Positions 1 through 64,000 of a DNA stretch of 64,000 nt are shown one piece after another. A program made the translations under genes and the position numbers. The notes beneath the pieces were generated by a model that saw only the letters and a list, made by a program, of their open reading frames with translations, was not told where the DNA came from and did not search any database. Source of the stretch: Talinum fruticosum (lineage: Eukaryota; Streptophyta; Magnoliopsida; Caryophyllales; Talinaceae); NCBI GenBank assembly GCA_021018815.1, contig JAITYX010000053.1:1488001-1552000 (forward strand). Reading direction: 5' to 3'. Position 1 is the stretch's first letter. Each line of letters opens with the position of its first letter.

Positions 1-1039
1 GAAAAGTCCAATTATGAATCTTCTAAACTTAAAGAGAAATTAAAATCTCTCGAGTGTTGAGAATAATTCTTTGAAAAATGATTTAGAAAAACAAAGACAG
101 AACTTGAAGGTACTTAAGACTAGTACTCAAGATAATGAGACCGAGTCCGAGTGCTTAAGAACAGAGAATGAGCAATTGAAACAAAAGCTCACTAAGTCTC
201 GGAGATTAGTTTTAAAGCTTACTTAAGGCCAAAAAAACCTTTATTTATTACTTGATTTTTAGTGTGTCTCTTTTCGAAAAGAAGAATTATGTTGCAATGC
301 TGAAGAGGAAGATAATTCCTACAAAAGTATTCTCAAAACCGATTATAGAACAATTAAGTTCGGGAAGGCTGAGCATGGTCTAATTCATTCAAAAAGGAAA
401 GGGACTGAGCGCATACTAGCTTTTATGAAAAAGTCTTCTCAACCAGTTTACAAAAAGAGAGGATTTCAAAAGAAAGTGATATAAAGTCGGCTCTCAAGAA
501 GGGAAACTCAAAATCCGACCAAACCCAAAATTATTCAAATCTGGGCTCCCTAAAGCGCTCTTGCTCGTAAAAGGACCACGAGTAAAGACAGCTTACTCGG
601 CTTGTAAGACGAAGTGAGAAGGGTTAGTTTGTTTCTGTTTTGTAGGTGACTTACAAACAAAAAGGTTACTCGGTATTTAGATAGTGGTTGTTCATGCCAC
701 ATGTTTGGAGATTCAAGGCTCTTCTCAAAACTTGAAGACACGAAGGGAAGAAAAGTCACATTTGGAGATAACAACAAAGGCAAGATAGTTGGGATTGACA
801 AAATTGGTCAAGGAGACAACTCAATTAGTCCAAGTATATCTTGTCAAAAGGCTTAAATATAATCTTCTCGAGTATTTCTTAACCGTGTGACAAAGGTCAA
901 GAGGTAAGGTTTACTCGGACCAACCGCTTCATTTCGATGCGGCTACCAAAGTGACAAAGCTCTCGGGTTTGAGGTCAGGTAACACATATACTATTCCTCT
1001 TTCTAATTCTAATAAAGATTTATCATGTTTAAAAGCTCG
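1..1039 (+). pseudogene. copia A gag C-terminal coiled coil and protease remnant
   Basis: Positions 1-240 hold Lys/Glu/Ser-rich sequence matching the gag-pol linker coiled coil of the sister elements. The aspartic protease site is at 674-691, read as YLDSGC, with the catalytic Asp codon at 680-682 intact. The retroviral-type protease would process the Gag-Pol polyprotein inside the particle. From about 960 the pre-integrase region begins (residues like NSNKDLSCLKA) and stops abruptly near 1039. Stops interrupt all frames, so it cannot make a full product. Assignment rests on the motif and on alignment by eye to B (25741-26165) and D (33156-34532). Confidence 0.75.
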
Positions 1040-2784
1040 GACCATTGAAGCACAAGTCGAAGAAGAGATTCAACAAGCTGAACCAATAGAAGAGCAAAGT
1101 ATTCAACCATCAAATCCGGTAAACTAGAGGACATGTAAAACTTTTAAATATTCATCTAGTCACCCATATGAGAACATCATCTTAGACTTCAATACTGGGG
1201 TAAGAACTCGTTCTTCTTTACAAAATTTATGTGTATTTTCTGCATTTATTTCATTAATTGAAAATAAAATGTATTAGAAGCCATACTTGAACCTGAATAG
1301 GTAGAGGCCATGTAAGAACAACTATAACAAATTTGAAAGAAAACAAGTTTGGACTCGACCAAATGACTTTCTAACCACCCAATTATAAGAACAAAATGGA
1401 TATTAAAAACAAACTGGATGAGGGAGGTTTAGTAGTGAGAAACAAAGCTAGACTAGTTGCTCAGGGATATAATCAAGAACAGGGAATTGATTGTGGGCAA
1501 ATCTTTGCACCTGTGGCTAGGATTGAGGCAATCATAATTCTTTTAGCTTTTGCATCTAGCATGACCATCAAATTATATCAAATGGATGTTAAGTGTGCAT
1601 TTCTCAATGGTTATATTCAAGAAGAAATTTATGTTGAGTAACCCCTGGATTTGAAAACTCTCAATTTTCTAATCATGTTTTCAAATTGCAAAAGACTTTG
1701 AATGGTTTGAAACAAACTCCAAAAGCTTGGTATGAAAGGTTAAGCAGCTTTTTGGTTGAAAATGACTTCAAAAGAGGTCTTATTAACAAAAATCTTTCCA
1801 CAAAAACCAAGGGGAATAATTTTCTAATTATTCAGATTTATGTTGATGACATTATATTTGGAGCTACTAATGAAACTCTATGTCAAGAGTTTTCTGAGTT
1901 GATGATACAAGAGTTCCAAATGAGTATGATGGGAGAACTCAATTTCTTTCTTGGACTGCAAATCAAACAAGAGAAAAATGTCATCTATGTTAATCAGTCC
2001 AAATACACTAAGGAGTTACTCAAGAAGTATAAGATACAAGATGTTAAACATGCAACAACACCAATGAGTAGTTGTACCAAACTCGGACTCGGATAAGAAA
2101 GGTAAAGTAGTAGATCAAAAACCATACGGAATTATGATTGCATCTTTACTTTATCTCACGTCTAGTAGGCCGGATATTATGTTCAGTGTCTCTTTTTGCG
2201 CAAGATTTCAAACTAATCCAAAAGAATCACATCCCACTACGGTGAAGAGAATTTTTAGATATCTTGCAGGAACTCGGACACTTGCTCTCTCGGTACTTAA
2301 AAGACTTGAGTCTAATTTTTAGTGGATACTTAGATGCTAACTATGCTGGATACAAGGTTGATAGAAAGAGTACATCAGGAGCATGTCAATTTTTGGGTCA
2401 ATCACTCATCACTTGGCACTCAAAGAAACAAAATTCAATTGCTCAATCAATAACTAAGGCACGAGTATATAGCGAGTTGCAGCTGTTGTGCTCGGATTTT
2501 ATGGATCAAGAAGCACTTGAGGGATCTAGGACTCGTCATTCATATCCATCCCAATCAAGTATGATAATCAAAGTGTCATCAACATTACAAAGAATCCAGT
2601 TCAACATTCAAAGAGAAAGCACATCGAGGTCGGATATCATTTTATGAGAGACTAGTATGAAAAAAGGGGATATTAAACTTGAATTTATTCCTACTAAATT
2701 TCAATTAGTCGATATCTTCACAAAACCTCCGAGTAAAGATCAATTCTTCTTATTAGGAATAAACTTAGTATGATGAATGCTTGA
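1040..2784 (+). pseudogene. copia A reverse transcriptase and RNase H remnant
   Basis: The segment starts in the post-integrase linker (EEEIQQAEPIEEQ-like), so the integrase between the pre-integrase domain and this point is gone. The RT domain spans about 1300-2095. It includes [16 protein letters not shown] sequence, the [10 protein letters not shown] motif and the catalytic YVDD box at 1839-1850. RNase H follows at about 2320-2640 (DANYAGYKVDRKSTSG, WHSKKQNS); the usual DAD reads DAN. The reading frame ends with the family's MNA-stop at 2784. RT would copy the element RNA and RNase H would remove the template. Several frame breaks, for example near 1640, 2096 and 2320, make this a pseudogene. 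Confidence 0.88.
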
Positions 2785-3182
2785 TTAATTGAGTGACTGC
2801 ATGAGAATTTATATGCTTAATTGTTTATTATATGATCCGAGAGAATAACTTGTCGTTCAGTTGAAATAGTAAGAAACCGAGCTACGGTTATTGATTTTAT
2901 GAGTATATTATGAGTACCTCGGACACCTTGCTCGAGTCCGACTCGGTTGTGAGAAAAATGGACATTAAAATTCTGAGATCATCTCTAATTCAATAGAGAA
3001 TCTTAGAAGTATTTTTGAAAAACACTTTTTCTTTCTCTATCATGCGAACGGTCAAGAAACTAGTCGTTGGAATGAACTAGTTTTCGAAGTAACCGTTAGA
3101 CACTCGGAACACCAAATGTTCAGCTAGTCGTTACTCTGCAAACCGAGTCGATAAGGCTTTTGTTCTTTGAGAGCTCTTGATT

Positions 3183-3190
3183 TATAAATA
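3183..3190 (+). promoter_or_regulatory. internal TATA box ahead of ORF3 (element A)
   Basis: TATAAATA lies 400 bases after the pol stop and 200 before the ORF3 start, and is followed by a C/T-rich leader. The same box occurs at the same place in B (29359) and D (41376). That repetition in three diverged copies is what suggests a real promoter for ORF3 rather than chance A/T sequence. No transcript evidence is available here. Confidence 0.5.
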
Positions 3191-3382
3191 GCATTTGTTC
3201 ATCCTCATTCATTCACTTTGCTATCTTCTCTTTCTCACTTTCATCTCTAAAACTCGAAACCTTACTTAGACACCCTTTCGGACTCGATTCTCTACTCTCA
3301 CCTTTATACTTGTCTTACTCTTTATTCCGACTCGTTCAATCCTTATTCTCTCTCTCAAGTCAAATTCTTTCTTTCTCTCAAC

Positions 3383-4899
3383 ATGCCGAAGAGAGGAAGC
3401 ATTGTTGAATGAGGGTCAGCCACCAAAATGGCTAGAACTCGAACTTCCTAGCCTCGAGGATCCATAAACGGACACCTCCGAAGGCAAGGCTCTCACCTTC
3501 GATAAGCCAAAGCATCCAATTATTGCCCCAACACTATTTCCTTGAAGAGAAATTCTTCTTATCTACCAAAATCTTGTGGGTAAAACCACTCCTTAAAACA
3601 GGGGCTTTTGAGTACTTGTGTTTCGTGATTACATCTATTCCGAGATAGTCTAAAAATTTTACTCTAACTTGACCGCAAAAGAAAATGCGGTATACTCTCT
3701 TGTTCAGGGGAAAACATCACCATCAATCTTCCTCTTCTTCACAAGCTTTGTGTTTAGACTCTTTTTCTAAACTCAAAACCTATTCCTTTCACTAAAATCG
3801 CTAATGAGTTCTTTGATAAATATGCCCGAGTCATCCCTATGTCTAGAAAGAACTTTTTGTGACTTAGATGAAGTCCGAGGTAAGACTTCTCTACTTTTTC
3901 TTGATGAGAAATGTGTTCTCATTCTATCCATCTAAAGAGAACCCTAACAAGTAAGGTCCTCAAAGTTTTGTATGATATTAAAGAGGGATATAAGGTTGAC
4001 CTCTTCCTTTTCATCATTGACCAAATCACTTCTATTTCTTTAGATCGAAGAAACCACCAACCTTTTGGAGCTCTCTCCGCTATCTTTGCTCATTTTGAAG
4101 TGGAGCTTCCCAATGATCCACATAAATTCCTTAAGCCAGCAATCTACATTGGCAAGCCCGAGCTCATCAATCTGGGATACTAGGAAACCGCACCTAGTGT
4201 CCGGATCCACATCTCCGAACTTCAACTTCGTCCTTCTCAAACTTAGAAGCGTTCTAAAACTCTTCTTCTTACTCGCTGCTCCATAATCTTCTCCACCAGC
4301 CCCTTCTACGGATTTACTTTAGAAGGTGGCATTGCAATTTGCTTCTCTCGCTAAAGAGTTACAATAAACTCTTGCTGTATTCCAGGATTTCACACCTATT
4401 ATGACTCAGCTTTAGAGCACCACTCGAAGCAATTGAATTAGAGTCAAGCTCGGTCACCGAGTTGAAAGAAGTCATCAAAAGGCACCAAGACAAGATCAGC
4501 CGTCTCCAAGAGTGCAAATCCAAGACCGTTAAGGACTCGGAATCAACCCCGAGTCGGACTCGTCCTTAGTATCTTCTAGCTCTTCGAACTCAAAGTCAAA
4601 AGAAGAAGAAGAAGGAAAAGAAGAAAATGATGGAGCAGGACAAGCAGAAAGCCAAGGAGAAATGGAACCAAAGGTTATCTTCTCAAAGCACACCGAGTTA
4701 GCCTCGGAGGAAGTTGGGGACATTGGTCAGTCCTAAGCTCAACCTTCGCACAACCTACTCAAGCTCGGGAAGCCGAGGGCTCGGAAGGGAAGTAGAGGAA
4801 GCAACACCTTCGGCTCGAAAGACCGCTCAGCCGGAACAAGCACCTCTTCTCATCCGGCCGCCAATTGCACAACCACCAGCCTTATCTCAATGTTACTGA
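3383..4899 (+). pseudogene. copia A third ORF (ORF3), function unknown
   Basis: The start is chosen at ATGCCGAAGAGAGG (3383), which matches the D start at 41606. The N-terminal part recalls plant 'putative plant transposon protein' domains (inference from residue style). A better-kept stretch at 3911-4183 has DLFLFIIDQ, PFGALSAIF and ELPNDP blocks that align with B (PFGALPTLV, VPLPLDP). After that the protein turns Ser/Pro-rich and then acidic and Lys/Glu-rich (about 4560-4720). The tail at 4714-4899 is Pro-rich and ends in a stop after QCY. The copy has an early stop after MPKRGSIVE and several frameshifts. It sits where Sirevirus relatives such as SIRE1 carry an env-like ORF, but I see no clear signal peptide or membrane segment here. 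Confidence 0.6.
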
Positions 4900-5389
4900 C
4901 GCACACACAGGGGTCCTTATTCCTCCTCTACTCGCACAACTCCACCCCCTCTCGAATTTTCTCTTTTTATTTTTTTAGTCCAACATTTCTTTATCTCTTC
5001 TCTTCCCTACTTATGATTTTTTTGATGAAATGCATAGGGGAAAAATATTTGAAGAGATAGTTAGTTGGCTTAGGGGAGCTTATTCTATGTTATTGTTTTT
5101 ATTTGTTTTATGAGTAATGATCAATGAAAGCGAAACTTATTCTAAGCATCAATGTTTCTTTTTTTGTTTGTTTTGTTTCTCGCTCCGATAAATAGCTTAC
5201 AATCATATTTATATCTATTTACTTTGATTTGAATTGCTCCGATTTATTTTAATTAGTATGAATTAACTTTGATAACGAATTCTAACTTTATACTACCGAG
5301 TTTAACTTAGACTATTCTAACAGCTTATTCATTCTTGAACAATGAAAACATAACTATCTCGAACTTCGCAAGTTAATTAAAGTATTTAA
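4900..5389 (+). other. non-coding 3' region of copia A with polypurine-like tracts
   Basis: No gene is visible. Purine tracts at about 5031-5046 (GCATAGGGGAAAAA) and 5071-5080 (TAGGGGAGCT) match in position the PPT-like tracts before the 3' LTRs of B and D. The final PPT and the first part of U3 that should follow them are not recognisable, so a deletion or heavy decay is likely around 5250-5390. Confidence 0.5.
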
Positions 5390-6115
5390 ATCTCATTTTG
5401 AAAAGAAAAAGGAAATCGACTTCTAACCGTTAAACACCAGGAGACGGAAAAGTCACTATTTCGAGACAGTGCTCGGACACCGTGTCACGCTTGTTTGTTT
5501 CCATTTCCGGTAAACTTTAACTTTGAGTCTAATGGCTGTTTCTACACCAAATTTCAATCACAACTAGAGGGTTGGACTACCTTTTTGCCAAGGACCAAAG
5601 CACAACATTCATATCTACAACGACTCATTTTCCGAGGGCCTCGGACTATCCGTTACAACGCTAGTGAAGCTTACTAGTCCAAAATCAGTCACAATGGCTA
5701 CTCGCAGCTGTTGAGTATAAATAGAAGCCATCCTACAAGAATATATTGACAAACTACTGAACATATTCAAATCTTACTCTTTTAATCTTTTCTAGCTTTC
5801 AACACTCGTACCTAAGTTTTCTCAACTTTTAAGTTAAAAAGAAGAAGTCTTGTAATGACTCTTACTTCAATTCTTTGTAAAATCCCTTGAGTGAGTCTGT
5901 GAAGGTTAACTCATCCTAGTTGTCCCTAGCTATAAAGGGTATCTTAGTTACGAAGTACTAGGACATATATGAGAACTTCGTGCCTAGGAAAATCTGTATT
6001 GAATTGTCTAAGGGAGCAATTCAGTAAGAGGAAGTCCTTGTATTTTATGGATTCAAAATAGTTGGTTCGGTCATACAAAATTGGTAAATTGATCATATTC
6101 TTTCTCATTCAAGTT
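5390..6115 (+). repeat. degenerate 3' LTR remnant of copia A
   Basis: The segment follows the LTR layout of elements D and B: an accgtt-rich upper part, a TATA box in GAGTATAAATAGAAGCC at about 5713, then 'agtactagg', 'aagggagcaattcag' and 'ttgtattttatggattcaaaatag' blocks up to about 6075. The usual LTR end (a gagcaaacttca-like terminus) is missing and gypsy sequence begins by 6140. The LTR is truncated at both ends. Confidence 0.6.
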
Positions 6116-6139
6116 CATTAGTTCTGTTTCCCCTCTTGA

Positions 6140-7178
6140 CAGAATTTTTCTAATAATGCACGACTTTACCATTTAGGTCTAAATTTTCCCCTCAAGTCTT
6201 GAATTAGGGTATACACTTCCTTAAGTACCAAATCCCCTACTTTAAAATTTTTGGGCATGACCTTTTGTTGAATGCCCTTGATATCCGTGCTTGGTATGTT
6301 TGGCCATTGTAGAAGGCTCTTAGGCATCTTTTATCTAGTGAAACCGATTCTTCGTACCAAGCCTTTGACCAATCTACTTTGGAATTTGACTTTCTGCTAC
6401 TATTCTTAAAGATGGAATGACTAACTCAACTCGGAAGGATTGCTTCTATACCATATACTAGGGAGTAGGGAGTTGGTCTTATAGAGGCCCTTATTGATGT
6501 CCGATATCCTTATTAAAAGGATAACTTGTCTCACCAATATTTATATTTTACGGCCATTTTTAGATAATTTTATGGATGTTTCTATTTGCTACCTCAACCG
6601 CTCTGTTGGCTTGAGGTCAATATGGGGAAGACTTTTGGTGCTGAATTTTGTACTTGTCAAGTAAATCTGCAACTTCTTTTTGAAATGATTACCATGGTTA
6701 CTAATAAGCTCATGTGGCACTCTGTAACGACAAATGATATTATGGGTTACAAACTTTGCCATATGGTTAGATGTGATGGAGGCATAGGATGCAACCTTTA
6801 CCTATTTAGTAATGTATTCAATTGCTACCAACACTAACTCATGACCTCTTATTCCCTCAGGAGTGACCTTCCCAATTATGTCTATGCCCCATGCTAAAAA
6901 TGGCCGGAACGATGCAAGAGTAATCGAAAAGAGGGTGGTTGATTCTATAAGTTAGCGTAGATCCGACATTTGTTACAAGTTCTAACAATCTACCAACATA
7001 ATAGACCAATAATATCCTAACTTTTGGAATTTTTGTACCAATGCTCTTTGATTCATGTGAGGTACGCATTCTCCTTCATGGACTTTAGTTATGATTTTCT
7101 TAGCTTTATATTCGTTTACGCATAGCATGTTAATCCCCATGTCTGTCTTCTTGTATAACTTCCTTTTATGTATAAAAT
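6140..7178 (-). pseudogene. Ty3/gypsy integrase fragment (C-terminal part)
   Basis: Read on the minus strand this is a Ty3/gypsy pol tail. From high to low coordinates it shows the zinc-binding start of integrase (HKRKLYKKTDMGINMLC, VHEGECVPHMNQRA, KLGYYW; about 7191-6982), then catalytic-core sequence (about 6980-6600) and the C-terminal KVMPKNFKVGDLVLKEV block followed by RGKFRPKW (about 6250-6150). Integrase would join the cDNA to host DNA. Stops and frameshifts are frequent. The 5' side is cut by the solo LTR at 7179, and the reading continues at 10285. The lineage is probably Tat/Ogre-like by residue style, which is an inference. Confidence 0.8.
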
Positions 7179-10100
7179 TGTAACACCCCAAAACACCCCC
7201 GGGAGTATTACATCGCCGAGTTCCTTAAAGGAACTCCCAAGGCTCTTTCGGTGTTGGTTTGGCTGTCTAAACTCAACTTAAAGATAATACCGGTGGTTTT
7301 CCCGAAAGAATCCGAGATTCTCTCGAAAATTTCGGCAGAGTTCCGTTTGTAACATGGACTAACCCATAGGCTTAAAGCCTTAAAACCCTGCATAAGAAGC
7401 ATAATATAACTCAACGAGCCACACGCTCGGAGCACACAACTCAACGGCCACATGCCGGAGTTCAACCAATCATGCGATAAAGCTGGAAACAATCTAAATG
7501 GTTTAGAGTACATCAGGTATAACTACATGAACTAAATTACAATACAACATTTAAACGCATAAGAATGCAAGCCAACCACTTGAGTCATCGCATTAGTCAA
7601 CCATCGGTAGTCGGCTAGAGTCCGGAGTATGTTAAGCGTCGATTAAGCCTCCGAAAGTGTACCCGCAACACTCGGGGAGGGAAAGGGGGAATTTGTGGGG
7701 GTGAGCAATAATCCACGGTCTCACCGGAGTCTTACACCCTTAAAATGGAAATTCTTTGCACATAATACACATAATAATGAAATCTGCGAAAGCATAATAG
7801 TGTAATACAAATTTATATACTTTTCACTCGAAATCTCTTACAATGAAAGGATCATGACTCTTCAATCACTTAAAACACAATTTCGCATTCATGAACAATT
7901 CTTTTGGGGTTGAATCAACATTCTAGGCCTTCGAGGACTCGAACTAGCACTTCTTTAATTCGGGCGCGACCCCGACAAAAAGGCTCCCAGGACCCATCTT
8001 CGGGAAGTTTCGGAGCGGGCATCCCGCCTCTACAGGACACCTGTTAGAACCCTTCCCTCGAAGTCTCTAGTCGGGCGTTCCCGGTTCGAACCCTTCGATA
8101 TGCTAAAGGATCCGTAGCTGGTCGATTCAAAACAATTTGCACATACTCATTCATCACATTCACTTCACAACTTTCTCAATCGATTTGGTATCAAGGAAGG
8201 CATGACACCAGGTGTCACCCTTATAAATTCACTTTCTCAATCAGCTTTGCTTCTTTAAAACACATTCACGTTTGAAAGACATTTCACACGTAAAATACAA
8301 AACTCCTTTCGAAACTACTTTTGAGCATCACGTAAAGCAATCACATAGCACGAAAAATCACCATTCAATGCAAGTAATCATTCTCAACTCTTTCCAACTA
8401 TGCCTTTCTCAATTCATCAATTCAATACGATTAATTCCATTTTCCGAGTCACAAACCACAAGTAGATATTATTTAATTCGACGCTCTCACTTTTCACAAT
8501 TCACTATCTTTACCTCAATTCCTCATTTCATGACTTCACTTTATAAACAAACCTCTTTTGCTCTCATTCAACCATATATCCTTAAACTTACTTTACCGAA
8601 TTTCCTCTATCTCCATTCACCTTTGAAGTCAATTCTTTCTCAAAGATCTTAGACATGACTATGGCTTAGTTCCACTTTACCGTCCCCAACTTGCTATTTC
8701 CCAACCTCAATTTCCCCTTTAATATCTCTTACCTTATTAATCGATTCTTGCTCGCCCATCCTTAATTATACACATCTTACTTACTTTTCATTATTCAATT
8801 CCCGTTAGCTACTTACTTTCATGCTCGGTTCAACCTCGAGGATTTCATTACCTTTTGAACTCAATTAATCCGACACTCAACCGTCTCTCACTTCCTTGCC
8901 TCAACTTTGAAACATTTGCTATGAACTCACTCCTCTTTTAGGCTTAACTCGCTATTCCCCGATATTAGCAATCATCCCTTAATGTCGTAATTTCAATAAA
9001 TCTCTAAGAGTCAATCTAAAATATCAATTCCATAGCTTATGCTCAAACCACATGTGTTTATCCCCGTCCCCAACCGACCAGATTCCCGATACAACTCATT
9101 ATACCCAAGCAACCCAACTCCGTCTCGAATTCCCTGGTTTCCAATTCAGGCCTAAACGACTACCAATTCCCATCACGGCTCCTTAATTCGACTTTCAACA
9201 ACTACTAATCTTATTCAATGGCATATTTGGGTTCAACATTCACAATCACATTCAACAATCACAATAAACTCATTTGGGTTCGAAATTACTAATAGTTTAG
9301 AGTATAGGACTACCCACCTCGATTCGGGGATTGATAATTTGTTGAGATTCGGGTTTCCGGGTCGGTTCCTCCCTTCCTTTCACTTCCCGCTGCTAGTCTC
9401 GGTTCCGCCGCCTCCCTCTGCGTCCGCCATCGTCGCCGGTTGCGGTCCCGCGTCCCCGGTTGCCTCTCGGTTCCCGTTCCTCACTTCCTCTGTTTCTGGT
9501 TTGTTGTTCTTGGCCTCGACTACCTCTCGACCAGGCCCTCGCGAGCTCGACGCCGGTCCTCTTCCCTTCTCGCCGCCGCTTTCTCGGTGTCCGGCCTCCC
9601 GGTCCCTCTCGCGTCCGTCCCTGCCTCGGGTCCTTCTTTCGCCTTCTCTCTGCCCGGTCTCTCGCTCTCTTCTCTCTTTGCTCGTGCCTACTCGCGTCGT
9701 CGACCGCCGCCTTCGGTCTGCGGTGGTCGCCGGTCCTCCCCTTCGGTCCCTTTCACCCCGCACTCGCCTCCTCTCTCTCTCTTTTTCCGTTCGGTGCTCC
9801 TCTCCCCCTCCCCTGTTCTGCTTCTGCGGTTCTACTCCTTCTTTCTTTGTTTTTCTCCCGTGTCCCTCCTCCCTTCGGTTCTTTCCTTCTTTTATTTTTG
9901 GCGCTACTCTCACCACCGCTAAACAAAAATCACCTCCCCTTCTATTGGACCCCCAATTTGTCTCTTTTATCCTTTTATGGCCCAAGTAACTTCCTCCTCT
10001 ATAAAACAATCCCTTCCTCTTCCTTCCTTCGTCCTCTTACGTTTTGTCTCCTAATTGATTTCGATGCACCAATTATGACACCGCCTAGCCGCATCGAGGT

Positions 10101-10284
10101 TCACCTCAAATGAGAAGGGAGGAAATTTCCGTGATTTAATTTATTCAACACAACCTCCGGAGGCAACCTAACGTAATTTGTTTGACTCGTAAATAAACTC
10201 GGTCATTCAACCCCCTAGTTGCGGGGAATAATTCTCCATAATTCTATGCTTCCCAGCTACTCTTCTTTAAAATTCGGGTATTAA
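7179..10284 (+). mobile_element. solo LTR, Ty3/gypsy type, 3.1 kb
   Basis: It opens TGTAACACCCC and closes with GGGTATTAA, a worn form of the inverted end GGG(T)GTTACA seen on chromovirus LTRs. AAAAT flanks both sides (7174-7178 and 10285-10289). Removing the segment and one AAAAT restores the minus-strand integrase frame of the host gypsy fragment (SAQYF joined to IHKRKLYKK), which supports an insertion. There is no coding region inside. A C/T-rich, GC-high block at 9340-9900 gives long chance ORFs on both strands. A TATA box (TATAAAAC) is at 10000, giving an R-U5 of about 280 bp. The internal region and second LTR are absent, as expected after LTR-LTR recombination. The closing base pair is mutated, so the right end is less certain. 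Confidence 0.7.
10000..10007 (+). promoter_or_regulatory. TATA box of the 3.1-kb solo LTR
   Basis: TATAAAAC follows a C/T-rich stretch and precedes another C/T-rich leader, about 280 bp before the LTR end. This is the normal place for a retrotransposon start site. Prediction from position and motif only. Confidence 0.45.
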
Positions 10285-10388
10285 AAAATATTGGGCGGAT
10301 AACATTTGGATTGCCCCTGGGCTTTAAAAGTGGAGCCTTGCCAATATTTTTATTTATTTATGTCAACCTAGTGAGGAAATCCCATTCT
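10285..10388 (-). pseudogene. Ty3/gypsy pol fragment continuing across the solo LTR
   Basis: On the minus strand this short piece carries the linker between RNase H and integrase: a VDI..-like block, then PGAIQMLSAQYF, which runs in frame into the 7178 fragment once the solo LTR and one target duplication are removed. It contains a stop and a probable frameshift. Further upstream the similarity ends at about 10388, where another LTR begins. Confidence 0.55.
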
Positions 10389-12015
10389 TGTTTGCGAACT
10401 TGGGTCATAGTCGAACTAAAACGAGTGTAATGGAAGCCACTTTAGCCCATAAAAAGCCAACCAAGCACCATAAAATAGCCCAAACCACTTTTCTAAGATT
10501 GGGCTGGCCTTCAAACCATTTCTTCACCCAAACTAAGACAAGTTCGGACTCCCAAATCTGGAGTCGAACCAGCGTCGAACCTAGGAGGAGGAGCTGCTCA
10601 AAACGCAGCGTTTCAGCGGCCGAGCTTGGCTCACATTTCCAAGCATTCGTACAACAGACATTTAGGAATAGCGTTGGTCCGTAGACCCCCTTTAGTTGTG
10701 TCATTTTGATGTGTTCAATTCCTAGTTCATTCCTTTATTCTTTTCCGGCCAAATCGGGCCCGGTTCAATCCAAACCCAAAGGCTAGAAGCAATTTTAGGA
10801 TTTCTTTTAACCCTAAAAGTTCTATAAATAGGGGCTAATCCCTTCTCTTATTTAACCCCATTTTCAGCTAGAAATTCTCCCATTTTACCGAAAATCTCTC
10901 TTCCTCACTTTCTTCTCTCTACTCTCTACTCTCACTCACTCCACAAAAAATCCTCATTTCTAAATCCACTCAAAGAGCCTCTTTTGCACCTATTTCCACA
11001 CCATTGCCTTGCCGTTACACTCGTTATGGTCCTTTTGAGACTCAAGTTCGGCATATGGGTTTATCCGAGGGTGCACTCCATCAATTTGAGTTTGTGTTTA
11101 TAGATTTCTTTTAATTCTCACATTTTACTTCTTTCCATATCGTAGATTGAAAGTTGTATCGCTTTACTTTTCCTACCACCTAATGAAACTTTTCATTTCT
11201 CACTTTCTTTTGTTGCTTATATTTATTACTTTTAAGCATGTTTTGATTGTTTAATTTCCTTACTTCATATGCTAGTTGTTTGCTTTATTTAACGTAATTA
11301 AACTCACAATTTGAGGTTGTCTATTGAGGGGTGAATGAAAAGCAACCGTCCTCGTTTCGTACCATCGCCTTCGAACATCGGATCATTGATTTGGCCATTG
11401 GAGTCCCTTTTAAAAACCTTTCTCATATTAGTTTTATTCCCAATTCAGAAAAGTGGTTGTTTTTTATATTTGTTAGTTTTTAACTCTTAAAACCGAGTTA
11501 GTTTTTTACTCTTAAAATAGAGCGGCAACCCCCTTATTTTTGCCTTTTGTCTGTAAAAATTGCCTCTCGGCATTTCGGTAAAAATTAGAAAAATGGAACA
11601 TTTTGACAACTTTAAGCCATCTAGGTGACATTGTTTTATCAACCTTGGTTAGATGGTCGACACTCGGCCATAAGTCGAACCGGGCTTAGCTCCTGGCCTT
11701 GCATTTTCACTACTTAGTCCAATAGCTTTGTGGTAAAATACTTCCCTTTTTTATTGTCTAATTCTTTTGCTTATGAAATAACATCTCGAGACTTCAAAAA
11801 TCATTTTAAAAATAAAATAATTAATAAAAATTGCCAATCAAATCTTCTTACAAACTTACTTCACAACCCAATTCAAAAATCAACTTAATAAAATACCCAC
11901 CTCACTTAAAAGCCTACGCTATATGGGAAGGCTCCGCTTGCATTTTCGGACCGATCCCTTCCTTTCTCTACAAAGAAGTGGATGAGGAACGGCCCGGAGC
12001 GGCATGGCTCCTACA
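10389..12015 (+). repeat. putative 5' LTR of a second gypsy-like element
   Basis: The right end is supported: CTCCTACA at 12008-12015 is followed after two bases by a primer-binding-like site. A TATA box (TATAAATA) lies at 10823-10830, followed by a C/T-rich leader, so U3-R-U5 order fits a plus-strand LTR with a long U5. The left end is a guess: TGTTTGCG at 10389 is the first TG after the gypsy integrase similarity stops. Overlapping ORFs at 10388-10704 on both strands look like chance. A longer LTR beginning elsewhere is possible. Confidence 0.45.
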
Positions 12016-12017
12016 GA

Positions 12018-12035
12018 TGGCGAGTCCACTAGGGA
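12018..12035 (+). promoter_or_regulatory. tRNA primer-binding site (gypsy Tat/Ogre-like)
   Basis: TGGCGAGTCCACTAGGGA begins two bases after an LTR-like CA end. It resembles the TGGCGACTCCACTGGGGA-type primer sites I associate with Tat/Ogre gypsy elements. It differs from that form at two positions, consistent with age. This would be where the tRNA primes minus-strand DNA synthesis. Confidence 0.5.
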
Positions 12036-13601
12036 AATCACTTATTAAGAGGGTGAAAATTAAAAATCTAAATCGTGAGTTTTTATCCCTTTTGCATTAG
12101 GAATTTTGCATTTATGCGACCTTGAACATAGTTTTTTTGGACCTATAGGCTTCAACCCTTATGAACCTTTTTTGGAGAGATCGAATCATTATCTTGGTGG
12201 CTCCACTCGACTTAACATTGAGATGTGATTAGTATCCACTCATAGCATGCTTTCTTGATTCTTGATCGAGGAGCATTGATTATTCAAGTACCACTATTCA
12301 TCCCATAGGAGATGAAATTTTCAGATTATGAGTCACCATGTTTATCTTACCTAGAATTACCTTGTAGACATAAAATCTTAGTGATCTAGGTGTGCCTATT
12401 TTTATTTGCATGCTTGAATGAGTGTGGATGTTTTTATTATTTAACATTCTTTTCCCGAGTCTTTAGCTTAGTAAGTTAGGAAAAATTGGTTAGATAAATA
12501 ATCATTGCATTGGTGCAAAAATAAAACATAATAATAAATCCACTTGAGTCGATCTATTTTGTGCATTTTAGCCAAAGTCAAAATTTTCCTCTCCCCTTAA
12601 GGCTAGTCCATTTTTGTATTTTCTGAGTCAATCTATTAGGTTCTAGTCTCGGTCAAATAAAGTTTCAAAAGCGGGCAAAATCCGATTGGTTGTGATCGGC
12701 GCTAGCCCACCATCTTTTCCTCGGGTGGGTTTTCTCCACTGGACTCGCTTTCTGGTTTCTTTAGGTTGTAAGTTTAATTTTTTTACATTTCTCATCATAA
12801 TTGAATTTGATTTATTTTTGCATTTTTAGCCGATTAAAATTCATCTTAATTAAGGTTAGTTCATTTTTTCGCCAATTAAAATTCATCTCAATTAAGGTGA
12901 GTCCATTTTTTTGCTTTTTAGCCAATTAAAATTCATGTCAATTAAGGTGAGTATATTTTTGCCTTTTTAACCAAATTAAATTCTCCTCAATTACGGTGAA
13001 TTAATTTTTTGCATTTTTAGCCAAATTAAATTCATCTAAATTAAGTTGAGTTCATTTTTTTTTTACTTTACCTAATTAAAATTCATCTCAATTACAGTGA
13101 GTCCATGATTTCATTTTTTAGCAAAATTAAATTAATCTTAATAAAAATGAGTACATTATTACATTTTTTAGCCAAATTAAATTCATCTCAATTAAGGTGA
13201 GTCCATTATTGGATTTTTAGCCAAATAAAATAATTGTTCCATCTTTTCCCATTTGGGTCGGCCCATCTCCATCTGTCATTTTGCATTTTTTTGGTCGGTC
13301 TGCATTTTTATGTTCATCTAAAACTAAAGAGCATAACATTTTTTTTTTTATAGAATTGGTCTTTCCTTGGGTCTAACACTTAAGTCCCTTCTCCCTAAAA
13401 GCTTGTTTCCTCTAGTTGGTCCTAAGCACTTATCCTTTTAGGTTGCGAGAATAGGGAAGCCTTTCACAATTGGGTTTCATTGGAATCTGCGTACTAGACT
13501 ATTTAAACAACTAGGTAAAGATTCCACTTCAACATCGTTACGTTCAACACCATCCCCATCAACTCCGGTGTGACCAAAGTCAACAAACTTAACACCGGTA
13601 C
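12036..13601 (+). other. A/T-rich leader of the gypsy-like element
   Basis: There is no convincing gene here. The stretch after the primer site is A/T-rich untranslated leader, with the minisatellite at 12820-13236 inside it, and then mixed sequence up to the LINE insertion point. A long leader between primer site and gag is normal for Tat/Ogre-type elements, which supports but does not prove the assignment. Confidence 0.4.
12820..13236 (+). repeat. minisatellite, ~55-60 bp unit, about 7 imperfect copies
   Basis: Units share the core 'ttagccaaattaaattcat' followed by 'ctcaattaaggtgagt' and 'cattttttgca'. Copies begin near 12826, 12869, 12917, 12969, 13018, 13067, 13118 and 13168. They differ by substitutions and by the length of the T run. 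Array position in a gypsy leader fits the variable tandem repeats known in Ogre-type elements. It is A/T-rich and has no coding meaning. Confidence 0.85.
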
Positions 13602-13899
13602 GTTTTACATCAGTTCTTTTTTTTTTTTGGTAAGAATTTAAGTAATTTCATTACCAAAACACATCGGCCCTAACACTGTCGGGGTTAATAACATGCTAAG
13701 CATACTGTTGTGAATGGAAATCAATCCAGCCATGCTTTACACAATTTGTATTGCCCCCCTTTACTAAGAAAATGAAACCGCATCCTCGTAGTGTCTTTAG
13801 TCCTTGTAAATGTCCTGCTTGTTTCTAGATTCTTATGACTGAAAACCTTGTCATTTCTCGCCCTTCAAATTGCATAGAACATAGCTGCTATTGTCGTTC

Positions 13900-16800
13900 T
13901 TGTGAAGCGGACGATCCGCCTTGGTTCCTGTAGGTGCTTGCAGTAAATAGAGGAGTTGTCTATGTGTTTGTGTACTGCGGTTGAGCTGAAGCCACTTGGG
14001 TTACCTATTGTCTTACCTCTATAGCATAGACACATTCAAAGAGGATGTGTTATGTAGTCTCCGGTTCGTTTAAGCATACGGGGCAATTACATCCACATTA
14101 TCCACATACTGCCTAACTTTTTCATAACTTGTAGCCTTTCCTTCATTATGAGCCACATAATGAAGTGAAGACTCAAACCGCTTTTAAGATTGTTTTACGA
14201 GTCGAAACTAGACTCGGTCATACAAAGTCATTTCTAAATTCCATCTAGGATTCAGATTTATATTGAGTCTATCTCGTGTTAAAGTTTTGATTTCAAGTCA
14301 TTCCTCGCACCTTAGAATATTTGCTAAGTTGAGAGATCACTTATTCTGTGGTTTCGATATTATTCGTGCATATCTTTGATTGACTCAGATTACGTCATTT
14401 AGATTCCGAGTCACAGTCATCACTCGAAATACTTCATATTTCTAGATTCATTCACTCGATATTCTTATTCGACTTGAACGTATGATAGTTCAACAGATGA
14501 TAAAATTTGAGTCATTAGACTCGGAATATGTCTATTCGTTTCGACCCGGATAATTATTGCTTGAATATTTTATTTATTATATTATCTGCGTCTAACAATG
14601 GACCAAAGTATTTTTATACTTTGAGAACCACAAGTTGACTTGCTTTTGTAGATTACTTGTTCGAAGCAATCATGATTTTTAAGCTACAAAATCAACCGAG
14701 CTCGGATGTCTAATCGCCAGCCAATAGGAGCCGTTTTCCTACTTCTAGTCAAAGCCCCATACACTCGCATCGAAGTCTGTCTGCTACCATAATTGGAAAT
14801 CTGAAAGCACCATACTCAACGGCAACTTGCACCATACTTCTCGGATTACGCAAGTGGTTTTGGGACTTCCAAGAAGAATGAAGACCGTTACTTCAACGTT
14901 TATACCTCAACGAGTATTTTCTGAAAGACTCGGAAAATCACTCAAAACGGTCACTACGGGTCCTCTACTAAGAAGATGGACTTAACGGCTACTTTGCCTG
15001 GATATCTATAAAAAGAAGCCAACGTACAAGACTTGAAGATAAGAGAAAAAACCATACATATTGTCAATACACGAACTTGTGCAAAGCATTCTTGTAACCA
15101 TTCTTAGTCTTCAAACTTACAACTCCTACTCGTAATTCCGTATATTCCGAGTTGTAAGAGCTTGTACTTAGATACAAACAAAAACTCATCTTACTTTACG
15201 AGTAAGGGTCCCTTGACTAAGCTGTAAGGGTTAACTCAGCTTAGTTGTCCCTAGCTGTAAAGGGTATCTCGGCTAGGAAGTACTAGATCGGATAAGGGAA
15301 CTTCGAGTCTAGGAAAAACTTGTAAGAGTTGTCTAAGGGAGCAGCTCGGGTTCCGTCAAGTTCACGGTATTTTGTGGACTCAAAATAGTGGATTTGACTT
15401 CGTGCTTGGATTAGCACGGTCCGTGGTTTTCTGCCTCGGGAGGGTTTCCACGTAAATCTCCGAGTGTTCACTTTCCGAGCTCATTCTAGACCCGGACTTT
15501 CTTAAGTCTGTATTACGAGTGACTATTGTCGACTCCCAAACAGAGTCGGAATTCACTTCTACTTCTATTCCGAGCCAAATAGCTTAATTTTCTAAGAAAT
15601 TCTTGATCACCCTATTCACCCCCTCGAGGGTGACTTTACCTCTCCAAGAGCGAACTTTCATGAAGGATTGTTTTAGTTGGTTACTGGGGTTTTACACAAC
15701 CTTTGCCCATGATACCATCCCGGTAGCTATAATAGATATTTGTATTCCACCTTAGCTTTATACATGATCATTGTATTTGTATTTATCAAGCAATTCCGCA
15801 TAGCATGCCCCATTTGGTATCCGACTTTGACCAGTTTCTTTAGGTACCAACAACAATCGGGCTTGGGGCTGAACCTTTCCCAAGGCACATGTTTTAGATA
15901 TCTAGCGTGGATCCATCTAACCTACAAGATATCTTTCTTTCCTACAACAGCCCATGCATGTTTAGCTATTATGGCCTTATTCCATATCTCAAAGTTCTTC
16001 AAGCCAAGTCCTCCAGGTTTCTTTGGTAGCCAAATTTGGTCCCAAGCAACAAGTGGTCTTCTAGTGTATAAATTTGTTCCCGCCTAAAAAAATTCTTGCA
16101 AATAGTTGTGATTTTCTTCACAATCGCTTGTGGATTGACAAAGTTAGAAGCCCATAAACCGTAAACCCCCATTACCATACTCGTTGATTAAAGTAATCCC
16201 GCCTACATATGACATATGCTTGCTTTTCCAAGGTCTAATTTTGGCAACTATTTTTTCCACTAGTGTTTGGCACTCGAGCTTGAAAATCGCACTGCAGTAA
16301 TAGGCACTCCAAGATATCCAAAAGGGACCTTTCTTGTAGTGAAACCAATCAACTTCAACAAATCATCCTTTTCAGTCTTACTCCTGCAATCACCATTTCG
16401 ATTTATACAAGTTAATGCTCATACTAGATGCTGCAGCAAAATTGTGAAAAGCTTGGACTAGGTATTGAAATGAATTTTTGTTAGCTTCAGTAGAACAAGA
16501 GGAGGTCATCTGTAAATGACAATTGGCACAACTTTATTTCTTTAAATCTTATGTGCTAGCTAAATTGTGCACCTTGAATTTGCAACTTGGTATATCTATT
16601 AAAAGTCTTCATGACCAAGACAAAAAGTAGAGGTGATATCGGATCACCTTTTCTTAAGCCTCTATTGCCTTTGAAATAACCATGGATATCCCCATTGATA
16701 ACTATAGAGAAGTAAGCATTTTGGAGGCACACCATAACCTCTGTTTACGAACTTCGTGGAAATTTGAGCCCTTTCAAGGTTCTCTCTACAAATCCATGAT

Positions 16801-17622
16801 GCATAGAGTCATATGCTTTTTCAAATCAAGTTTCATTATGCATAGAGCAGGGCCCCCTTCCTATTGTACCCTCTTGTGAGTTCTTGACACAACATGACAT
16901 TGTGTACCTCTTGTGAGTTCTTGACACAACATGACATTGTGTACCAGTTCCCTCCACGGGATAAAGGCATACTAGTTTTGATTAACCAAATAATGTAGCA
17001 AAGTTTTCAATCTTGTGGATAACAGTTTAGATATGCACTTGTAGAGCACCGAGTAGTAAGCTACAGGTCTAAAATCTCTCGTTTCCTAAGGGCATGCCAC
17101 TTTGGGTATGAGCACCAGGTTGGTATGACAGATTTGCTTAACAATTTTATTTGTTATGAAAAACTCTTGAATTGTGACAGATCATATGGGAACCAACTTC
17201 TTTCCAACACCGCTTAAAAAACCACTATTGAAGCCATCGGGGCATGGTGATTTTTGTCGGGAATGTTGAACATGGCTTGTTGAATTTCTTCCATGTGAAA
17301 GGAAGACACAAAGCTATCTGCTTCTCTATGTCGAGGGTTGCTCTATATTGAAAGATTTCATCTCTGCAGAGAATCTTACATTGTCTTTGTGCTCCCTAAC
17401 ATATTCTGAAAATAGTTGACCATATGTGTATTAACTACATCTCTACCTTTGATTCTTGCCCTTTCACATTGTAAGGAATGGATAAAGTTCATCTGTCTTC
17501 ATTGCTTCACTATGGATAAAAAGAGCTTTGAATTTATATTGCCCCAGATTAACCTAATCAACTTTACTTTGTTGTTTCATTAACTCCTTTGAAGCCTCCA
17601 AGGCTTTGATGTAGTCTACCCT
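13900..17622 (-). pseudogene. LINE ORF2, reverse transcriptase and zinc-binding tail
   Basis: Reading downwards from 17622: linker EASKELMKQQSKV (about 17600), RT entry block SPCPDGFNSGF (about 17240), DFRPVAYYSVLYKCISK (about 17080-17000), GNRGLRKGDPISPL (about 16670-16630) and the catalytic FTDD at 16516-16505 (usually FADD). Then comes the WLPKKPGGLGLKN and WNKAIIAKHAW block (about 16030-15930), which is the start of the RT-linked zinc-binding domain, and after the solo LTR a CPVCLNEPETT block at about 14090. The enzyme would prime cDNA synthesis at nicked target DNA. Multiple stops and frameshifts make it non-functional. Confidence 0.88.
14166..15660 (+). mobile_element. solo copia LTR inside the LINE (TSD TGAAG)
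   Basis: It starts TGAAGACTCAAACC and ends GAGCGAACTTTCA, the termini of the copia LTRs in this window. TGAAG stands directly on both sides (14161-14165 and 15661-15665), a perfect five-base duplication. It carries TATAAAAAGAAGCC at about 15008 and the usual U5 blocks ('agtactagatcgg', 'ccctattcacccc'). No gag or pol is present, so it is a solo LTR made by recombination. The LINE zinc-binding domain continues on either side. Confidence 0.93.
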
Positions 17623-19105
17623 TGAAGACTCAAGCTCGAACTTATATCATTTTGAGTACTATGAAGGACTCGTGTACAAACCTCATTCCTCCTACGTTTT
17701 GATTACAAGTCATTCGAATAGAAACTATTGCATATGATTTCATTCGATTCCGATCGACTCGTAAATCACATTCTTGTTCATCAACTCACGCTGATGCTTC
17801 TTAGTCACTCGGACACTACTTAGATTTATATCATGTTCAAACAAACTCTCTATCACTTTTAATCTAAGTTCGACATCATATTCTGAATCGAAGTGAATTA
17901 AAGCGTTAATTCAACTTTCTAAGTCAGCATGTTTGTTTGAAATGTATTTGTCTAAGATCAAGCACTTATACTCCGATATTGTCTTTTTAACTTGATCTTT
18001 CCTAAGACTCGACTTTGATGGAATTTGAGTATAATGAATATTAGACTCAATAAATTCCACTCTTCTAGGCCTCGAGATAATTATGCACTTAATTATCTTA
18101 ATTAATTTATTATCCGTGCCTAATCTTGGATCACAGTATTTTTACTTTGAGAACCCAAATTTGTTTACTTTTGTAGGTTATCTAAACGAGGTTATCCTAT
18201 TTTTCGAATTACAAAAGTAACCTAGGTTTCAAGTTATCAATCACCGATAGACAAGGCTTTTCTACTTCGAACAGGGCTCGGACGCCGTGTCGTGGTTGTC
18301 TATTTCTAAAACTGGAAATCTTTAATGCTAAGCTCAATGGTGGTTTCTACCCTACCTTTCGAGACACCACCAGTGGATTGGGACATCTCAAGGAGTCAAT
18401 AGGCTGTTGCACAACGTTCACATCTCGACGGATTTTTCTAAGCGACTCGGAACAACCGTTAAACAATCACGAAGGACTTCTATTCGGAAGGTAGTCACAG
18501 CGGCTAATCTCCTTGGTCATCTATAAATAGAAGCCAACTCTCAAGACTTGAAGATTTCTGGAATTATTGTCAATACACATTACTTAAGCGAAAGTCTTTG
18601 TATTCATACTCAATCTTCTACTTACAACTCCCGACTTGTTATTCATATTTTCCGAGTTGTCGGGTCTTGTAATCAGTCACATACTCTTTCTTACTCTCTA
18701 AGTAAGATCCCTTGACTAAGGTGTAAGGGTTAACTCTGCTCGGTTGTCCTTAGTCTGTAAAGGTTACCTCGGTTAGGAAGTACTAGATCGGATAAGGCAA
18801 CTTCGACTCCGGGAAAATCTGTAAGGAATTGTTTAAGGGAGCAATTCAGGCTGAGTCAATCTGCTGTATTTTGTGGATTGAAAATAGTGGATTTGACTTG
18901 GTGCTTGGACTAGCACTGGTCGTGGTTTTCTACCCCAGGATGGTTTCCACCTAAATCCGAGTTCATACTTTTCCGAGTCCAATCTAGACTCGGATCGCCT
19001 TGATTATCCTTTTCAAGCTTGAATCTTCCAAGTTTGTTAAAATTTCCTTATCACCCTATTCACCCCCTCTAGGGTGACTAAGACTCTCTAAGAGCAAACT
19101 TTCAA
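17623..19105 (+). repeat. 5' LTR of copia D
   Basis: TGAAGACTCAAGCTCG...CAAACTTTCA, 1483 bp, pairs with the 3' LTR at 45320-46806. The TATA box in ATCTATAAATAGAAGCC lies near 18521. R-U5 holds the 'agtactagatcggataagg' and 'cacccctctagggtgac' blocks shared by all LTRs of the family. The two LTRs show scattered substitutions and small indels against each other, so the insertion is older than B's. Confidence 0.92.
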
Positions 19106-19107
19106 TT

Positions 19108-19119
19108 GGTATTAGAGCC
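19108..19119 (+). promoter_or_regulatory. primer-binding site of copia D
   Basis: TGGTATTAGAGC starts two bases after the LTR. The standard copia site complementary to initiator-Met tRNA is TGGTATCAGAGC, so there is one C-to-T change, as expected from methylated-C decay. Confidence 0.85.
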
Positions 19120-19164
19120 TAACCTTTCAGAAAGGATCTAACAATCTAAAGGTCTAAAGATCAA

Positions 19165-19849
19165 ATGGCTCGGAACAATAGAGAGTTCGATGAAGGAAGA
19201 TCTTCCAGCAGACCACTAAAGTTTAAAGGATCAAATTTTGTACACTTGGAAGAAGCTCATGGAATGCTTTCTACTCGATCACGATGAAGATGTATGGAAC
19301 ATCATATAAGAGGGCAACTACATTCCAATGAAGATGGAAGATACAAGACCCGTGCCTAAAGCAAAGTTCGAGTACACCATCGAAGAGGCGAAAAGTTCGG
19401 AAAGAACTTTAAAGCGATGAACATTCGATGTGCACCATCAGCTCGGAAGAATACAATAGAGTGTCAGCTTGTGACACAGCCAAAGATGTATGGGACACTC
19501 TTTTCAACACATATGAAGGAACAAGCCAAGTAAGACAAGTAAAGATAAGTTAATATCTTCAAAAATACGAGTTGTTCAAGATGGAGCTAGAAGAAAACAT
19601 CACTCGGATGTTCATCCGCTTCACTAAGATTACAAATAATCTCAAATCTTTGGGTAGAAAGATTTCCCATGAAGAGATGTGCAGAAAAATTCTAAGAAGT
19701 CTACCCAAGAGAAGATAGGGTCCCAAGGTGACAGCCATCGAGGAAGCTCATAACCTCTCACTACTAAAGCCAAACGAACCGATTGGGAAGCTACTTACCC
19801 ATGAAATCCATCCGGAAGAAGAGGATGCCGAGGTCGGCACTAAAAAGAA
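19165..19849 (+). pseudogene. copia D gag, 5' part (split by element B)
   Basis: The start ATG at 19165 (MARNNREFDEG) corresponds to B's gag start at 23948. The region carries the UBN2-type gag core: FNTYEGTSQV-like sequence at about 19505, the QYLQKYELFKMELEEN-like stretch at about 19550-19595, FIRFTKITNNLKSLG at about 19614-19655 and PKVTAIEEAHNLSLLKP at about 19720-19770. Gag forms the virus-like particle. The frame is interrupted by a stop in the pre-core part and by indels. Element B cuts it at 19850, and the gag reading resumes at 33156 (KKNITLKA). Confidence 0.82.
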
Positions 19850-22800
19850 TGAAGACTCGGACAATGCTCAATACCTTTCCGAGTTATGTAAAAGGAATCA
19901 GGTATTACAAGTTCATACATATAGAGTTTTGATTCCAAGGCATTCTCGGTATCGCGAAACTTCTTTGAGGAAAATAGTATCTTCTCTTAGTAATACGGCT
20001 TTCACTTAATGCACTTATTGCGTTTTCGTAAGCGACTTGAAAACCGGTTCTTTATTCCGAGTTCTTCTTCACTCGGATTTATCACGTTTTGAATATACCA
20101 AGTACTCTTACTTCATTTCATGCTTAGTCTATATCGAGTTATCTCACTCGATATTTCTTATGGAACTTGCTCTATCACTTAGACTAAGTCGGATGAAATT
20201 CGAGTATCATGGACATTGGACTCAGAAAATTCCATTTCGTTTCGACTCGGATAAATAGTTGCTTAATTATTATAATTATTTTATTATCTCGTGTCTAATC
20301 TTGGGCCAAAGTATTCTATACTTTGAGAACCAAAATTAATTTACTTTTGTAGGTTATTCATTCGAGGATACACCTTTTTCAAACCACAAAAGTAATCGGC
20401 TTCGAACGTCAAATCACCAGCGAGACATGGCTCTTCACCTTCCCCGCTCCAGTCCCGTAAGATTGTGTCGAAGTCGCTCTGTTTTCATATCCGAAAACCT
20501 GAACGCTAAGCTTAACGGTGGTTTCCACCTCATTTTTCAAGACACTACCGATGGTTTTGGGACTTCCAAGAGAGTTAAACCGTTGTCCACCGTTCATATT
20601 TCAACGGATACTTTCGAGTGACTCAAAAAGCCTCTATCAACGGTCACGAAGACTCTTGGTCGCGAGATGAAGATAACGGCTACTCGATCCGGTTATCTAT
20701 AAATAGAAGCCACTTCACAAGAGTTGAAGATTGCCGAATCTATTGTTAATACACATACGTGAGAAAAGTGTAGGTTATTCATTCGAGGATACACCTTTTT
20801 CAAACTACAAAAGTAACCTGGCTTCGAACGTCAAATCACCAGCGAGACATGGCTCTTCACCTTCCCTCGCTCCGAGTCCTAGAAGATTGTGTCGAAGTCG
20901 TCTGTTTTCATATCCGAAAACTGAACGCTAAGCTTAACGGTGGTTTCCACCTCATTTTTCAAGACATTACCGATGGTTTTGGGACTTCCAAGAGAGTTAA
21001 ACCGTTGTCCACCGTTCATATTTCAACGGATACTTTCCGAGTGACTCAAAAGCCTCTATCAACGGTCACGTAAGACTCTTGGTCAGCGAGATGAAGATAA
21101 CGGCTACTCAGTCCGGTTATCTATAAATAGAAGCCACTTCACAAGAGTTGAAGATTGCCGAATCTATTGTTAATACACATACGTGAGAAAAGTGTAGGTT
21201 ATTCATTCGAGGATACACCTTTTTCAAACCACAAAAGTAACCGGCTTCGTAACGTCAAATCACCAGCAGACATGGCTCTTCACCTTCCTCGCTCCAGTCC
21301 CGAAGATTGTGTCGAAGTCGTCTGCTTTTCATATCCGAAAACTGGAACGCTAAGCTTAACGGTGGTTTCCACCTCATTTTTCAAGACACTACCGATGGTT
21401 TTGGGACATCCAAGAGAGTTAAACCGTTGTCCACCGTTCATATTTCAACGGATACTTTCCGAGTGACTCAAAAGCCTCTATCAACGGTCACGTAAGACTC
21501 TTGGTCGCAGATGAAGATAACGGCTACTCGATCCGGTTATCTATAAATAGAAGCCACTTCACAAGAGTTGAAGATTGCCGAATCTATTGTTAATACACAT
21601 ACGTGAGAAAAGTGTAGGTTATTCATTCGAGGATACACCTTTTTCAAACCACAAAAGTAACCTGGCTTCGAACGTCAAATCACCAGCAGACATGGCTCTT
21701 CACCTTCCCCGCTCCAAGTCCTGAAGATTGTGTCGAAGTCGTCTATTTTCATATCCGAAAACTGAACGCTAAGCTTAACGGTGGTTTCCACCTCATTTTT
21801 CAAGACATTACCGATGGTTTTGGGACTTCCAAGAGAGTTAAACCGTTGTCCACCGTTCATATTTCAACGGATACTTTCGAGTGACTCAAAAAGCCTCTAT
21901 CAACGGTCACGAAGACTCTTGGTCAGCAGATGAAGATAACGGCTACTCGATCCGGTTATCTATAAATAGAAGCCACTTCACAAGAGTTGAAGATTGCCGA
22001 ATCTATTGTTAATACACATACGTGAGAAAAGTGTAGGTTATTCATTCGAGGATACACCTTTTTCAAACCACAAAAGTAACCTAGCTTCGAACGTCAAATC
22101 ACCAGCAGACATGGCTCTTCACCTTCCCTCGCTCCAGTCCTAGAAGATTGTGTCGAAGTCGTCTGCTTTTCATATCCGAAAACCGGAACGCTAAGCTTAA
22201 CGGTGGTTTCCACCTCATTTTTCAAGACACTACCGATGGTTTTGGGACTTCCAAGAGAGTTAAACCGTTGTCCACCGTTCATATTTCAACGGATACTTTC
22301 CGAGTGACTCAAAAAGCCTCTATCAACGGTCCACGAAGACTCTTGGTCAGCGAGATGAAGATGACGGCTACTCAGTCCGGTTATCTATAAATAGAAGCCA
22401 CTTCACAAGAGTTGAAGATTGCCGAATCTATTGTTAATACACATACGTGAGAAAAGTGTAGGTTATTCATTCGAGGATACACCTTTTTCAAACCACAAAA
22501 GTAACCGGCTTCGTAACGTCAAATCACCAGCAGACATGGCTCTTCACCTTCCTTGCTCCAGTCCCGTAAGATTGTGTCGGAAGTCGTCTGTTTTCATATC
22601 CGAAAACTCGGAACGCTAAGCTTAACGGTGGTTTCCACCTCATTTTTCAAGACACTACCGATGGTTTTGGGACTTCCAAGAGAGTTAAACCGTTGTCCAC
22701 CGTTCATATTTCAACGGATACTTTCCGAGTGACTCAAAAAGCCTCTATCAACGGTCACAGAAGACTCTTGGTCAGCAGATGAAGATAACGGCTACTCGGT

Positions 22801-23888
22801 CCGGTTATCTATAAATAGAAGCCACTTCACAAGAGTTGAAGATTGCCGAATCTATTGTTAATACACATACGTGAGAAAAGTGTAGGTTATTCATTCGAGG
22901 ATACACCTTTTTCAAACCACAAAAGTAACCTGGCTTCGTAACGTCAAATCACCAGCAGACATGGCTCTTCACCTTCCTTGCTCCGAGTCCCGGAAGATTG
23001 TGTCGAAGCCGTCTGTTTTCATATCCGAAAACTGGAACGCTAAGCTTAACGGTGGTTTCCACCTCATTTTTCAAGACACTACCGATGGTTTTGGGACTTC
23101 CAAGAGAGTTAAACCGTTGTCCACCGTTCATATTTCAACGGATACTTTCCGAGTGACTCAAAAGCCTCTATCAACGGTCACGAAGACTCTTGGTCAGCAG
23201 ATGAAGATGACGGCTACTCGGTCCGGTTATCTATAAATAGAAGCCACTTCACAAGAGTTGAAGATTGCCGAATCTATTGTTAATACACATACGTGAGAAA
23301 AGTCATTGTATTTACTTTCAATCTTCTACTTATAACTCCCACTCAGTATTTCATTACTTTCCGAGTTGTAAGGTCTTGTACTCGATTACAAACTCTTTCT
23401 TACATTCTTTGTAAGGTCCCTCGGCTAAGTCGTAAGGGTTAACTCAGCTTAGTTGTCCCTAGTCGTAAGGGTTATCTCAGCTAGGAAGTACTAGATCGGA
23501 TAAGGGAATTTCGAGTCTAGGAAAACTTGTATAGAGTTGTCTAAGGGAGCAACTCGGGTTCGACCGCTTCACGGTATTTTGTGGACTCCAAATAGTGGAT
23601 TGGACTTCGTGTCCGGATTGACACGGGCCGTGGTTTTCTGCCCCAGGAGGGTTTCCACGTAAAATCTAAGTATTATCTTTCCGAGTTCATTCTAGACTCG
23701 AGACAGCCTTACTACTCTTGTTCTTTCCGATTGATTGCTTTCGAGTCCAAGCTTTTCGACCCAGTTGATAGACTCGGAATCTATCTTCCTTTCTACCTCC
23801 GAGCAAAAGAGTGTGATTTCGCGAAAATTTCCTATCACCCTATTCACCCCCTCTAGGGTGACTCGGACTCTCCCCGAGCAACCCTTCA
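19850..23888 (+). repeat. 5' LTR of copia B, expanded to 4039 bp
   Basis: The LTR runs from TGAAGACTCGGACAATGC to GAGCAACCCTTCA. Its unique left part (19850-20348) and right part (23304-23888) match the 3' LTR closely. Between them lie seven tandem units instead of one. The left part has the U3 sequences with 'atttcttatggaactt' and 'actttgagaaccaaaatt'. The right part holds U5 with 'agtactagatcgg' and 'ccctattcaccccctctagg'. Because reverse transcription makes both LTRs alike, the size difference arose after integration, or one end was altered or misassembled. Confidence 0.92.
20349..23303 (+). repeat. seven-copy tandem array of a ~421-bp LTR promoter unit
   Basis: Units start at GTAGGTTATTCATTCGAGG: 20349, 20770, 21194, 21614, 22033, 22458 and 22882, the last ending at 23303. 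Lengths are 421, 424, 420, 419, 425, 424 and 422. Each unit has the upper U3 part, a TATA box in TCTATAAATAGAAGCCAC and the first ~70 bases after it, ending GAGAAAAGT. The array is therefore seven core promoters in head-to-tail order. Unit joints share GT between the upstream and downstream sequence, a 2-bp microhomology. Copies are almost identical, apart from small changes at a few fixed sites. The units also produce short ORFs on both strands (MALHLP..., MNGGQRF...), which are chance. Confidence 0.97.
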
Positions 23889-23890
23889 AT

Positions 23891-23902
23891 TGGTATCGAG
23901 CC
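23891..23902 (+). promoter_or_regulatory. primer-binding site of copia B
   Basis: TGGTATCGAGCC lies two bases after the 5' LTR. It is the initiator-Met tRNA site TGGTATCAGAGC with one base missing, which itself falls next to a CG. Confidence 0.82.
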
Positions 23903-23947
23903 TAGCCTTTCGGAAAGGATCTAACAATCCAAAGGTTTAAAGATCGG

Positions 23948-25740
23948 ATGGCTCGGAACACCGGAGAGTTCGACGAAGGAAGATCTTCCAACAAAGCTAC
24001 CAAAATTCAAAGGTTCAAACTTTGGGCACTCGGAAGAAGCTCATGGAATGTTTCCTTATGGATCATGATGAAGAAGTATGGGAAATCATACAACAAGGAA
24101 ACTACATTCCAACAAAGACAGATGAATTCAGAATTCTTCCCAAGACAAAGGCCGAGTTCACACCAGCAGGCGAGAGAAGTTCAAAAAGAATTTCAAAGCC
24201 ATGAACATCCTTATGTGCGCCATAAGCTCGAAGAATACAACCGAGTGTCTCGCTCGTGATTCAAGCAAAAGAAGTGTGGGACACCCTTGTCAACACTTAT
24301 GAAGGCACAAGTCAGGTCGACAAGCAAAGATAAGTCAATATCTTCACAAATACGAGCTTTTCAAAATGGAGCCGGAGGAGAACATTACTCGGATGTTCAT
24401 TCGGTTCACTGGAGATTACAAACAATCTCAAATCACTCGGGAAAGAAGATCTCCCACAAAGAAATGTGCAGGAAAATTCTCGTAAGCCTACCCAAGAAAA
24501 GATGGGGTCCCAAAGTGACCGCCATAGAGGAAGCTCGAACCTCTCTCTCCTAAAGCCGGACGAGCTCATTGGAAAGCTTCTAACACATGAAATCCATCTA
24601 GAGGAGGAGGATGCTGAGGGTAGTACCAAAAGGAACATTGCACTTAAAGCCTCGTAATCCAAGGAAGCAAATCCGAGCTCCTCCGACTCGTAAGACGATC
24701 CCATGGCACTTATTGCAAGAGGCTTCAAGAGAATGAAGAAGCACAAAAGATGGGACAAAAGGCCAAAAGAAGAACTCTACAAGAAAGATAAGAGAGATAG
24801 AAAAGGTAAGTTTTCTTCTCCTTCAAAGTTATCTTTATCTAAGAATTCCGGATGTTTTGAATGTGGCAAAGAAAGACCACATAGTCAAGGACTCGTCCAA
24901 AATGGAAAAGGGACAGAAAGAAGAAAAAGGCCATGATGGCAACATGGAGCGATGACGACTCATCGGAAGATGACGAGGACTCGAGACGACTCAAAGTGCC
25001 GCACTCTCGGACTCGAAGCTAAAAGAGAGTCGACTCGGACTCGAACAATGAGGAAACCGATCCTCAAGAGGTAATAAACTACTTCCTCAAATTCTCCAAA
25101 GTTGATTTAGCTAAATATATTTTTACTTTGGAAGAAAGGTCCAATTCTGATTCTTCTCAATTCAAAGAGCAACTTGAGTCAATCACTTCGAGAGCACTTC
25201 TTTGAAAAACGAATTGGAAAAATTGAGACTCACACTCGAGAGAACTCAAGACTAGTGCTCAAGCTAATGAGACCGAGTCCGAGTTACTCAGAAAGAAAAT
25301 GAGCGACTAAAATAGAAGCTCACCGAGTCTCAAGATCTCGGTTTTAAAGTTTACTCAAGGTCGAAGAACCTTGACATGCTCTTAGGATCACAAAGTGTGT
25401 CTCTTTTCGAAAAGAAGGTCTTGGTTTCAATAAAGAGGAAGAATCTAATTCCTACTCGAATTGTTCAAAAGGATTCCGTAACTGTAAAGTTCGAGAAAGC
25501 CGAGCACGGTCCCATTCATAGAAATGAAAGGAGGACTAAGCCTAGAGCTATTTACAAAGAGAAACCATTTTCTTCTGTTTCAAAAAGAAAAGTTTTCAAA
25601 AAGAATGAGACACGGACTCGGCTTCTCGAGAGGAAGACTCGTAATCGGACAAAACCCAAAGTCATTCAAATCTGGGTTCCGAAACACCTTCTTCCTCGTA
25701 AAAGGACCACAGTAAGGAATGTTACTTGGGTTCGTTAGAG
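23948..25740 (+). pseudogene. copia B gag with zinc knuckle and coiled-coil linker
   Basis: The start is ATG at 23948 (MARNTGEFDEGRSSN), matching D. The UBN2-type core runs to about 24660 (for example HDEEVWEIIQQGNYIPT at about 24070). The zinc knuckle is at 24853-24896: CFECGK, then DHIVKDC in a shifted frame, giving C-x2-C-x4-H-x4-C. An acidic AMMATWSDDDSSED-like tail and a Leu/Glu/Ser coiled coil (about 25090-25350) link to pol. Gag would package the RNA and form the particle. Single-base frameshifts break it often, many beside CTCGG/CCGAG words. The gag layout with the ATWSD tail and long coiled coil is typical of Sirevirus-like elements. Confidence 0.86.
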
Positions 25741-28700
25741 GAAGTGAGAAGGGTTAGATTCTCTTTGTTTTGCAGGTCACTCGGAAGAGATCAAAAGGAC
25801 ACTGGTATCTTAACAGTGGATGCTCACGCCATATGTCGGAGATGCTGGACTCTTTTCCGAGTTGAACAGGACATGAAGGAGGAAAAGTCACATTTGGAGA
25901 TGATAGCAAGGGCAAGATCGTGGGGATTGGCAAGATTGGAAAAGGAAGCAATCTGGTCAGTCCAAGTATATCTTGTCAAGGGATTGAAATATAATCTGCT
26001 CAAGCATCTCTCAACTATGTGACAAAGGTCGAGAGGTAAGATTCACTCGGACGAATTGCACTATTTCGATGTCTCTACCAAAGTGATCAAGCTTTCAGGT
26101 AAGAGATCGGGTAATACATACATCATCCCTCTTTCGACCCAAGTAAGAACTTATCTTGTTTAAAGGCATCTCTCCATGATGACTCTTGGACTTGGCATCG
26201 TAGATTAGGCCATATCAGCATGCATACTATCAAGAAATTGGCATCTAATGGTTTAGTTAGGGGTTTACCTAACTGTGTTTTTGAGAAAGACAAAGTATGT
26301 GAAGCATACACCAGAGGGAAACAAGTCAGATCCTCATTCAAATCTCTCGAAGACAGCTTCCACATCCAAAGTACTTGAATTATCGCATATGGACTTATGT
26401 GGTGAAATCCCCGTGAAGAGTCTCGGAGGTAAATCTTACATACTTGTCATTATTGATGATTTTTCACTATTTACCTGGGTGTGTTTTCTTAAGCACAAAA
26501 ATGAAGCCTTCAAGGAGTTCAGCAAGCTCTGCAGAAAGATTCAAGTTGAGTCTCGGACTCGGATCCAGAGAATTCGAACTTACCATGGAAGGGAGTTCGA
26601 TTACTCGTAATTCTCAAAATTTTGTGACAAAAATGAAATCTCTCACAACTTCTCAGCACCCAGAACTCCTCAACAGTAATGGAGTAGTAGAGAGAAAGAA
26701 CAGAACCCTTGAAGAAATAGCAAGGACGATGATGATTGAACACAACTTGCCTTACTATTTCTCAGGCGGAGGCGATAAACACAACCAATTACACGCTAAA
26801 TAGATGCCTCATCGGACCCATTCTCAAGAAAACACCCTATGAGCTCTACAAAGGGAAGAAGCTAAATATCTCCTATTTCGGACCTTTCGGATGTAAATGC
26901 TTCGTCCACAACAATGGTAAGGATCATCTCGACCAAGTTTGATGCTCGGTCGGACGAAGGTATTTTTCTCGGGTTACTCCTCTCATAGCAAAGCATATCG
27001 TATCTTTAATAATCGAACTAACAAAGTGGAAGAAAGCATCCACGTAGTATTTGATGAGCTTGAACAGGAGAAACCAAGTGAGTCTTCATACTCGAACCGA
27101 AGCTCGTAAAGGATGATGACGAAGTTGAGCCTACAAAGACTTAGACCCAACATGCTCGTAATGAAGTCACTCGTAACGTGGAAACTCGGAATGAGGCGGT
27201 TCAAGAACTCGCTCGTAACGAACAAGTTAATGAAGAGGATCACTTAGAACAAGCTTCGAAGATCAAGCAGTTCAGCCCACAAACCCGGTGAATCAAAGAA
27301 CTGGTAAAGCATTCAAATTTACTTCAAGTCATCCCCAAGAAAACATCATTTCGATATCAACAAGTGGGGTAAGAACTCGTTCGTCTTTACATAATCTATG
27401 TGCATTCACTACATTCATTTCATTAACTGAACCCAAAAATGCACTAGAGGCCCTTAATGAACCTGAATGGGTAGAGGCCATGCAAGAAGAACTTAATCAA
27501 TTCGAGAGAAACCAAGTCCGGACTCCGACCAACCGACCTTCCGACCACCCAGTTATAGGAACCAAATGGGTTTTCAAAAACAAACTGGATGAGGGTGGAG
27601 TGGTAGTCGAAACAAGGCTAGACTTGTGGCTCAAGGTTACAACCAAGAAGAAGGAATTGATTGTGGGGAAACCTTTGCACCTGTAGCTGAATTGAGGCCA
27701 TTAGAATACTGTTGGCATTTGCATCCAGCATGCATATTAAATTATATCAAATGGATGTTAAGTGTGCTTTTCTCAATGGTTTTATTGAAGAAGAAGTCTA
27801 TGTCGAGCAGCCTCCTGGTTTTGAAAACTCGAATTTCCAAATCATGTTTTCAAACTTCAAAAGGCTCTCTATGGTCTTAAGCAAGCACCTCGAGCTTGGT
27901 ATGAAAGACCGAGTAGCTTCTTGGTTCAAAATGATTTCAAAAGAGGTCAGATCGACAAGACTCTCTTCATAAAGACCAAAGGGAAAGATTTTCTTATTGT
28001 TCAAATTTATGTTGATGATATTATTTTCGGTGCTACTAATGAATTTCGTGCCGAGAATTTTCTCGAGTTGATGAGTCAAGAATTTTAAATGAGTATGATG
28101 GGAGAACTCAATTTCTTCCTTGGGCTGCAAATCAAACAAGACAAAGATGGAATCTTTGTTCATCAATCAAAATACACCAAGGAACTGCTGAAGAAATACA
28201 AACTTCAAGATGCAAAGCACGCATCTACTCCCATGAGCAAGCAAGATAAAGTTTGACTCATACGAGAAAGGTAAAGTAATAGATCGAAACTCTATCGAGG
28301 TATTATTGGATCTTTGCTATATCTTACTTCAAGCAGGCCAGATATAATGTTATGTGTTTGTTTATGTGCAAGATTTCAAGCTAATCCAAAAGAGTCACAT
28401 CTCACTCGCGGTGAAGAGAATATTTAGATATCTTGCAGTACTCGGAATTTAGGTCTATAGTACTCCGGAGACTCGGAACCGACTCTAACCGGGTACTCGG
28501 ACGCAGACTACGCAGGTTACAAAGTTGATCGAAAGAGCACATCCGGAGCTTGCCAATTTCTGGGTCAATCCCTAATATCTTGGCACTCAAAGAAGCAAAA
28601 CTCGGTAGCTCTATCGATCGCGGAAGCTGAATATATTGCCGCGGGAGCTTGTTGCGCTCGGATTCTTTGGATAAAACAACACTTGAAGGATCTTGGACTA

Positions 28701-28950
28701 TTTCTCAACTCGGCTCCGATCAAGTGTGACAACCAAAGCGCAATCGGCATCACTAAGAATCCTGTCCAAGCACTAAAAAACAAAGCATATTGAGGTTAGG
28801 TTCCATCGCTTACGCGATCACTCGTAATAGGGTGATATTGCACTTGAGTTCATTCCTACTAATCTTCAATTAGCTGATATCTTTACTAAGCCCCTTGGTG
28901 AAGATCAGTTTTGTTTTATTCGCAATGAGCTTGGTATGTTAAATGCTTAA
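25741..28950 (+). pseudogene. copia B pol: protease, integrase, RT, RNase H
   Basis: Protease WYLNSGC at 25803-25823 has Asn (25812-25814) where the catalytic Asp is expected. The pre-integrase domain is at about 26150-26340 (WHRRLGHISMHTIKKLAS). In the integrase core the DDE positions are Asp at 26392-26394 (HMDLCG), Tyr at 26581-26583 where the second Asp should be (RTYHG), and Glu at 26690-26692 (GVVERKN). RT covers about 27530-28255, with YVDD at 28008-28019. RNase H (YSDADYAGYKVDRKS, SIAEAEYIAAG) is at about 28490-28900. The frame ends in GMLNA-stop at 28950. Frameshifts are numerous (for example near 26610, 27610, 27690 and 28250), so this is a pseudogene as written. Confidence 0.92.
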
Positions 28951-29609
28951 TGATGTACTATCTTTGTTGCAATAATTCCGTGCTATGTGCTTTCCGTGTT
29001 AATAACAATTAGTTCAGCTTGATTCAGTGATACTCGGGCTAATAGTTATTTCGTGTTTCGAGTCACTCGAAAACTTTCCGAGTCACTCGAAAACTTTCCG
29101 AGTCAAACTCGCACGTAGAAAAATTTGGACATCAAATTTTCTGAAACTATCTCTAGAACAGTGGAGAGTTTCGGATTATTTTTCAAAATCTTTTTCTCTC
29201 TCTTTCTCAAGCGCTGCGATCAGATCTTAGCCGTGGAATTCTAACTGCTGGTATCTCAACCGTTGAAGAAGAATCGTCACACCGGTCTTTGGTGATCGAT
29301 GGACAAGCCGAGTCGAACGGAGTTACTTAACGGATAGTGGATGGGTGCGCTTATTTTCTATAAATAACGACTATCCATCTTCATCTCTGTATTCTAAACT
29401 CCATCTCTCTCAAACGAAACTTCTCGGGAAGACTTCTACGTGAATAGTCACTCTTGATCGTCCGCAAGCATCCAAGAAGCTCTCTCTTTCTCTCTCGTAA
29501 GTTTCGATCTGCTCTCATCTCTTTCTTCTACATTTTTCTTTTTCTTCTCTTCTACACCTCCTTCTCTTTTCACTTCGAAAAGTTTCATCTTTTCTCTCCT
29601 TCTCTCAAA
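28951..29609 (+). other. pol-ORF3 spacer of copia B
   Basis: No gene is visible. The spacer contains a tandem repeat of 'tcgaaaactttccgagtcac' near 29065-29105 and accgttg-type blocks. It then has the TATA box at 29359 and a C/T-rich leader up to the ORF3 start. Its layout recalls the U3 part of the LTR, though sequence similarity by eye is weak. Confidence 0.5.
29359..29366 (+). promoter_or_regulatory. internal TATA box ahead of ORF3 (element B)
   Basis: TATAAATA in TTTTCTATAAATAACGAC is about 410 bases after the pol stop and 250 before the ORF3 start. The same arrangement occurs in A (3183) and D (41376). It would fit separate transcription of ORF3. Confidence 0.55.
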
Positions 29610-31222
29610 ATTCCTAAAAGAGGAAACCATCCCGACTTCCAAGTTTCTCCCTCTTCCAAAAAGCCTCGCACCAATAAGCCGTAAAGCTCAACCCCTTCCA
29701 AACCCGTTGTTACCCAAGCACCTTGCGCTGGATGACAAATTCTTTCCAACAACCAAATTTTCTTGGTTGTCCAACATCCAAACCACGGGAGTATACTACT
29801 TCCTGTGTTTCATCGAGTTCATCTATCCCGAACTCGTTTCCGAGTTCTATGCTCACCTCACTCACTCCGAAAATGTTCTAACCTCTAGGGTTCGTAACAT
29901 TACTGTTCGCATTAACACCTCTCTCCTCCACCGCCTGTTCAAAGTTTCTTCTCTTTTCTTGAACAGCAATCCTATCCCTTTCACTCGAAGTCGCCGACGA
30001 CTTCTTTGAAAAATATGCCAAAGAATTCCCCGGGTCCAGGAAAACTTTTCCGTGACTCGGCTTGAAGTCGAAGCTCGCTTTCCGTGCTTTCTGCTAATGA
30101 GAACCTTCTTCTCACAAAGCATTCCAGCAAGGAGAACCCCAACTCCAAGCACCTAAAAGCTCTCTTCGACGTCCTTGAGGGATACGAAGTAAACCTCTTC
30201 CCCTCCATCATTGAGCGGATGGCAGCTGTGCCAGCTCAACTCCAATCCAAGAAGAACACCTCCCTTCCTTTCGGTGCTCTTCCGACCCTTGTCTTCAAAC
30301 AATTTCAAGTTCCTCTTCCTCTCGACCCAAACGCGGTGTCCGAGGTGGCCATCGTGGTCAGCAAGAAGGAACTTCGAGGGTACGGATACCGGAAACCGAC
30401 CCCGGTGTCCGGGTCCACAACTCGGAGCCGAGGCCTCCCTCTCCTCCTCGGACTCGGAAATCAACCCCTCTTTCTCTTCCCTCTTCATCTCGCTGGTACC
30501 TCCACCTCGAGTGCCGCAAAATCTCTCTCTGCTCTCTTGTCCCTCGTTTTCATGGACAAGATCGGCTCTGTCTCTTCCGATTTCGGAGACATGCTCCGAG
30601 GTTTCAAATCTATCCTCCAAGGTCCGACCATCAACCAAAAGATCGGTCGAGTCCCAAATCCGAGAGCAAGCAATCTCTCGTTCTTGAGATGAGGGAGCTG
30701 GTCCAGGAGCGAAGGAGCTGGTCGAACTCCTTAGAGAGAGACGGTCCAAGGCGGCTCGAGACCAGGATGACTCGGACGCGTCCGAAGCGTCTTCGAGTCC
30801 AGGTCCGACCTCCTCGGACAGCGGGGATGAGGAAGATGAGAAAGAAGAGGAAGAAGCCGCAGATGCAGCAGAAGATGCTCGAGGAACCCGCGGCTGAGGC
30901 AGGCCCTTCCGGCAAAGGGAAGAAGAGCTCGTGGCAACCGCCGAGGGTCGATCGCTCCCCAAGCTCAAATTGCATTACTCAGCTCGGACAGCCAGCCCGA
31001 GTGGGTCGAAGACCTCGCTCCTCCAGCGGGTCGACAAAGCAGCCCCTTCCAGCCACTAAGGTCCCAAGGGAAGAACCCCTCGATCCACTCTCTCGGGTCG
31101 GCCGCTCGTAGCCGAGCCCCGAGGACAATCCCGGTTCTCCCTTCGCCGCGCTCAAGCACATCGTCAAGATCATACCAGCGCCGGCGCACCTCCGCCTCCA
31201 CTCGAAATCCCCTCCCTCGTAG
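29610..31222 (+). pseudogene. copia B third ORF (ORF3), function unknown
   Basis: By comparison with A and D the start is at 29610, where ATG has become ATT (ATTCCTAAAAGAGG). Blocks in order: PKRGNHPD, then LDDKFFPTTKFSWL (about 29725-29765), FIEFIYPELVSEFYAHL (about 29810-29855), VRNITVRINTSLLHRLFKVSS (about 29895-29955), LFDVLEGYEVNLFPSIIERM (about 30155-30220) and PFGALPTLVFKQFQVPLPLDP (about 30265-30330). Next come a Ser/Pro-rich middle, a charged region with RKKRKKPQMQQ (about 30835-30870), and a Pro/Arg-rich tail ending at the stop at 31222. The N-terminal half resembles the 'putative plant transposon protein' family (inference). I see no transmembrane helix. Two or three frameshifts break it. 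Confidence 0.68.
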
Positions 31223-31351
31223 GAGCCATGCACCGAGTCACAATTCCTCGGTGTCTCTGAATTTTTTTCTTTTTTTTGTCCGGACAACTAATGTGTATTA
31301 CTTGTTCTTTTCTCCCTTCTTCTTTTTGTTAATTTTTTTTTGCTGAAAGGC

Positions 31352-31637
31352 AAGGGGGAGAAATGTAATCGAAACACCTGTTGTCCTGTTTAGGGGAGAT
31401 TTTTCCGCCTTTTTTGAATTTTAATGGATTAATACATTTCATTATTAATTTCTGAGTTCATTTATTTTTCTGAGTTAACGTTAAAGCATACGTTATTTGT
31501 TTCTCGCTCCGATATATTATATATTGCTCTAAACTATTAAGTATGTCTTACTCATGCGCAAACCCCTCGGAATCAATTTCTTTTTCTAACAAAGTTTCTG
31601 TTTAAGTATGGAATGCCTTTCATCAACAAGGGGAGAT
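31352..31637 (+). promoter_or_regulatory. three polypurine tracts before the 3' LTR of copia B
   Basis: Purine tracts lie at 31352-31364 (AAGGGGGAGAAAT), 31392-31399 (AGGGGAGA) and 31628-31636 (AAGGGGAGA), the last directly at the LTR. The last is the normal primer for plus-strand DNA. Extra PPT-like tracts upstream are a known habit of Sireviruses. The same three occur in D. Confidence 0.75.
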
Positions 31638-33150
31638 TAAAGACTCGCACAATGCTCAATACCTTTCCGAGTTATGTAAAAGGAATCAGGTATTACAAGT
31701 TCATACATATAGAGTTTTGATTCCAAGGCATTCTCGGTATCGCGAAACTTCTTTGAGGAAAATAGTATCTTCTCTTAGTAATACGACTTTCACTTAATGC
31801 ACTTATTGCGTTTCCGTAGCGACTCGTAAAACCGGTTCTTTATTCCGAGTTCTTCTTCACTCAGATTTATCACATTTTGAATATACCAAGTACTCTTACT
31901 TCATTTCATGCTTAGTCTATATCGAGTTATCTCACTCGATATTTCTTATGGAACTTGCTTTATCACTTAGACTAAGTCGGATGGAATTCCGAGTATCATG
32001 GACATTGGACTCAAAAATTCCATTTCGTTTCTCACTCGGATAATTAGTTGCTTAATTATTATAATTATTTTATTATCTTTGTCTAATCTTGGGCCAAAGT
32101 ATTCTATACTTTGAGAACCAAAATTAATTTACTTTTGTAGGTTATTCATTCGAGGATACACCTTTTTCAAACCACAAAAGTAACCGGCTGCGTAACGTCA
32201 AATCACCAGCGAGACATGGCTCTTCACCTTCCCTCGCTCCAGTCCCGGAAGATTGTGTCGAAGCCGTCTGTTTCCATATCCGAAAACTGGAACGCTAAGC
32301 TTAACGGTGGTTTCCACCTCATTTTTCAAGACACTACCGATGGTTTTGGGACTTCCAAGAGAGTTAAACCGTTGTCCAACGTTCATATTTGAACGGATAC
32401 TTTCGAGTGACTCGGAAAGCCTCTATCAACGGTCACGTAAGACTCTTGGTCGGCAGATGAAGATAACGGCTACTTTGTCTCGGTTATCTATAAATAGAAG
32501 CCACTTCACAAGAGTTGAAGATTGCCCAATCTATTGTTAATACACATACTTGAGAAAAGTCATTGTATTTACTTTCAATCTTCTACTTACAACTCCCACT
32601 TAGTATTTCATTACTTTCTAAGTTGTAAGGTCTTGTACTCGATTACAAACTCTTTCTTACATTCTTTGTAAGGTCCCTTGACTAAGCTGTAAGGGTTAAC
32701 TCAGCTTAGTTGTCCCTAGCTGTAAGGGTTATATCAGCTAGGAAGTACTAGATCGGATAAGGGAATTTCCGAGTCTAGGAAAACTTTTATAGAGTTGTCT
32801 AAGGGAGCAACTCGGGTTCGACCGAGTTCACGGTATTTTGTGGACTCAAAATAGTGGATTGGACTTTGTGTCCGGATTGGCACGGGCCGTGGTTTTCTGC
32901 CCCAGGAGGGTTTCCACGTAAAATCTAAGTATTATCTTTCCGAGTTCATTCTAGACTCGGACATGCCTTACTACTCTTGTTCTTTCCGATTGATTGCTTT
33001 CTAAGTCCAAGCTTTTCGACCCAGCTTGATAGACTCGGAATCTATCTTCCTTTCTACCTCTGAGCAAAAGAGTGTGATTTCGCATAAAATTTCCTATCAC
33101 CCTATTCACCCCCTCTAGGGTGACTCGGACTCTCCCCGAGCAAACCTTCA
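31638..33150 (+). repeat. 3' LTR of copia B, single promoter unit
   Basis: 1513 bp, beginning TAAAGACTCGCAC (TG changed to TA) and ending CAAACCTTCA. It has one copy of the promoter unit (about 32139-32558) with TATA near 32488. Compared with the array units it has private differences, such as 'tccaacgttcatatttgaa' and 'acacatacttgag', which none of the seven 5' copies shares. The mutated first base may hinder re-integration of progeny, but this is inference. Confidence 0.93.
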
Positions 33151-33155
33151 AAGAA

Positions 33156-34532
33156 TATTACGCTGAAGGCCTTAGAAAGCAAAAGAGAAAATCTGAGTTC
33201 CTCATACTCGAAGAAGATCCTATGGCACTTATCGCTCGAGGCTTCAAAAGAATGATGAAGCACAAGAGATGGGAGAAAAGGCCAAGAGAAGAGTTCTATA
33301 AGAAAGATAAGAAGGATAGAAAAGGTAAATACTCTTCCCCCTTCAAAGTTATCTTTAACTAAGAACTCGGCTATTTTGAATGTGGTAGCAAAGGTCACAT
33401 AGTCAAAGACTGTCCAAGAAGAAAGAGGGATAGAAAGAAGAAGAAGGCTATGATGGCCACATGGAGTGATGAAGATTCATCTGAAGAAGATGAAGACTCG
33501 GACGATTCAAAGTGTCCGATGGCACTATTAGACTTAGAAGCTGAATCGAGTCGGACTCGACAACTCAAACAATAAAGAGATGAATCCTTAGCAGATAATT
33601 GAATACTTCTTTAAGTTTTCTAAAGTTGATTTACCTAAATATATTTATACTTTGGAAGAAGAGTCCAATTCTGATTCCTCTCAATTCAACGAATAACTTG
33701 AGTCTCTCACCTCCGAGAGCATTGTTTTGAAAAGTGAATTGGAAAAACTGAGACTTACTCTAAGAGAGCTCAAGACTAGTACTCAAGCTAATGAGACTAA
33801 GTCTCGTGACACTCAGAAGAGAAAATGAGCATCTGAAACAAAAGCTCAATGAGTCTCAAGAGGATTCAATGTGTCTCCTTCAAGTAAGAAGGACTTGGGT
33901 TTTAACAAAGGAGACGAATCTAGTTCCTACTCAAATCTTTTTAAAAGGATTCCAGAACTGTAAAGTTCAGGAAGGCTGAGCACGATCCCATTCATAAGAA
34001 TGAAAGGAGGACTGAGCTCACACCAGCTACAGGAGAAAACCTTCTCCAGCGGTTTATAAAAGAAAATATTTTCAAAAGAAAGAGACATATACTCAATTTT
34101 TGAAAAGGAAGACTCGAGAATCAGACCAAACCTAAAGTTATTCAAATCTGGGTTCCCAAGAGTCATCTTCCTCGAAAAGGACCACGAGTAAAGGGAATTA
34201 CTCGGGTTCGTTAGAGGAAGTGAGAAGGGTTAGTGTGTTTTTGACTTGCGGGTAACTCAGAAAAGACAAAAGGTCATTGGTACCTAGACAGTGGATGCTT
34301 ATGCCACATGTCAGGAGATTCAAGACTCTTTTCTGAGTTAGAAGATTACAAGGGAGGAAAAGTCACTTTTGGAGATGACGAGTAAGGGCAAGATAGTTAG
34401 AATAGGCAAGATTGGAAAACGAGACAACCTGGTCAGCCCAGTCTATCTTGTCAAGGGATTAAAGTACAATCTACTCAGCATCTCTCAATTGTGTGACAAA
34501 GGTCAAGAGGTAAGATTCATTCAGACCAATTG
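33156..34532 (+). pseudogene. copia D gag end and protease
   Basis: This continues D's gag after element B. The zinc knuckle at 33372-33413 reads YFECGSKGHIVKDC: the first Cys has become Tyr, which should abolish zinc binding. The acidic AMMATWSDEDSSEEDEDSDD tail follows (about 33450-33510), then the coiled coil (about 33640-33870). The protease site WYLDSGC (about 34281-34301) keeps its Asp. The reading then runs to the start of the pre-integrase domain (RFIQTNC), where the solo LTR at 34533 cuts it. Several frameshifts are present. Confidence 0.85.
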
Positions 34533-36138
34533 TGTAACGCCCTAAAACCCATAATCACCAGTTTAGTCATAATGACTAACTAACTAGTAATTAGCACAGC
34601 GGAAAAGAGAATTAGAAGCGTTACAGCCGCTCTTTAACAAGAGCAAGGCAACTACCTAATTAACATACAAACATAACTTAATAGGGTGAGGTTCATAATA
34701 CGTAGGCCCAACTTATAACAATATACAGGCAACAAGTTATCGAGGACCATCATGACTATAACTTATTAACCAAAGCATACACGACTCCCACACATAACGT
34801 TCTTGAGTATCACTATGAGCCTCTAAGTCTTGATGACCAAAATGAACTCGTCTATTTTCCTTTGCATTAGCCTTACCTAAAACAAAACAGAGAAAAACAT
34901 TTCGAAATAATGAGCCGGAGCTTAGCACGTCCATCCATGTACTGTAAATAATTTATGTGAAGATGTATTGATTTGAGCGTATGCATTTCAATTCATTTAT
35001 AAATCAGACAGGAAGAATATAGTAAAACCATTATTCATTTATTATCTGAGTGGCTCCTTACAATCATCGGTTTCCCTAAATATGCGCATACCCAAATCGA
35101 TCGGCAAAGTCTGGTTTATAATGGCCAAATATATATGATATGATATGATCATGATATAACATGATTGATATGGGTCGGGCCACATAATTAGGTGACAAAT
35201 AATATTTGAAAAGGTTCATTTCATTAAGTAAACCATTTGATATTGTTATGTATAAACATATGGGTTTTCGTAAGGTACAAGCAATAAACGTACCTTAAAT
35301 CGTGGAAATATTCTTTCTAATCCCTTTGAAGTTGCTGACTCAGATGAACGATGTGGATGCCTTAACAAAATAAAGTGTTTCATTAATAGGTTCAATACTC
35401 TTAGTAATTAAATTTATTATCTTTATTATTACCATCGCTAATGTTATTAGTATTGTTATTACTTACATTATTTCCTTTTGTAACTTCCCATGACTAGATG
35501 AATTTATGAAGGCCAAATCACTTCGTAGATTGCTAAATCAGTTGGTTAAATTTTATAGATTGAAGTTTTAAAGTAACATTCGTAACTTATACCAACCCCT
35601 CTTGACACGCAATATGATCATAGGGTTCACTTGACCATTTCTCCATAAAACACCTACTGTGTTAATCGGTCCCTTCCTAAATTAAGTCTTTTACTCACTT
35701 AATTGTTTAATTCTCCAATGCTGTTTAATTATTCACTTGGATGCCTAACCCAATTCTTATAAATCGCCTACGTTAACTCATTTTCTTAAATTCTCAACCT
35801 CATTTATTTTCTTAAATTTACTTCAATAATCCAAATCACTTCTTTCCTTCAACCCTCAAAATGACGTATTTTCTTTAATCTTCCCAAAATTACTTATTGT
35901 CTTGAACTTCTTAAAATCATTCAACTTACCTATTCTCCTTAATCCACATTTTTAATCCATATCCTCATAACACAACATGCATGCGTATTTTTTTCTCAGA
36001 TCCTCCCATAATATTGTACTCCTTTAAAGTTTCATTTTAATTTTTTACATGCATGCCCATTTTACTTAATCTCTTCCTCCAAAATTTTCTAATAAACTTG
36101 AATCATAATGAAAACCAAATTTCCTTTGCTTTGGAAGC

Positions 36139-36312
36139 CACCACGGACCTCCCCACAACCAGTGGGGGTCAATAAAGTGGGGACTTCTGGTGGCCACCAC
36201 GGGTTACCCCACGGCCTGTGGGAGTACCCGTGGTGGGTGTTTTGGGTCAATTAACTCGCTGCTGGCCACCACGGCCTGCCCCACAGGCTGTGGGGCCATC
36301 CGTGGTGGTTGA
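36139..36312 (+). repeat. short repeats in the solo LTR (ccaccacgg / ccccac)
   Basis: Words such as CCACCACGG and 'ccccac..c(c/t)gtgggg' recur four times in both orientations. They can form small hairpins. This could be an enhancer-like region of the LTR, but I have no evidence for function. Confidence 0.5.
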
Positions 36313-37208
36313 CAGGTCTTCCAAACTCCACTTTCTTATGCTCTACGTATTTTGTCTTTGTGAGGTATCTATAAAAGGTTTATCTTATAAATTTTCCATC
36401 ATTTTAAGTATCATATTAGCTCACTAAAACTCATTAAAAACACATGTAAGATAATTATTTCTCATACCAAGATTTGGGCAACTCGAGTTAACGTTTCCAA
36501 TCAACGATCCCCAAAAGTGTAATACGGGCTATGTAATATGATTTTACACAATAATCCCTTGCATGCAACATCTAACTAATTATTTCTAAAAAATCAAAGG
36601 AATTGATTAGTTGAACGTTGAGGTTTTTACCCAAAACCCACAAGAAAAATGAGGGTTTTTATGGTGGAAGGGGTGGCTGATCGGAGCTCCGGTGACTGTT
36701 GGTGGTTGGCGGCTGTGGGAAGCGGCGACCGGCGGTGATGGTGGCTGGCTGGCGGCAGGTGCAGTAACAGGCAGCAAGTGCAGCAGCAACTACAACAGGA
36801 GTGGCTGGCTTCGCAGTGGCCGGCAGCTGGTGGGTCCAGTGACGGCGCCCGAGAGGAGCTGGTGGTGGTGGTGGTCAGTCTGGCTGGGCAGTGGAGGGGG
36901 TTGAGTGAGGGAGGTGAATTTTGTTGGGAAGGGAAACAATGATGAAGGTGAGGTTTTTGGAGATGTTTGGGTTTTAAATAGGCAGAATTGAATCTAAAAA
37001 TCTCTCCCCTCAATCTGAATCCAACCCTCTTTTTTATTTTATTTTATTTTTATTTTCTTGGTTATTGGGCCCTCCACTCTCTACAAGCCCAATTACCGTA
37101 ATATCCAAGCCCAAGTTAAAAGAATGTCGGTTTTAGGAATTCCCAACTTGAATAATTATTACAAACTTTAGGCATATGAATTATTGTTATGATGATTCCA
37201 ATAATGTC

Positions 37209-37323
<115 letters not shown>

Positions 37324-37541
37324 CACAAAGCATAATTTATTTGTTCATTCATTTATTTATATATTTTTGGCCATGCGTCGTTATCATCATTCGAGTCTTG
37401 CAACACATAATATGGTTATTTACACAAGTACATAATATACATGATAATGAGGAATGAAAGTGTCAATTGAAGTGCACGCGCTCATTAATATTTATGAATC
37501 TTTGTTGATGTATTGGATTAAGGTTGGGGCATTACAAATTG

Positions 37542-40434
37542 CTATATTTCTGATGCAACTACCAAGGAGACTAAGCTCTCGGGTAATACCTACACTATTC
37601 CTCTTTCGATCCAAGTCAGAACTTATTTGTTTAAAAGCATCTCTGCATGATGATTCTTGTACATGCCATCGTAGACTAGGTCATGTTAGCATGCACACCA
37701 TTAAAAAGCTTGCATCTCACGGTTTTGTCGGAGGCTTGCCTAACTGTGCATTTAAGAAAGATAAAATTTGTGAAGCACAAAAGGGAAACAGATCAGATCA
37801 TCTTTCAAATCTCTCAAAACTATTTCCACATCCAAAGTGCTTGAAATGTTGCATATGGATTTATGTGGTGAAAAATTCTTGTAAAGAGTCTCGGAGGTAA
37901 ATCATATGTACTTGTGATTGTTGATGATTACTCACGATTTACGTGGGTTTGTTTTCTTAAGCACAAAAATGAAGCTTTCAAAGAGTTCAGCAAGCTCTGC
38001 AGGAAAATTCAAGTTGAGTCTCGGACTCGGATCGGAAGAATTCGAACTGACCATGGAAGGGAGTTCGATTACTCAGAATTTGTAGAGTTATGTGATAAGA
38101 ATGGTATCTCCCACAACTTCTCAGCACCAAGAACTCCTCAACAGAATGTAGTAGTGGAGAGAAAAATAGAACTTTTGAAGAAATAGGAAGGACAATGATA
38201 ATTGAACATGATCTACGTTACTATTTCTAGGCTGAGGCGGTTAACACAAGCAAACTACAGTCCGAACAAATGCCTCATCAGACCCATCCTGAAGAAAACT
38301 CCATACGAGCTCTACAAAGGGAAGAAACCCAACATTTCATATTTCAAGCCCTTCGGATGTAAGTGTTTTGTTCACAATAATGGTAAGGATCACCTGGCCA
38401 AATTTGATGCTCGGTCGGATGAAGGTATTTTCCTTGGTTACTCATCTCATCGTAAATCATATTGCATTTTAATTAAAAGAACTAACAAAGTGGAAGAAAG
38501 CATCCACGTTGTTTTTTATGAGATTGATTAGGGAAAACCACATGAGTCAACATTCTCAGAACTTAAACACAGTCGAGATGAAGATGATCTTATCGAAGAT
38601 GAGCTCGGAAAGAGTCAAGGAAAAGCAACTCAGAATGAGACAGCTTAGAATACCACGACTCGGATCGAAGCAGCTCAAGAGCCAGCTCGGAATGCTGAAA
38701 GTCAATCAGATGAGCAAGCTCAATCAGATCGGAGCACTCGAAGATCAACCAATTCAACCTACAAATTTGGTGAACCAGAGAACAGGTAGAGCATTCAAAT
38801 ATCCTTTGAGTCACCCACTCGAAAACATCTTGTCCGACATCAACAGCGGGGTAAGAACTTGTTCTTCTTTGTAAAATCTATGTCCATTCACTGCATTCAT
38901 GTCATAAACTGAACCCAGAAATAAACTAGAGGCCCTAAATGAACCTAAATGGGTAGAGGCCATGGAAGAGGAAATTAATCAATTTGAAAGAAACCAAGTA
39001 TGGACTCTAACCAAACGACCTTCCGACCACCCAGTCATAGGAACTAAATGGGTTTCAAAAACAAACTGGATGAGGAGGGGTTGATAGTCAGAAATAAGGG
39101 TAGACTTGTGACTCAAGGTTACAATCAAGAAGAAGGAATTGATTGTGGGGAAACCTTTGCACCAGTAGGTAGGATTGAAGCAATTAAAATCCTATTAGCA
39201 TTTGCATCAAGCATGAACATTAAATTATATCAAATGGATGTCAATTGTGCTTTTCTGAATGGTTTCATTCAAGAGGAAGTCTATGTTGAGCAACCCCCTG
39301 GATTTGAAAACTTAGAATTTCCAAACCATGTTTTCAAGTTGCAAAAGGCTCTCTATGGTCTTCAACAAGCTCCAAGAGCTTAGTATGAAAGACTCGAGCA
39401 ACTTCTTGGTTAAAAATGATTTTAAAAGAGGTCAGATTGACAAAACTCTTTTCATAAAAACCAAGGGGAAGGACTTTCTTATTGCTCAGATCTATGTTGA
39501 TGATATAATTTTTGGAGCTACTAATGAAAATCTATGCCGAGATTTTTCTGAGTTAATGAGACAGGAATTCCAAATGAGCATGGTGGGAGAACTTAATTTC
39601 TTCCTTGGTCTACAAATCAAGCAAGACAAGGATGACATCTATGTTCATCAATCCAAGTATACTAAGGAGTTGCTGAAGAAGCACAAGCTTCAAGATGCAA
39701 AACATGCAACAACACCAATGAGTAGCAACATAAAAATGGGCTCGGACTAGAAAGGTAAAGCGAGTAGATCGAAACTCTATCGAGGTATCATTGGATCTCT
39801 ACTATATCACACATCCAATAGACCAGACATTATGTTTAGTGTATGTATGTGTGCAAGATTTCAAGCTAATCCAAAAGAATCATATCTCACTACGGTGAAG
39901 AGAATATTTAGATATCTTACAGGGGCTCGGAATCTAGGTCTATGGTTTTCAAGAGACTCAAAATTGACCCTTACTCGGATACTTCGATGCTGACTATGGT
40001 GGATACAAGGTTGATAGTAAGAGCACCGTAGGAGCTCGCCGGTTTCTAGGCCAATCCCTTATATCTTGGCACTCAAAGAAGCAGTAACTTAGTAGCTCTA
40101 TCAACTACCGAAGCTGAGTACATGGCAGCTGGAGCATGCCGTGCTCGGATTCTATGGATCAAGCAACACTTGAGAGATCTTGGACTTTCATTCAAATCAA
40201 TTCCAATCAAGTGTGACAATCGAGTACAATCAGCATCACTAAGAATCCAGTTCAGCACTCAAAGACAAAGTATATTGAGGTCAAGTATCATTTTCCGAGA
40301 GACCAGTCCGAGAAAGGTGATATTGAACTTGAATCATTCCTACAAAACTTTAACTGGCTGATATCTTTACTAAGCCACTTAGTGAGGATCAGCTTTGCTT
40401 TATTAGGAATGAACTTGGCATGATAAATGCATGA
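37542..40434 (+). pseudogene. copia D pol: integrase, RT, RNase H
   Basis: After the solo LTR the pre-integrase domain resumes (CHRRLGHVSMHTIKKLAS at about 37660-37720). The integrase core at about 37850-38420 keeps RTDHG with Asp at 38049-38051, and VVVERK for the Glu, where the Gly of GVVER is lost. KKTPYELYKGKKPNISYF and the GCKCFVHNN block follow. RT lies at about 38940-39750, with MDVNCAFLNG and YVDD at 39493-39504. RNase H runs at about 39960-40300, and the stop after MINA is at 40434. Frameshifts occur, for example near 37880, 38165, 39383 and 39750. The RNase H end is duplicated (see 39941-41029). Confidence 0.92.
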
Positions 40435-41029
40435 TTATGTGTTTTTCTAAAGTGAAATTATCTTGTATGATTATGTGTTATATGATTATGGTTTTCAAGA
40501 GACTCAAAATTGACCCTTACTCGGATACTTAGATGCTGACTATGGTGGATACAAGGTTGATAGAAAGAGCACCTTAGGAGCGTGCCGGTTTCTAGGCCAA
40601 TCCCTTATATCTTGGCACTCAAAGAAGCAGAACTTAGTAGCTCTATCAACTGCTGAAGCTGAGTACATGGCAGCTGGAGCATGCCGTGCTCAGATTCTAT
40701 GGATCAAGCAACACTTGAGAGATCTTGGACTTTCATTCAAATCAATTCCAATCAAGTGTGACAATCGGAGTACAATCAGCATCACTAAGAATCCAGTTCA
40801 AGCACTCAAAGACAAAGTATATTGAGGTCAAGTATCATTTTCCGAGAGACCAGTCCGAGAAAGGTGATATTGAACTTGACTCATTCCTACAAAACTTTAA
40901 CTGGCTGATATCTTTACTAAGCCATTTAGTGAGGATCAGCTTTGCTTTATTAGGAATGAACTTGGCATGATAAATGTATAATTATGTGTTTTTCTAAAGT
41001 GAAATTATCTTGTATGATTATGTGTTATA
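39941..41029 (+). repeat. 546-bp tandem duplication of the RNase H end in copia D
   Basis: The block from TATGGTTTTCAAGAG (39941) through the pol stop and following spacer (to 40486) is repeated directly at 40487-41029. The two copies are nearly identical, so the duplication is recent relative to the element. The joint shows TATGG on both sides, a short microhomology. The second copy is a pseudo-RNase H without an RT in front. Its differences from the first copy (cgatgctgac/agatgctgac, gatagtaag/gatagaaag) sit mostly at CG-type words. Confidence 0.93.
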
Positions 41030-41375
41030 TGTCTCTTTTATGTGTCTTAATAACAATTAGTTCAGTTGACCCATTGATACTCGAGCTAGAAGTTATTATC
41101 TCGCTTGCGGTTTCGAGTAAACTTTACTAAGTCGGACTCAGCTTTTTAGAAAATTGGACTTCAAACTTATGAAATCATCTCTAGATTAGTGGAGAATTTC
41201 AGAAATTTCCTTTAAAATTTCACGTTTTTCTTTGTCTCTCACGCGTATCTATCGGAGAACTAGCCAGGAGACAGACGCTAGAATTCTAACTGTTGGAGAG
41301 CGGAACGGACACACCGGTCCGAGGCGACCGTTGGAGAGCCGGGTCGAACGGATACTCGAAGGACATTTCTTTCTC

Positions 41376-41383
41376 TATAAATA
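41376..41383 (+). promoter_or_regulatory. internal TATA box ahead of ORF3 (element D)
   Basis: TATAAATA in TTCTCTATAAATAGCTTC is 230 bases before the ORF3 start, followed by a C/T-rich leader with a CT microsatellite. It matches the boxes in A and B by position and word. Confidence 0.58.
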
Positions 41384-41487
41384 GCTTCTATTTTCCTGCA
41401 TTTTGATACTTTACTCTCTACTCACATACACTCTCGCATTCTTTCTCTCAAGCAAACTCGGTACACTCAAGCACTCTTAAGCTCTCG

Positions 41488-41490
41488 GTA

Positions 41491-41541
<51 letters not shown>
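41488..41541 (+). repeat. (CT)n microsatellite in ORF3 leader
   Basis: A CT run with one GT interruption, in the presumed ORF3 5' leader. CT-rich leaders are also present in A and B at this place but shorter. Confidence 0.9.
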
Positions 41542-41545
<4 letters not shown>

Positions 41546-41605
41546 CTTCGAGCTAACTCATCGTCTTCTCAAAAGCTTCTCTTTCTTCTCAAAAATTCCA
41601 TAACC

Positions 41606-44600
41606 ATGCCGAAAAGAGGTTCTCGCTCCATATTTTCTTGGTTCTCGCAACCAAGAAACCTAGAACCAAAAGTCAAGAGGGTCTTTCTAACCCCTCTAAG
41701 ATCCTTATCACCCAACACCTGACGTTGGATGACAAATTCTTCCCAACCACAAAATTCTTGTGGTTGAACCACATCAAAACTATAGGGGTATACAAGTTCC
41801 TCTGTTTCAGCGAATTTATTTACCCATAACTTGTCTCCGAGTTCTACTCCAACCTTTCCAGACTCTAAGGGATTCTCACCTCCGGAGTTCGTGATGTAGT
41901 AGTCCGTATTAATGTCTCTCTCCTCCATCGATTATTCAAAGTTTCATCTCTCTTCCTTAACAGCAACCCCATCCCATTTAATGAGGTTGTTGATGAATTC
42001 TTTGAAAAGTATACCAAAGAAATCCTTGAGTCACGCAAAAACTTTTTGTCACTCGGATGAAGATCGAGGCACGTCTTCTTTGTTTCCTCGCTGATGAGAA
42101 CCATTTTCTCTCAAGCATTCCGAAGAAAGAGAATCAAAACTCAAATATTCTCAAGGCTTTATATGACATTCTCGAGGGCTACGACATAGACCTCTTCCCA
42201 AGCAATTATCAAGCAAATGGCCTCTGTGCCAGCTCGGACCAAGAAATCCACACCCCTTCCTTTTGGAGCCCTCCTCACCTTTATTTTCAAACAATTTAAG
42301 GTCCCACTCCCTCATACCCTAACGATGTATCCGAGGCTGCCATAGTAGTTGGCGAAAAGAACTTCTTGGTTATGGATACAACCGGGTGTCCGGGTCCACA
42401 GCTCGAACCGAGGCAACCCTCTCCTCCGCCTCGGACTCGGACTCCACTCTCTCTCCCTCCTCCACCTGGTAGTGCTTCCACCTCAGGTGCTTCTCATGTT
42501 CTCTCTTCCGCTTTGTCTACCATGATGATAGACAATGAAGGTTTGCTCAGGAAGAGTCCGAGTCACCCTAGAGGGGGTGAATAGGGTGATAGAAAATTCT
42601 TCGCAAAAACACACTCTTTTTGACAGAAAAGAGGCAAAGACAGCTTTCGAGTCAAAACACAGGGTCGAAAAGATTGGACTCAAAAAGCAATGAATCGAAG
42701 AAACAAGAGCAAGTGAGGTTGTCCGAGTCTAGAATGAACTCGTAAAGAGAACACAGAGATTTTACGTGGAAACCCTCCTCGGGGCAGAAAACCACGGCCC
42801 GTGTCAATCCGGACACGAAGTCAAATCCACTATTTTGAGTCCACAAAATACCGTGAACCGATCGAACCCGAGTTGCTCCCTTGGACAACTTTATACAAGT
42901 TTTCCTAGACCGAGAAATTACCTTATCTCGATCTAGTACTTCCTAGCTGATATAACCCTTACAACTAGGGACAACTAAGCTGAGTTAACCTTTACAGACT
43001 TAGTCAAGGGACCTTACAAAGAATGTAAGAAGAGTTTGTAACTAAGTACAAGACCTTACAACTCGGAGAGTAAAGAATTACAGAATGGGAGTTATAAGTA
43101 GAAGATTGAAAGTAAATACAATGACTTTTCTCAAGTATGTGTATTAACAATAGATTTGGCAATCTTCAAGTCTTGTGAAGTGGCTTCTATTTATAGATGA
43201 CCAGGCAGAGTAGCCATTATCTTCATCTCGCTCACCGAGAGTCCTCTCGTGACCGTTGACAAGATCTTTCCGAGTCACTCGGAAAGTATCCGTTGAAATA
43301 TGGACGTTGGACAACGGTTTAACTCTCTTGGAAGTCGTAAAACCGTCGGTTGTGTCTTGAAAAATGAGGTGGAAACCACCGTTAGGCTTGGCGTTCCAGT
43401 TCTTCGGATATGGAAGCGGACGGCTTCCGACACAATCTTCCGGGACTAAAGCAGGGAAGGTGAAAAGCCATATCTCGCTGGTGATTTGACGTTCGAAACC
43501 GGCTACTTTTGTAATTCGAAAAGGTGTATCCTCGAATGAATAACCTACAAAAGTAAATCAATTCTGGTCCTCAAAGTATAAAATACTTTGGTCCGAAGTT
43601 AGACACGAGATAATAAAATAATTATGATAATTACGCAATTGATTATCCGAGTCGAAATGAAGTGGAATTTTCTGAGTCTAATATCCATGATACTCGGAAT
43701 TCCATCCGACTTAGTCTAAGCGATAGAGCAAGTTCTATAACGAATATCGAGTGAGAAAAACTTGATATAGACTAAGCATGAAATGAACTACGAATGCCGA
43801 CTATGCAAACAATAGAGCGAGATAACCGAAGTCGGATTCGAGTGAGAAACAACGGAATACTAGTATATTCAAAATGCGATTAATCCGAGTGAGAGTGGAC
43901 TCGGAATAAAGAACCAGCTTTTTGAGTCGCTAACCGAAAAGCGATAAAAGAGATAAGTGAGGGCCGAATTACTTAGAGAAAATACTATTTTACTCAATTA
44001 AGTTTCTATGACACGAGAGAATGCCTTGGAATCAAAACTCTATATGTATAAAATCGTTATACCCGATTCCTTTTGCATGACTCGGAAGAATATTGAGCAG
44101 ATGTCCGAGTCTTCGAGACAAGTTCTTCTCTCGTGTCCACAGAAATCAAGGACACTCTTCGCTCATTCAAGACTTTCCTTCAGCCTATGACCATTAACCA
44201 AAAACAACCCAATCTCAAATTCGAGAGCAGCAAGATGTGCTTCTCGAATCGAAGACTTTGGTTAAGGAGCAGCAGGGGATGATCGAGCTCCTCGGAGAAA
44301 GGCGCTCTAAAGCAGCTCAGGACCTGCACAGCTCTTAAACATGTGAAGAGTCCTCGAGCCCTACCAAATCTCCTTCCGGAGAGGCAGCTAAAGAAGAAGA
44401 AGAGGAGATCATGGCTGAAGCAGCTCCTTCCGAGGAGAAGGAGGAAGGGGAGAAGGAAGAGGAAGAGAAAGAGGAAGAAGGAGGTGAAAAGGAAGAAGCC
44501 GAGGGACAAGGTGCTCCCGCTCCTCAACCGGAATTGATTACCTCGCATGCCAGCCTCGATTGAGTCGAAAACCCTGCCGACGTTGGTCGATCAGCCAGTA

Positions 44601-44814
44601 GTCAAGCTAGAGGAAGCACCACCCTTCGTGGAATTTCAAGAGGATGAACCTCTCGCATGACCTTGTTCCGGGTCGCCCACTCGGAGCCGAGCCCATTCCA
44701 GAGATCCCGATGCTGCCCCGCCTAGATCTTCAACGTCTTCATGTTCATATCAATGAAGGTGCACTCGCACGTTCATCCGCTTCAACTCGGACATCTCCCA
44801 CTCCACCATCTTGA
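41606..44814 (+). pseudogene. copia D third ORF (ORF3), split by a reversed solo LTR
   Basis: The start ATGCCGAAAAGAGG at 41606 gives MPKRGSRS. LTLDDKFFPTTKFLWL is at about 41724-41765, FIYP(E)LVSEFYS-like sequence at about 41815-41845, and VRINVSLLHRLFKVSSLFLNSNPIPF at about 41900-41970. Next are a LYDILEGYDIDLFPS block (about 42155-42200), then a Ser/Pro-rich part. The reading stops at 42535 with the solo LTR insertion and resumes at 44122 (a MMIDK-FFSRV-like junction, then LRSFKTFLQPMTINQK). An acidic, Glu/Lys-rich coiled coil follows (44370-44500), then a Pro-rich tail with a stop at 44812-44814. The block order agrees with B. Function is not known. Confidence 0.68.
42536..44116 (-). mobile_element. 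solo copia LTR, reverse orientation (TSD GACAA)
   Basis: Read on the minus strand it begins TCGAAGACTCGGACATC and ends GAGCAAACCTTCA. GACAA stands on both sides (42531-42535, 44117-44121). TATA in the minus orientation is seen as CTATTTATAG near 43191. It has one promoter unit and is 1581 bp long. It resembles the LTRs of B more than those of D. One extra base at its 5' end (CTTCGA for CTTCA) is the kind of CG-linked change seen in the array. Confidence 0.92.
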
Positions 44815-44910
44815 TTTCTTTTTCTTGTTTTTGTTTTTTTTTGGTCTAGACAATCAAATTGTATCTACTTGATACATTCTTCCCCATTCTGATTTTTTTT
44901 TTTGCTGAAA

Positions 44911-45319
44911 GGCAAGGGGAGAATAATTAGGAAATTTGTTGTCTTGTTTAGGGGAGTTTCCTCACCCTCTCTTTTGTATGTATTTTCTGTGTTTATGTAT
45001 GTATGAATGAAGTTTCGAATTCGTGCATATTGCTTTTTGTGTATAACTTCTTTCTGAATTTAACTTTCTTATTTTATCTTTACTCCGATATATCAGCTCA
45101 TTTCTCTATTTTTGCTCGATATAACTACTCACATTCTTTTTCATCAAATGAGCTATCTACGTAAACCTTCTAAGTTCGAATCACTTCATTGATTACTCGC
45201 GATATTTTATTCTAAGCTTTGATATATTCTCTGCCAAATGAGTCGAATGAAAACTCTTGATTATTTCACTAAAAAGTTTCTATCCGATTATGGAATGTCT
45301 TTCATCAAAAAGGGGAGAT
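44911..45319 (+). promoter_or_regulatory. three polypurine tracts before the 3' LTR of copia D
   Basis: Tracts at 44914-44924 (AAGGGGAGAAT), 44950-44957 (AGGGGAGT) and 45307-45318 (AAAAAGGGGAGA). The last abuts the LTR and is the functional type. Spacing agrees with element B. Confidence 0.75.
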
Positions 45320-46806
45320 TGAAGACTAAGACTCGAACTTATATCATTCTGAGTACTATCAAGGACTCGGTACAAACCTCATCCCTCCTAGGTTTTGATT
45401 ACAAGGCATTCCGAGTGTTATAGAAACTATTGCATATGTTTTCATTCGATTCTAACCGACTCGAAATCACATTCTTGTTCATCAACTCACACTGGTGCTT
45501 CGAGTCACTCGGACACTACTTAGATTTATTGCATGTTCAAACAAACTCTCTATCACTTTTAATCTAAGTTCGACTTCATATTCCGAATCGAAGTGAATTA
45601 CAACGTTAATTCAACTTTCTAAGTCAAGCATCTTTGTTTGAAATGTATTTTTCTAAGATCAATTACTTATACTCTCATATTCTCTTTTTAACTTGATCTT
45701 TCCTAAGACTAACTCGATGGAATTTGAGTATTATGAATATTAGACTCGAGAAAATTCCACTCGCTAGGCCTTAGATAATTATGCACTTAATTATCCTAAT
45801 TAAATTATTATCTCGTGCCTAATCTTGAACCAAAGAATTTTATACTTTGAGAACCAAAATTTGTTTATTTTTGTAGGTTATCTAAACGAGGTTATCCTAT
45901 TTTTCGAATTACAAAAGTAACCGGTTTCAAGCTGCCAATCACCAAGCAGATAAGGCTTTTCTACTTCGAACAGGGCTTAGACGTCTGTGTCATTGTTGTC
46001 TGTTTCCAAAACTGGAAATCTTTAACGCTAAGCTCAACGGTGTTTTCCACCCTACTTTTCGGACACCACCAGTGGATTGGGACATCTCAATGAGTCAAGA
46101 GTCGTTGCACAACGTTCACATCTCAACGGATCTTTTCTAAGCGACTCAAAAGAACCGTTACAACGGTCACAAAGGACTTCTATTCGGAAGATAGTCGCAA
46201 CGGCTAATCTGCTTAGTCATCTATAAATAGAAGCCAACTCTCAAGACTTGAAGATTGCTGGAATTATTGTCAATACACATTACTTAAGCGAAAGTCTTTG
46301 TATTCATACTCAATCTTTTACTTACAACTCCCAGACTTATAATTCATATTTTTTGAGTTGTAAAGTCTTGTAAGCGATCACATACTCTTTCTTACTCTCT
46401 AAGTAAGGTCCCTTGACTGAGCTGTTAGGGTTAACTCAGCTCATTTGTCCCTTGTTGTAAAGGTTACCTCGGTTAGGAAGTACTAGATCGGATAAGGAAA
46501 CTTCGAGTCTAGGAAAAATCAGTAAGGAAATGTTTAAGGGAGCAATTCTGGTTGAGTTAGTCTGTTGTATTTTGTGGATTCAAAATAGTGGATTTAACTT
46601 GGTGCTTGGACTAGCACCGGCCGTGGTTTTCTCGCCCTAGGAGGGTTTCCACGTAAATCCGAGTTCATACTTTTCTAAATCCAATCTAGACTCAGATCGC
46701 CTTGATTATCCTTTTCATGCTTTAATCTTCCAAGTTTGTTAAAATTTCCTCATCACCCTATTCACCCCCTCTAGGGTGACTAAAGCTCTCCAAGAGCAAA
46801 CATTCA
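45320..46806 (+). repeat. 3' LTR of copia D
   Basis: TGAAGACTAAGACTCG...GCAAACATTCA, 1487 bp, with one promoter unit and TATA near 46219. It pairs with 17623-19105. LINE sequence begins directly after it at 46807. Confidence 0.93.
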
Positions 46807-47727
46807 GCCCCGATTTTAGCCTCTACCTCCTGTAAAACCTTATTGGTAGGATCTTGCAATAGTGATTCCTGAATTGTAGTCATTTGAACATCAAAAATAT
46901 CTTTGTGTTGATGGATGTTGTGAAAAACATGCCTATTGAGCTGCTTTAGAGGCTTTTTCAAAGCCTTCAGCTTTTGCATCAATTTATACATCTCACAGCC
47001 TTGCACCACAATTAATAGTGCATTTTATAAGATACTAGGGAATTTGGGATATGTGAGCCACATATTGTAGAACTTGAAGTAGGTAGACTGAGGTAATGAG
47101 TTTAGTTTGTTGACCAGAATAGGAGTGTGGTATGAGTTATCTCGGGTAATAAATTTTCCATTGTGTAAGTCCAAGCTAGGTTTTGAAACATCTGTAAATT
47201 TTTGAGAAGATTCTTATGCCATCCTTGTGTCTCATTACAACCATTTCAGTCGACTCACAGATGTCTGTATGCAATGTGTAAAGTCCTCTATTTCCCGAGA
47301 TGAAATATCATGACCTCCTATTATGTCACTTGTGCTTAATACACTATTAAAATCCCCCATTATACTCCATGGAACTTGCATAGAGTCGTTAATAACCTTA
47401 ATCTCCTCCCACAAGGGAGCTATAAGGTGATGTTTGTTAAAACCATACATAAAAGACACCATAAGTATGCATCCATCCTTGTATTGAGCCCGGAACTCCC
47501 TTGGGTCCCAAAACACCAGAATTCTCCCATTTGGGTGATGCTCATTTGTAATAAAATACTGCCGGTTAGGGAAGAGTCTTTGGCAAACTATTATAACATT
47601 TGATTTTTTTAATTTTTATTTCTACTAAAGCTCTAAGGTCAAGCTTTATTTTTTGCAAAAGGGCCTTCACGTCGTTTTTCTTATTAGGTCTATGAAGACC
47701 TCTCATATTCCAGCTGACTATGTTCAT
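46807..47727 (-). pseudogene. LINE ORF2, apurinic-type endonuclease part
   Basis: The start ATG is at 47727 (MNIVSWNMRGLHRPNK, the usual opening of plant L1 endonucleases). YGFNKHHLIAPLWEEI is at about 47445 and the catalytic-type PWSIMGDFNSVL box at about 47365-47330, followed by SDIIGGH. Downstream the linker helices (KALKKPLKQLNRHVFHNI, TKVLQEVEAKIG-like) reach 46807. The enzyme nicks target DNA to start retrotransposition. Frameshifts and stops break it. The product continues in the RT segment at 17622. Confidence 0.87.
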
Positions 47728-47759
47728 GTGAGATCATTTGTCGCTATCTCCCGAAGACA

Positions 47760-48966
47760 AACAAAGCTATTAACAGTTTTACGTGCAGTACTCATAACTC
47801 TTTCAAGGTTTCTTGCTATGGACCTCCTCGGAATTAGAAAAATGCAGGTCTTGTATCTTTTTGGCTTTCGATCGCTGGCTTTCAGATTGTTGTTGTGGTT
47901 CTATAGTAATAACTGGATCGGTTGTAGGGGCAGGCCTAGTAGCTTTGGGTTACCAAACTTGTTTGACATTTTTGTTCCTGCAATCTGCTTCCACATGACG
48001 AAACATTTTGCAGCAATCACATTTTGTATGTTTCCAGTCATACTCTACAATTTTGTGATACCAGTTCACCCTTTTCATTAGCAAACTTAATGGTATTAGG
48101 AAGAGAGTCTCTAATTTTTACCTTAATTAGTATCCTAGCATAGTTCAAAATAGACTTTTCCTTTGTTGGTTTGTCGGTTTTGATGGGGGTTCCTATCATG
48201 CTTCCTAATTTTCTTAGGCTAGGAGAATCGCATTACTTTGCATCTAGATTAGGCAATTGAACCCAAATTGGCATCCTCTCTATTAGTTCTCTCCTAAACT
48301 CCATCTTCACTCTATGGTTTCATGAGAACTAGTTTTTGGTCAAAAAATACAATCCCTTTTTAACACTATATCCATATCCTTTATGTTGTGGAATCGAACC
48401 AAAAACAAGCCATTCCTCATTACCACAATCTTATGAAGTTTATGCTTAGCCCAAATTTGATGTACGAAGCTCTGAAACACCTTAAAAGGGGATTTGCCCG
48501 AGCCACACAAAAAGAATCGAAGGGCCCCAATATTCTACTTCCTCAGCCTATGTCGGATTGATCAATTACAGACACATTTAACACCATAAATTTTAACACA
48601 GGGAATAAACTCTAATGGCATACCTTCATTGTTCTCGACTACCGCTGCATAGGAGGTTGCTTGTTGTCGTCTTGGTCAATGGAACAGATGTACTCGTCAT
48701 TGCCCGATGCTACATCTGTCCCTCAATCAATTTAGTGTTACTTGGTAGGTGGGAATCATCTACATGCCTTTGATTCGGATTAAGATCCAAATCCTCAACA
48801 TTCCGGGTTTCGCTTGTGGGGTCACATCTAATTGATTTTTTTCCACCGTTTTTGTTTGGGGAGTCGATTGACTCACGGACGTAGCGTCGATTGCAGGTGA
48901 ACTGTTTAGGGCGGTCGATTTGGGTTGAGAGAACCCATGTTTACGTGGGCGACCACTTTTTGCCAT
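47760..48966 (-). pseudogene. LINE ORF1, nucleic-acid-binding protein
   Basis: The start MAKSGRPRKHGFSQPK at 48966 is typical of plant L1 ORF1. A CCHC zinc knuckle at 48021-47980 reads CDCCKMFRHVEADC (C-x2-C-x4-H-x4-C). The middle (about 48560-48080) carries Trp- and Phe-containing stretches consistent with the conserved ORF1 core. The protein would coat LINE RNA. The frame is interrupted by stops. Plus-strand ORFs at 47653-48081 are shadows of it. Confidence 0.78.
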
Positions 48967-49010
48967 TACCGTCGCAGAAAGGGAGCTCTCCTGATGAGAG
49001 GGGTTTTACA

Positions 49011-49483
49011 CTAATTTGATCAACACCTATTCGTCATCAACATATATTACGAAAAAAAAATCTCCTCCAATGGATAAAGAACCATAGTCATCTCCTATTA
49101 TGTCCTTGATTAATGAATCTTTTGCACGAGATGGAAGCTAGAATTGAGGCTCCGGATAAGAAAATTGAGTCGATGTCCGAAACTCTTGCTCTTATTCTCC
49201 AAACCTTATATATATAATTGGATACTATTCCTAAGGAAGATTTAGTAATCAAAGTAAAGGCTAATATAATATAATCCATAAGCCTTCTAGATGTTTAGTT
49301 ATACATAATTTTTAAATCTTTTGGTACTACATTTTTCTAAGTATGTTTTTTAATGGACCTAACTATGTTTGTATGTGATTATCTAATAAAATTATTTCTA
49401 TGCAATCCATATGCATTGGCGTGTAAATCAAAGCTAGTAGTCATAAAGACACGCACGTAACTCAACCTACTAAAAAGCATCAT
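49011..49483 (+). other. remnant between LINE and CACTA, with a small coiled-coil ORF
   Basis: It is mostly A/T-rich with no full gene. A 34-codon ORF at 49113-49217 encodes MNLLHEMEARIEAPDKK followed by IESMSETLALILQTL, a short amphipathic helix. Such helices begin the gag of many Ty3/gypsy elements, and the segment would lie in the right place if the element whose LTR is at 10389-12015 hosted the LINE. This is inference only; it may be chance. Confidence 0.3.
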
Positions 49484-49789
49484 CACTACTACGTAAACCA
49501 CTTTTACCGATGGGTCTTTAACGACGGTTAAAAGGGCAAACCGTCATGAAAAATGGACGGTGGTATTTTTGTAAATAAGCGGCGTTGTTTGCCACCTACG
49601 GCGACGATTGTTTTAATGAACAGTCATCATATGTTGACTTTTAACTACGGTTCTTTCAATGAACTGTGGTTAAAAGTCTGTCAGATTTTTAACTACGGTT
49701 CTTTCATTTGAACCGTAGTTAAAAGTTTTTCATTTTTAGGGTTAAATATTTCCATTTTCAAAAATCCATTAACCCTAATGGTGTCTCCC

Positions 49790-49972
49790 TCTCTCTCGCC
49801 GTCTTTCTCCTATCGAACGCCACTTAACCCCCCACCCCTCTCTCTCTGTTCTCCTATCAAATGCCCCCTTCTCTCTCTTTTCGGTCTCCTATGGAGCTAG
49901 GAAACCTCCCTCTTGCTCTCTCTCTCTCTCTCTCTCTCGCTCTCTCTTCGGTCTCCTATGGAGCTTGAAAAC

Positions 49973-50003
<31 letters not shown>

Positions 50004-50366
50004 ATGGCCCTTGAAAAATCCCCCTCTCTTTCTTCGAATAACCGCTTGAAAAATTGGGTGCTTCGATCTCGAGGGTGAGCACCATCGATTGCGTGTTCTT
50101 CACCGACGAGACATTAGGCGCTTCTGATCTCTAAGGCTGAGCGGCATTGCCGGTAGAAGTGGAGACAATTGTTCTAACTCCACCGCCATCGTCCTCACCG
50201 AAGACATATTTCCCGAAGATAGAAGTACTGGCTCGGTGGGCGAGTAGTAGTAGTGGCGTCTTATTCAAGTCGGAGTGAAATTGAAGTAACCATTAGGTAT
50301 AGATCTGTAGAAACATCACACATGGAAAAAGAGAGAGAAAGAGAGCGAGAGAGAGAGAGAGAGATA
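49790..50366 (+). repeat. CT/GA-rich simple repeats in the CACTA left arm
   Basis: CT runs lie at about 49914-49939 and 49976-50003, and a GA run at about 50327-50363. They flank C/T-rich, low-complexity sequence that repeats 'cggtctcctatggagct' twice (near 49883 and 49959). No gene is seen. Confidence 0.85.
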
Positions 50367-50989
50367 CACGGCGAGAAAATGTCAAAATTAGCTCGGATCG
50401 GGGCTAACAAATTCTAAGAGAAGTTGAAGCGGATCGATGAATATCTCCAGTTCTACAAGTGTTTGATAGTGTGAGTGTTTCTTTTTAGCGATTGAATTCA
50501 ATTGAATAAACACATTGTTGATTTTGATGCAATTCATATTTCAGATCTTGCTTGTTGAATTCGTGGTTAAAATCTCATTCTTCTCATCGGCTTTTAGTTT
50601 GTTAGATCCGGATTGTTTTTCTTAGTTTGTCTTTGTAGTCTTCAAATCTATTCTAATGTTAGAATCTGGGCTTGATTTTGTTGTATAATATGAACTCGAA
50701 ACCGGAGACTCTATCTCGTTGTTTGAGCAATTTTGTGTTCATATCTTGCTGATTGTCTTCTGCTATTACGTTCCCGAAACGTCTCGCCTTGAATAATTTA
50801 TTTTTAAAGAAATTAATTGTATTTATGACGACGATTCTTCAAGAAGAACCGTCATTATAGGTCACCAAAGAACCGTCGTCATAGGTGTTCTTTTTACTAT
50901 GGTTTTGAACGGTAGTCAAAGGTTGTAGATACAACGACGCTCGAATACACGACGCTGGTTAACCGTAGTTAAATATCGTTTTTAGCTGT

Positions 50990-51015
50990 AGTTAAAAGTG
51001 GTTCCTATAGTAGTG
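50990..51015 (-). repeat. extra CACTA-type terminus inside the element
   Basis: AAAAGTGGTTCCTATAGTAGTG, ending at 51015, matches the right terminus at 56658 over about 22 bases, but the inward sequence differs ('tagctgtagtt'). It can pair with 49484 to bound a 1.5-kb non-autonomous element nested at, or fused to, the left end. The flanks CAT and ACT give no target duplication. Confidence 0.6.
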
Positions 51016-51677
51016 ACTAGGCAAATAGAGATGAACCATTTGACATAAATATTGAAATCATTTAAACCACAAAGTTTCAAGAGAAAGAGATGGACTTTTT
51101 GAAATAAGTACTCGAAAAAGGAATACACAAAGAGGTGGACAACATAAAAACTCAATGATCTCACCCACGAACTAGTTAAAAGTGAGCTTATTGCTCCTCC
51201 AAGGAAAACTGTCTCGGTTGTCGGAAAATGCAATAAGAAAATAAGGGACTAAGGTAACATTAAGGAGCTTGGTCTTTTTACCTTTGTCAACCGATGATCT
51301 TCTAGCCCTCCATTGGAGAGCTTAGTCCTCATTTTGCTTGCTTGGAGTTCGTGCACGGGTAGAGGTGAAAAACACGAAAATTGAGGAAAACATGAAGCAC
51401 AAGATGAGGTTAGCAACCAAAACCGAGAAAAGTGTTAAGCAACAATTATCCACAAGAAACATTACCTGAATGATGGCCCTCATCGAATAATGATCTTCTA
51501 CCCTTCCATTGGACAACTTAGTCTTTATTTTTATCTTCATTGAACAATGATCCGTTATATGAATGCTACAAATTAAAAATAATGAAAAGCAAACTGCAGT
51601 TTCTAAAACAAGTAACAATATTGGATATCATCCGAAACAAAATTAATGTTCTTATCGAGTTGGTATAATTATATGGT

Positions 51678-54010
51678 TTATGCCTTCCCCCCTCCTTTTA
51701 ACTTATCTTCAATATATATGCCCTCTTGATAGGCAACTCTTAAATACAAATCTTCAAAATTGGGATCCTCATTTTCGACGGGCATTTCTAAGGAGAAGGG
51801 TGGGGTCTCCTCAACAAACTCACACACATCTTCACCATCTCCACCAACAACGTGCCTTTTCCCTTGAAGAACAATAGACCACTTATCATTGGCCGGGTTC
51901 TCAACGTAGAACACTTGTCTTGCTTGGGATGCCATAACGAATTGATCCCCTTTAGGCCTTTCTCTTGTGAGATCGGCCATCGTGAATCCCATCTCATCAA
52001 CTAGGACACCGTTGTTATTGTCAACCCATTTGCACTGGAAAACGAGCTTAAGGAAGGTGACATAGCCTAGCTCCCATATCTCCTGAATGACTCTGTAATA
52101 TGACATTTTAGCTACAACGGGATTTTCGTCCTTGGAGCTTGAAACATGATGTGCATGAGCCTCCAATGTGACCCCACTATTTTGGGAGTTGCTCCTATTG
52201 TCATGGCTCTTTCTATAGAAAGAGTATCCTTTGATGTCATACCCATAGTAAGATTTGACTTCCAACTGCAACCCTCTAGCCAAGCTTACTAATGTCTGCG
52301 AGATATGTTCTCGTGATTCTTCCAATTGGCCAGTGATAACTCTATCTTTGAACCAGTTGACAAATGTGCGATTGTGATGGGTCAATACCCACGTCTCATT
52401 TTTTCCACGGTACTATCTCCTTATGAGGGATTTGTGCTCATCAATGAACAACTGCACTTCATCGTTGTTTTGTAGAATATAAATATGTGCTTCATCTCTC
52501 ATATCCTCGACTGATTGTTTGAACCGTCGGCTCGAGTTTCCCGCCCACCGATCTACCCCATAAATCGATGTTTTGGAATACCAACTTCTTCCATTTGGGG
52601 GTAGTATTCACAGCAGTAACTCGACACACTCCTCGGTTGTGTATACCTCAACAATGTACGCTTCCGGTCCGTACCAATTTCTAACATACCTTTTGAGAAT
52701 TTTCATAAAATGTTCAAAAGGGTACATCCATCGATAAAACCCCGGGCCACAAAATCGCACTTCCCTCACCAAATGCGAAACTAGGTGCACCATGATATCA
52801 AAAAAGAAGGTGGGAAATACATCTCAAGTTGGCACAATGTAACGATCACGCCTCATTGAAGATCATTCAATTTCTCAAAATCAACGACTTTGTTGCATAT
52901 GGCATTAAAGAAGAACGAAAGTCTTGTGATCACCTGTCGATGTGTTCGGCATCATGACTCGAGATAGCAACCGATAGTATTTGTTGCATCAAAGCATGAC
53001 AATCATGAGATCTAAGACCGATTAGTCTATAATTAGACATCGAAAGGAGCCTACCGATGTTTGAAGAATATCCCTGTGGCACTTTGAGTTTCTTCAAGGT
53101 CTCACACAAACGTTGTTTTTCCCTTCTACTCAATGTGTAAGATGCCGGAGGCAAATATATTCTCTTCCCCTTTGGTTGTGGTGCTAATTCCATCTCGGTT
53201 AATGGAGTTGGATCGAGAATCCATCTCGGTTTTACTATTGAAAGCCTTCTTTTTCTTACTATATTGATGGGAACACGGAAGAAATTTTTGGTGTATGTGT
53301 AGGTCGTCATTTTTCCATGCTTAAGTTGAAAGGAGCAAGTACTCTCTGCACAAATGTACTTACCCTTCATACACAATGACGATGGTAGGTTGTAGATGAC
53401 CAAAGAATGGGCCAACTATCGTGCTTGCTGTCGAGGTCACCATGGGGGTTTATTCATGTCCGTACAAAGACCCGGACATTGATTTCGTGCTTCCCTACCA
53501 AATTCCGGGAATAGTGAATCGATCTTCTTACATTGAGGAGAATTGCCAGGGTGATGTAGCTTGTCATCACAGACACTTACGTCGGCATGCCATGTCAAAT
53601 TCATGGCATCGGTTGCGATTGAAAACTGCATCTGTTAGCCGTTTTCAAGTTCATCAACCTCAACACAGCCGATAAACGGGTATATTTATCACACCCCGAG
53701 TAAAGAGGCTTCTCCGAATCGGCTAACAATTATTCCAATACGTGTGGTTGATCTACTAAATCACGTTTTACTCCACGAACTAGATCTTCGGGCTGATCTT
53801 CTAATTCCATAGTACTTGCATGCTTCATTTTCATCATACCCTTCATCTTCCTCTCGTACGGGTATATTTATAGACTCCTCTTCCACATGCCATACCCACA
53901 CCTTATAAGTTTTGTCAAATCCATGCCGATATAAGTGACCTTTTATAACCTCAAGGGGCCATCTTGAGGAGTTGAAACACTTTAAACACAAACAAAATAT
54001 GGATTGTTCT
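51678..54010 (-). pseudogene. CACTA TNP2-type transposase, internally deleted
   Basis: Reading downwards: the transposase-associated N-terminal domain (CLKCFNSSRWPLEVIKGHLY, about 53990-53930), then after a gap the VIYNLPSSLCMKGKY block (53415), a TNP2 C-terminal stretch (YLPPASYTLSRREKQRL, VPQGYSSNIGRLLSM, GLRSHDCHALMQQ; about 53165-52960), DUF4218 (MVHLVSHLVREV, RWMYPFEHFMKILKRY; 52793-52608) and DUF4216 (YGYDIKGYSFYRKSH, NSGVTLEAHA, VFQCKWVDN; 52385-51678). The large catalytic part between the N-terminal domain and YLPPA is missing, about 400 residues, so the enzyme cannot act. The last 235 codons are open, the longest clean stretch. Transposase would cut at the CACTA ends. Confidence 0.88.
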
Positions 54011-54856
54011 CCGAATTTGGTGGCATGTTCGACGGCAATCTCTAGAAAGCTATTAACACCATCAAGATATTCTACACTCCTCTTATTGATATAAACCCAC
54101 GCTCGATCAATACCTTACCTATAAACACGAGAAGCAATTCACCACAGATAGTTCGAGAAATAAGTACTTACACACAAATAATATGACATGAGCCTAAGAT
54201 CCTTCTACAAGGATAGATGGTCCTACACCCATTCAAGAATAATATGACCTTAGACCATGTAGCAAAATCTTATTATACATTTGACAAAATTCGGCAGCAT
54301 TTCCCTCGAGTCTTTCAAGTACAACATACGAAAACAAAGTGGTTAATATGTATATACTTACTTAATTGTATGGTAACATAAGTAAAGATACACATATCAA
54401 ACCCATCGTCATCATAATTGCACTCGAAGAACGAGACGGGAAATGAGCACCATGATATCTTGTCAAATTTATGATAAGATTATAATAAGCGCAAAACCTA
54501 TTATCATATTATTCTCAAGCTATCCAACATGGATAATTTAAATAGCTATACATACCAAGCTAATATCGTAACCGCTATACGCACATTTACAACCTTTTAT
54601 AACCTATACGTACCGCTAATATCTTGTCAAATTTATGATAACTTGTTATGTACAAATGTTTGAATGGGTTCTCTAAGCTTATGAAATGCATACGATAATT
54701 TAATGAAGCATGCAATTAATCGAATTATATGAAAAACAAAAAAGATGATGTTACTTAGTATATATTCCTAACACGGACAATTGTTGTAAGTTGTTATTTT
54801 TTTGTAGTGGTTAAATTTTTCTTTTTTAAAATATAAAAATGTATGTGTATATAATA
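54011..54856. other. A/T-rich 5' region of the CACTA element, nothing recognised
   Basis: I see no gene, terminal repeat or tandem repeat here. It lies between the transposase start and a large inverted repeat and probably is promoter and leader of the transposon. Confidence 0.5.
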
Positions 54857-55497
54857 TATGGTTTCCTTTTTGCTTCCAATTTTGATGTATTATACATTTA
54901 TCATAAACTAGACATGATTTTTTTAAAATTTTACATAATGCATAGGACAAATTACTGTGAATAAAATGTTGAGGTCCTCCCTTTAATTCACTTTAACGAC
55001 CCCAAGACATAACTACAACCGGAGTTCCTATAACCCTTGTTATCTTTAACAATGAGATTAGATTCACAAGGCAAGACATAAAGTTTATATGCAGTGTGGG
55101 TTAGTACACGAAGAAAGGAAAAAGGGATAAAGGCTTTATCGGAGAAAAATGTGGTAAACAATCACAAAACTAGTAATAATTCCCTATTATTTACCACCTT
55201 TTTCTCCAATAAAGTCTTTATCCCTTTTTCCCTTTTTCGTGTATTGACCCACGCTGCACATAGACTCTATGTCTTGCCCAGATGAATTCGATCTCATTGC
55301 TAAAGTCAAAAAGGGTTATGGGAACTCCGGTTCTTGTTATGTCTTGGGCTAGTTAAAGCAAACTAAATGGATGACTTCAACTTTTCATTCATATTCATTA
55401 TATTGTCTTATGCATTACGTAAACTTAAAAAAATCATGTACTCTAATTTACGATCATGTATAATATAACAAACTTGCAACCAAAAAGGAAACCAAAA
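54857..55497. repeat. large inverted repeat, arms about 300-330 bp (foldback/MITE-like)
   Basis: The left arm starts GGTTTCCTTTTTGCTTCC (about 54859) and the right arm ends with its complement CCAAAAAGGAAACC (about 55492). Inner matching blocks include CATGATTTTTTTAA / TTAAAAAAATCATG, ATGCATAGGACAA / TTGTCTTATGCAT, CCAAGACATAAC / GTTATGTCTTGG, AACCGGAGTTCC/GGAACTCCGGTT and GGGATAAAGGCTTTATCGGA paired with its complement at about 55205. The loop is short (about 30 bases near 55155-55190). The transcript would fold into a long hairpin. I see no ORF. Confidence 0.85.
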
Positions 55498-55504
55498 ATT
55501 TAGA

Positions 55505-55870
55505 TAATTAGATAAATTAGTCCACGCTCACATCAACTCATCCAAATAAATAAATTTGATAACAAATTTATCTTTATGACAAGTATTTGGGGGATCTGTA
55601 TATCCAAATACCTTTCTAATTTTTACATTTTCTCCCTTTTCATCCTTACACCCTAAGCCACAAATTTTTCTATTTCCCCAAACCATAAACCTTAAATAGT
55701 TATATTTCTCTAAACTCTAAACATATTTAGATGCCAATTTCGATAATTGAATAAATGAGTCAACCCCAACATCACCTCAACAAAATAAACTAATTTGGAT
55801 ACAAATATATTTTTATGACAAGTTTTTGGGGATGACCCTATATCCAAATTATCTTTCTATTTCTCTAAAA
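55505..55870 (+). repeat. diverged direct repeat pair beside the hairpin
   Basis: 55505-55640 and 55740-55870 share 'gataattagataa..agtc', 'acatcaactcatccaa(a)', 'tttatgacaagt(a/t)tttggggga' and 'tatatccaaat' in the same order. They look like a duplication of about 130 bp. No gene. The 55880-56490 stretch beyond holds only A/T-rich sequence with a repeated 'acccacattctcaacattc' word (56018, 56080). Confidence 0.7.
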
Positions 55871-56658
55871 GACTAAACAAATTTGGATGCACTCTTTTGA
55901 TTTACCATCTTTAACTATCATTCTATTCTCCTATAATTAAATCCTAAACTCCTAAACCCATTTCTCAAAATCTCAAATATTTCACGAATTTCCAACTTAA
56001 GAAACTAAACAAATGTTACCCACATTCTCAACATTCGGCATTTTAACAAAGATTCAAGATTTCAACAATCTCAAACAGTACCCACATTCTCAACATTCAC
56101 ATAATTATCTTATAAATAACTATATATATCTTCTAAATAAATTAAAGCGAAAAAATAATAAAGGATAAATATGCATATTGTAAAAACGAGGACAGCAACG
56201 GCGAGAGTGAGCGAGAGGATTCACGGCGAAATATACGCAACCACCGACACAAATACTTTGTAAAAGAAGACAGCTACAAGAAAGAGGAGAGACAAGAGAA
56301 TATAGTCAGAGAAACAAAACATTGGACAATAAGAGGAACAATGGCGAGAATAAATTACCGATGATGATTACTTAGAGCGGATCTAGATCTTAGTAGTGGA
56401 GAAGAGTGAACTTTGGACAGCGATAAGACCGAGAGTAGATACCAAATGAAGTGAGTGTGGAAATAACAGGTATGTTCTCAGGTTTTTAGAATGTATCTGA
56501 AAGACATTTGATGACGGTTCATCTAAAAGAAACGTCGCCATATGTGTTACACAACACCGATTATTTACAAAAATGCCACCGGTTCATTTTTCATGACGGG
56601 GTTTGTCCCTTTAACCATCGTTAAAGACCCGTCGTTAAAAGTGGTTCCTATAGTAGTG

Positions 56659-57990
56659 TCCGACAAAGTAGATTCACTAATCCTTCCATCATCAACTTCA
56701 TCAAAGATAATGTGGATGCTTTCTTCCACTTTGTTAATTTTCTTGTTGAAAATGTGATAAGCTTTGCTATGAGATGAGCAACCAAGAAATATACCTTCAT
56801 CTTAGCTGGCATCAAATTTGGTCGATTAAGCTTACCATTTTCATGCACAAAAAATTTACATCCGAATGGTTTGAAGAATGAAATGTTAGGTTTATTCCTT
56901 TGTATAACTCATTAGGTGTTTTCTTTCGAATGGGTCAAATGAGGCATCTATTGAGAGTATAGTTTGTTGTGTTCACTGCCTCAGCCCAAAAATAGTAAGG
57001 TAGATCAATTTCAATCATCACTGTCCTTCCTATTTCTTCAAGAGTTTTGTTCTTTCTCTCTACTACTCCATTTTGTTGAGGAGTTTTGGGTGCTGAAAAA
57101 TTACTTGGAGATGTCATTCTTGTCACAAAAGTATGCAAATTCCGAGTAGTCAAACTCCCTTACATGGTCGGTTCGAATTCTCCTGATCCGAATCTCGGAT
57201 TTCACTTGTATTTTCCGGCAGATCTAAGTGAATTGTCTAAAGGTTTTGTTGTTCTTTAGAAAACAAACCCAAGTAAATCATGAGTAATGATAAATAATGA
57301 CTAGTACATATGATTTGCCTCATAAGCTTTTAATAGGAATTTCACCACACAAATCCATATGTATCAATTCAAGCACTTTAGATGTAGAAGCAGTTTTTAG
57401 TAGTTTAAACGATGACCTTACATGTTTTCCATTTGAGCATGCATCACAAATTTTATCTTTCTTCAATGAACAATTAGGTAGTCCTCCGACTAAACCTTGA
57501 GATACAAGTTTCTTAATAGTGGGCATACTAATATGATCTAATCTACGATGCAATGTCCAAGAGTCATCATTAACTAAAGCTTTTAAATAAGATAAATCTT
57601 GATTGGAATAAGAAAGAGGAATAGTGTAGGTGTTACGTGACCTTAGACTAGAGAGCTTTGTCTCTTTGATGATTGCATCGAAATGAAGCAGTTGGTGTGA
57701 GTGAATCTTACTTCTTTGCCTTTGTCCCACATTTCGGAGATCCCGAGAAGATTATACTTGAGTCCCTTGTCCAGATAAACTAGATCGACTGAGTTGTCTC
57801 CTTGTCCAACTTTACCAATTCCAACAATCTTGCCTTTGATGTTGTCTCTAAATGTGACCTTTCCTCCTTTCATTTCTTCTAGTTCCGATAAGAGTCTTAA
57901 ATCACCATACATGTGGCGAGAACATCCACTTGTCTAAGTACCGAGTGGCCTTTGTGTTTTTGAATGACCTGCAAGACAAAAACAAACCCT
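56659..57990 (-). pseudogene. copia E pol: protease and integrase, truncated
   Basis: The protease site near 57950 is shifted (a base inserted in YLDSGC). The pre-integrase domain has HRRLDHISMPTIKKLVSQG (about 57560-57500) and the CDACSNGKHVRSSFK block. The integrase core contains HMDLCGEIPIKS (about 57355), RTDH (about 57175-57165), GVVERKNKTLEE (about 57068) and YFWAEAVNTTNYTLN (57010-56960), so the DDE residues are visible. Downstream KNTxxELYKG-like residues lead to VEESIHIIFDEVDD (about 56715). Frameshifts and stops occur. Truncated by the CACTA element. Confidence 0.87.
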
Positions 57991-57999
57991 TCTCACTTC

Positions 58000-59790
58000 C
58001 TCTCACAAACCCAGTAACTATCTTTACTCGTGATCATTTTCCGAGGAAGAGCACTTTTGGGAACCCCGATTTGGAGGATTTTGGGTTTCGTATAATTATG
58101 AGTCTTCTTGTTTGAAAATTGAGTTTATGTCTGTTTCTTTTGAAATCCTTTCCTTTTGTAAATTCGTTGAGAAGACTTTTTCTTAAAAGTTGGTCCGGGC
58201 TCAGTCCTTTTCTTCTTTGAATGAATAGGACCGTGCTCAGCCTTCTTGAACTTAATTGTTCTAGAGTTGGTTTTGAAAAGACTTTAGAAGGAATTATCTT
58301 CCTGTTCAACATTGAAACCGAGTCCTTCTTTTCGAAAAGAAACACACCGAGAACCAAGTAACAATTCAAGGTTTTTCTTACCTTGAGTAAGTTTCAAAAC
58401 CAATTCCCGAGACTCGGTAAGCCTTTGTTTCAATAGCTCATTCTCCGATCGGAGGCACTCGGACTTAATGTCATTGTCTTTAGTACTAGTCTCAAGCACC
58501 TTCAAGTTTTGTCTCAATTTTTCTAAATTATCCTTCAAAGATTTGTTATCAACACTAAGAGACTCTAATTTCTCTTTAAATTCAGAAGAATCAAAATTGA
58601 ACTTTTCCTCCTAAGCAAAAATATATCTAGCTTGATTATGTTTGGAGAATTTGAGAAAGTAGTTGATTACCTCCCGAGGATATGTTTCCTCATTACCCGT
58701 AGCTTCATTTTGTGACTCGGATTCCGCTTCGAGTCTATCAAGGCCATGAGACACTCGTGATTCATCATATATGTCTTCACCTTCTTCTGATTCATCATTG
58801 CTCCATGTGGCAACCATAGCCTTTTTCTTCTTTCTGTCCTTTCTCCTCTTTGGACAAGTCCTTGACTATGTACTCGTTGTCTGCTACTGATTAAAACAAC
58901 TAGAGTTATTAGTTAAAGATAAATTTGAAGGAGATAAGTGTGTACCTTTTCTATCATTCTTGAAGAACTCATGTTTAGGCTTCTTTCTCCCACTTTTTGT
59001 ATTTCATCATCTTTTTGAATCCTCGGGCTAGAAGTGCCATGGGGTCTTCTTTAAAATTTGAGGAGTTCGAGACTTGGACTAGGTTCATTTGAGGCCTTGA
59101 GGGCAATGTTTCTTTTGGTTCTTGCCTCAGATTCTTCCTCCTCTAGATGTAACTCATGGGTAAGGAGTTTCCTAATGAGCTCATATGGCTTTAGTTGCAT
59201 AAGGTTTTGACCTATTTTAATTGCAGTCACCTTAGGACCCCATCTCTTCTTCGGTAGACTTCTTAGAATTTTTCCGACAATCTCTTCATGAGAAACTTTC
59301 CTTCTAGGGGACTTGAGATTGTTGACAATCTTAGTGAGGCAGATGTACATTTGAGTTATATTCTCATCGGCCTCTATCTTGAACATCTCATACTTGTGGA
59401 GACACCGACTTATCTTTGCTTGCCTCACTTGACTGGTCCCTTCATAGGTAGTCGCCGGTATGTCCCATACTTCCTCGGTAAAATCACAAGCGGATACTCT
59501 GTTGAATTCAACTGCATCGATGGCGCACGTCGGAATGTATCATTGTTTTAAAGTTCTTTATGTGGCTCTCATTCTCTTCAATAGTGAATTCTGACTTCAC
59601 TTTGGCTACTGTACGGGTGCCATCCATCATCGTGGGAATGTAGTTTCGATTGAATATCCTAGACTTCTTCATCATAGTCTTGGACGAAGCATTCTATGAT
59701 CTTCTTTAAGGTCTGTAAGTTTGATCCCTTGAACTTGGGTGGCCCGGTGAAAGATCTTCCTTCATTTAACTCTCTATAATTAAGAGGCAT
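58000..59790 (-). pseudogene. copia E gag
   Basis: The start is the ATG at 59790 (MPLNYRELNEGRSFTG), at the same place as gag starts in B and D. The UBN2-type core spans to about 59050 (KYEMFKIEADENITQMYI, KLLTHELHLEEEESEARTK). The zinc knuckle near 58890-58850 is ruined (Cys, Gly and Lys codons lost). The acidic ATWSNDESEEGED tail is at about 58810, then the coiled coil (58540-58284; LEKLRQNLKVLETSTKD). The gag would form the particle. Stops and frameshifts are common. Confidence 0.83.
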
Positions 59791-59834
59791 CTGATCTTTA
59801 CACCTTGGATTGTTAGATCCTTTAAGAAGGCTAC

Positions 59835-59846
59835 GCTCTAATGCAA
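59835..59846 (-). promoter_or_regulatory. primer-binding site of copia E
   Basis: On the minus strand TTGCATTAGAGC follows the LTR end by two bases. It is a mutated form of TGGTATCAGAGC. Confidence 0.65.
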
Positions 59847-59848
59847 AT

Positions 59849-61030
59849 TGAAGGTTTGCTCTTGAGAGTTTGAATCACCCTACGCACGGGGGGTGAATAG
59901 GATGAGAAGGAAATTTTGCAAAATTAAAGGATTTTCAGCCAAGTGCAAACTCAAGAAAGAGATTCCGAGTCTAAAATGAACTCAAAAAGTAAGAACATAG
60001 AAAAATACGTGGAAACCCTCATATGGTAGAAAACCAAAGACAATATCCATCTAAACATCAAGTCAAAACAACTATTTTGAATCCACAAAATACAAGGACT
60101 GATTCTTACATAATTTCTCCCTTAGACAATTCAATACAAATTTTCGTAAGAGTAGTGTTCCCTTATGTACCTGAGTACTTCCTAACTAAGTTACCCTTCA
60201 CAGCTAGGCACAACCGAGCTGAGTTACCCCTTACAAATCAGTCAAGGAAAATTATAGAAAGTAAAGAAGTAGGAGTTTGACTGATTACAAGACTTCTTCC
60301 GATTCAACTCGAAGTTGAGAAAAACTTAAGTATAGAGTTGAAGGCTAGAAAAGATTGAGAGAATAAGATTAGAATTCGAGTTCCAGTAATCTTCTAAGTC
60401 ATGTAGAGTGGCTTCTATTTAAAATTAACAGGGTAGATAGCCATTGTAACGGATAGTATGAGCCCCTCAAAAGGGAATTGTTGTACGGATGAACGTTGTG
60501 CATCGGTCCTCGGCACAAAAGATGGTCCAACCCACTAATTGTGATAGAAAGTGGGGTGGAAAATATTGTTAGACTCAAAGTTGGAGTTTACCGAAAATGG
60601 AAACAAACAACCTTGGCACGATATCCGAGCTGTCTTAGAAATAGGGCTTTATGTCTGCTGGCGTTTAACGATTAGAAGCTGGTTGCTTTTGCTTTTCAAA
60701 TTGAGATTAAATCACTTTAATCATCTTACAAAAAAAATCAAGGTGGTACTCAAAGTATAAAAATACTTTGGTCAAAGATTTGTAAAGGATAAAAATTAAT
60801 CCAAACAGCTTAAGCACTTACTTATCCTTAACTCGAATAAATAGAATTTCGAGTATAATATTCAATATGTTCTAATTCCATTTTTGTGTCTAATTTTTTA
60901 AGAGAATGAAGAGTTAACAGTATATAGACACAATGCATCAATTTGTCAAATAAATAATTTTAGTTAGCAAATAGGTCCGACTTAGAGTTTGGATTAACGT
61001 AGTAATTCCTTTTCAACTTTTACAAAAAGA
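59849..61030 (-). repeat. 5' LTR of copia E, diverged, left end unclear
   Basis: The LTR end (minus) is TCTCAAGAGCAAACCTTCA at 59849. 'caccctacgcacggggggtgaatagg' is the U5 block of the family, and GGCTTCTATTTAAAATTAAC near 60410 marks the TATA position, where TATA is lost. U3 words are recognisable to about 60870. The start TGAAGACT was not found, and by about 61060 gypsy gag sequence begins, so the 5' end is lost or very worn. Confidence 0.6.
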
Positions 61031-61059
61031 GATATTAGAATAAGTTATGCACGTGAAAT

Positions 61060-62270
61060 TATTCGGGCATGATGGCTGTCCGAGTTGTATCCGAATTGGT
61101 TAGACACCCGAGAGATAAGCGTTTCACTCAAGAATCTATTTATGAGTGGGTTAGACATAGTTGAAAACTTTAAGGATGAGCTTCTAAAGATTTTTGAATA
61201 ACATGAATTCAAAACTATAAAGAGAGATAGAGTTATACCCGAGTCTTCAAGCTTCACTGCCCTTATTGATACTGGTATGCTAATTAAAGAAGAATTATCT
61301 ACCACGACCACAAAAGCCGCGGCAAATTACGAGGATATAGTGACCAAAACAAATACAAAAAGAGTTCTACTACTGAAACTACTAGTAGGGGTGTAGATGC
61401 AACACCTTAAATGCCCAAGCACTGCATCACCTTCTATCCAAAGGCAATATCAAACTTTTGCCCATTAGAGCGAGAATCGGAGGCCGCAAAACAATCCCAA
61501 TAATTGGGATACGTGAAATTTTTGAAATACAATCGTGCATGAGTACACAACACCGAACAATGTTGGACCTTTGAGAATAAGCTAGAAAGTATGTTATGCA
61601 ATGGATGACTTCCTTTACCTAAAGCTCCGCAAAAGTCATAACACTAAAAACGTAATTGTAGCCATTTTCAGTGAACCCATTCTAGGTTAGTGGAATCCTA
61701 CTGTCTTCATTCAAGACATAGAAGAACCCAAACTCAATATTGGTTTACCTCCGATAGACCAACTATTATGTAGATTGTGGAGAAGTGATGAAGAACATGT
61801 GTGTGTAACCAATCGCTATACTAAGGATGACACCGATGATGACTTCGGGGCACACAACTCGTAGAAAACAAGTAAATTTTAGGGAGAACTAAAGGCATCC
61901 GAAGTTCATTTCTTAACAGAGTCTGGATGACACAATGCTCCAAAGGGTCCATAACATGATCAAGAAGTCCCTAAAGAGAAGGAGGCTATCAAAGAAGAGG
62001 ATCTTGTCCTCAAACAACTTCAAGCAACTCCAAGTTGACATATCAATCTGGCAATGATATCCGCCTCTAAAAGACATAGACAAGCCTTGATTGATGCCTT
62101 TAGCAAGATTAAGGTATCACATGAAGTCTCACTTGAGGAGGTAGTAGGTTTAGTCAATATTGGAGCGAGGAACTATCACCTTTGATAAGAAAAACCTACC
62201 CGAAGAAGGCGCTACACACAATAATGGCCTTTACTTAACTATAAATGTAGACATCGAAACATGTCACTCT
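61060..62270 (+). pseudogene. Ty3/gypsy gag-protease remnant (Tat-like)
   Basis: Gag-type residues (FTALIDTGMLIKEEL at about 61250-61295) precede LPPIDQLLCRLWRSDEEHV (about 61745-61805), a gag-to-protease linker. Then come ISASKRHRQALIDAFSKIKV (about 62055-62115) and ITFDKKNLPEEGATHNNGLYLTI (about 62180-62245), the block before the protease active site in Tat/Ogre-type pol. The DNGS protease site itself does not follow, and the similarity ends near 62270. Stops are numerous. It might be the continuation of the gypsy-like element with its LTR at 10389, but orientation is the only support. Confidence 0.62.
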
Positions 62271-62848
62271 TAGCTCTTTTATTTTCGTGTTTTATTTTCT
62301 CAGTCGGGTGATGAAATCCCAGTCCGTGTACGGATTCGGATTATGGTGGAAGTCGATTGGCATGGAAGCCAATAAATCACAAAAAACCATTTAGCACCAA
62401 AAATTTACCTTATTTGCTTTGGGTCGGCCCACAAACCCATTTTCTTTTAGCTAGTCCAAGGCTCGAGTCAACGCTCCAGGTCAACACTTGGTCAACGCTG
62501 TGCATCATGCCATACTACATGTTAAATGTTACGTTTCATCTTCGATGTCCAACCGAGACACGGAGCTCAATTTGTCCGTATGACATCACATCGGCTGGCA
62601 TCGGATTTCGGGGAATTTTCTCCAAGGTGTTGCATTTTGCTCCAAGTGTCCAACCGAGACATAGAAGTTAATTGCACAAAACGACACCGTATTTGTCCGA
62701 TGCTACGCTACGGGGATTTTTCACCAAAGCGCTGCATTTTTCTCTAGAGACCAGCTGCAACACGTAAGGATGGTTTGACCAAACGACGTCGTTTCTCGGC
62801 CGGCGCCACGGTTCAAGAAGATTTGTTCCGATTTTTTAATTTTCTACT
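62271..62848 (+). other. non-coding stretch with an imperfect ~100-bp duplication
   Basis: No gene is visible. TGTCCAACCGAGACA occurs at about 62548 and 62648. The following parts (ttgtccg.atg; cgg.gattttctcc/cggggatttttcacc; gtgttgcatttt / gcgctgcatttt) also match, giving a diverged tandem pair (about 62540-62760). Two short plus-strand ORFs here are chance. Confidence 0.6.
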
Positions 62849-63921
62849 CGAAGGTTTGCTCTTGGAGAGGCTAAGTCACCCTAGAGGGGGTGAATAGGGT
62901 GATGGGGAAATTTACATAAGTAATGAAAGAATAAAACTAGAAATGACTACGAGGAGAGTCCGAGTTTAGATTGAACTCGAGAAAAGTACTAACTCGGAAA
63001 GTTACGCAGAAACCCTCCCGAGGCGGAAAACCACGGTCGGTGCTAATCTAAGCACCAAGTCAAATCCACTATTTTGACTCCACAAAATATAGTAGAAAGA
63101 CTCAACCAGAATTGCTTCCTTAGACAATTCGTTACAAGATTTTCCTAAACTCATAAATTCCCTTATCCGATCCAAGTACTTCCTAACCGAGATAACCTTT
63201 ATAGTTAGAGATAACTAAGCTGCGTTAACCCTTATAGCTCAGTCAAGGGACCTTACTCGGAAAGTAAGAATGAGTGTTTGTAATCGATTACAAGACCTTA
63301 CAACTCGGAAAGATGTTAAGTACAAAGTTGGAGTTGTAAGTAGAAGATTGAGTTTGAATACAATGACTTTTGCTTAAGTACGTGTATTGACAGTTGGTTC
63401 AGTAATTTTCAAGTCTTGAGAGTTGGCTTCTATTTATAGATAACCAAACAGACTAGACATTGTGACTCGTCTTCTGACTTGAAATCCATTGTGACCGTTG
63501 CGATGGTCTTTCCGAGTCACTTAGAAAATATCCGTTGAGGTGTGAACGTTGGCAATGGCTCTTGACTCCTTTGGAAGTCCCAATCCACTGGTGGTGTCCG
63601 AAAATTAGGGTGGAAACCACCGTTGAGCTTAGTGTTGTAGATTTTCAGTTTTGGAAACAGACAACCCCGACATAGTGTCAAGGCCTAGGTCCGAAGTAAG
63701 AAAAGCCTTGTCTGCTAGTGATTTGATATCTTGAAGCCGATTACTTTTGTAATTCAAAAGTAGGATAACCTCATTTGAATAACCTACAAAAGTAAATCAA
63801 TTTTGGTTCTCAAAGTATAAAATACTTTGGTCCGAGATTAGACACAAATAATAATTTAATTAAGGTAATTAAGTGCATAATTATCCGACTCTAAAAGAGT
63901 GGAATTTTACGAGTCTAATAT
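62849..63921 (-). repeat. copia LTR, reverse orientation, interrupted
   Basis: The LTR end is CTCCAAGAGCAAACCTTCG (A changed to G) and the U5 block 'caccctagagggggtgaatag' is clear. TATA on the minus strand is seen as CTATTTATAG near 63430. The sequence is close to D-type LTRs. It breaks at 63921, in U3, where another element starts. No primer site precedes its end, so it is a solo LTR or the 3' LTR of a plain copy whose other parts are off-window. Confidence 0.85.
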
Positions 63922-64000
63922 TGTGAGACCCCGAAATTTCAGGTGCTTGCTCGGTAGTGAATTATTAGAATTTTTCCGAGTCGGAATTAGAAACCCGAGA
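63922..64000 (+). mobile_element. start of another LTR element, cut by window end
   Basis: TGTGAGACCCCGAAATTTC begins within the U3 of the preceding LTR. TGTGAGACCCCG and TGTAACACCCC are alike, so this is probably a gypsy chromovirus-type LTR. AATAT (63917-63921) would be its left target copy. Confidence 0.5.

Follow-up and report, generated by a model that had tools for sequence, protein, structure and literature searches.

Tandem repeats have grown out of LTR retrotransposons in several described systems. In maize, CRM4TR and CRM1TR derive from the LTR region of one retrotransposon family (Sharma et al. 2013, PMC3648361). Their parent belongs to the Ty3/gypsy centromeric elements; the CRM4TR unit starts in U3, about 395 nt ahead of the TATA box, and spans the LTR into the UTR, with 39 full-length monomers of 1369-1391 nt, and the authors propose for CRM4TR and CRM1TR a start from an LTR-UTR~LTR arrangement with the internal region deleted (PMC3648361). 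In the RPCS satellite of Ctenomys rodents, the 348 bp monomer shows features of an LTR U3, among them a TATA box (PMC3648361, PMC6947457). Tat/Ogre elements carry tandem repeats in the 3' UTR, which are thought to form during element replication and to travel with the element, and satellites have grown from such repeats (Vondrak et al. 2019, PMC7004042). In retroviruses, for example porcine endogenous retrovirus, enhancer repeats are multiplied in the LTR during virus passage (PMC8625113). The beginnings of tandem repeats are often hidden, since the founder sequence is lost. Here we describe an array in a window (the whole 64,000-nucleotide stretch of Talinum fruticosum DNA that was analysed) which is a nascent tandem repeat of LTR origin, akin to maize CRM4TR, and still sits within a single LTR of an element that can be recognised as such. 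The element is called element B below, and its features are listed in Table 1.

Table 1. Features of element B and its surroundings (positions in the window)
Feature	Position	Strand	Remarks
Target-site duplication AAGAA, left	19845..19849	+	read from sequence
5' LTR of element B	19850..23888	+	4039 bp, TG...CA, seven units
Left LTR part (U3), unamplified	19850..20348	+	array reached after ...TTTACTTTT
Unit 1	20349..20769	+	421 bp, TATA at 20698
Unit 2	20770..21193	+	424 bp, TATA at 21122
Unit 3	21194..21613	+	420 bp, TATA at 21542
Unit 4	21614..22032	+	419 bp, TATA at 21961
Unit 5	22033..22457	+	425 bp, TATA at 22386
Unit 6	22458..22881	+	424 bp, TATA at 22810
Unit 7	22882..23303	+	422 bp, TATA at 23232
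Unit-unit junction, first of six identical	20760..20784	+	TGAGAAAAGT / GTAGGTTATTCATTC
Five further unit-unit junctions			begin at 21184, 21604, 22023, 22448, 22872
Right LTR part (rest of R, U5), unamplified	23304..23888	+	follows unit 7
Primer-binding site region	23890..23902	+	TTGGTATCGAGCC
Internal region of element B	23948..31637	+	gag_pre-integrs, integrase core, RVT_2 pieces in copia order
3' LTR of element B	31638..33150	+	1513 bp, one unit 32137-32560, TATA at 32489
Target-site duplication AAGAA, right	33151..33155	+	read from sequence
Related solitary LTR	42536..44114	-	one unit 43124-43549; served as outgroup

Element B has the anatomy of a Ty1/copia retrotransposon. The 5' LTR runs from TG to CA, AAGAA flanks the element on both sides, and a TTGGTAT site lies at 23890, which we take to be a primer-binding site of the initiator-tRNA-Met type; the exception is the 3' LTR, which begins with TA and not TG. 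Integrase precedes a reverse transcriptase of the copia type. The profile matches are gag_pre-integrs at 26115 (64.9 bits), rve at 26257 (26.9 bits, under its cut-off of 32.6 bits) and RVT_2 in three pieces between 27593 and 28085 (25.6, 52.2 and 70.5 bits; cut-off 31.6). With regard to a possible place in the SIRE/Maximus lineage of copia, there is a weak match to Transposase_32 at 29458-30006 (20 bits against a cut-off of 45). A tRNA scan and an Rfam scan gave no matches. The reading frames of the internal region are broken in the assembled sequence, possibly in part through sequence noise. Element B is itself nested in the gag of an outer element related to it, and this outer element holds a second tandem duplication of about 546 bp in two copies (39941-41031); duplication on the half-kilobase scale is thus not peculiar to the LTR.

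Tandem Repeats Finder places the array at 20348-23303, with a period of 422, 7.0 copies and 96% matches, and reading of the sequence gives seven units over 20349-23303, a count from one assembly. The sequence-only reading had proposed seven units in the 5' LTR and one in the 3' LTR, with the LTRs differing by 2526 bp, or six units; both statements are borne out, the second exactly. The unit starts in U3 and stops about 70 bases beyond the start of the TATA box. Each unit would therefore carry core U3, the TATA box and roughly the first 41 nt of the predicted transcript, whose start is placed by an assumed spacing of 31 bases from the TATA box. TATAAATA is the same in all seven units and in the 3' LTR, and the TATA boxes of the seven units lie within 54 identical bases, of which one differs in the 3' LTR. 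The 3' LTR also shows both edges of a single unit, ...TTTACTTTT / GTAGG on the left and ...GAGAAAAGT / CATTG on the right. At the unit-unit junctions of the array, GAGAAAAGT is fused to GTAGG with one T common to both, a microhomology of one base. The unit edges also carry a six-base inverted match, ACTTTT/AAAAGT, from which nothing is concluded.

We searched the assembly from which the window comes (620 Mb, 264 contigs). The unit-unit junction, in this exact kind of breakpoint, has six matches at up to two mismatches, all in the array, and the reversed control has none; a transposed copy carrying the junction was thus not found in the 620-Mb assembly at this threshold. Under the same conditions, the ordinary right unit edge has 1603 matches (control 0) and the ordinary left edge 8814 (control 1). 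A family search, in which 40 of 5476 first-look candidates were scored, listed 46 matches, eight of them from element B, and all 38 listed matches outside the window show one unit per LTR. The same holds at 20 of 20 further loci, taken in list order among the 100 listed of the 1603 right-edge matches with earlier loci skipped, so that all 58 sampled loci outside the window have a single unit per LTR. Some sampled stretches contain extra weaker matches, at least 0.9 kb away (centre to centre) or on the opposite strand; by the usual LTR length, these belong to other LTRs.

The units also share substitutions that set them apart from the family. An exact 22-mer with ACGTGAG and an exact 26-mer with CCACCG each have seven matches in the 620 Mb, all in the seven units. 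Among 40 other family units, the site of the CCACCG change is A in all 36 readable cases and that of the ACGTGAG change is T in all 39, and the 3' LTR of element B shows the family form at both. Both variants had been named as common to the seven units and absent from the 3' LTR, and they are real. For one of them, given as 'tccaccgttcatatttcaa', the array-specific part is the C of ACCG; the TTTC/TTTG difference in it is private to the 3' LTR, as the site is C in 37 of 37 readable other units (three of the 40 being unreadable). The own changes of the 3' LTR are TTTG and GCCC. Two further array-wide changes are non-exclusive: outside the array, TTTTCAT is present in one unit among the 25 that are readable at this site (15 of 40 unreadable), and two of 39 readable units have the AA form of CTCAAAAG. 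A rare base in AAGAGTTGAAGA is found in all seven units and in the 3' LTR, and in none of 39 readable other units or 13 readable further units, which supports an origin of the array from the same element. We considered the rare AAGAGTTG base as a marker of element B only and rejected it; a 23-mer with this base has 25 genome matches, eight in element B and 17 elsewhere, so it is rare and not unique.

Reverse transcription equalises both LTRs at integration. Since the 3' LTR retains the family form, the founder changes arose later, in the 5' LTR, and they would have arisen in one unit, before multiplication or during homogenisation of the units. The private substitutions and the private junction thus support the proposed descent of all seven units from one founder. 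The sister of the founder survives as the 3' LTR, and both edges, an intact target-site duplication and many junction-free relatives are present as well; from these, we infer that integration came first, founder mutations second and amplification last. The sequence-only reading had left post-integration amplification, unequal exchange and an assembly effect side by side; amplification after integration is upheld, and an assembly effect is disfavoured because no two units are identical.

The variation among the units was compared with the positions of CG and CHG sites. The seven units differ at seventeen variable clusters, of which 12 overlap CG or CHG, where random placement gives 6.6 (sd 2.0) and reaches 12 in 13 of 2000 placements. 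All 12 are also variable among the 23 other copies in that alignment. Indels behave in the same way: 168 of 192 pairwise indels within the array, and 96 of 110 in the LTR pairs of five other elements, lie at CG/CHG; for rough comparison, sites of this type and the 2 bases on either side cover about 30% of LTR positions. The spread of unit lengths from 419 to 425 bp, as given in the sequence-only reading, is therefore probably not real, and most of the unit-to-unit variants behave as noise that also affects other copies of the family. We infer a methylation-linked base-calling error. For bacterial nanopore data, errors of this type are reported, with about 75% of erroneous indels in Neisseria at or beside methylated sites and none in Salmonella (PMC12506013). 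At the primer-binding site, 13 of 13 readable cases among 38 loci have CGAG or CGGAG where CAGAG is expected; the deviation fits a systematic error, and it could also be a real difference. The locus thus carries a warning that many of the differences among repeat copies in this assembly probably are noise at CG/CHG sites.

Outside CG and CHG, four substitutions remain, namely a C>T in unit 2, a C>T in units 2 and 4, a T>A in unit 3 and an A>G in units 5 and 7; the fifth cluster is the length of an A-run. With CG/CHG sites and gap neighbourhoods masked, which probably lowers the values, clean divergence is 10 of 803 sites (1.25%) between the LTR flanks and 32 of 5765 pairwise sites (0.56%) within the array. 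For this reason, the 96% unit identity was rejected as a measure of age. Counted as events, there are four in 1925 unit-sites and 10 in 1606 flank-sites (Fisher p = 0.061), and this age contrast, taken alone, is weak and suggestive only. A maize LTR distance of 0.0122 was dated to 0.94 My in the work on CRM repeats (PMC3648361); if rates are alike, element B may have inserted about 1 million years ago or somewhat earlier.

Taken together, the private junction, the private founder substitutions and the single unit at all 58 sampled loci make it very likely that a single 5'-LTR unit acquired its changes once the element had integrated and was subsequently multiplied in place. It is thus quite probable that the seven units of about 420 bp, each with its TATA box, came from the element's own single 5'-LTR unit by local DNA duplication after integration and not by reverse transcription. 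In such a process, the 5'-LTR unit would first have gathered its own substitutions. The first duplication, whose edges lack long homology, would have joined two unit edges at the 1 bp microhomology, by non-homologous repair or replication slippage. In-register unequal sister-chromatid exchange or gene conversion may then have extended the array to seven units and kept the copies alike; the clean variants common to non-adjacent units (units 2 and 4, units 5 and 7) fit either. For the CRM-derived repeats, gene conversion was proposed, and unequal exchange was not excluded by the authors (PMC3648361). The most fitting reading of the array is that of a newborn tandem repeat, which arose by accident in the host genome and whose transmission by the element is not seen.

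The array also multiplies the predicted promoter. Anatomically, the seven core promoters that had been proposed on the genomic-RNA side are there, with a TATA box in every unit; their functional multiplication is doubtful, since an ATG-free leader is predicted only from the seventh. Unit 7 is the sole unit adjoining the ordinary remainder of the LTR. The predicted leader from its promoter has 685 nt and no ATG, and shuffled versions of it have 4.8 ATGs on average and none in seven of 2000 shuffles. Each unit contains three or four ATGs, and the predicted leaders from promoters 1 to 6 contain 20, 17, 14, 11, 7 and 4, which open closed frames of 9-91 codons. ATGs were also counted across 36 family copies: there are 31 in 22564 bases of LTR sequence downstream of the predicted start, compared with 243 when the opposite strand is read and 259 upstream (22759 bases); two of 38 copies were dropped for want of an exact TATA match, and as the copies are related the counts describe one family property. 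This depletion supports the placement of the start site. Judged from sequence, unit 7 is probably the sole promoter of translatable Gag RNA, being the only one next to a normal leader. With their upstream ATGs, the extra promoters probably add no Gag, and seven promoters probably do not amount to seven-fold useful expression.

Other histories of the array have to be weighed against local amplification of the 5'-LTR unit. Element B could have integrated with several units in both LTRs, after which the 3' LTR shrank to one and the 5' array was homogenised. Unequal exchange can contract tandem LTR units, homogenisation could carry founder substitutions across an array, and an old array under concerted evolution would look alike save for the absence of the junction elsewhere. 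It is this absence from the rest of the 620 Mb, together with the single unit at every sampled locus and a 3' unit that has neither private substitution of the array, that makes such a history unlikely. An assembly artefact, in which reads of the repeat were piled up into a wrong number of units (too many or too few), is rather more improbable still. The assembled sequence is indeed noisy at CG/CHG sites; however, the combination of variants differs from unit to unit, the closest pair (units 6 and 7) shows nine differences, and no block looks copied. Assemblers tend to collapse repeats, not to invent them, and the contigs seen here span 0.67-17.6 Mb, which favours long reads. The 5' LTR might also come from another element in which the unit had already been amplified, through ectopic exchange or gene conversion, and this would explain the difference between the LTRs in a single step. 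Such a donor is missing, as the junction and both founder k-mers occur at this locus only; the rare AAGAGTTG base is common to the array and the 3' LTR, and the AAGAA duplication is intact. We therefore regard an imported 5' LTR as highly improbable.

A further alternative concerns function and is compatible with local amplification as the origin, namely that the array is a selected gain in which seven promoters raise expression and spread. All seven units retain the TATA box, and retroviruses that have more enhancer repeats in the LTR show higher expression (PMC8625113). Against this stand the lack of junction-bearing progeny in the 620 Mb, the 4-20 upstream ATGs in six of the seven predicted leaders and the frames of element B, which are broken in the assembly, possibly in part through noise. 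A selected gain is accordingly very improbable.

If the locally amplified array were transcribed, the choice of promoter might decide its fate. It is conceivable, if rather doubtful, that RNA from promoter k of n gives both progeny LTRs n+1-k units, in which case the last promoter would erase the array in each generation and the upstream ones would transmit it. By standard reverse transcription, the strong-stop copy of an RNA from promoter k could pair over its final 41 bases with the lone unit of the 3' LTR and would yield LTRs of 8-k units, and RNA from the last promoter, with its ATG-free leader, would reset the progeny LTR to one unit. As the search of the 620 Mb gave no junction-bearing copy, productive use of the upstream promoters is lacking, unless element B has been immobile since. 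If the rule is true, promoter arrays would be born repeatedly by host recombination, remain invisible to the family and seed satellites nowhere but where they arose. This locus makes the promoter-choice rule testable, the single unit of its 3' LTR serving as a time-zero reference. It also suggests that LTR pairs can turn grossly unequal after integration and leave the rest of the family without a trace.

Among the described systems, the array resembles CRM4TR and CRM1TR in that the monomer comes wholly from the LTR region of one element, with local homogenisation and, for the maize repeats as described, a restriction to one or two loci. As in CRM4TR, the unit starts in U3 and includes the TATA box, and the unit junction is private. 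In contrast to the LTR-into-UTR monomers and large array of CRM4TR, a unit of about 421 bp is repeated seven times inside one LTR, and the copia element retains its ends, its 3' LTR and its target-site duplication. RPCS shares the short monomer with U3 features and a TATA box; however, it is a full satellite and not an array that still lies inside its element. Satellite DNA has long arrays and many copies or loci; here there is one locus with seven units. The Tat/Ogre repeats are likewise short arrays within an LTR retrotransposon that can act as a satellite seed, but they lie downstream of pol and are dispersed, whereas the present array lies in the 5' LTR and its junction is private to one locus. 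Retroviral enhancer repeats, which are usually in both LTRs and inherited by replication, share the tandem multiplication within the LTR. In element B, multiplication affects the whole core promoter and is confined to the 5' LTR, with a single unit in the 3' LTR and the junction in no other copy. In a partial literature search, a core promoter multiplied within a single LTR and private to its locus was not seen in any report. In summary, the array very likely represents a locus-private amplification of an LTR promoter piece after integration, an event of a known kind, as in CRM4TR, caught in an unusually early and readable state.

Sense-strand ATG is strongly depleted in the presumed leader of element B, the Ty1/copia-type retrotransposon, and its family: between the predicted start, placed from the TATA box, and the LTR end, 36 copies (L009-L046, loci elsewhere in the same assembly) carry 31 ATGs, versus 243 on the opposite strand. 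The primer-binding site of element B (23890-23902) reads CGAG, and the 13 readable family loci have CGAG or CGGAG at this site; the outer element, a related LTR retrotransposon, has TAGAG. The 3' LTR of element B opens with TA, not TG (31638-31639).

Indels between family copies are concentrated at CG/CHG sites (window and L009-L046); when five LTR pairs were compared, 96 of the 110 indels fell at such sites. This excess is likely methylation-linked base-calling noise, which could disrupt reading frames as well.

The outer element (17622-46806) encloses element B, and it also contains a solitary LTR on the minus strand (42536-44114). Related-family LTRs are nested in one another across this interval, and likewise at loci L012, L017 and L070. 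The two copies of the duplicated segment in the outer element (39941-40484 and 40487-41031) share 97% identity.

Further repeats and frames in the window
Feature	Position	Strand	Remarks
Outer element LTRs	17622-19104 and 45319-46806		pair 89.6% alike
Second tandem duplication	39941-41031		~546-bp segment, two copies; outer element, near pol 3' end
Microsatellite	37209-37323		perfect (TTA)38
Minisatellite	12811-13231		period ~50 bp, 8.6 copies, 75% matches
Open frame with DUF4216	51678-52412	-	domain match E 1.6e-16

The DUF4216 domain is frequent in CACTA-type elements of plants.
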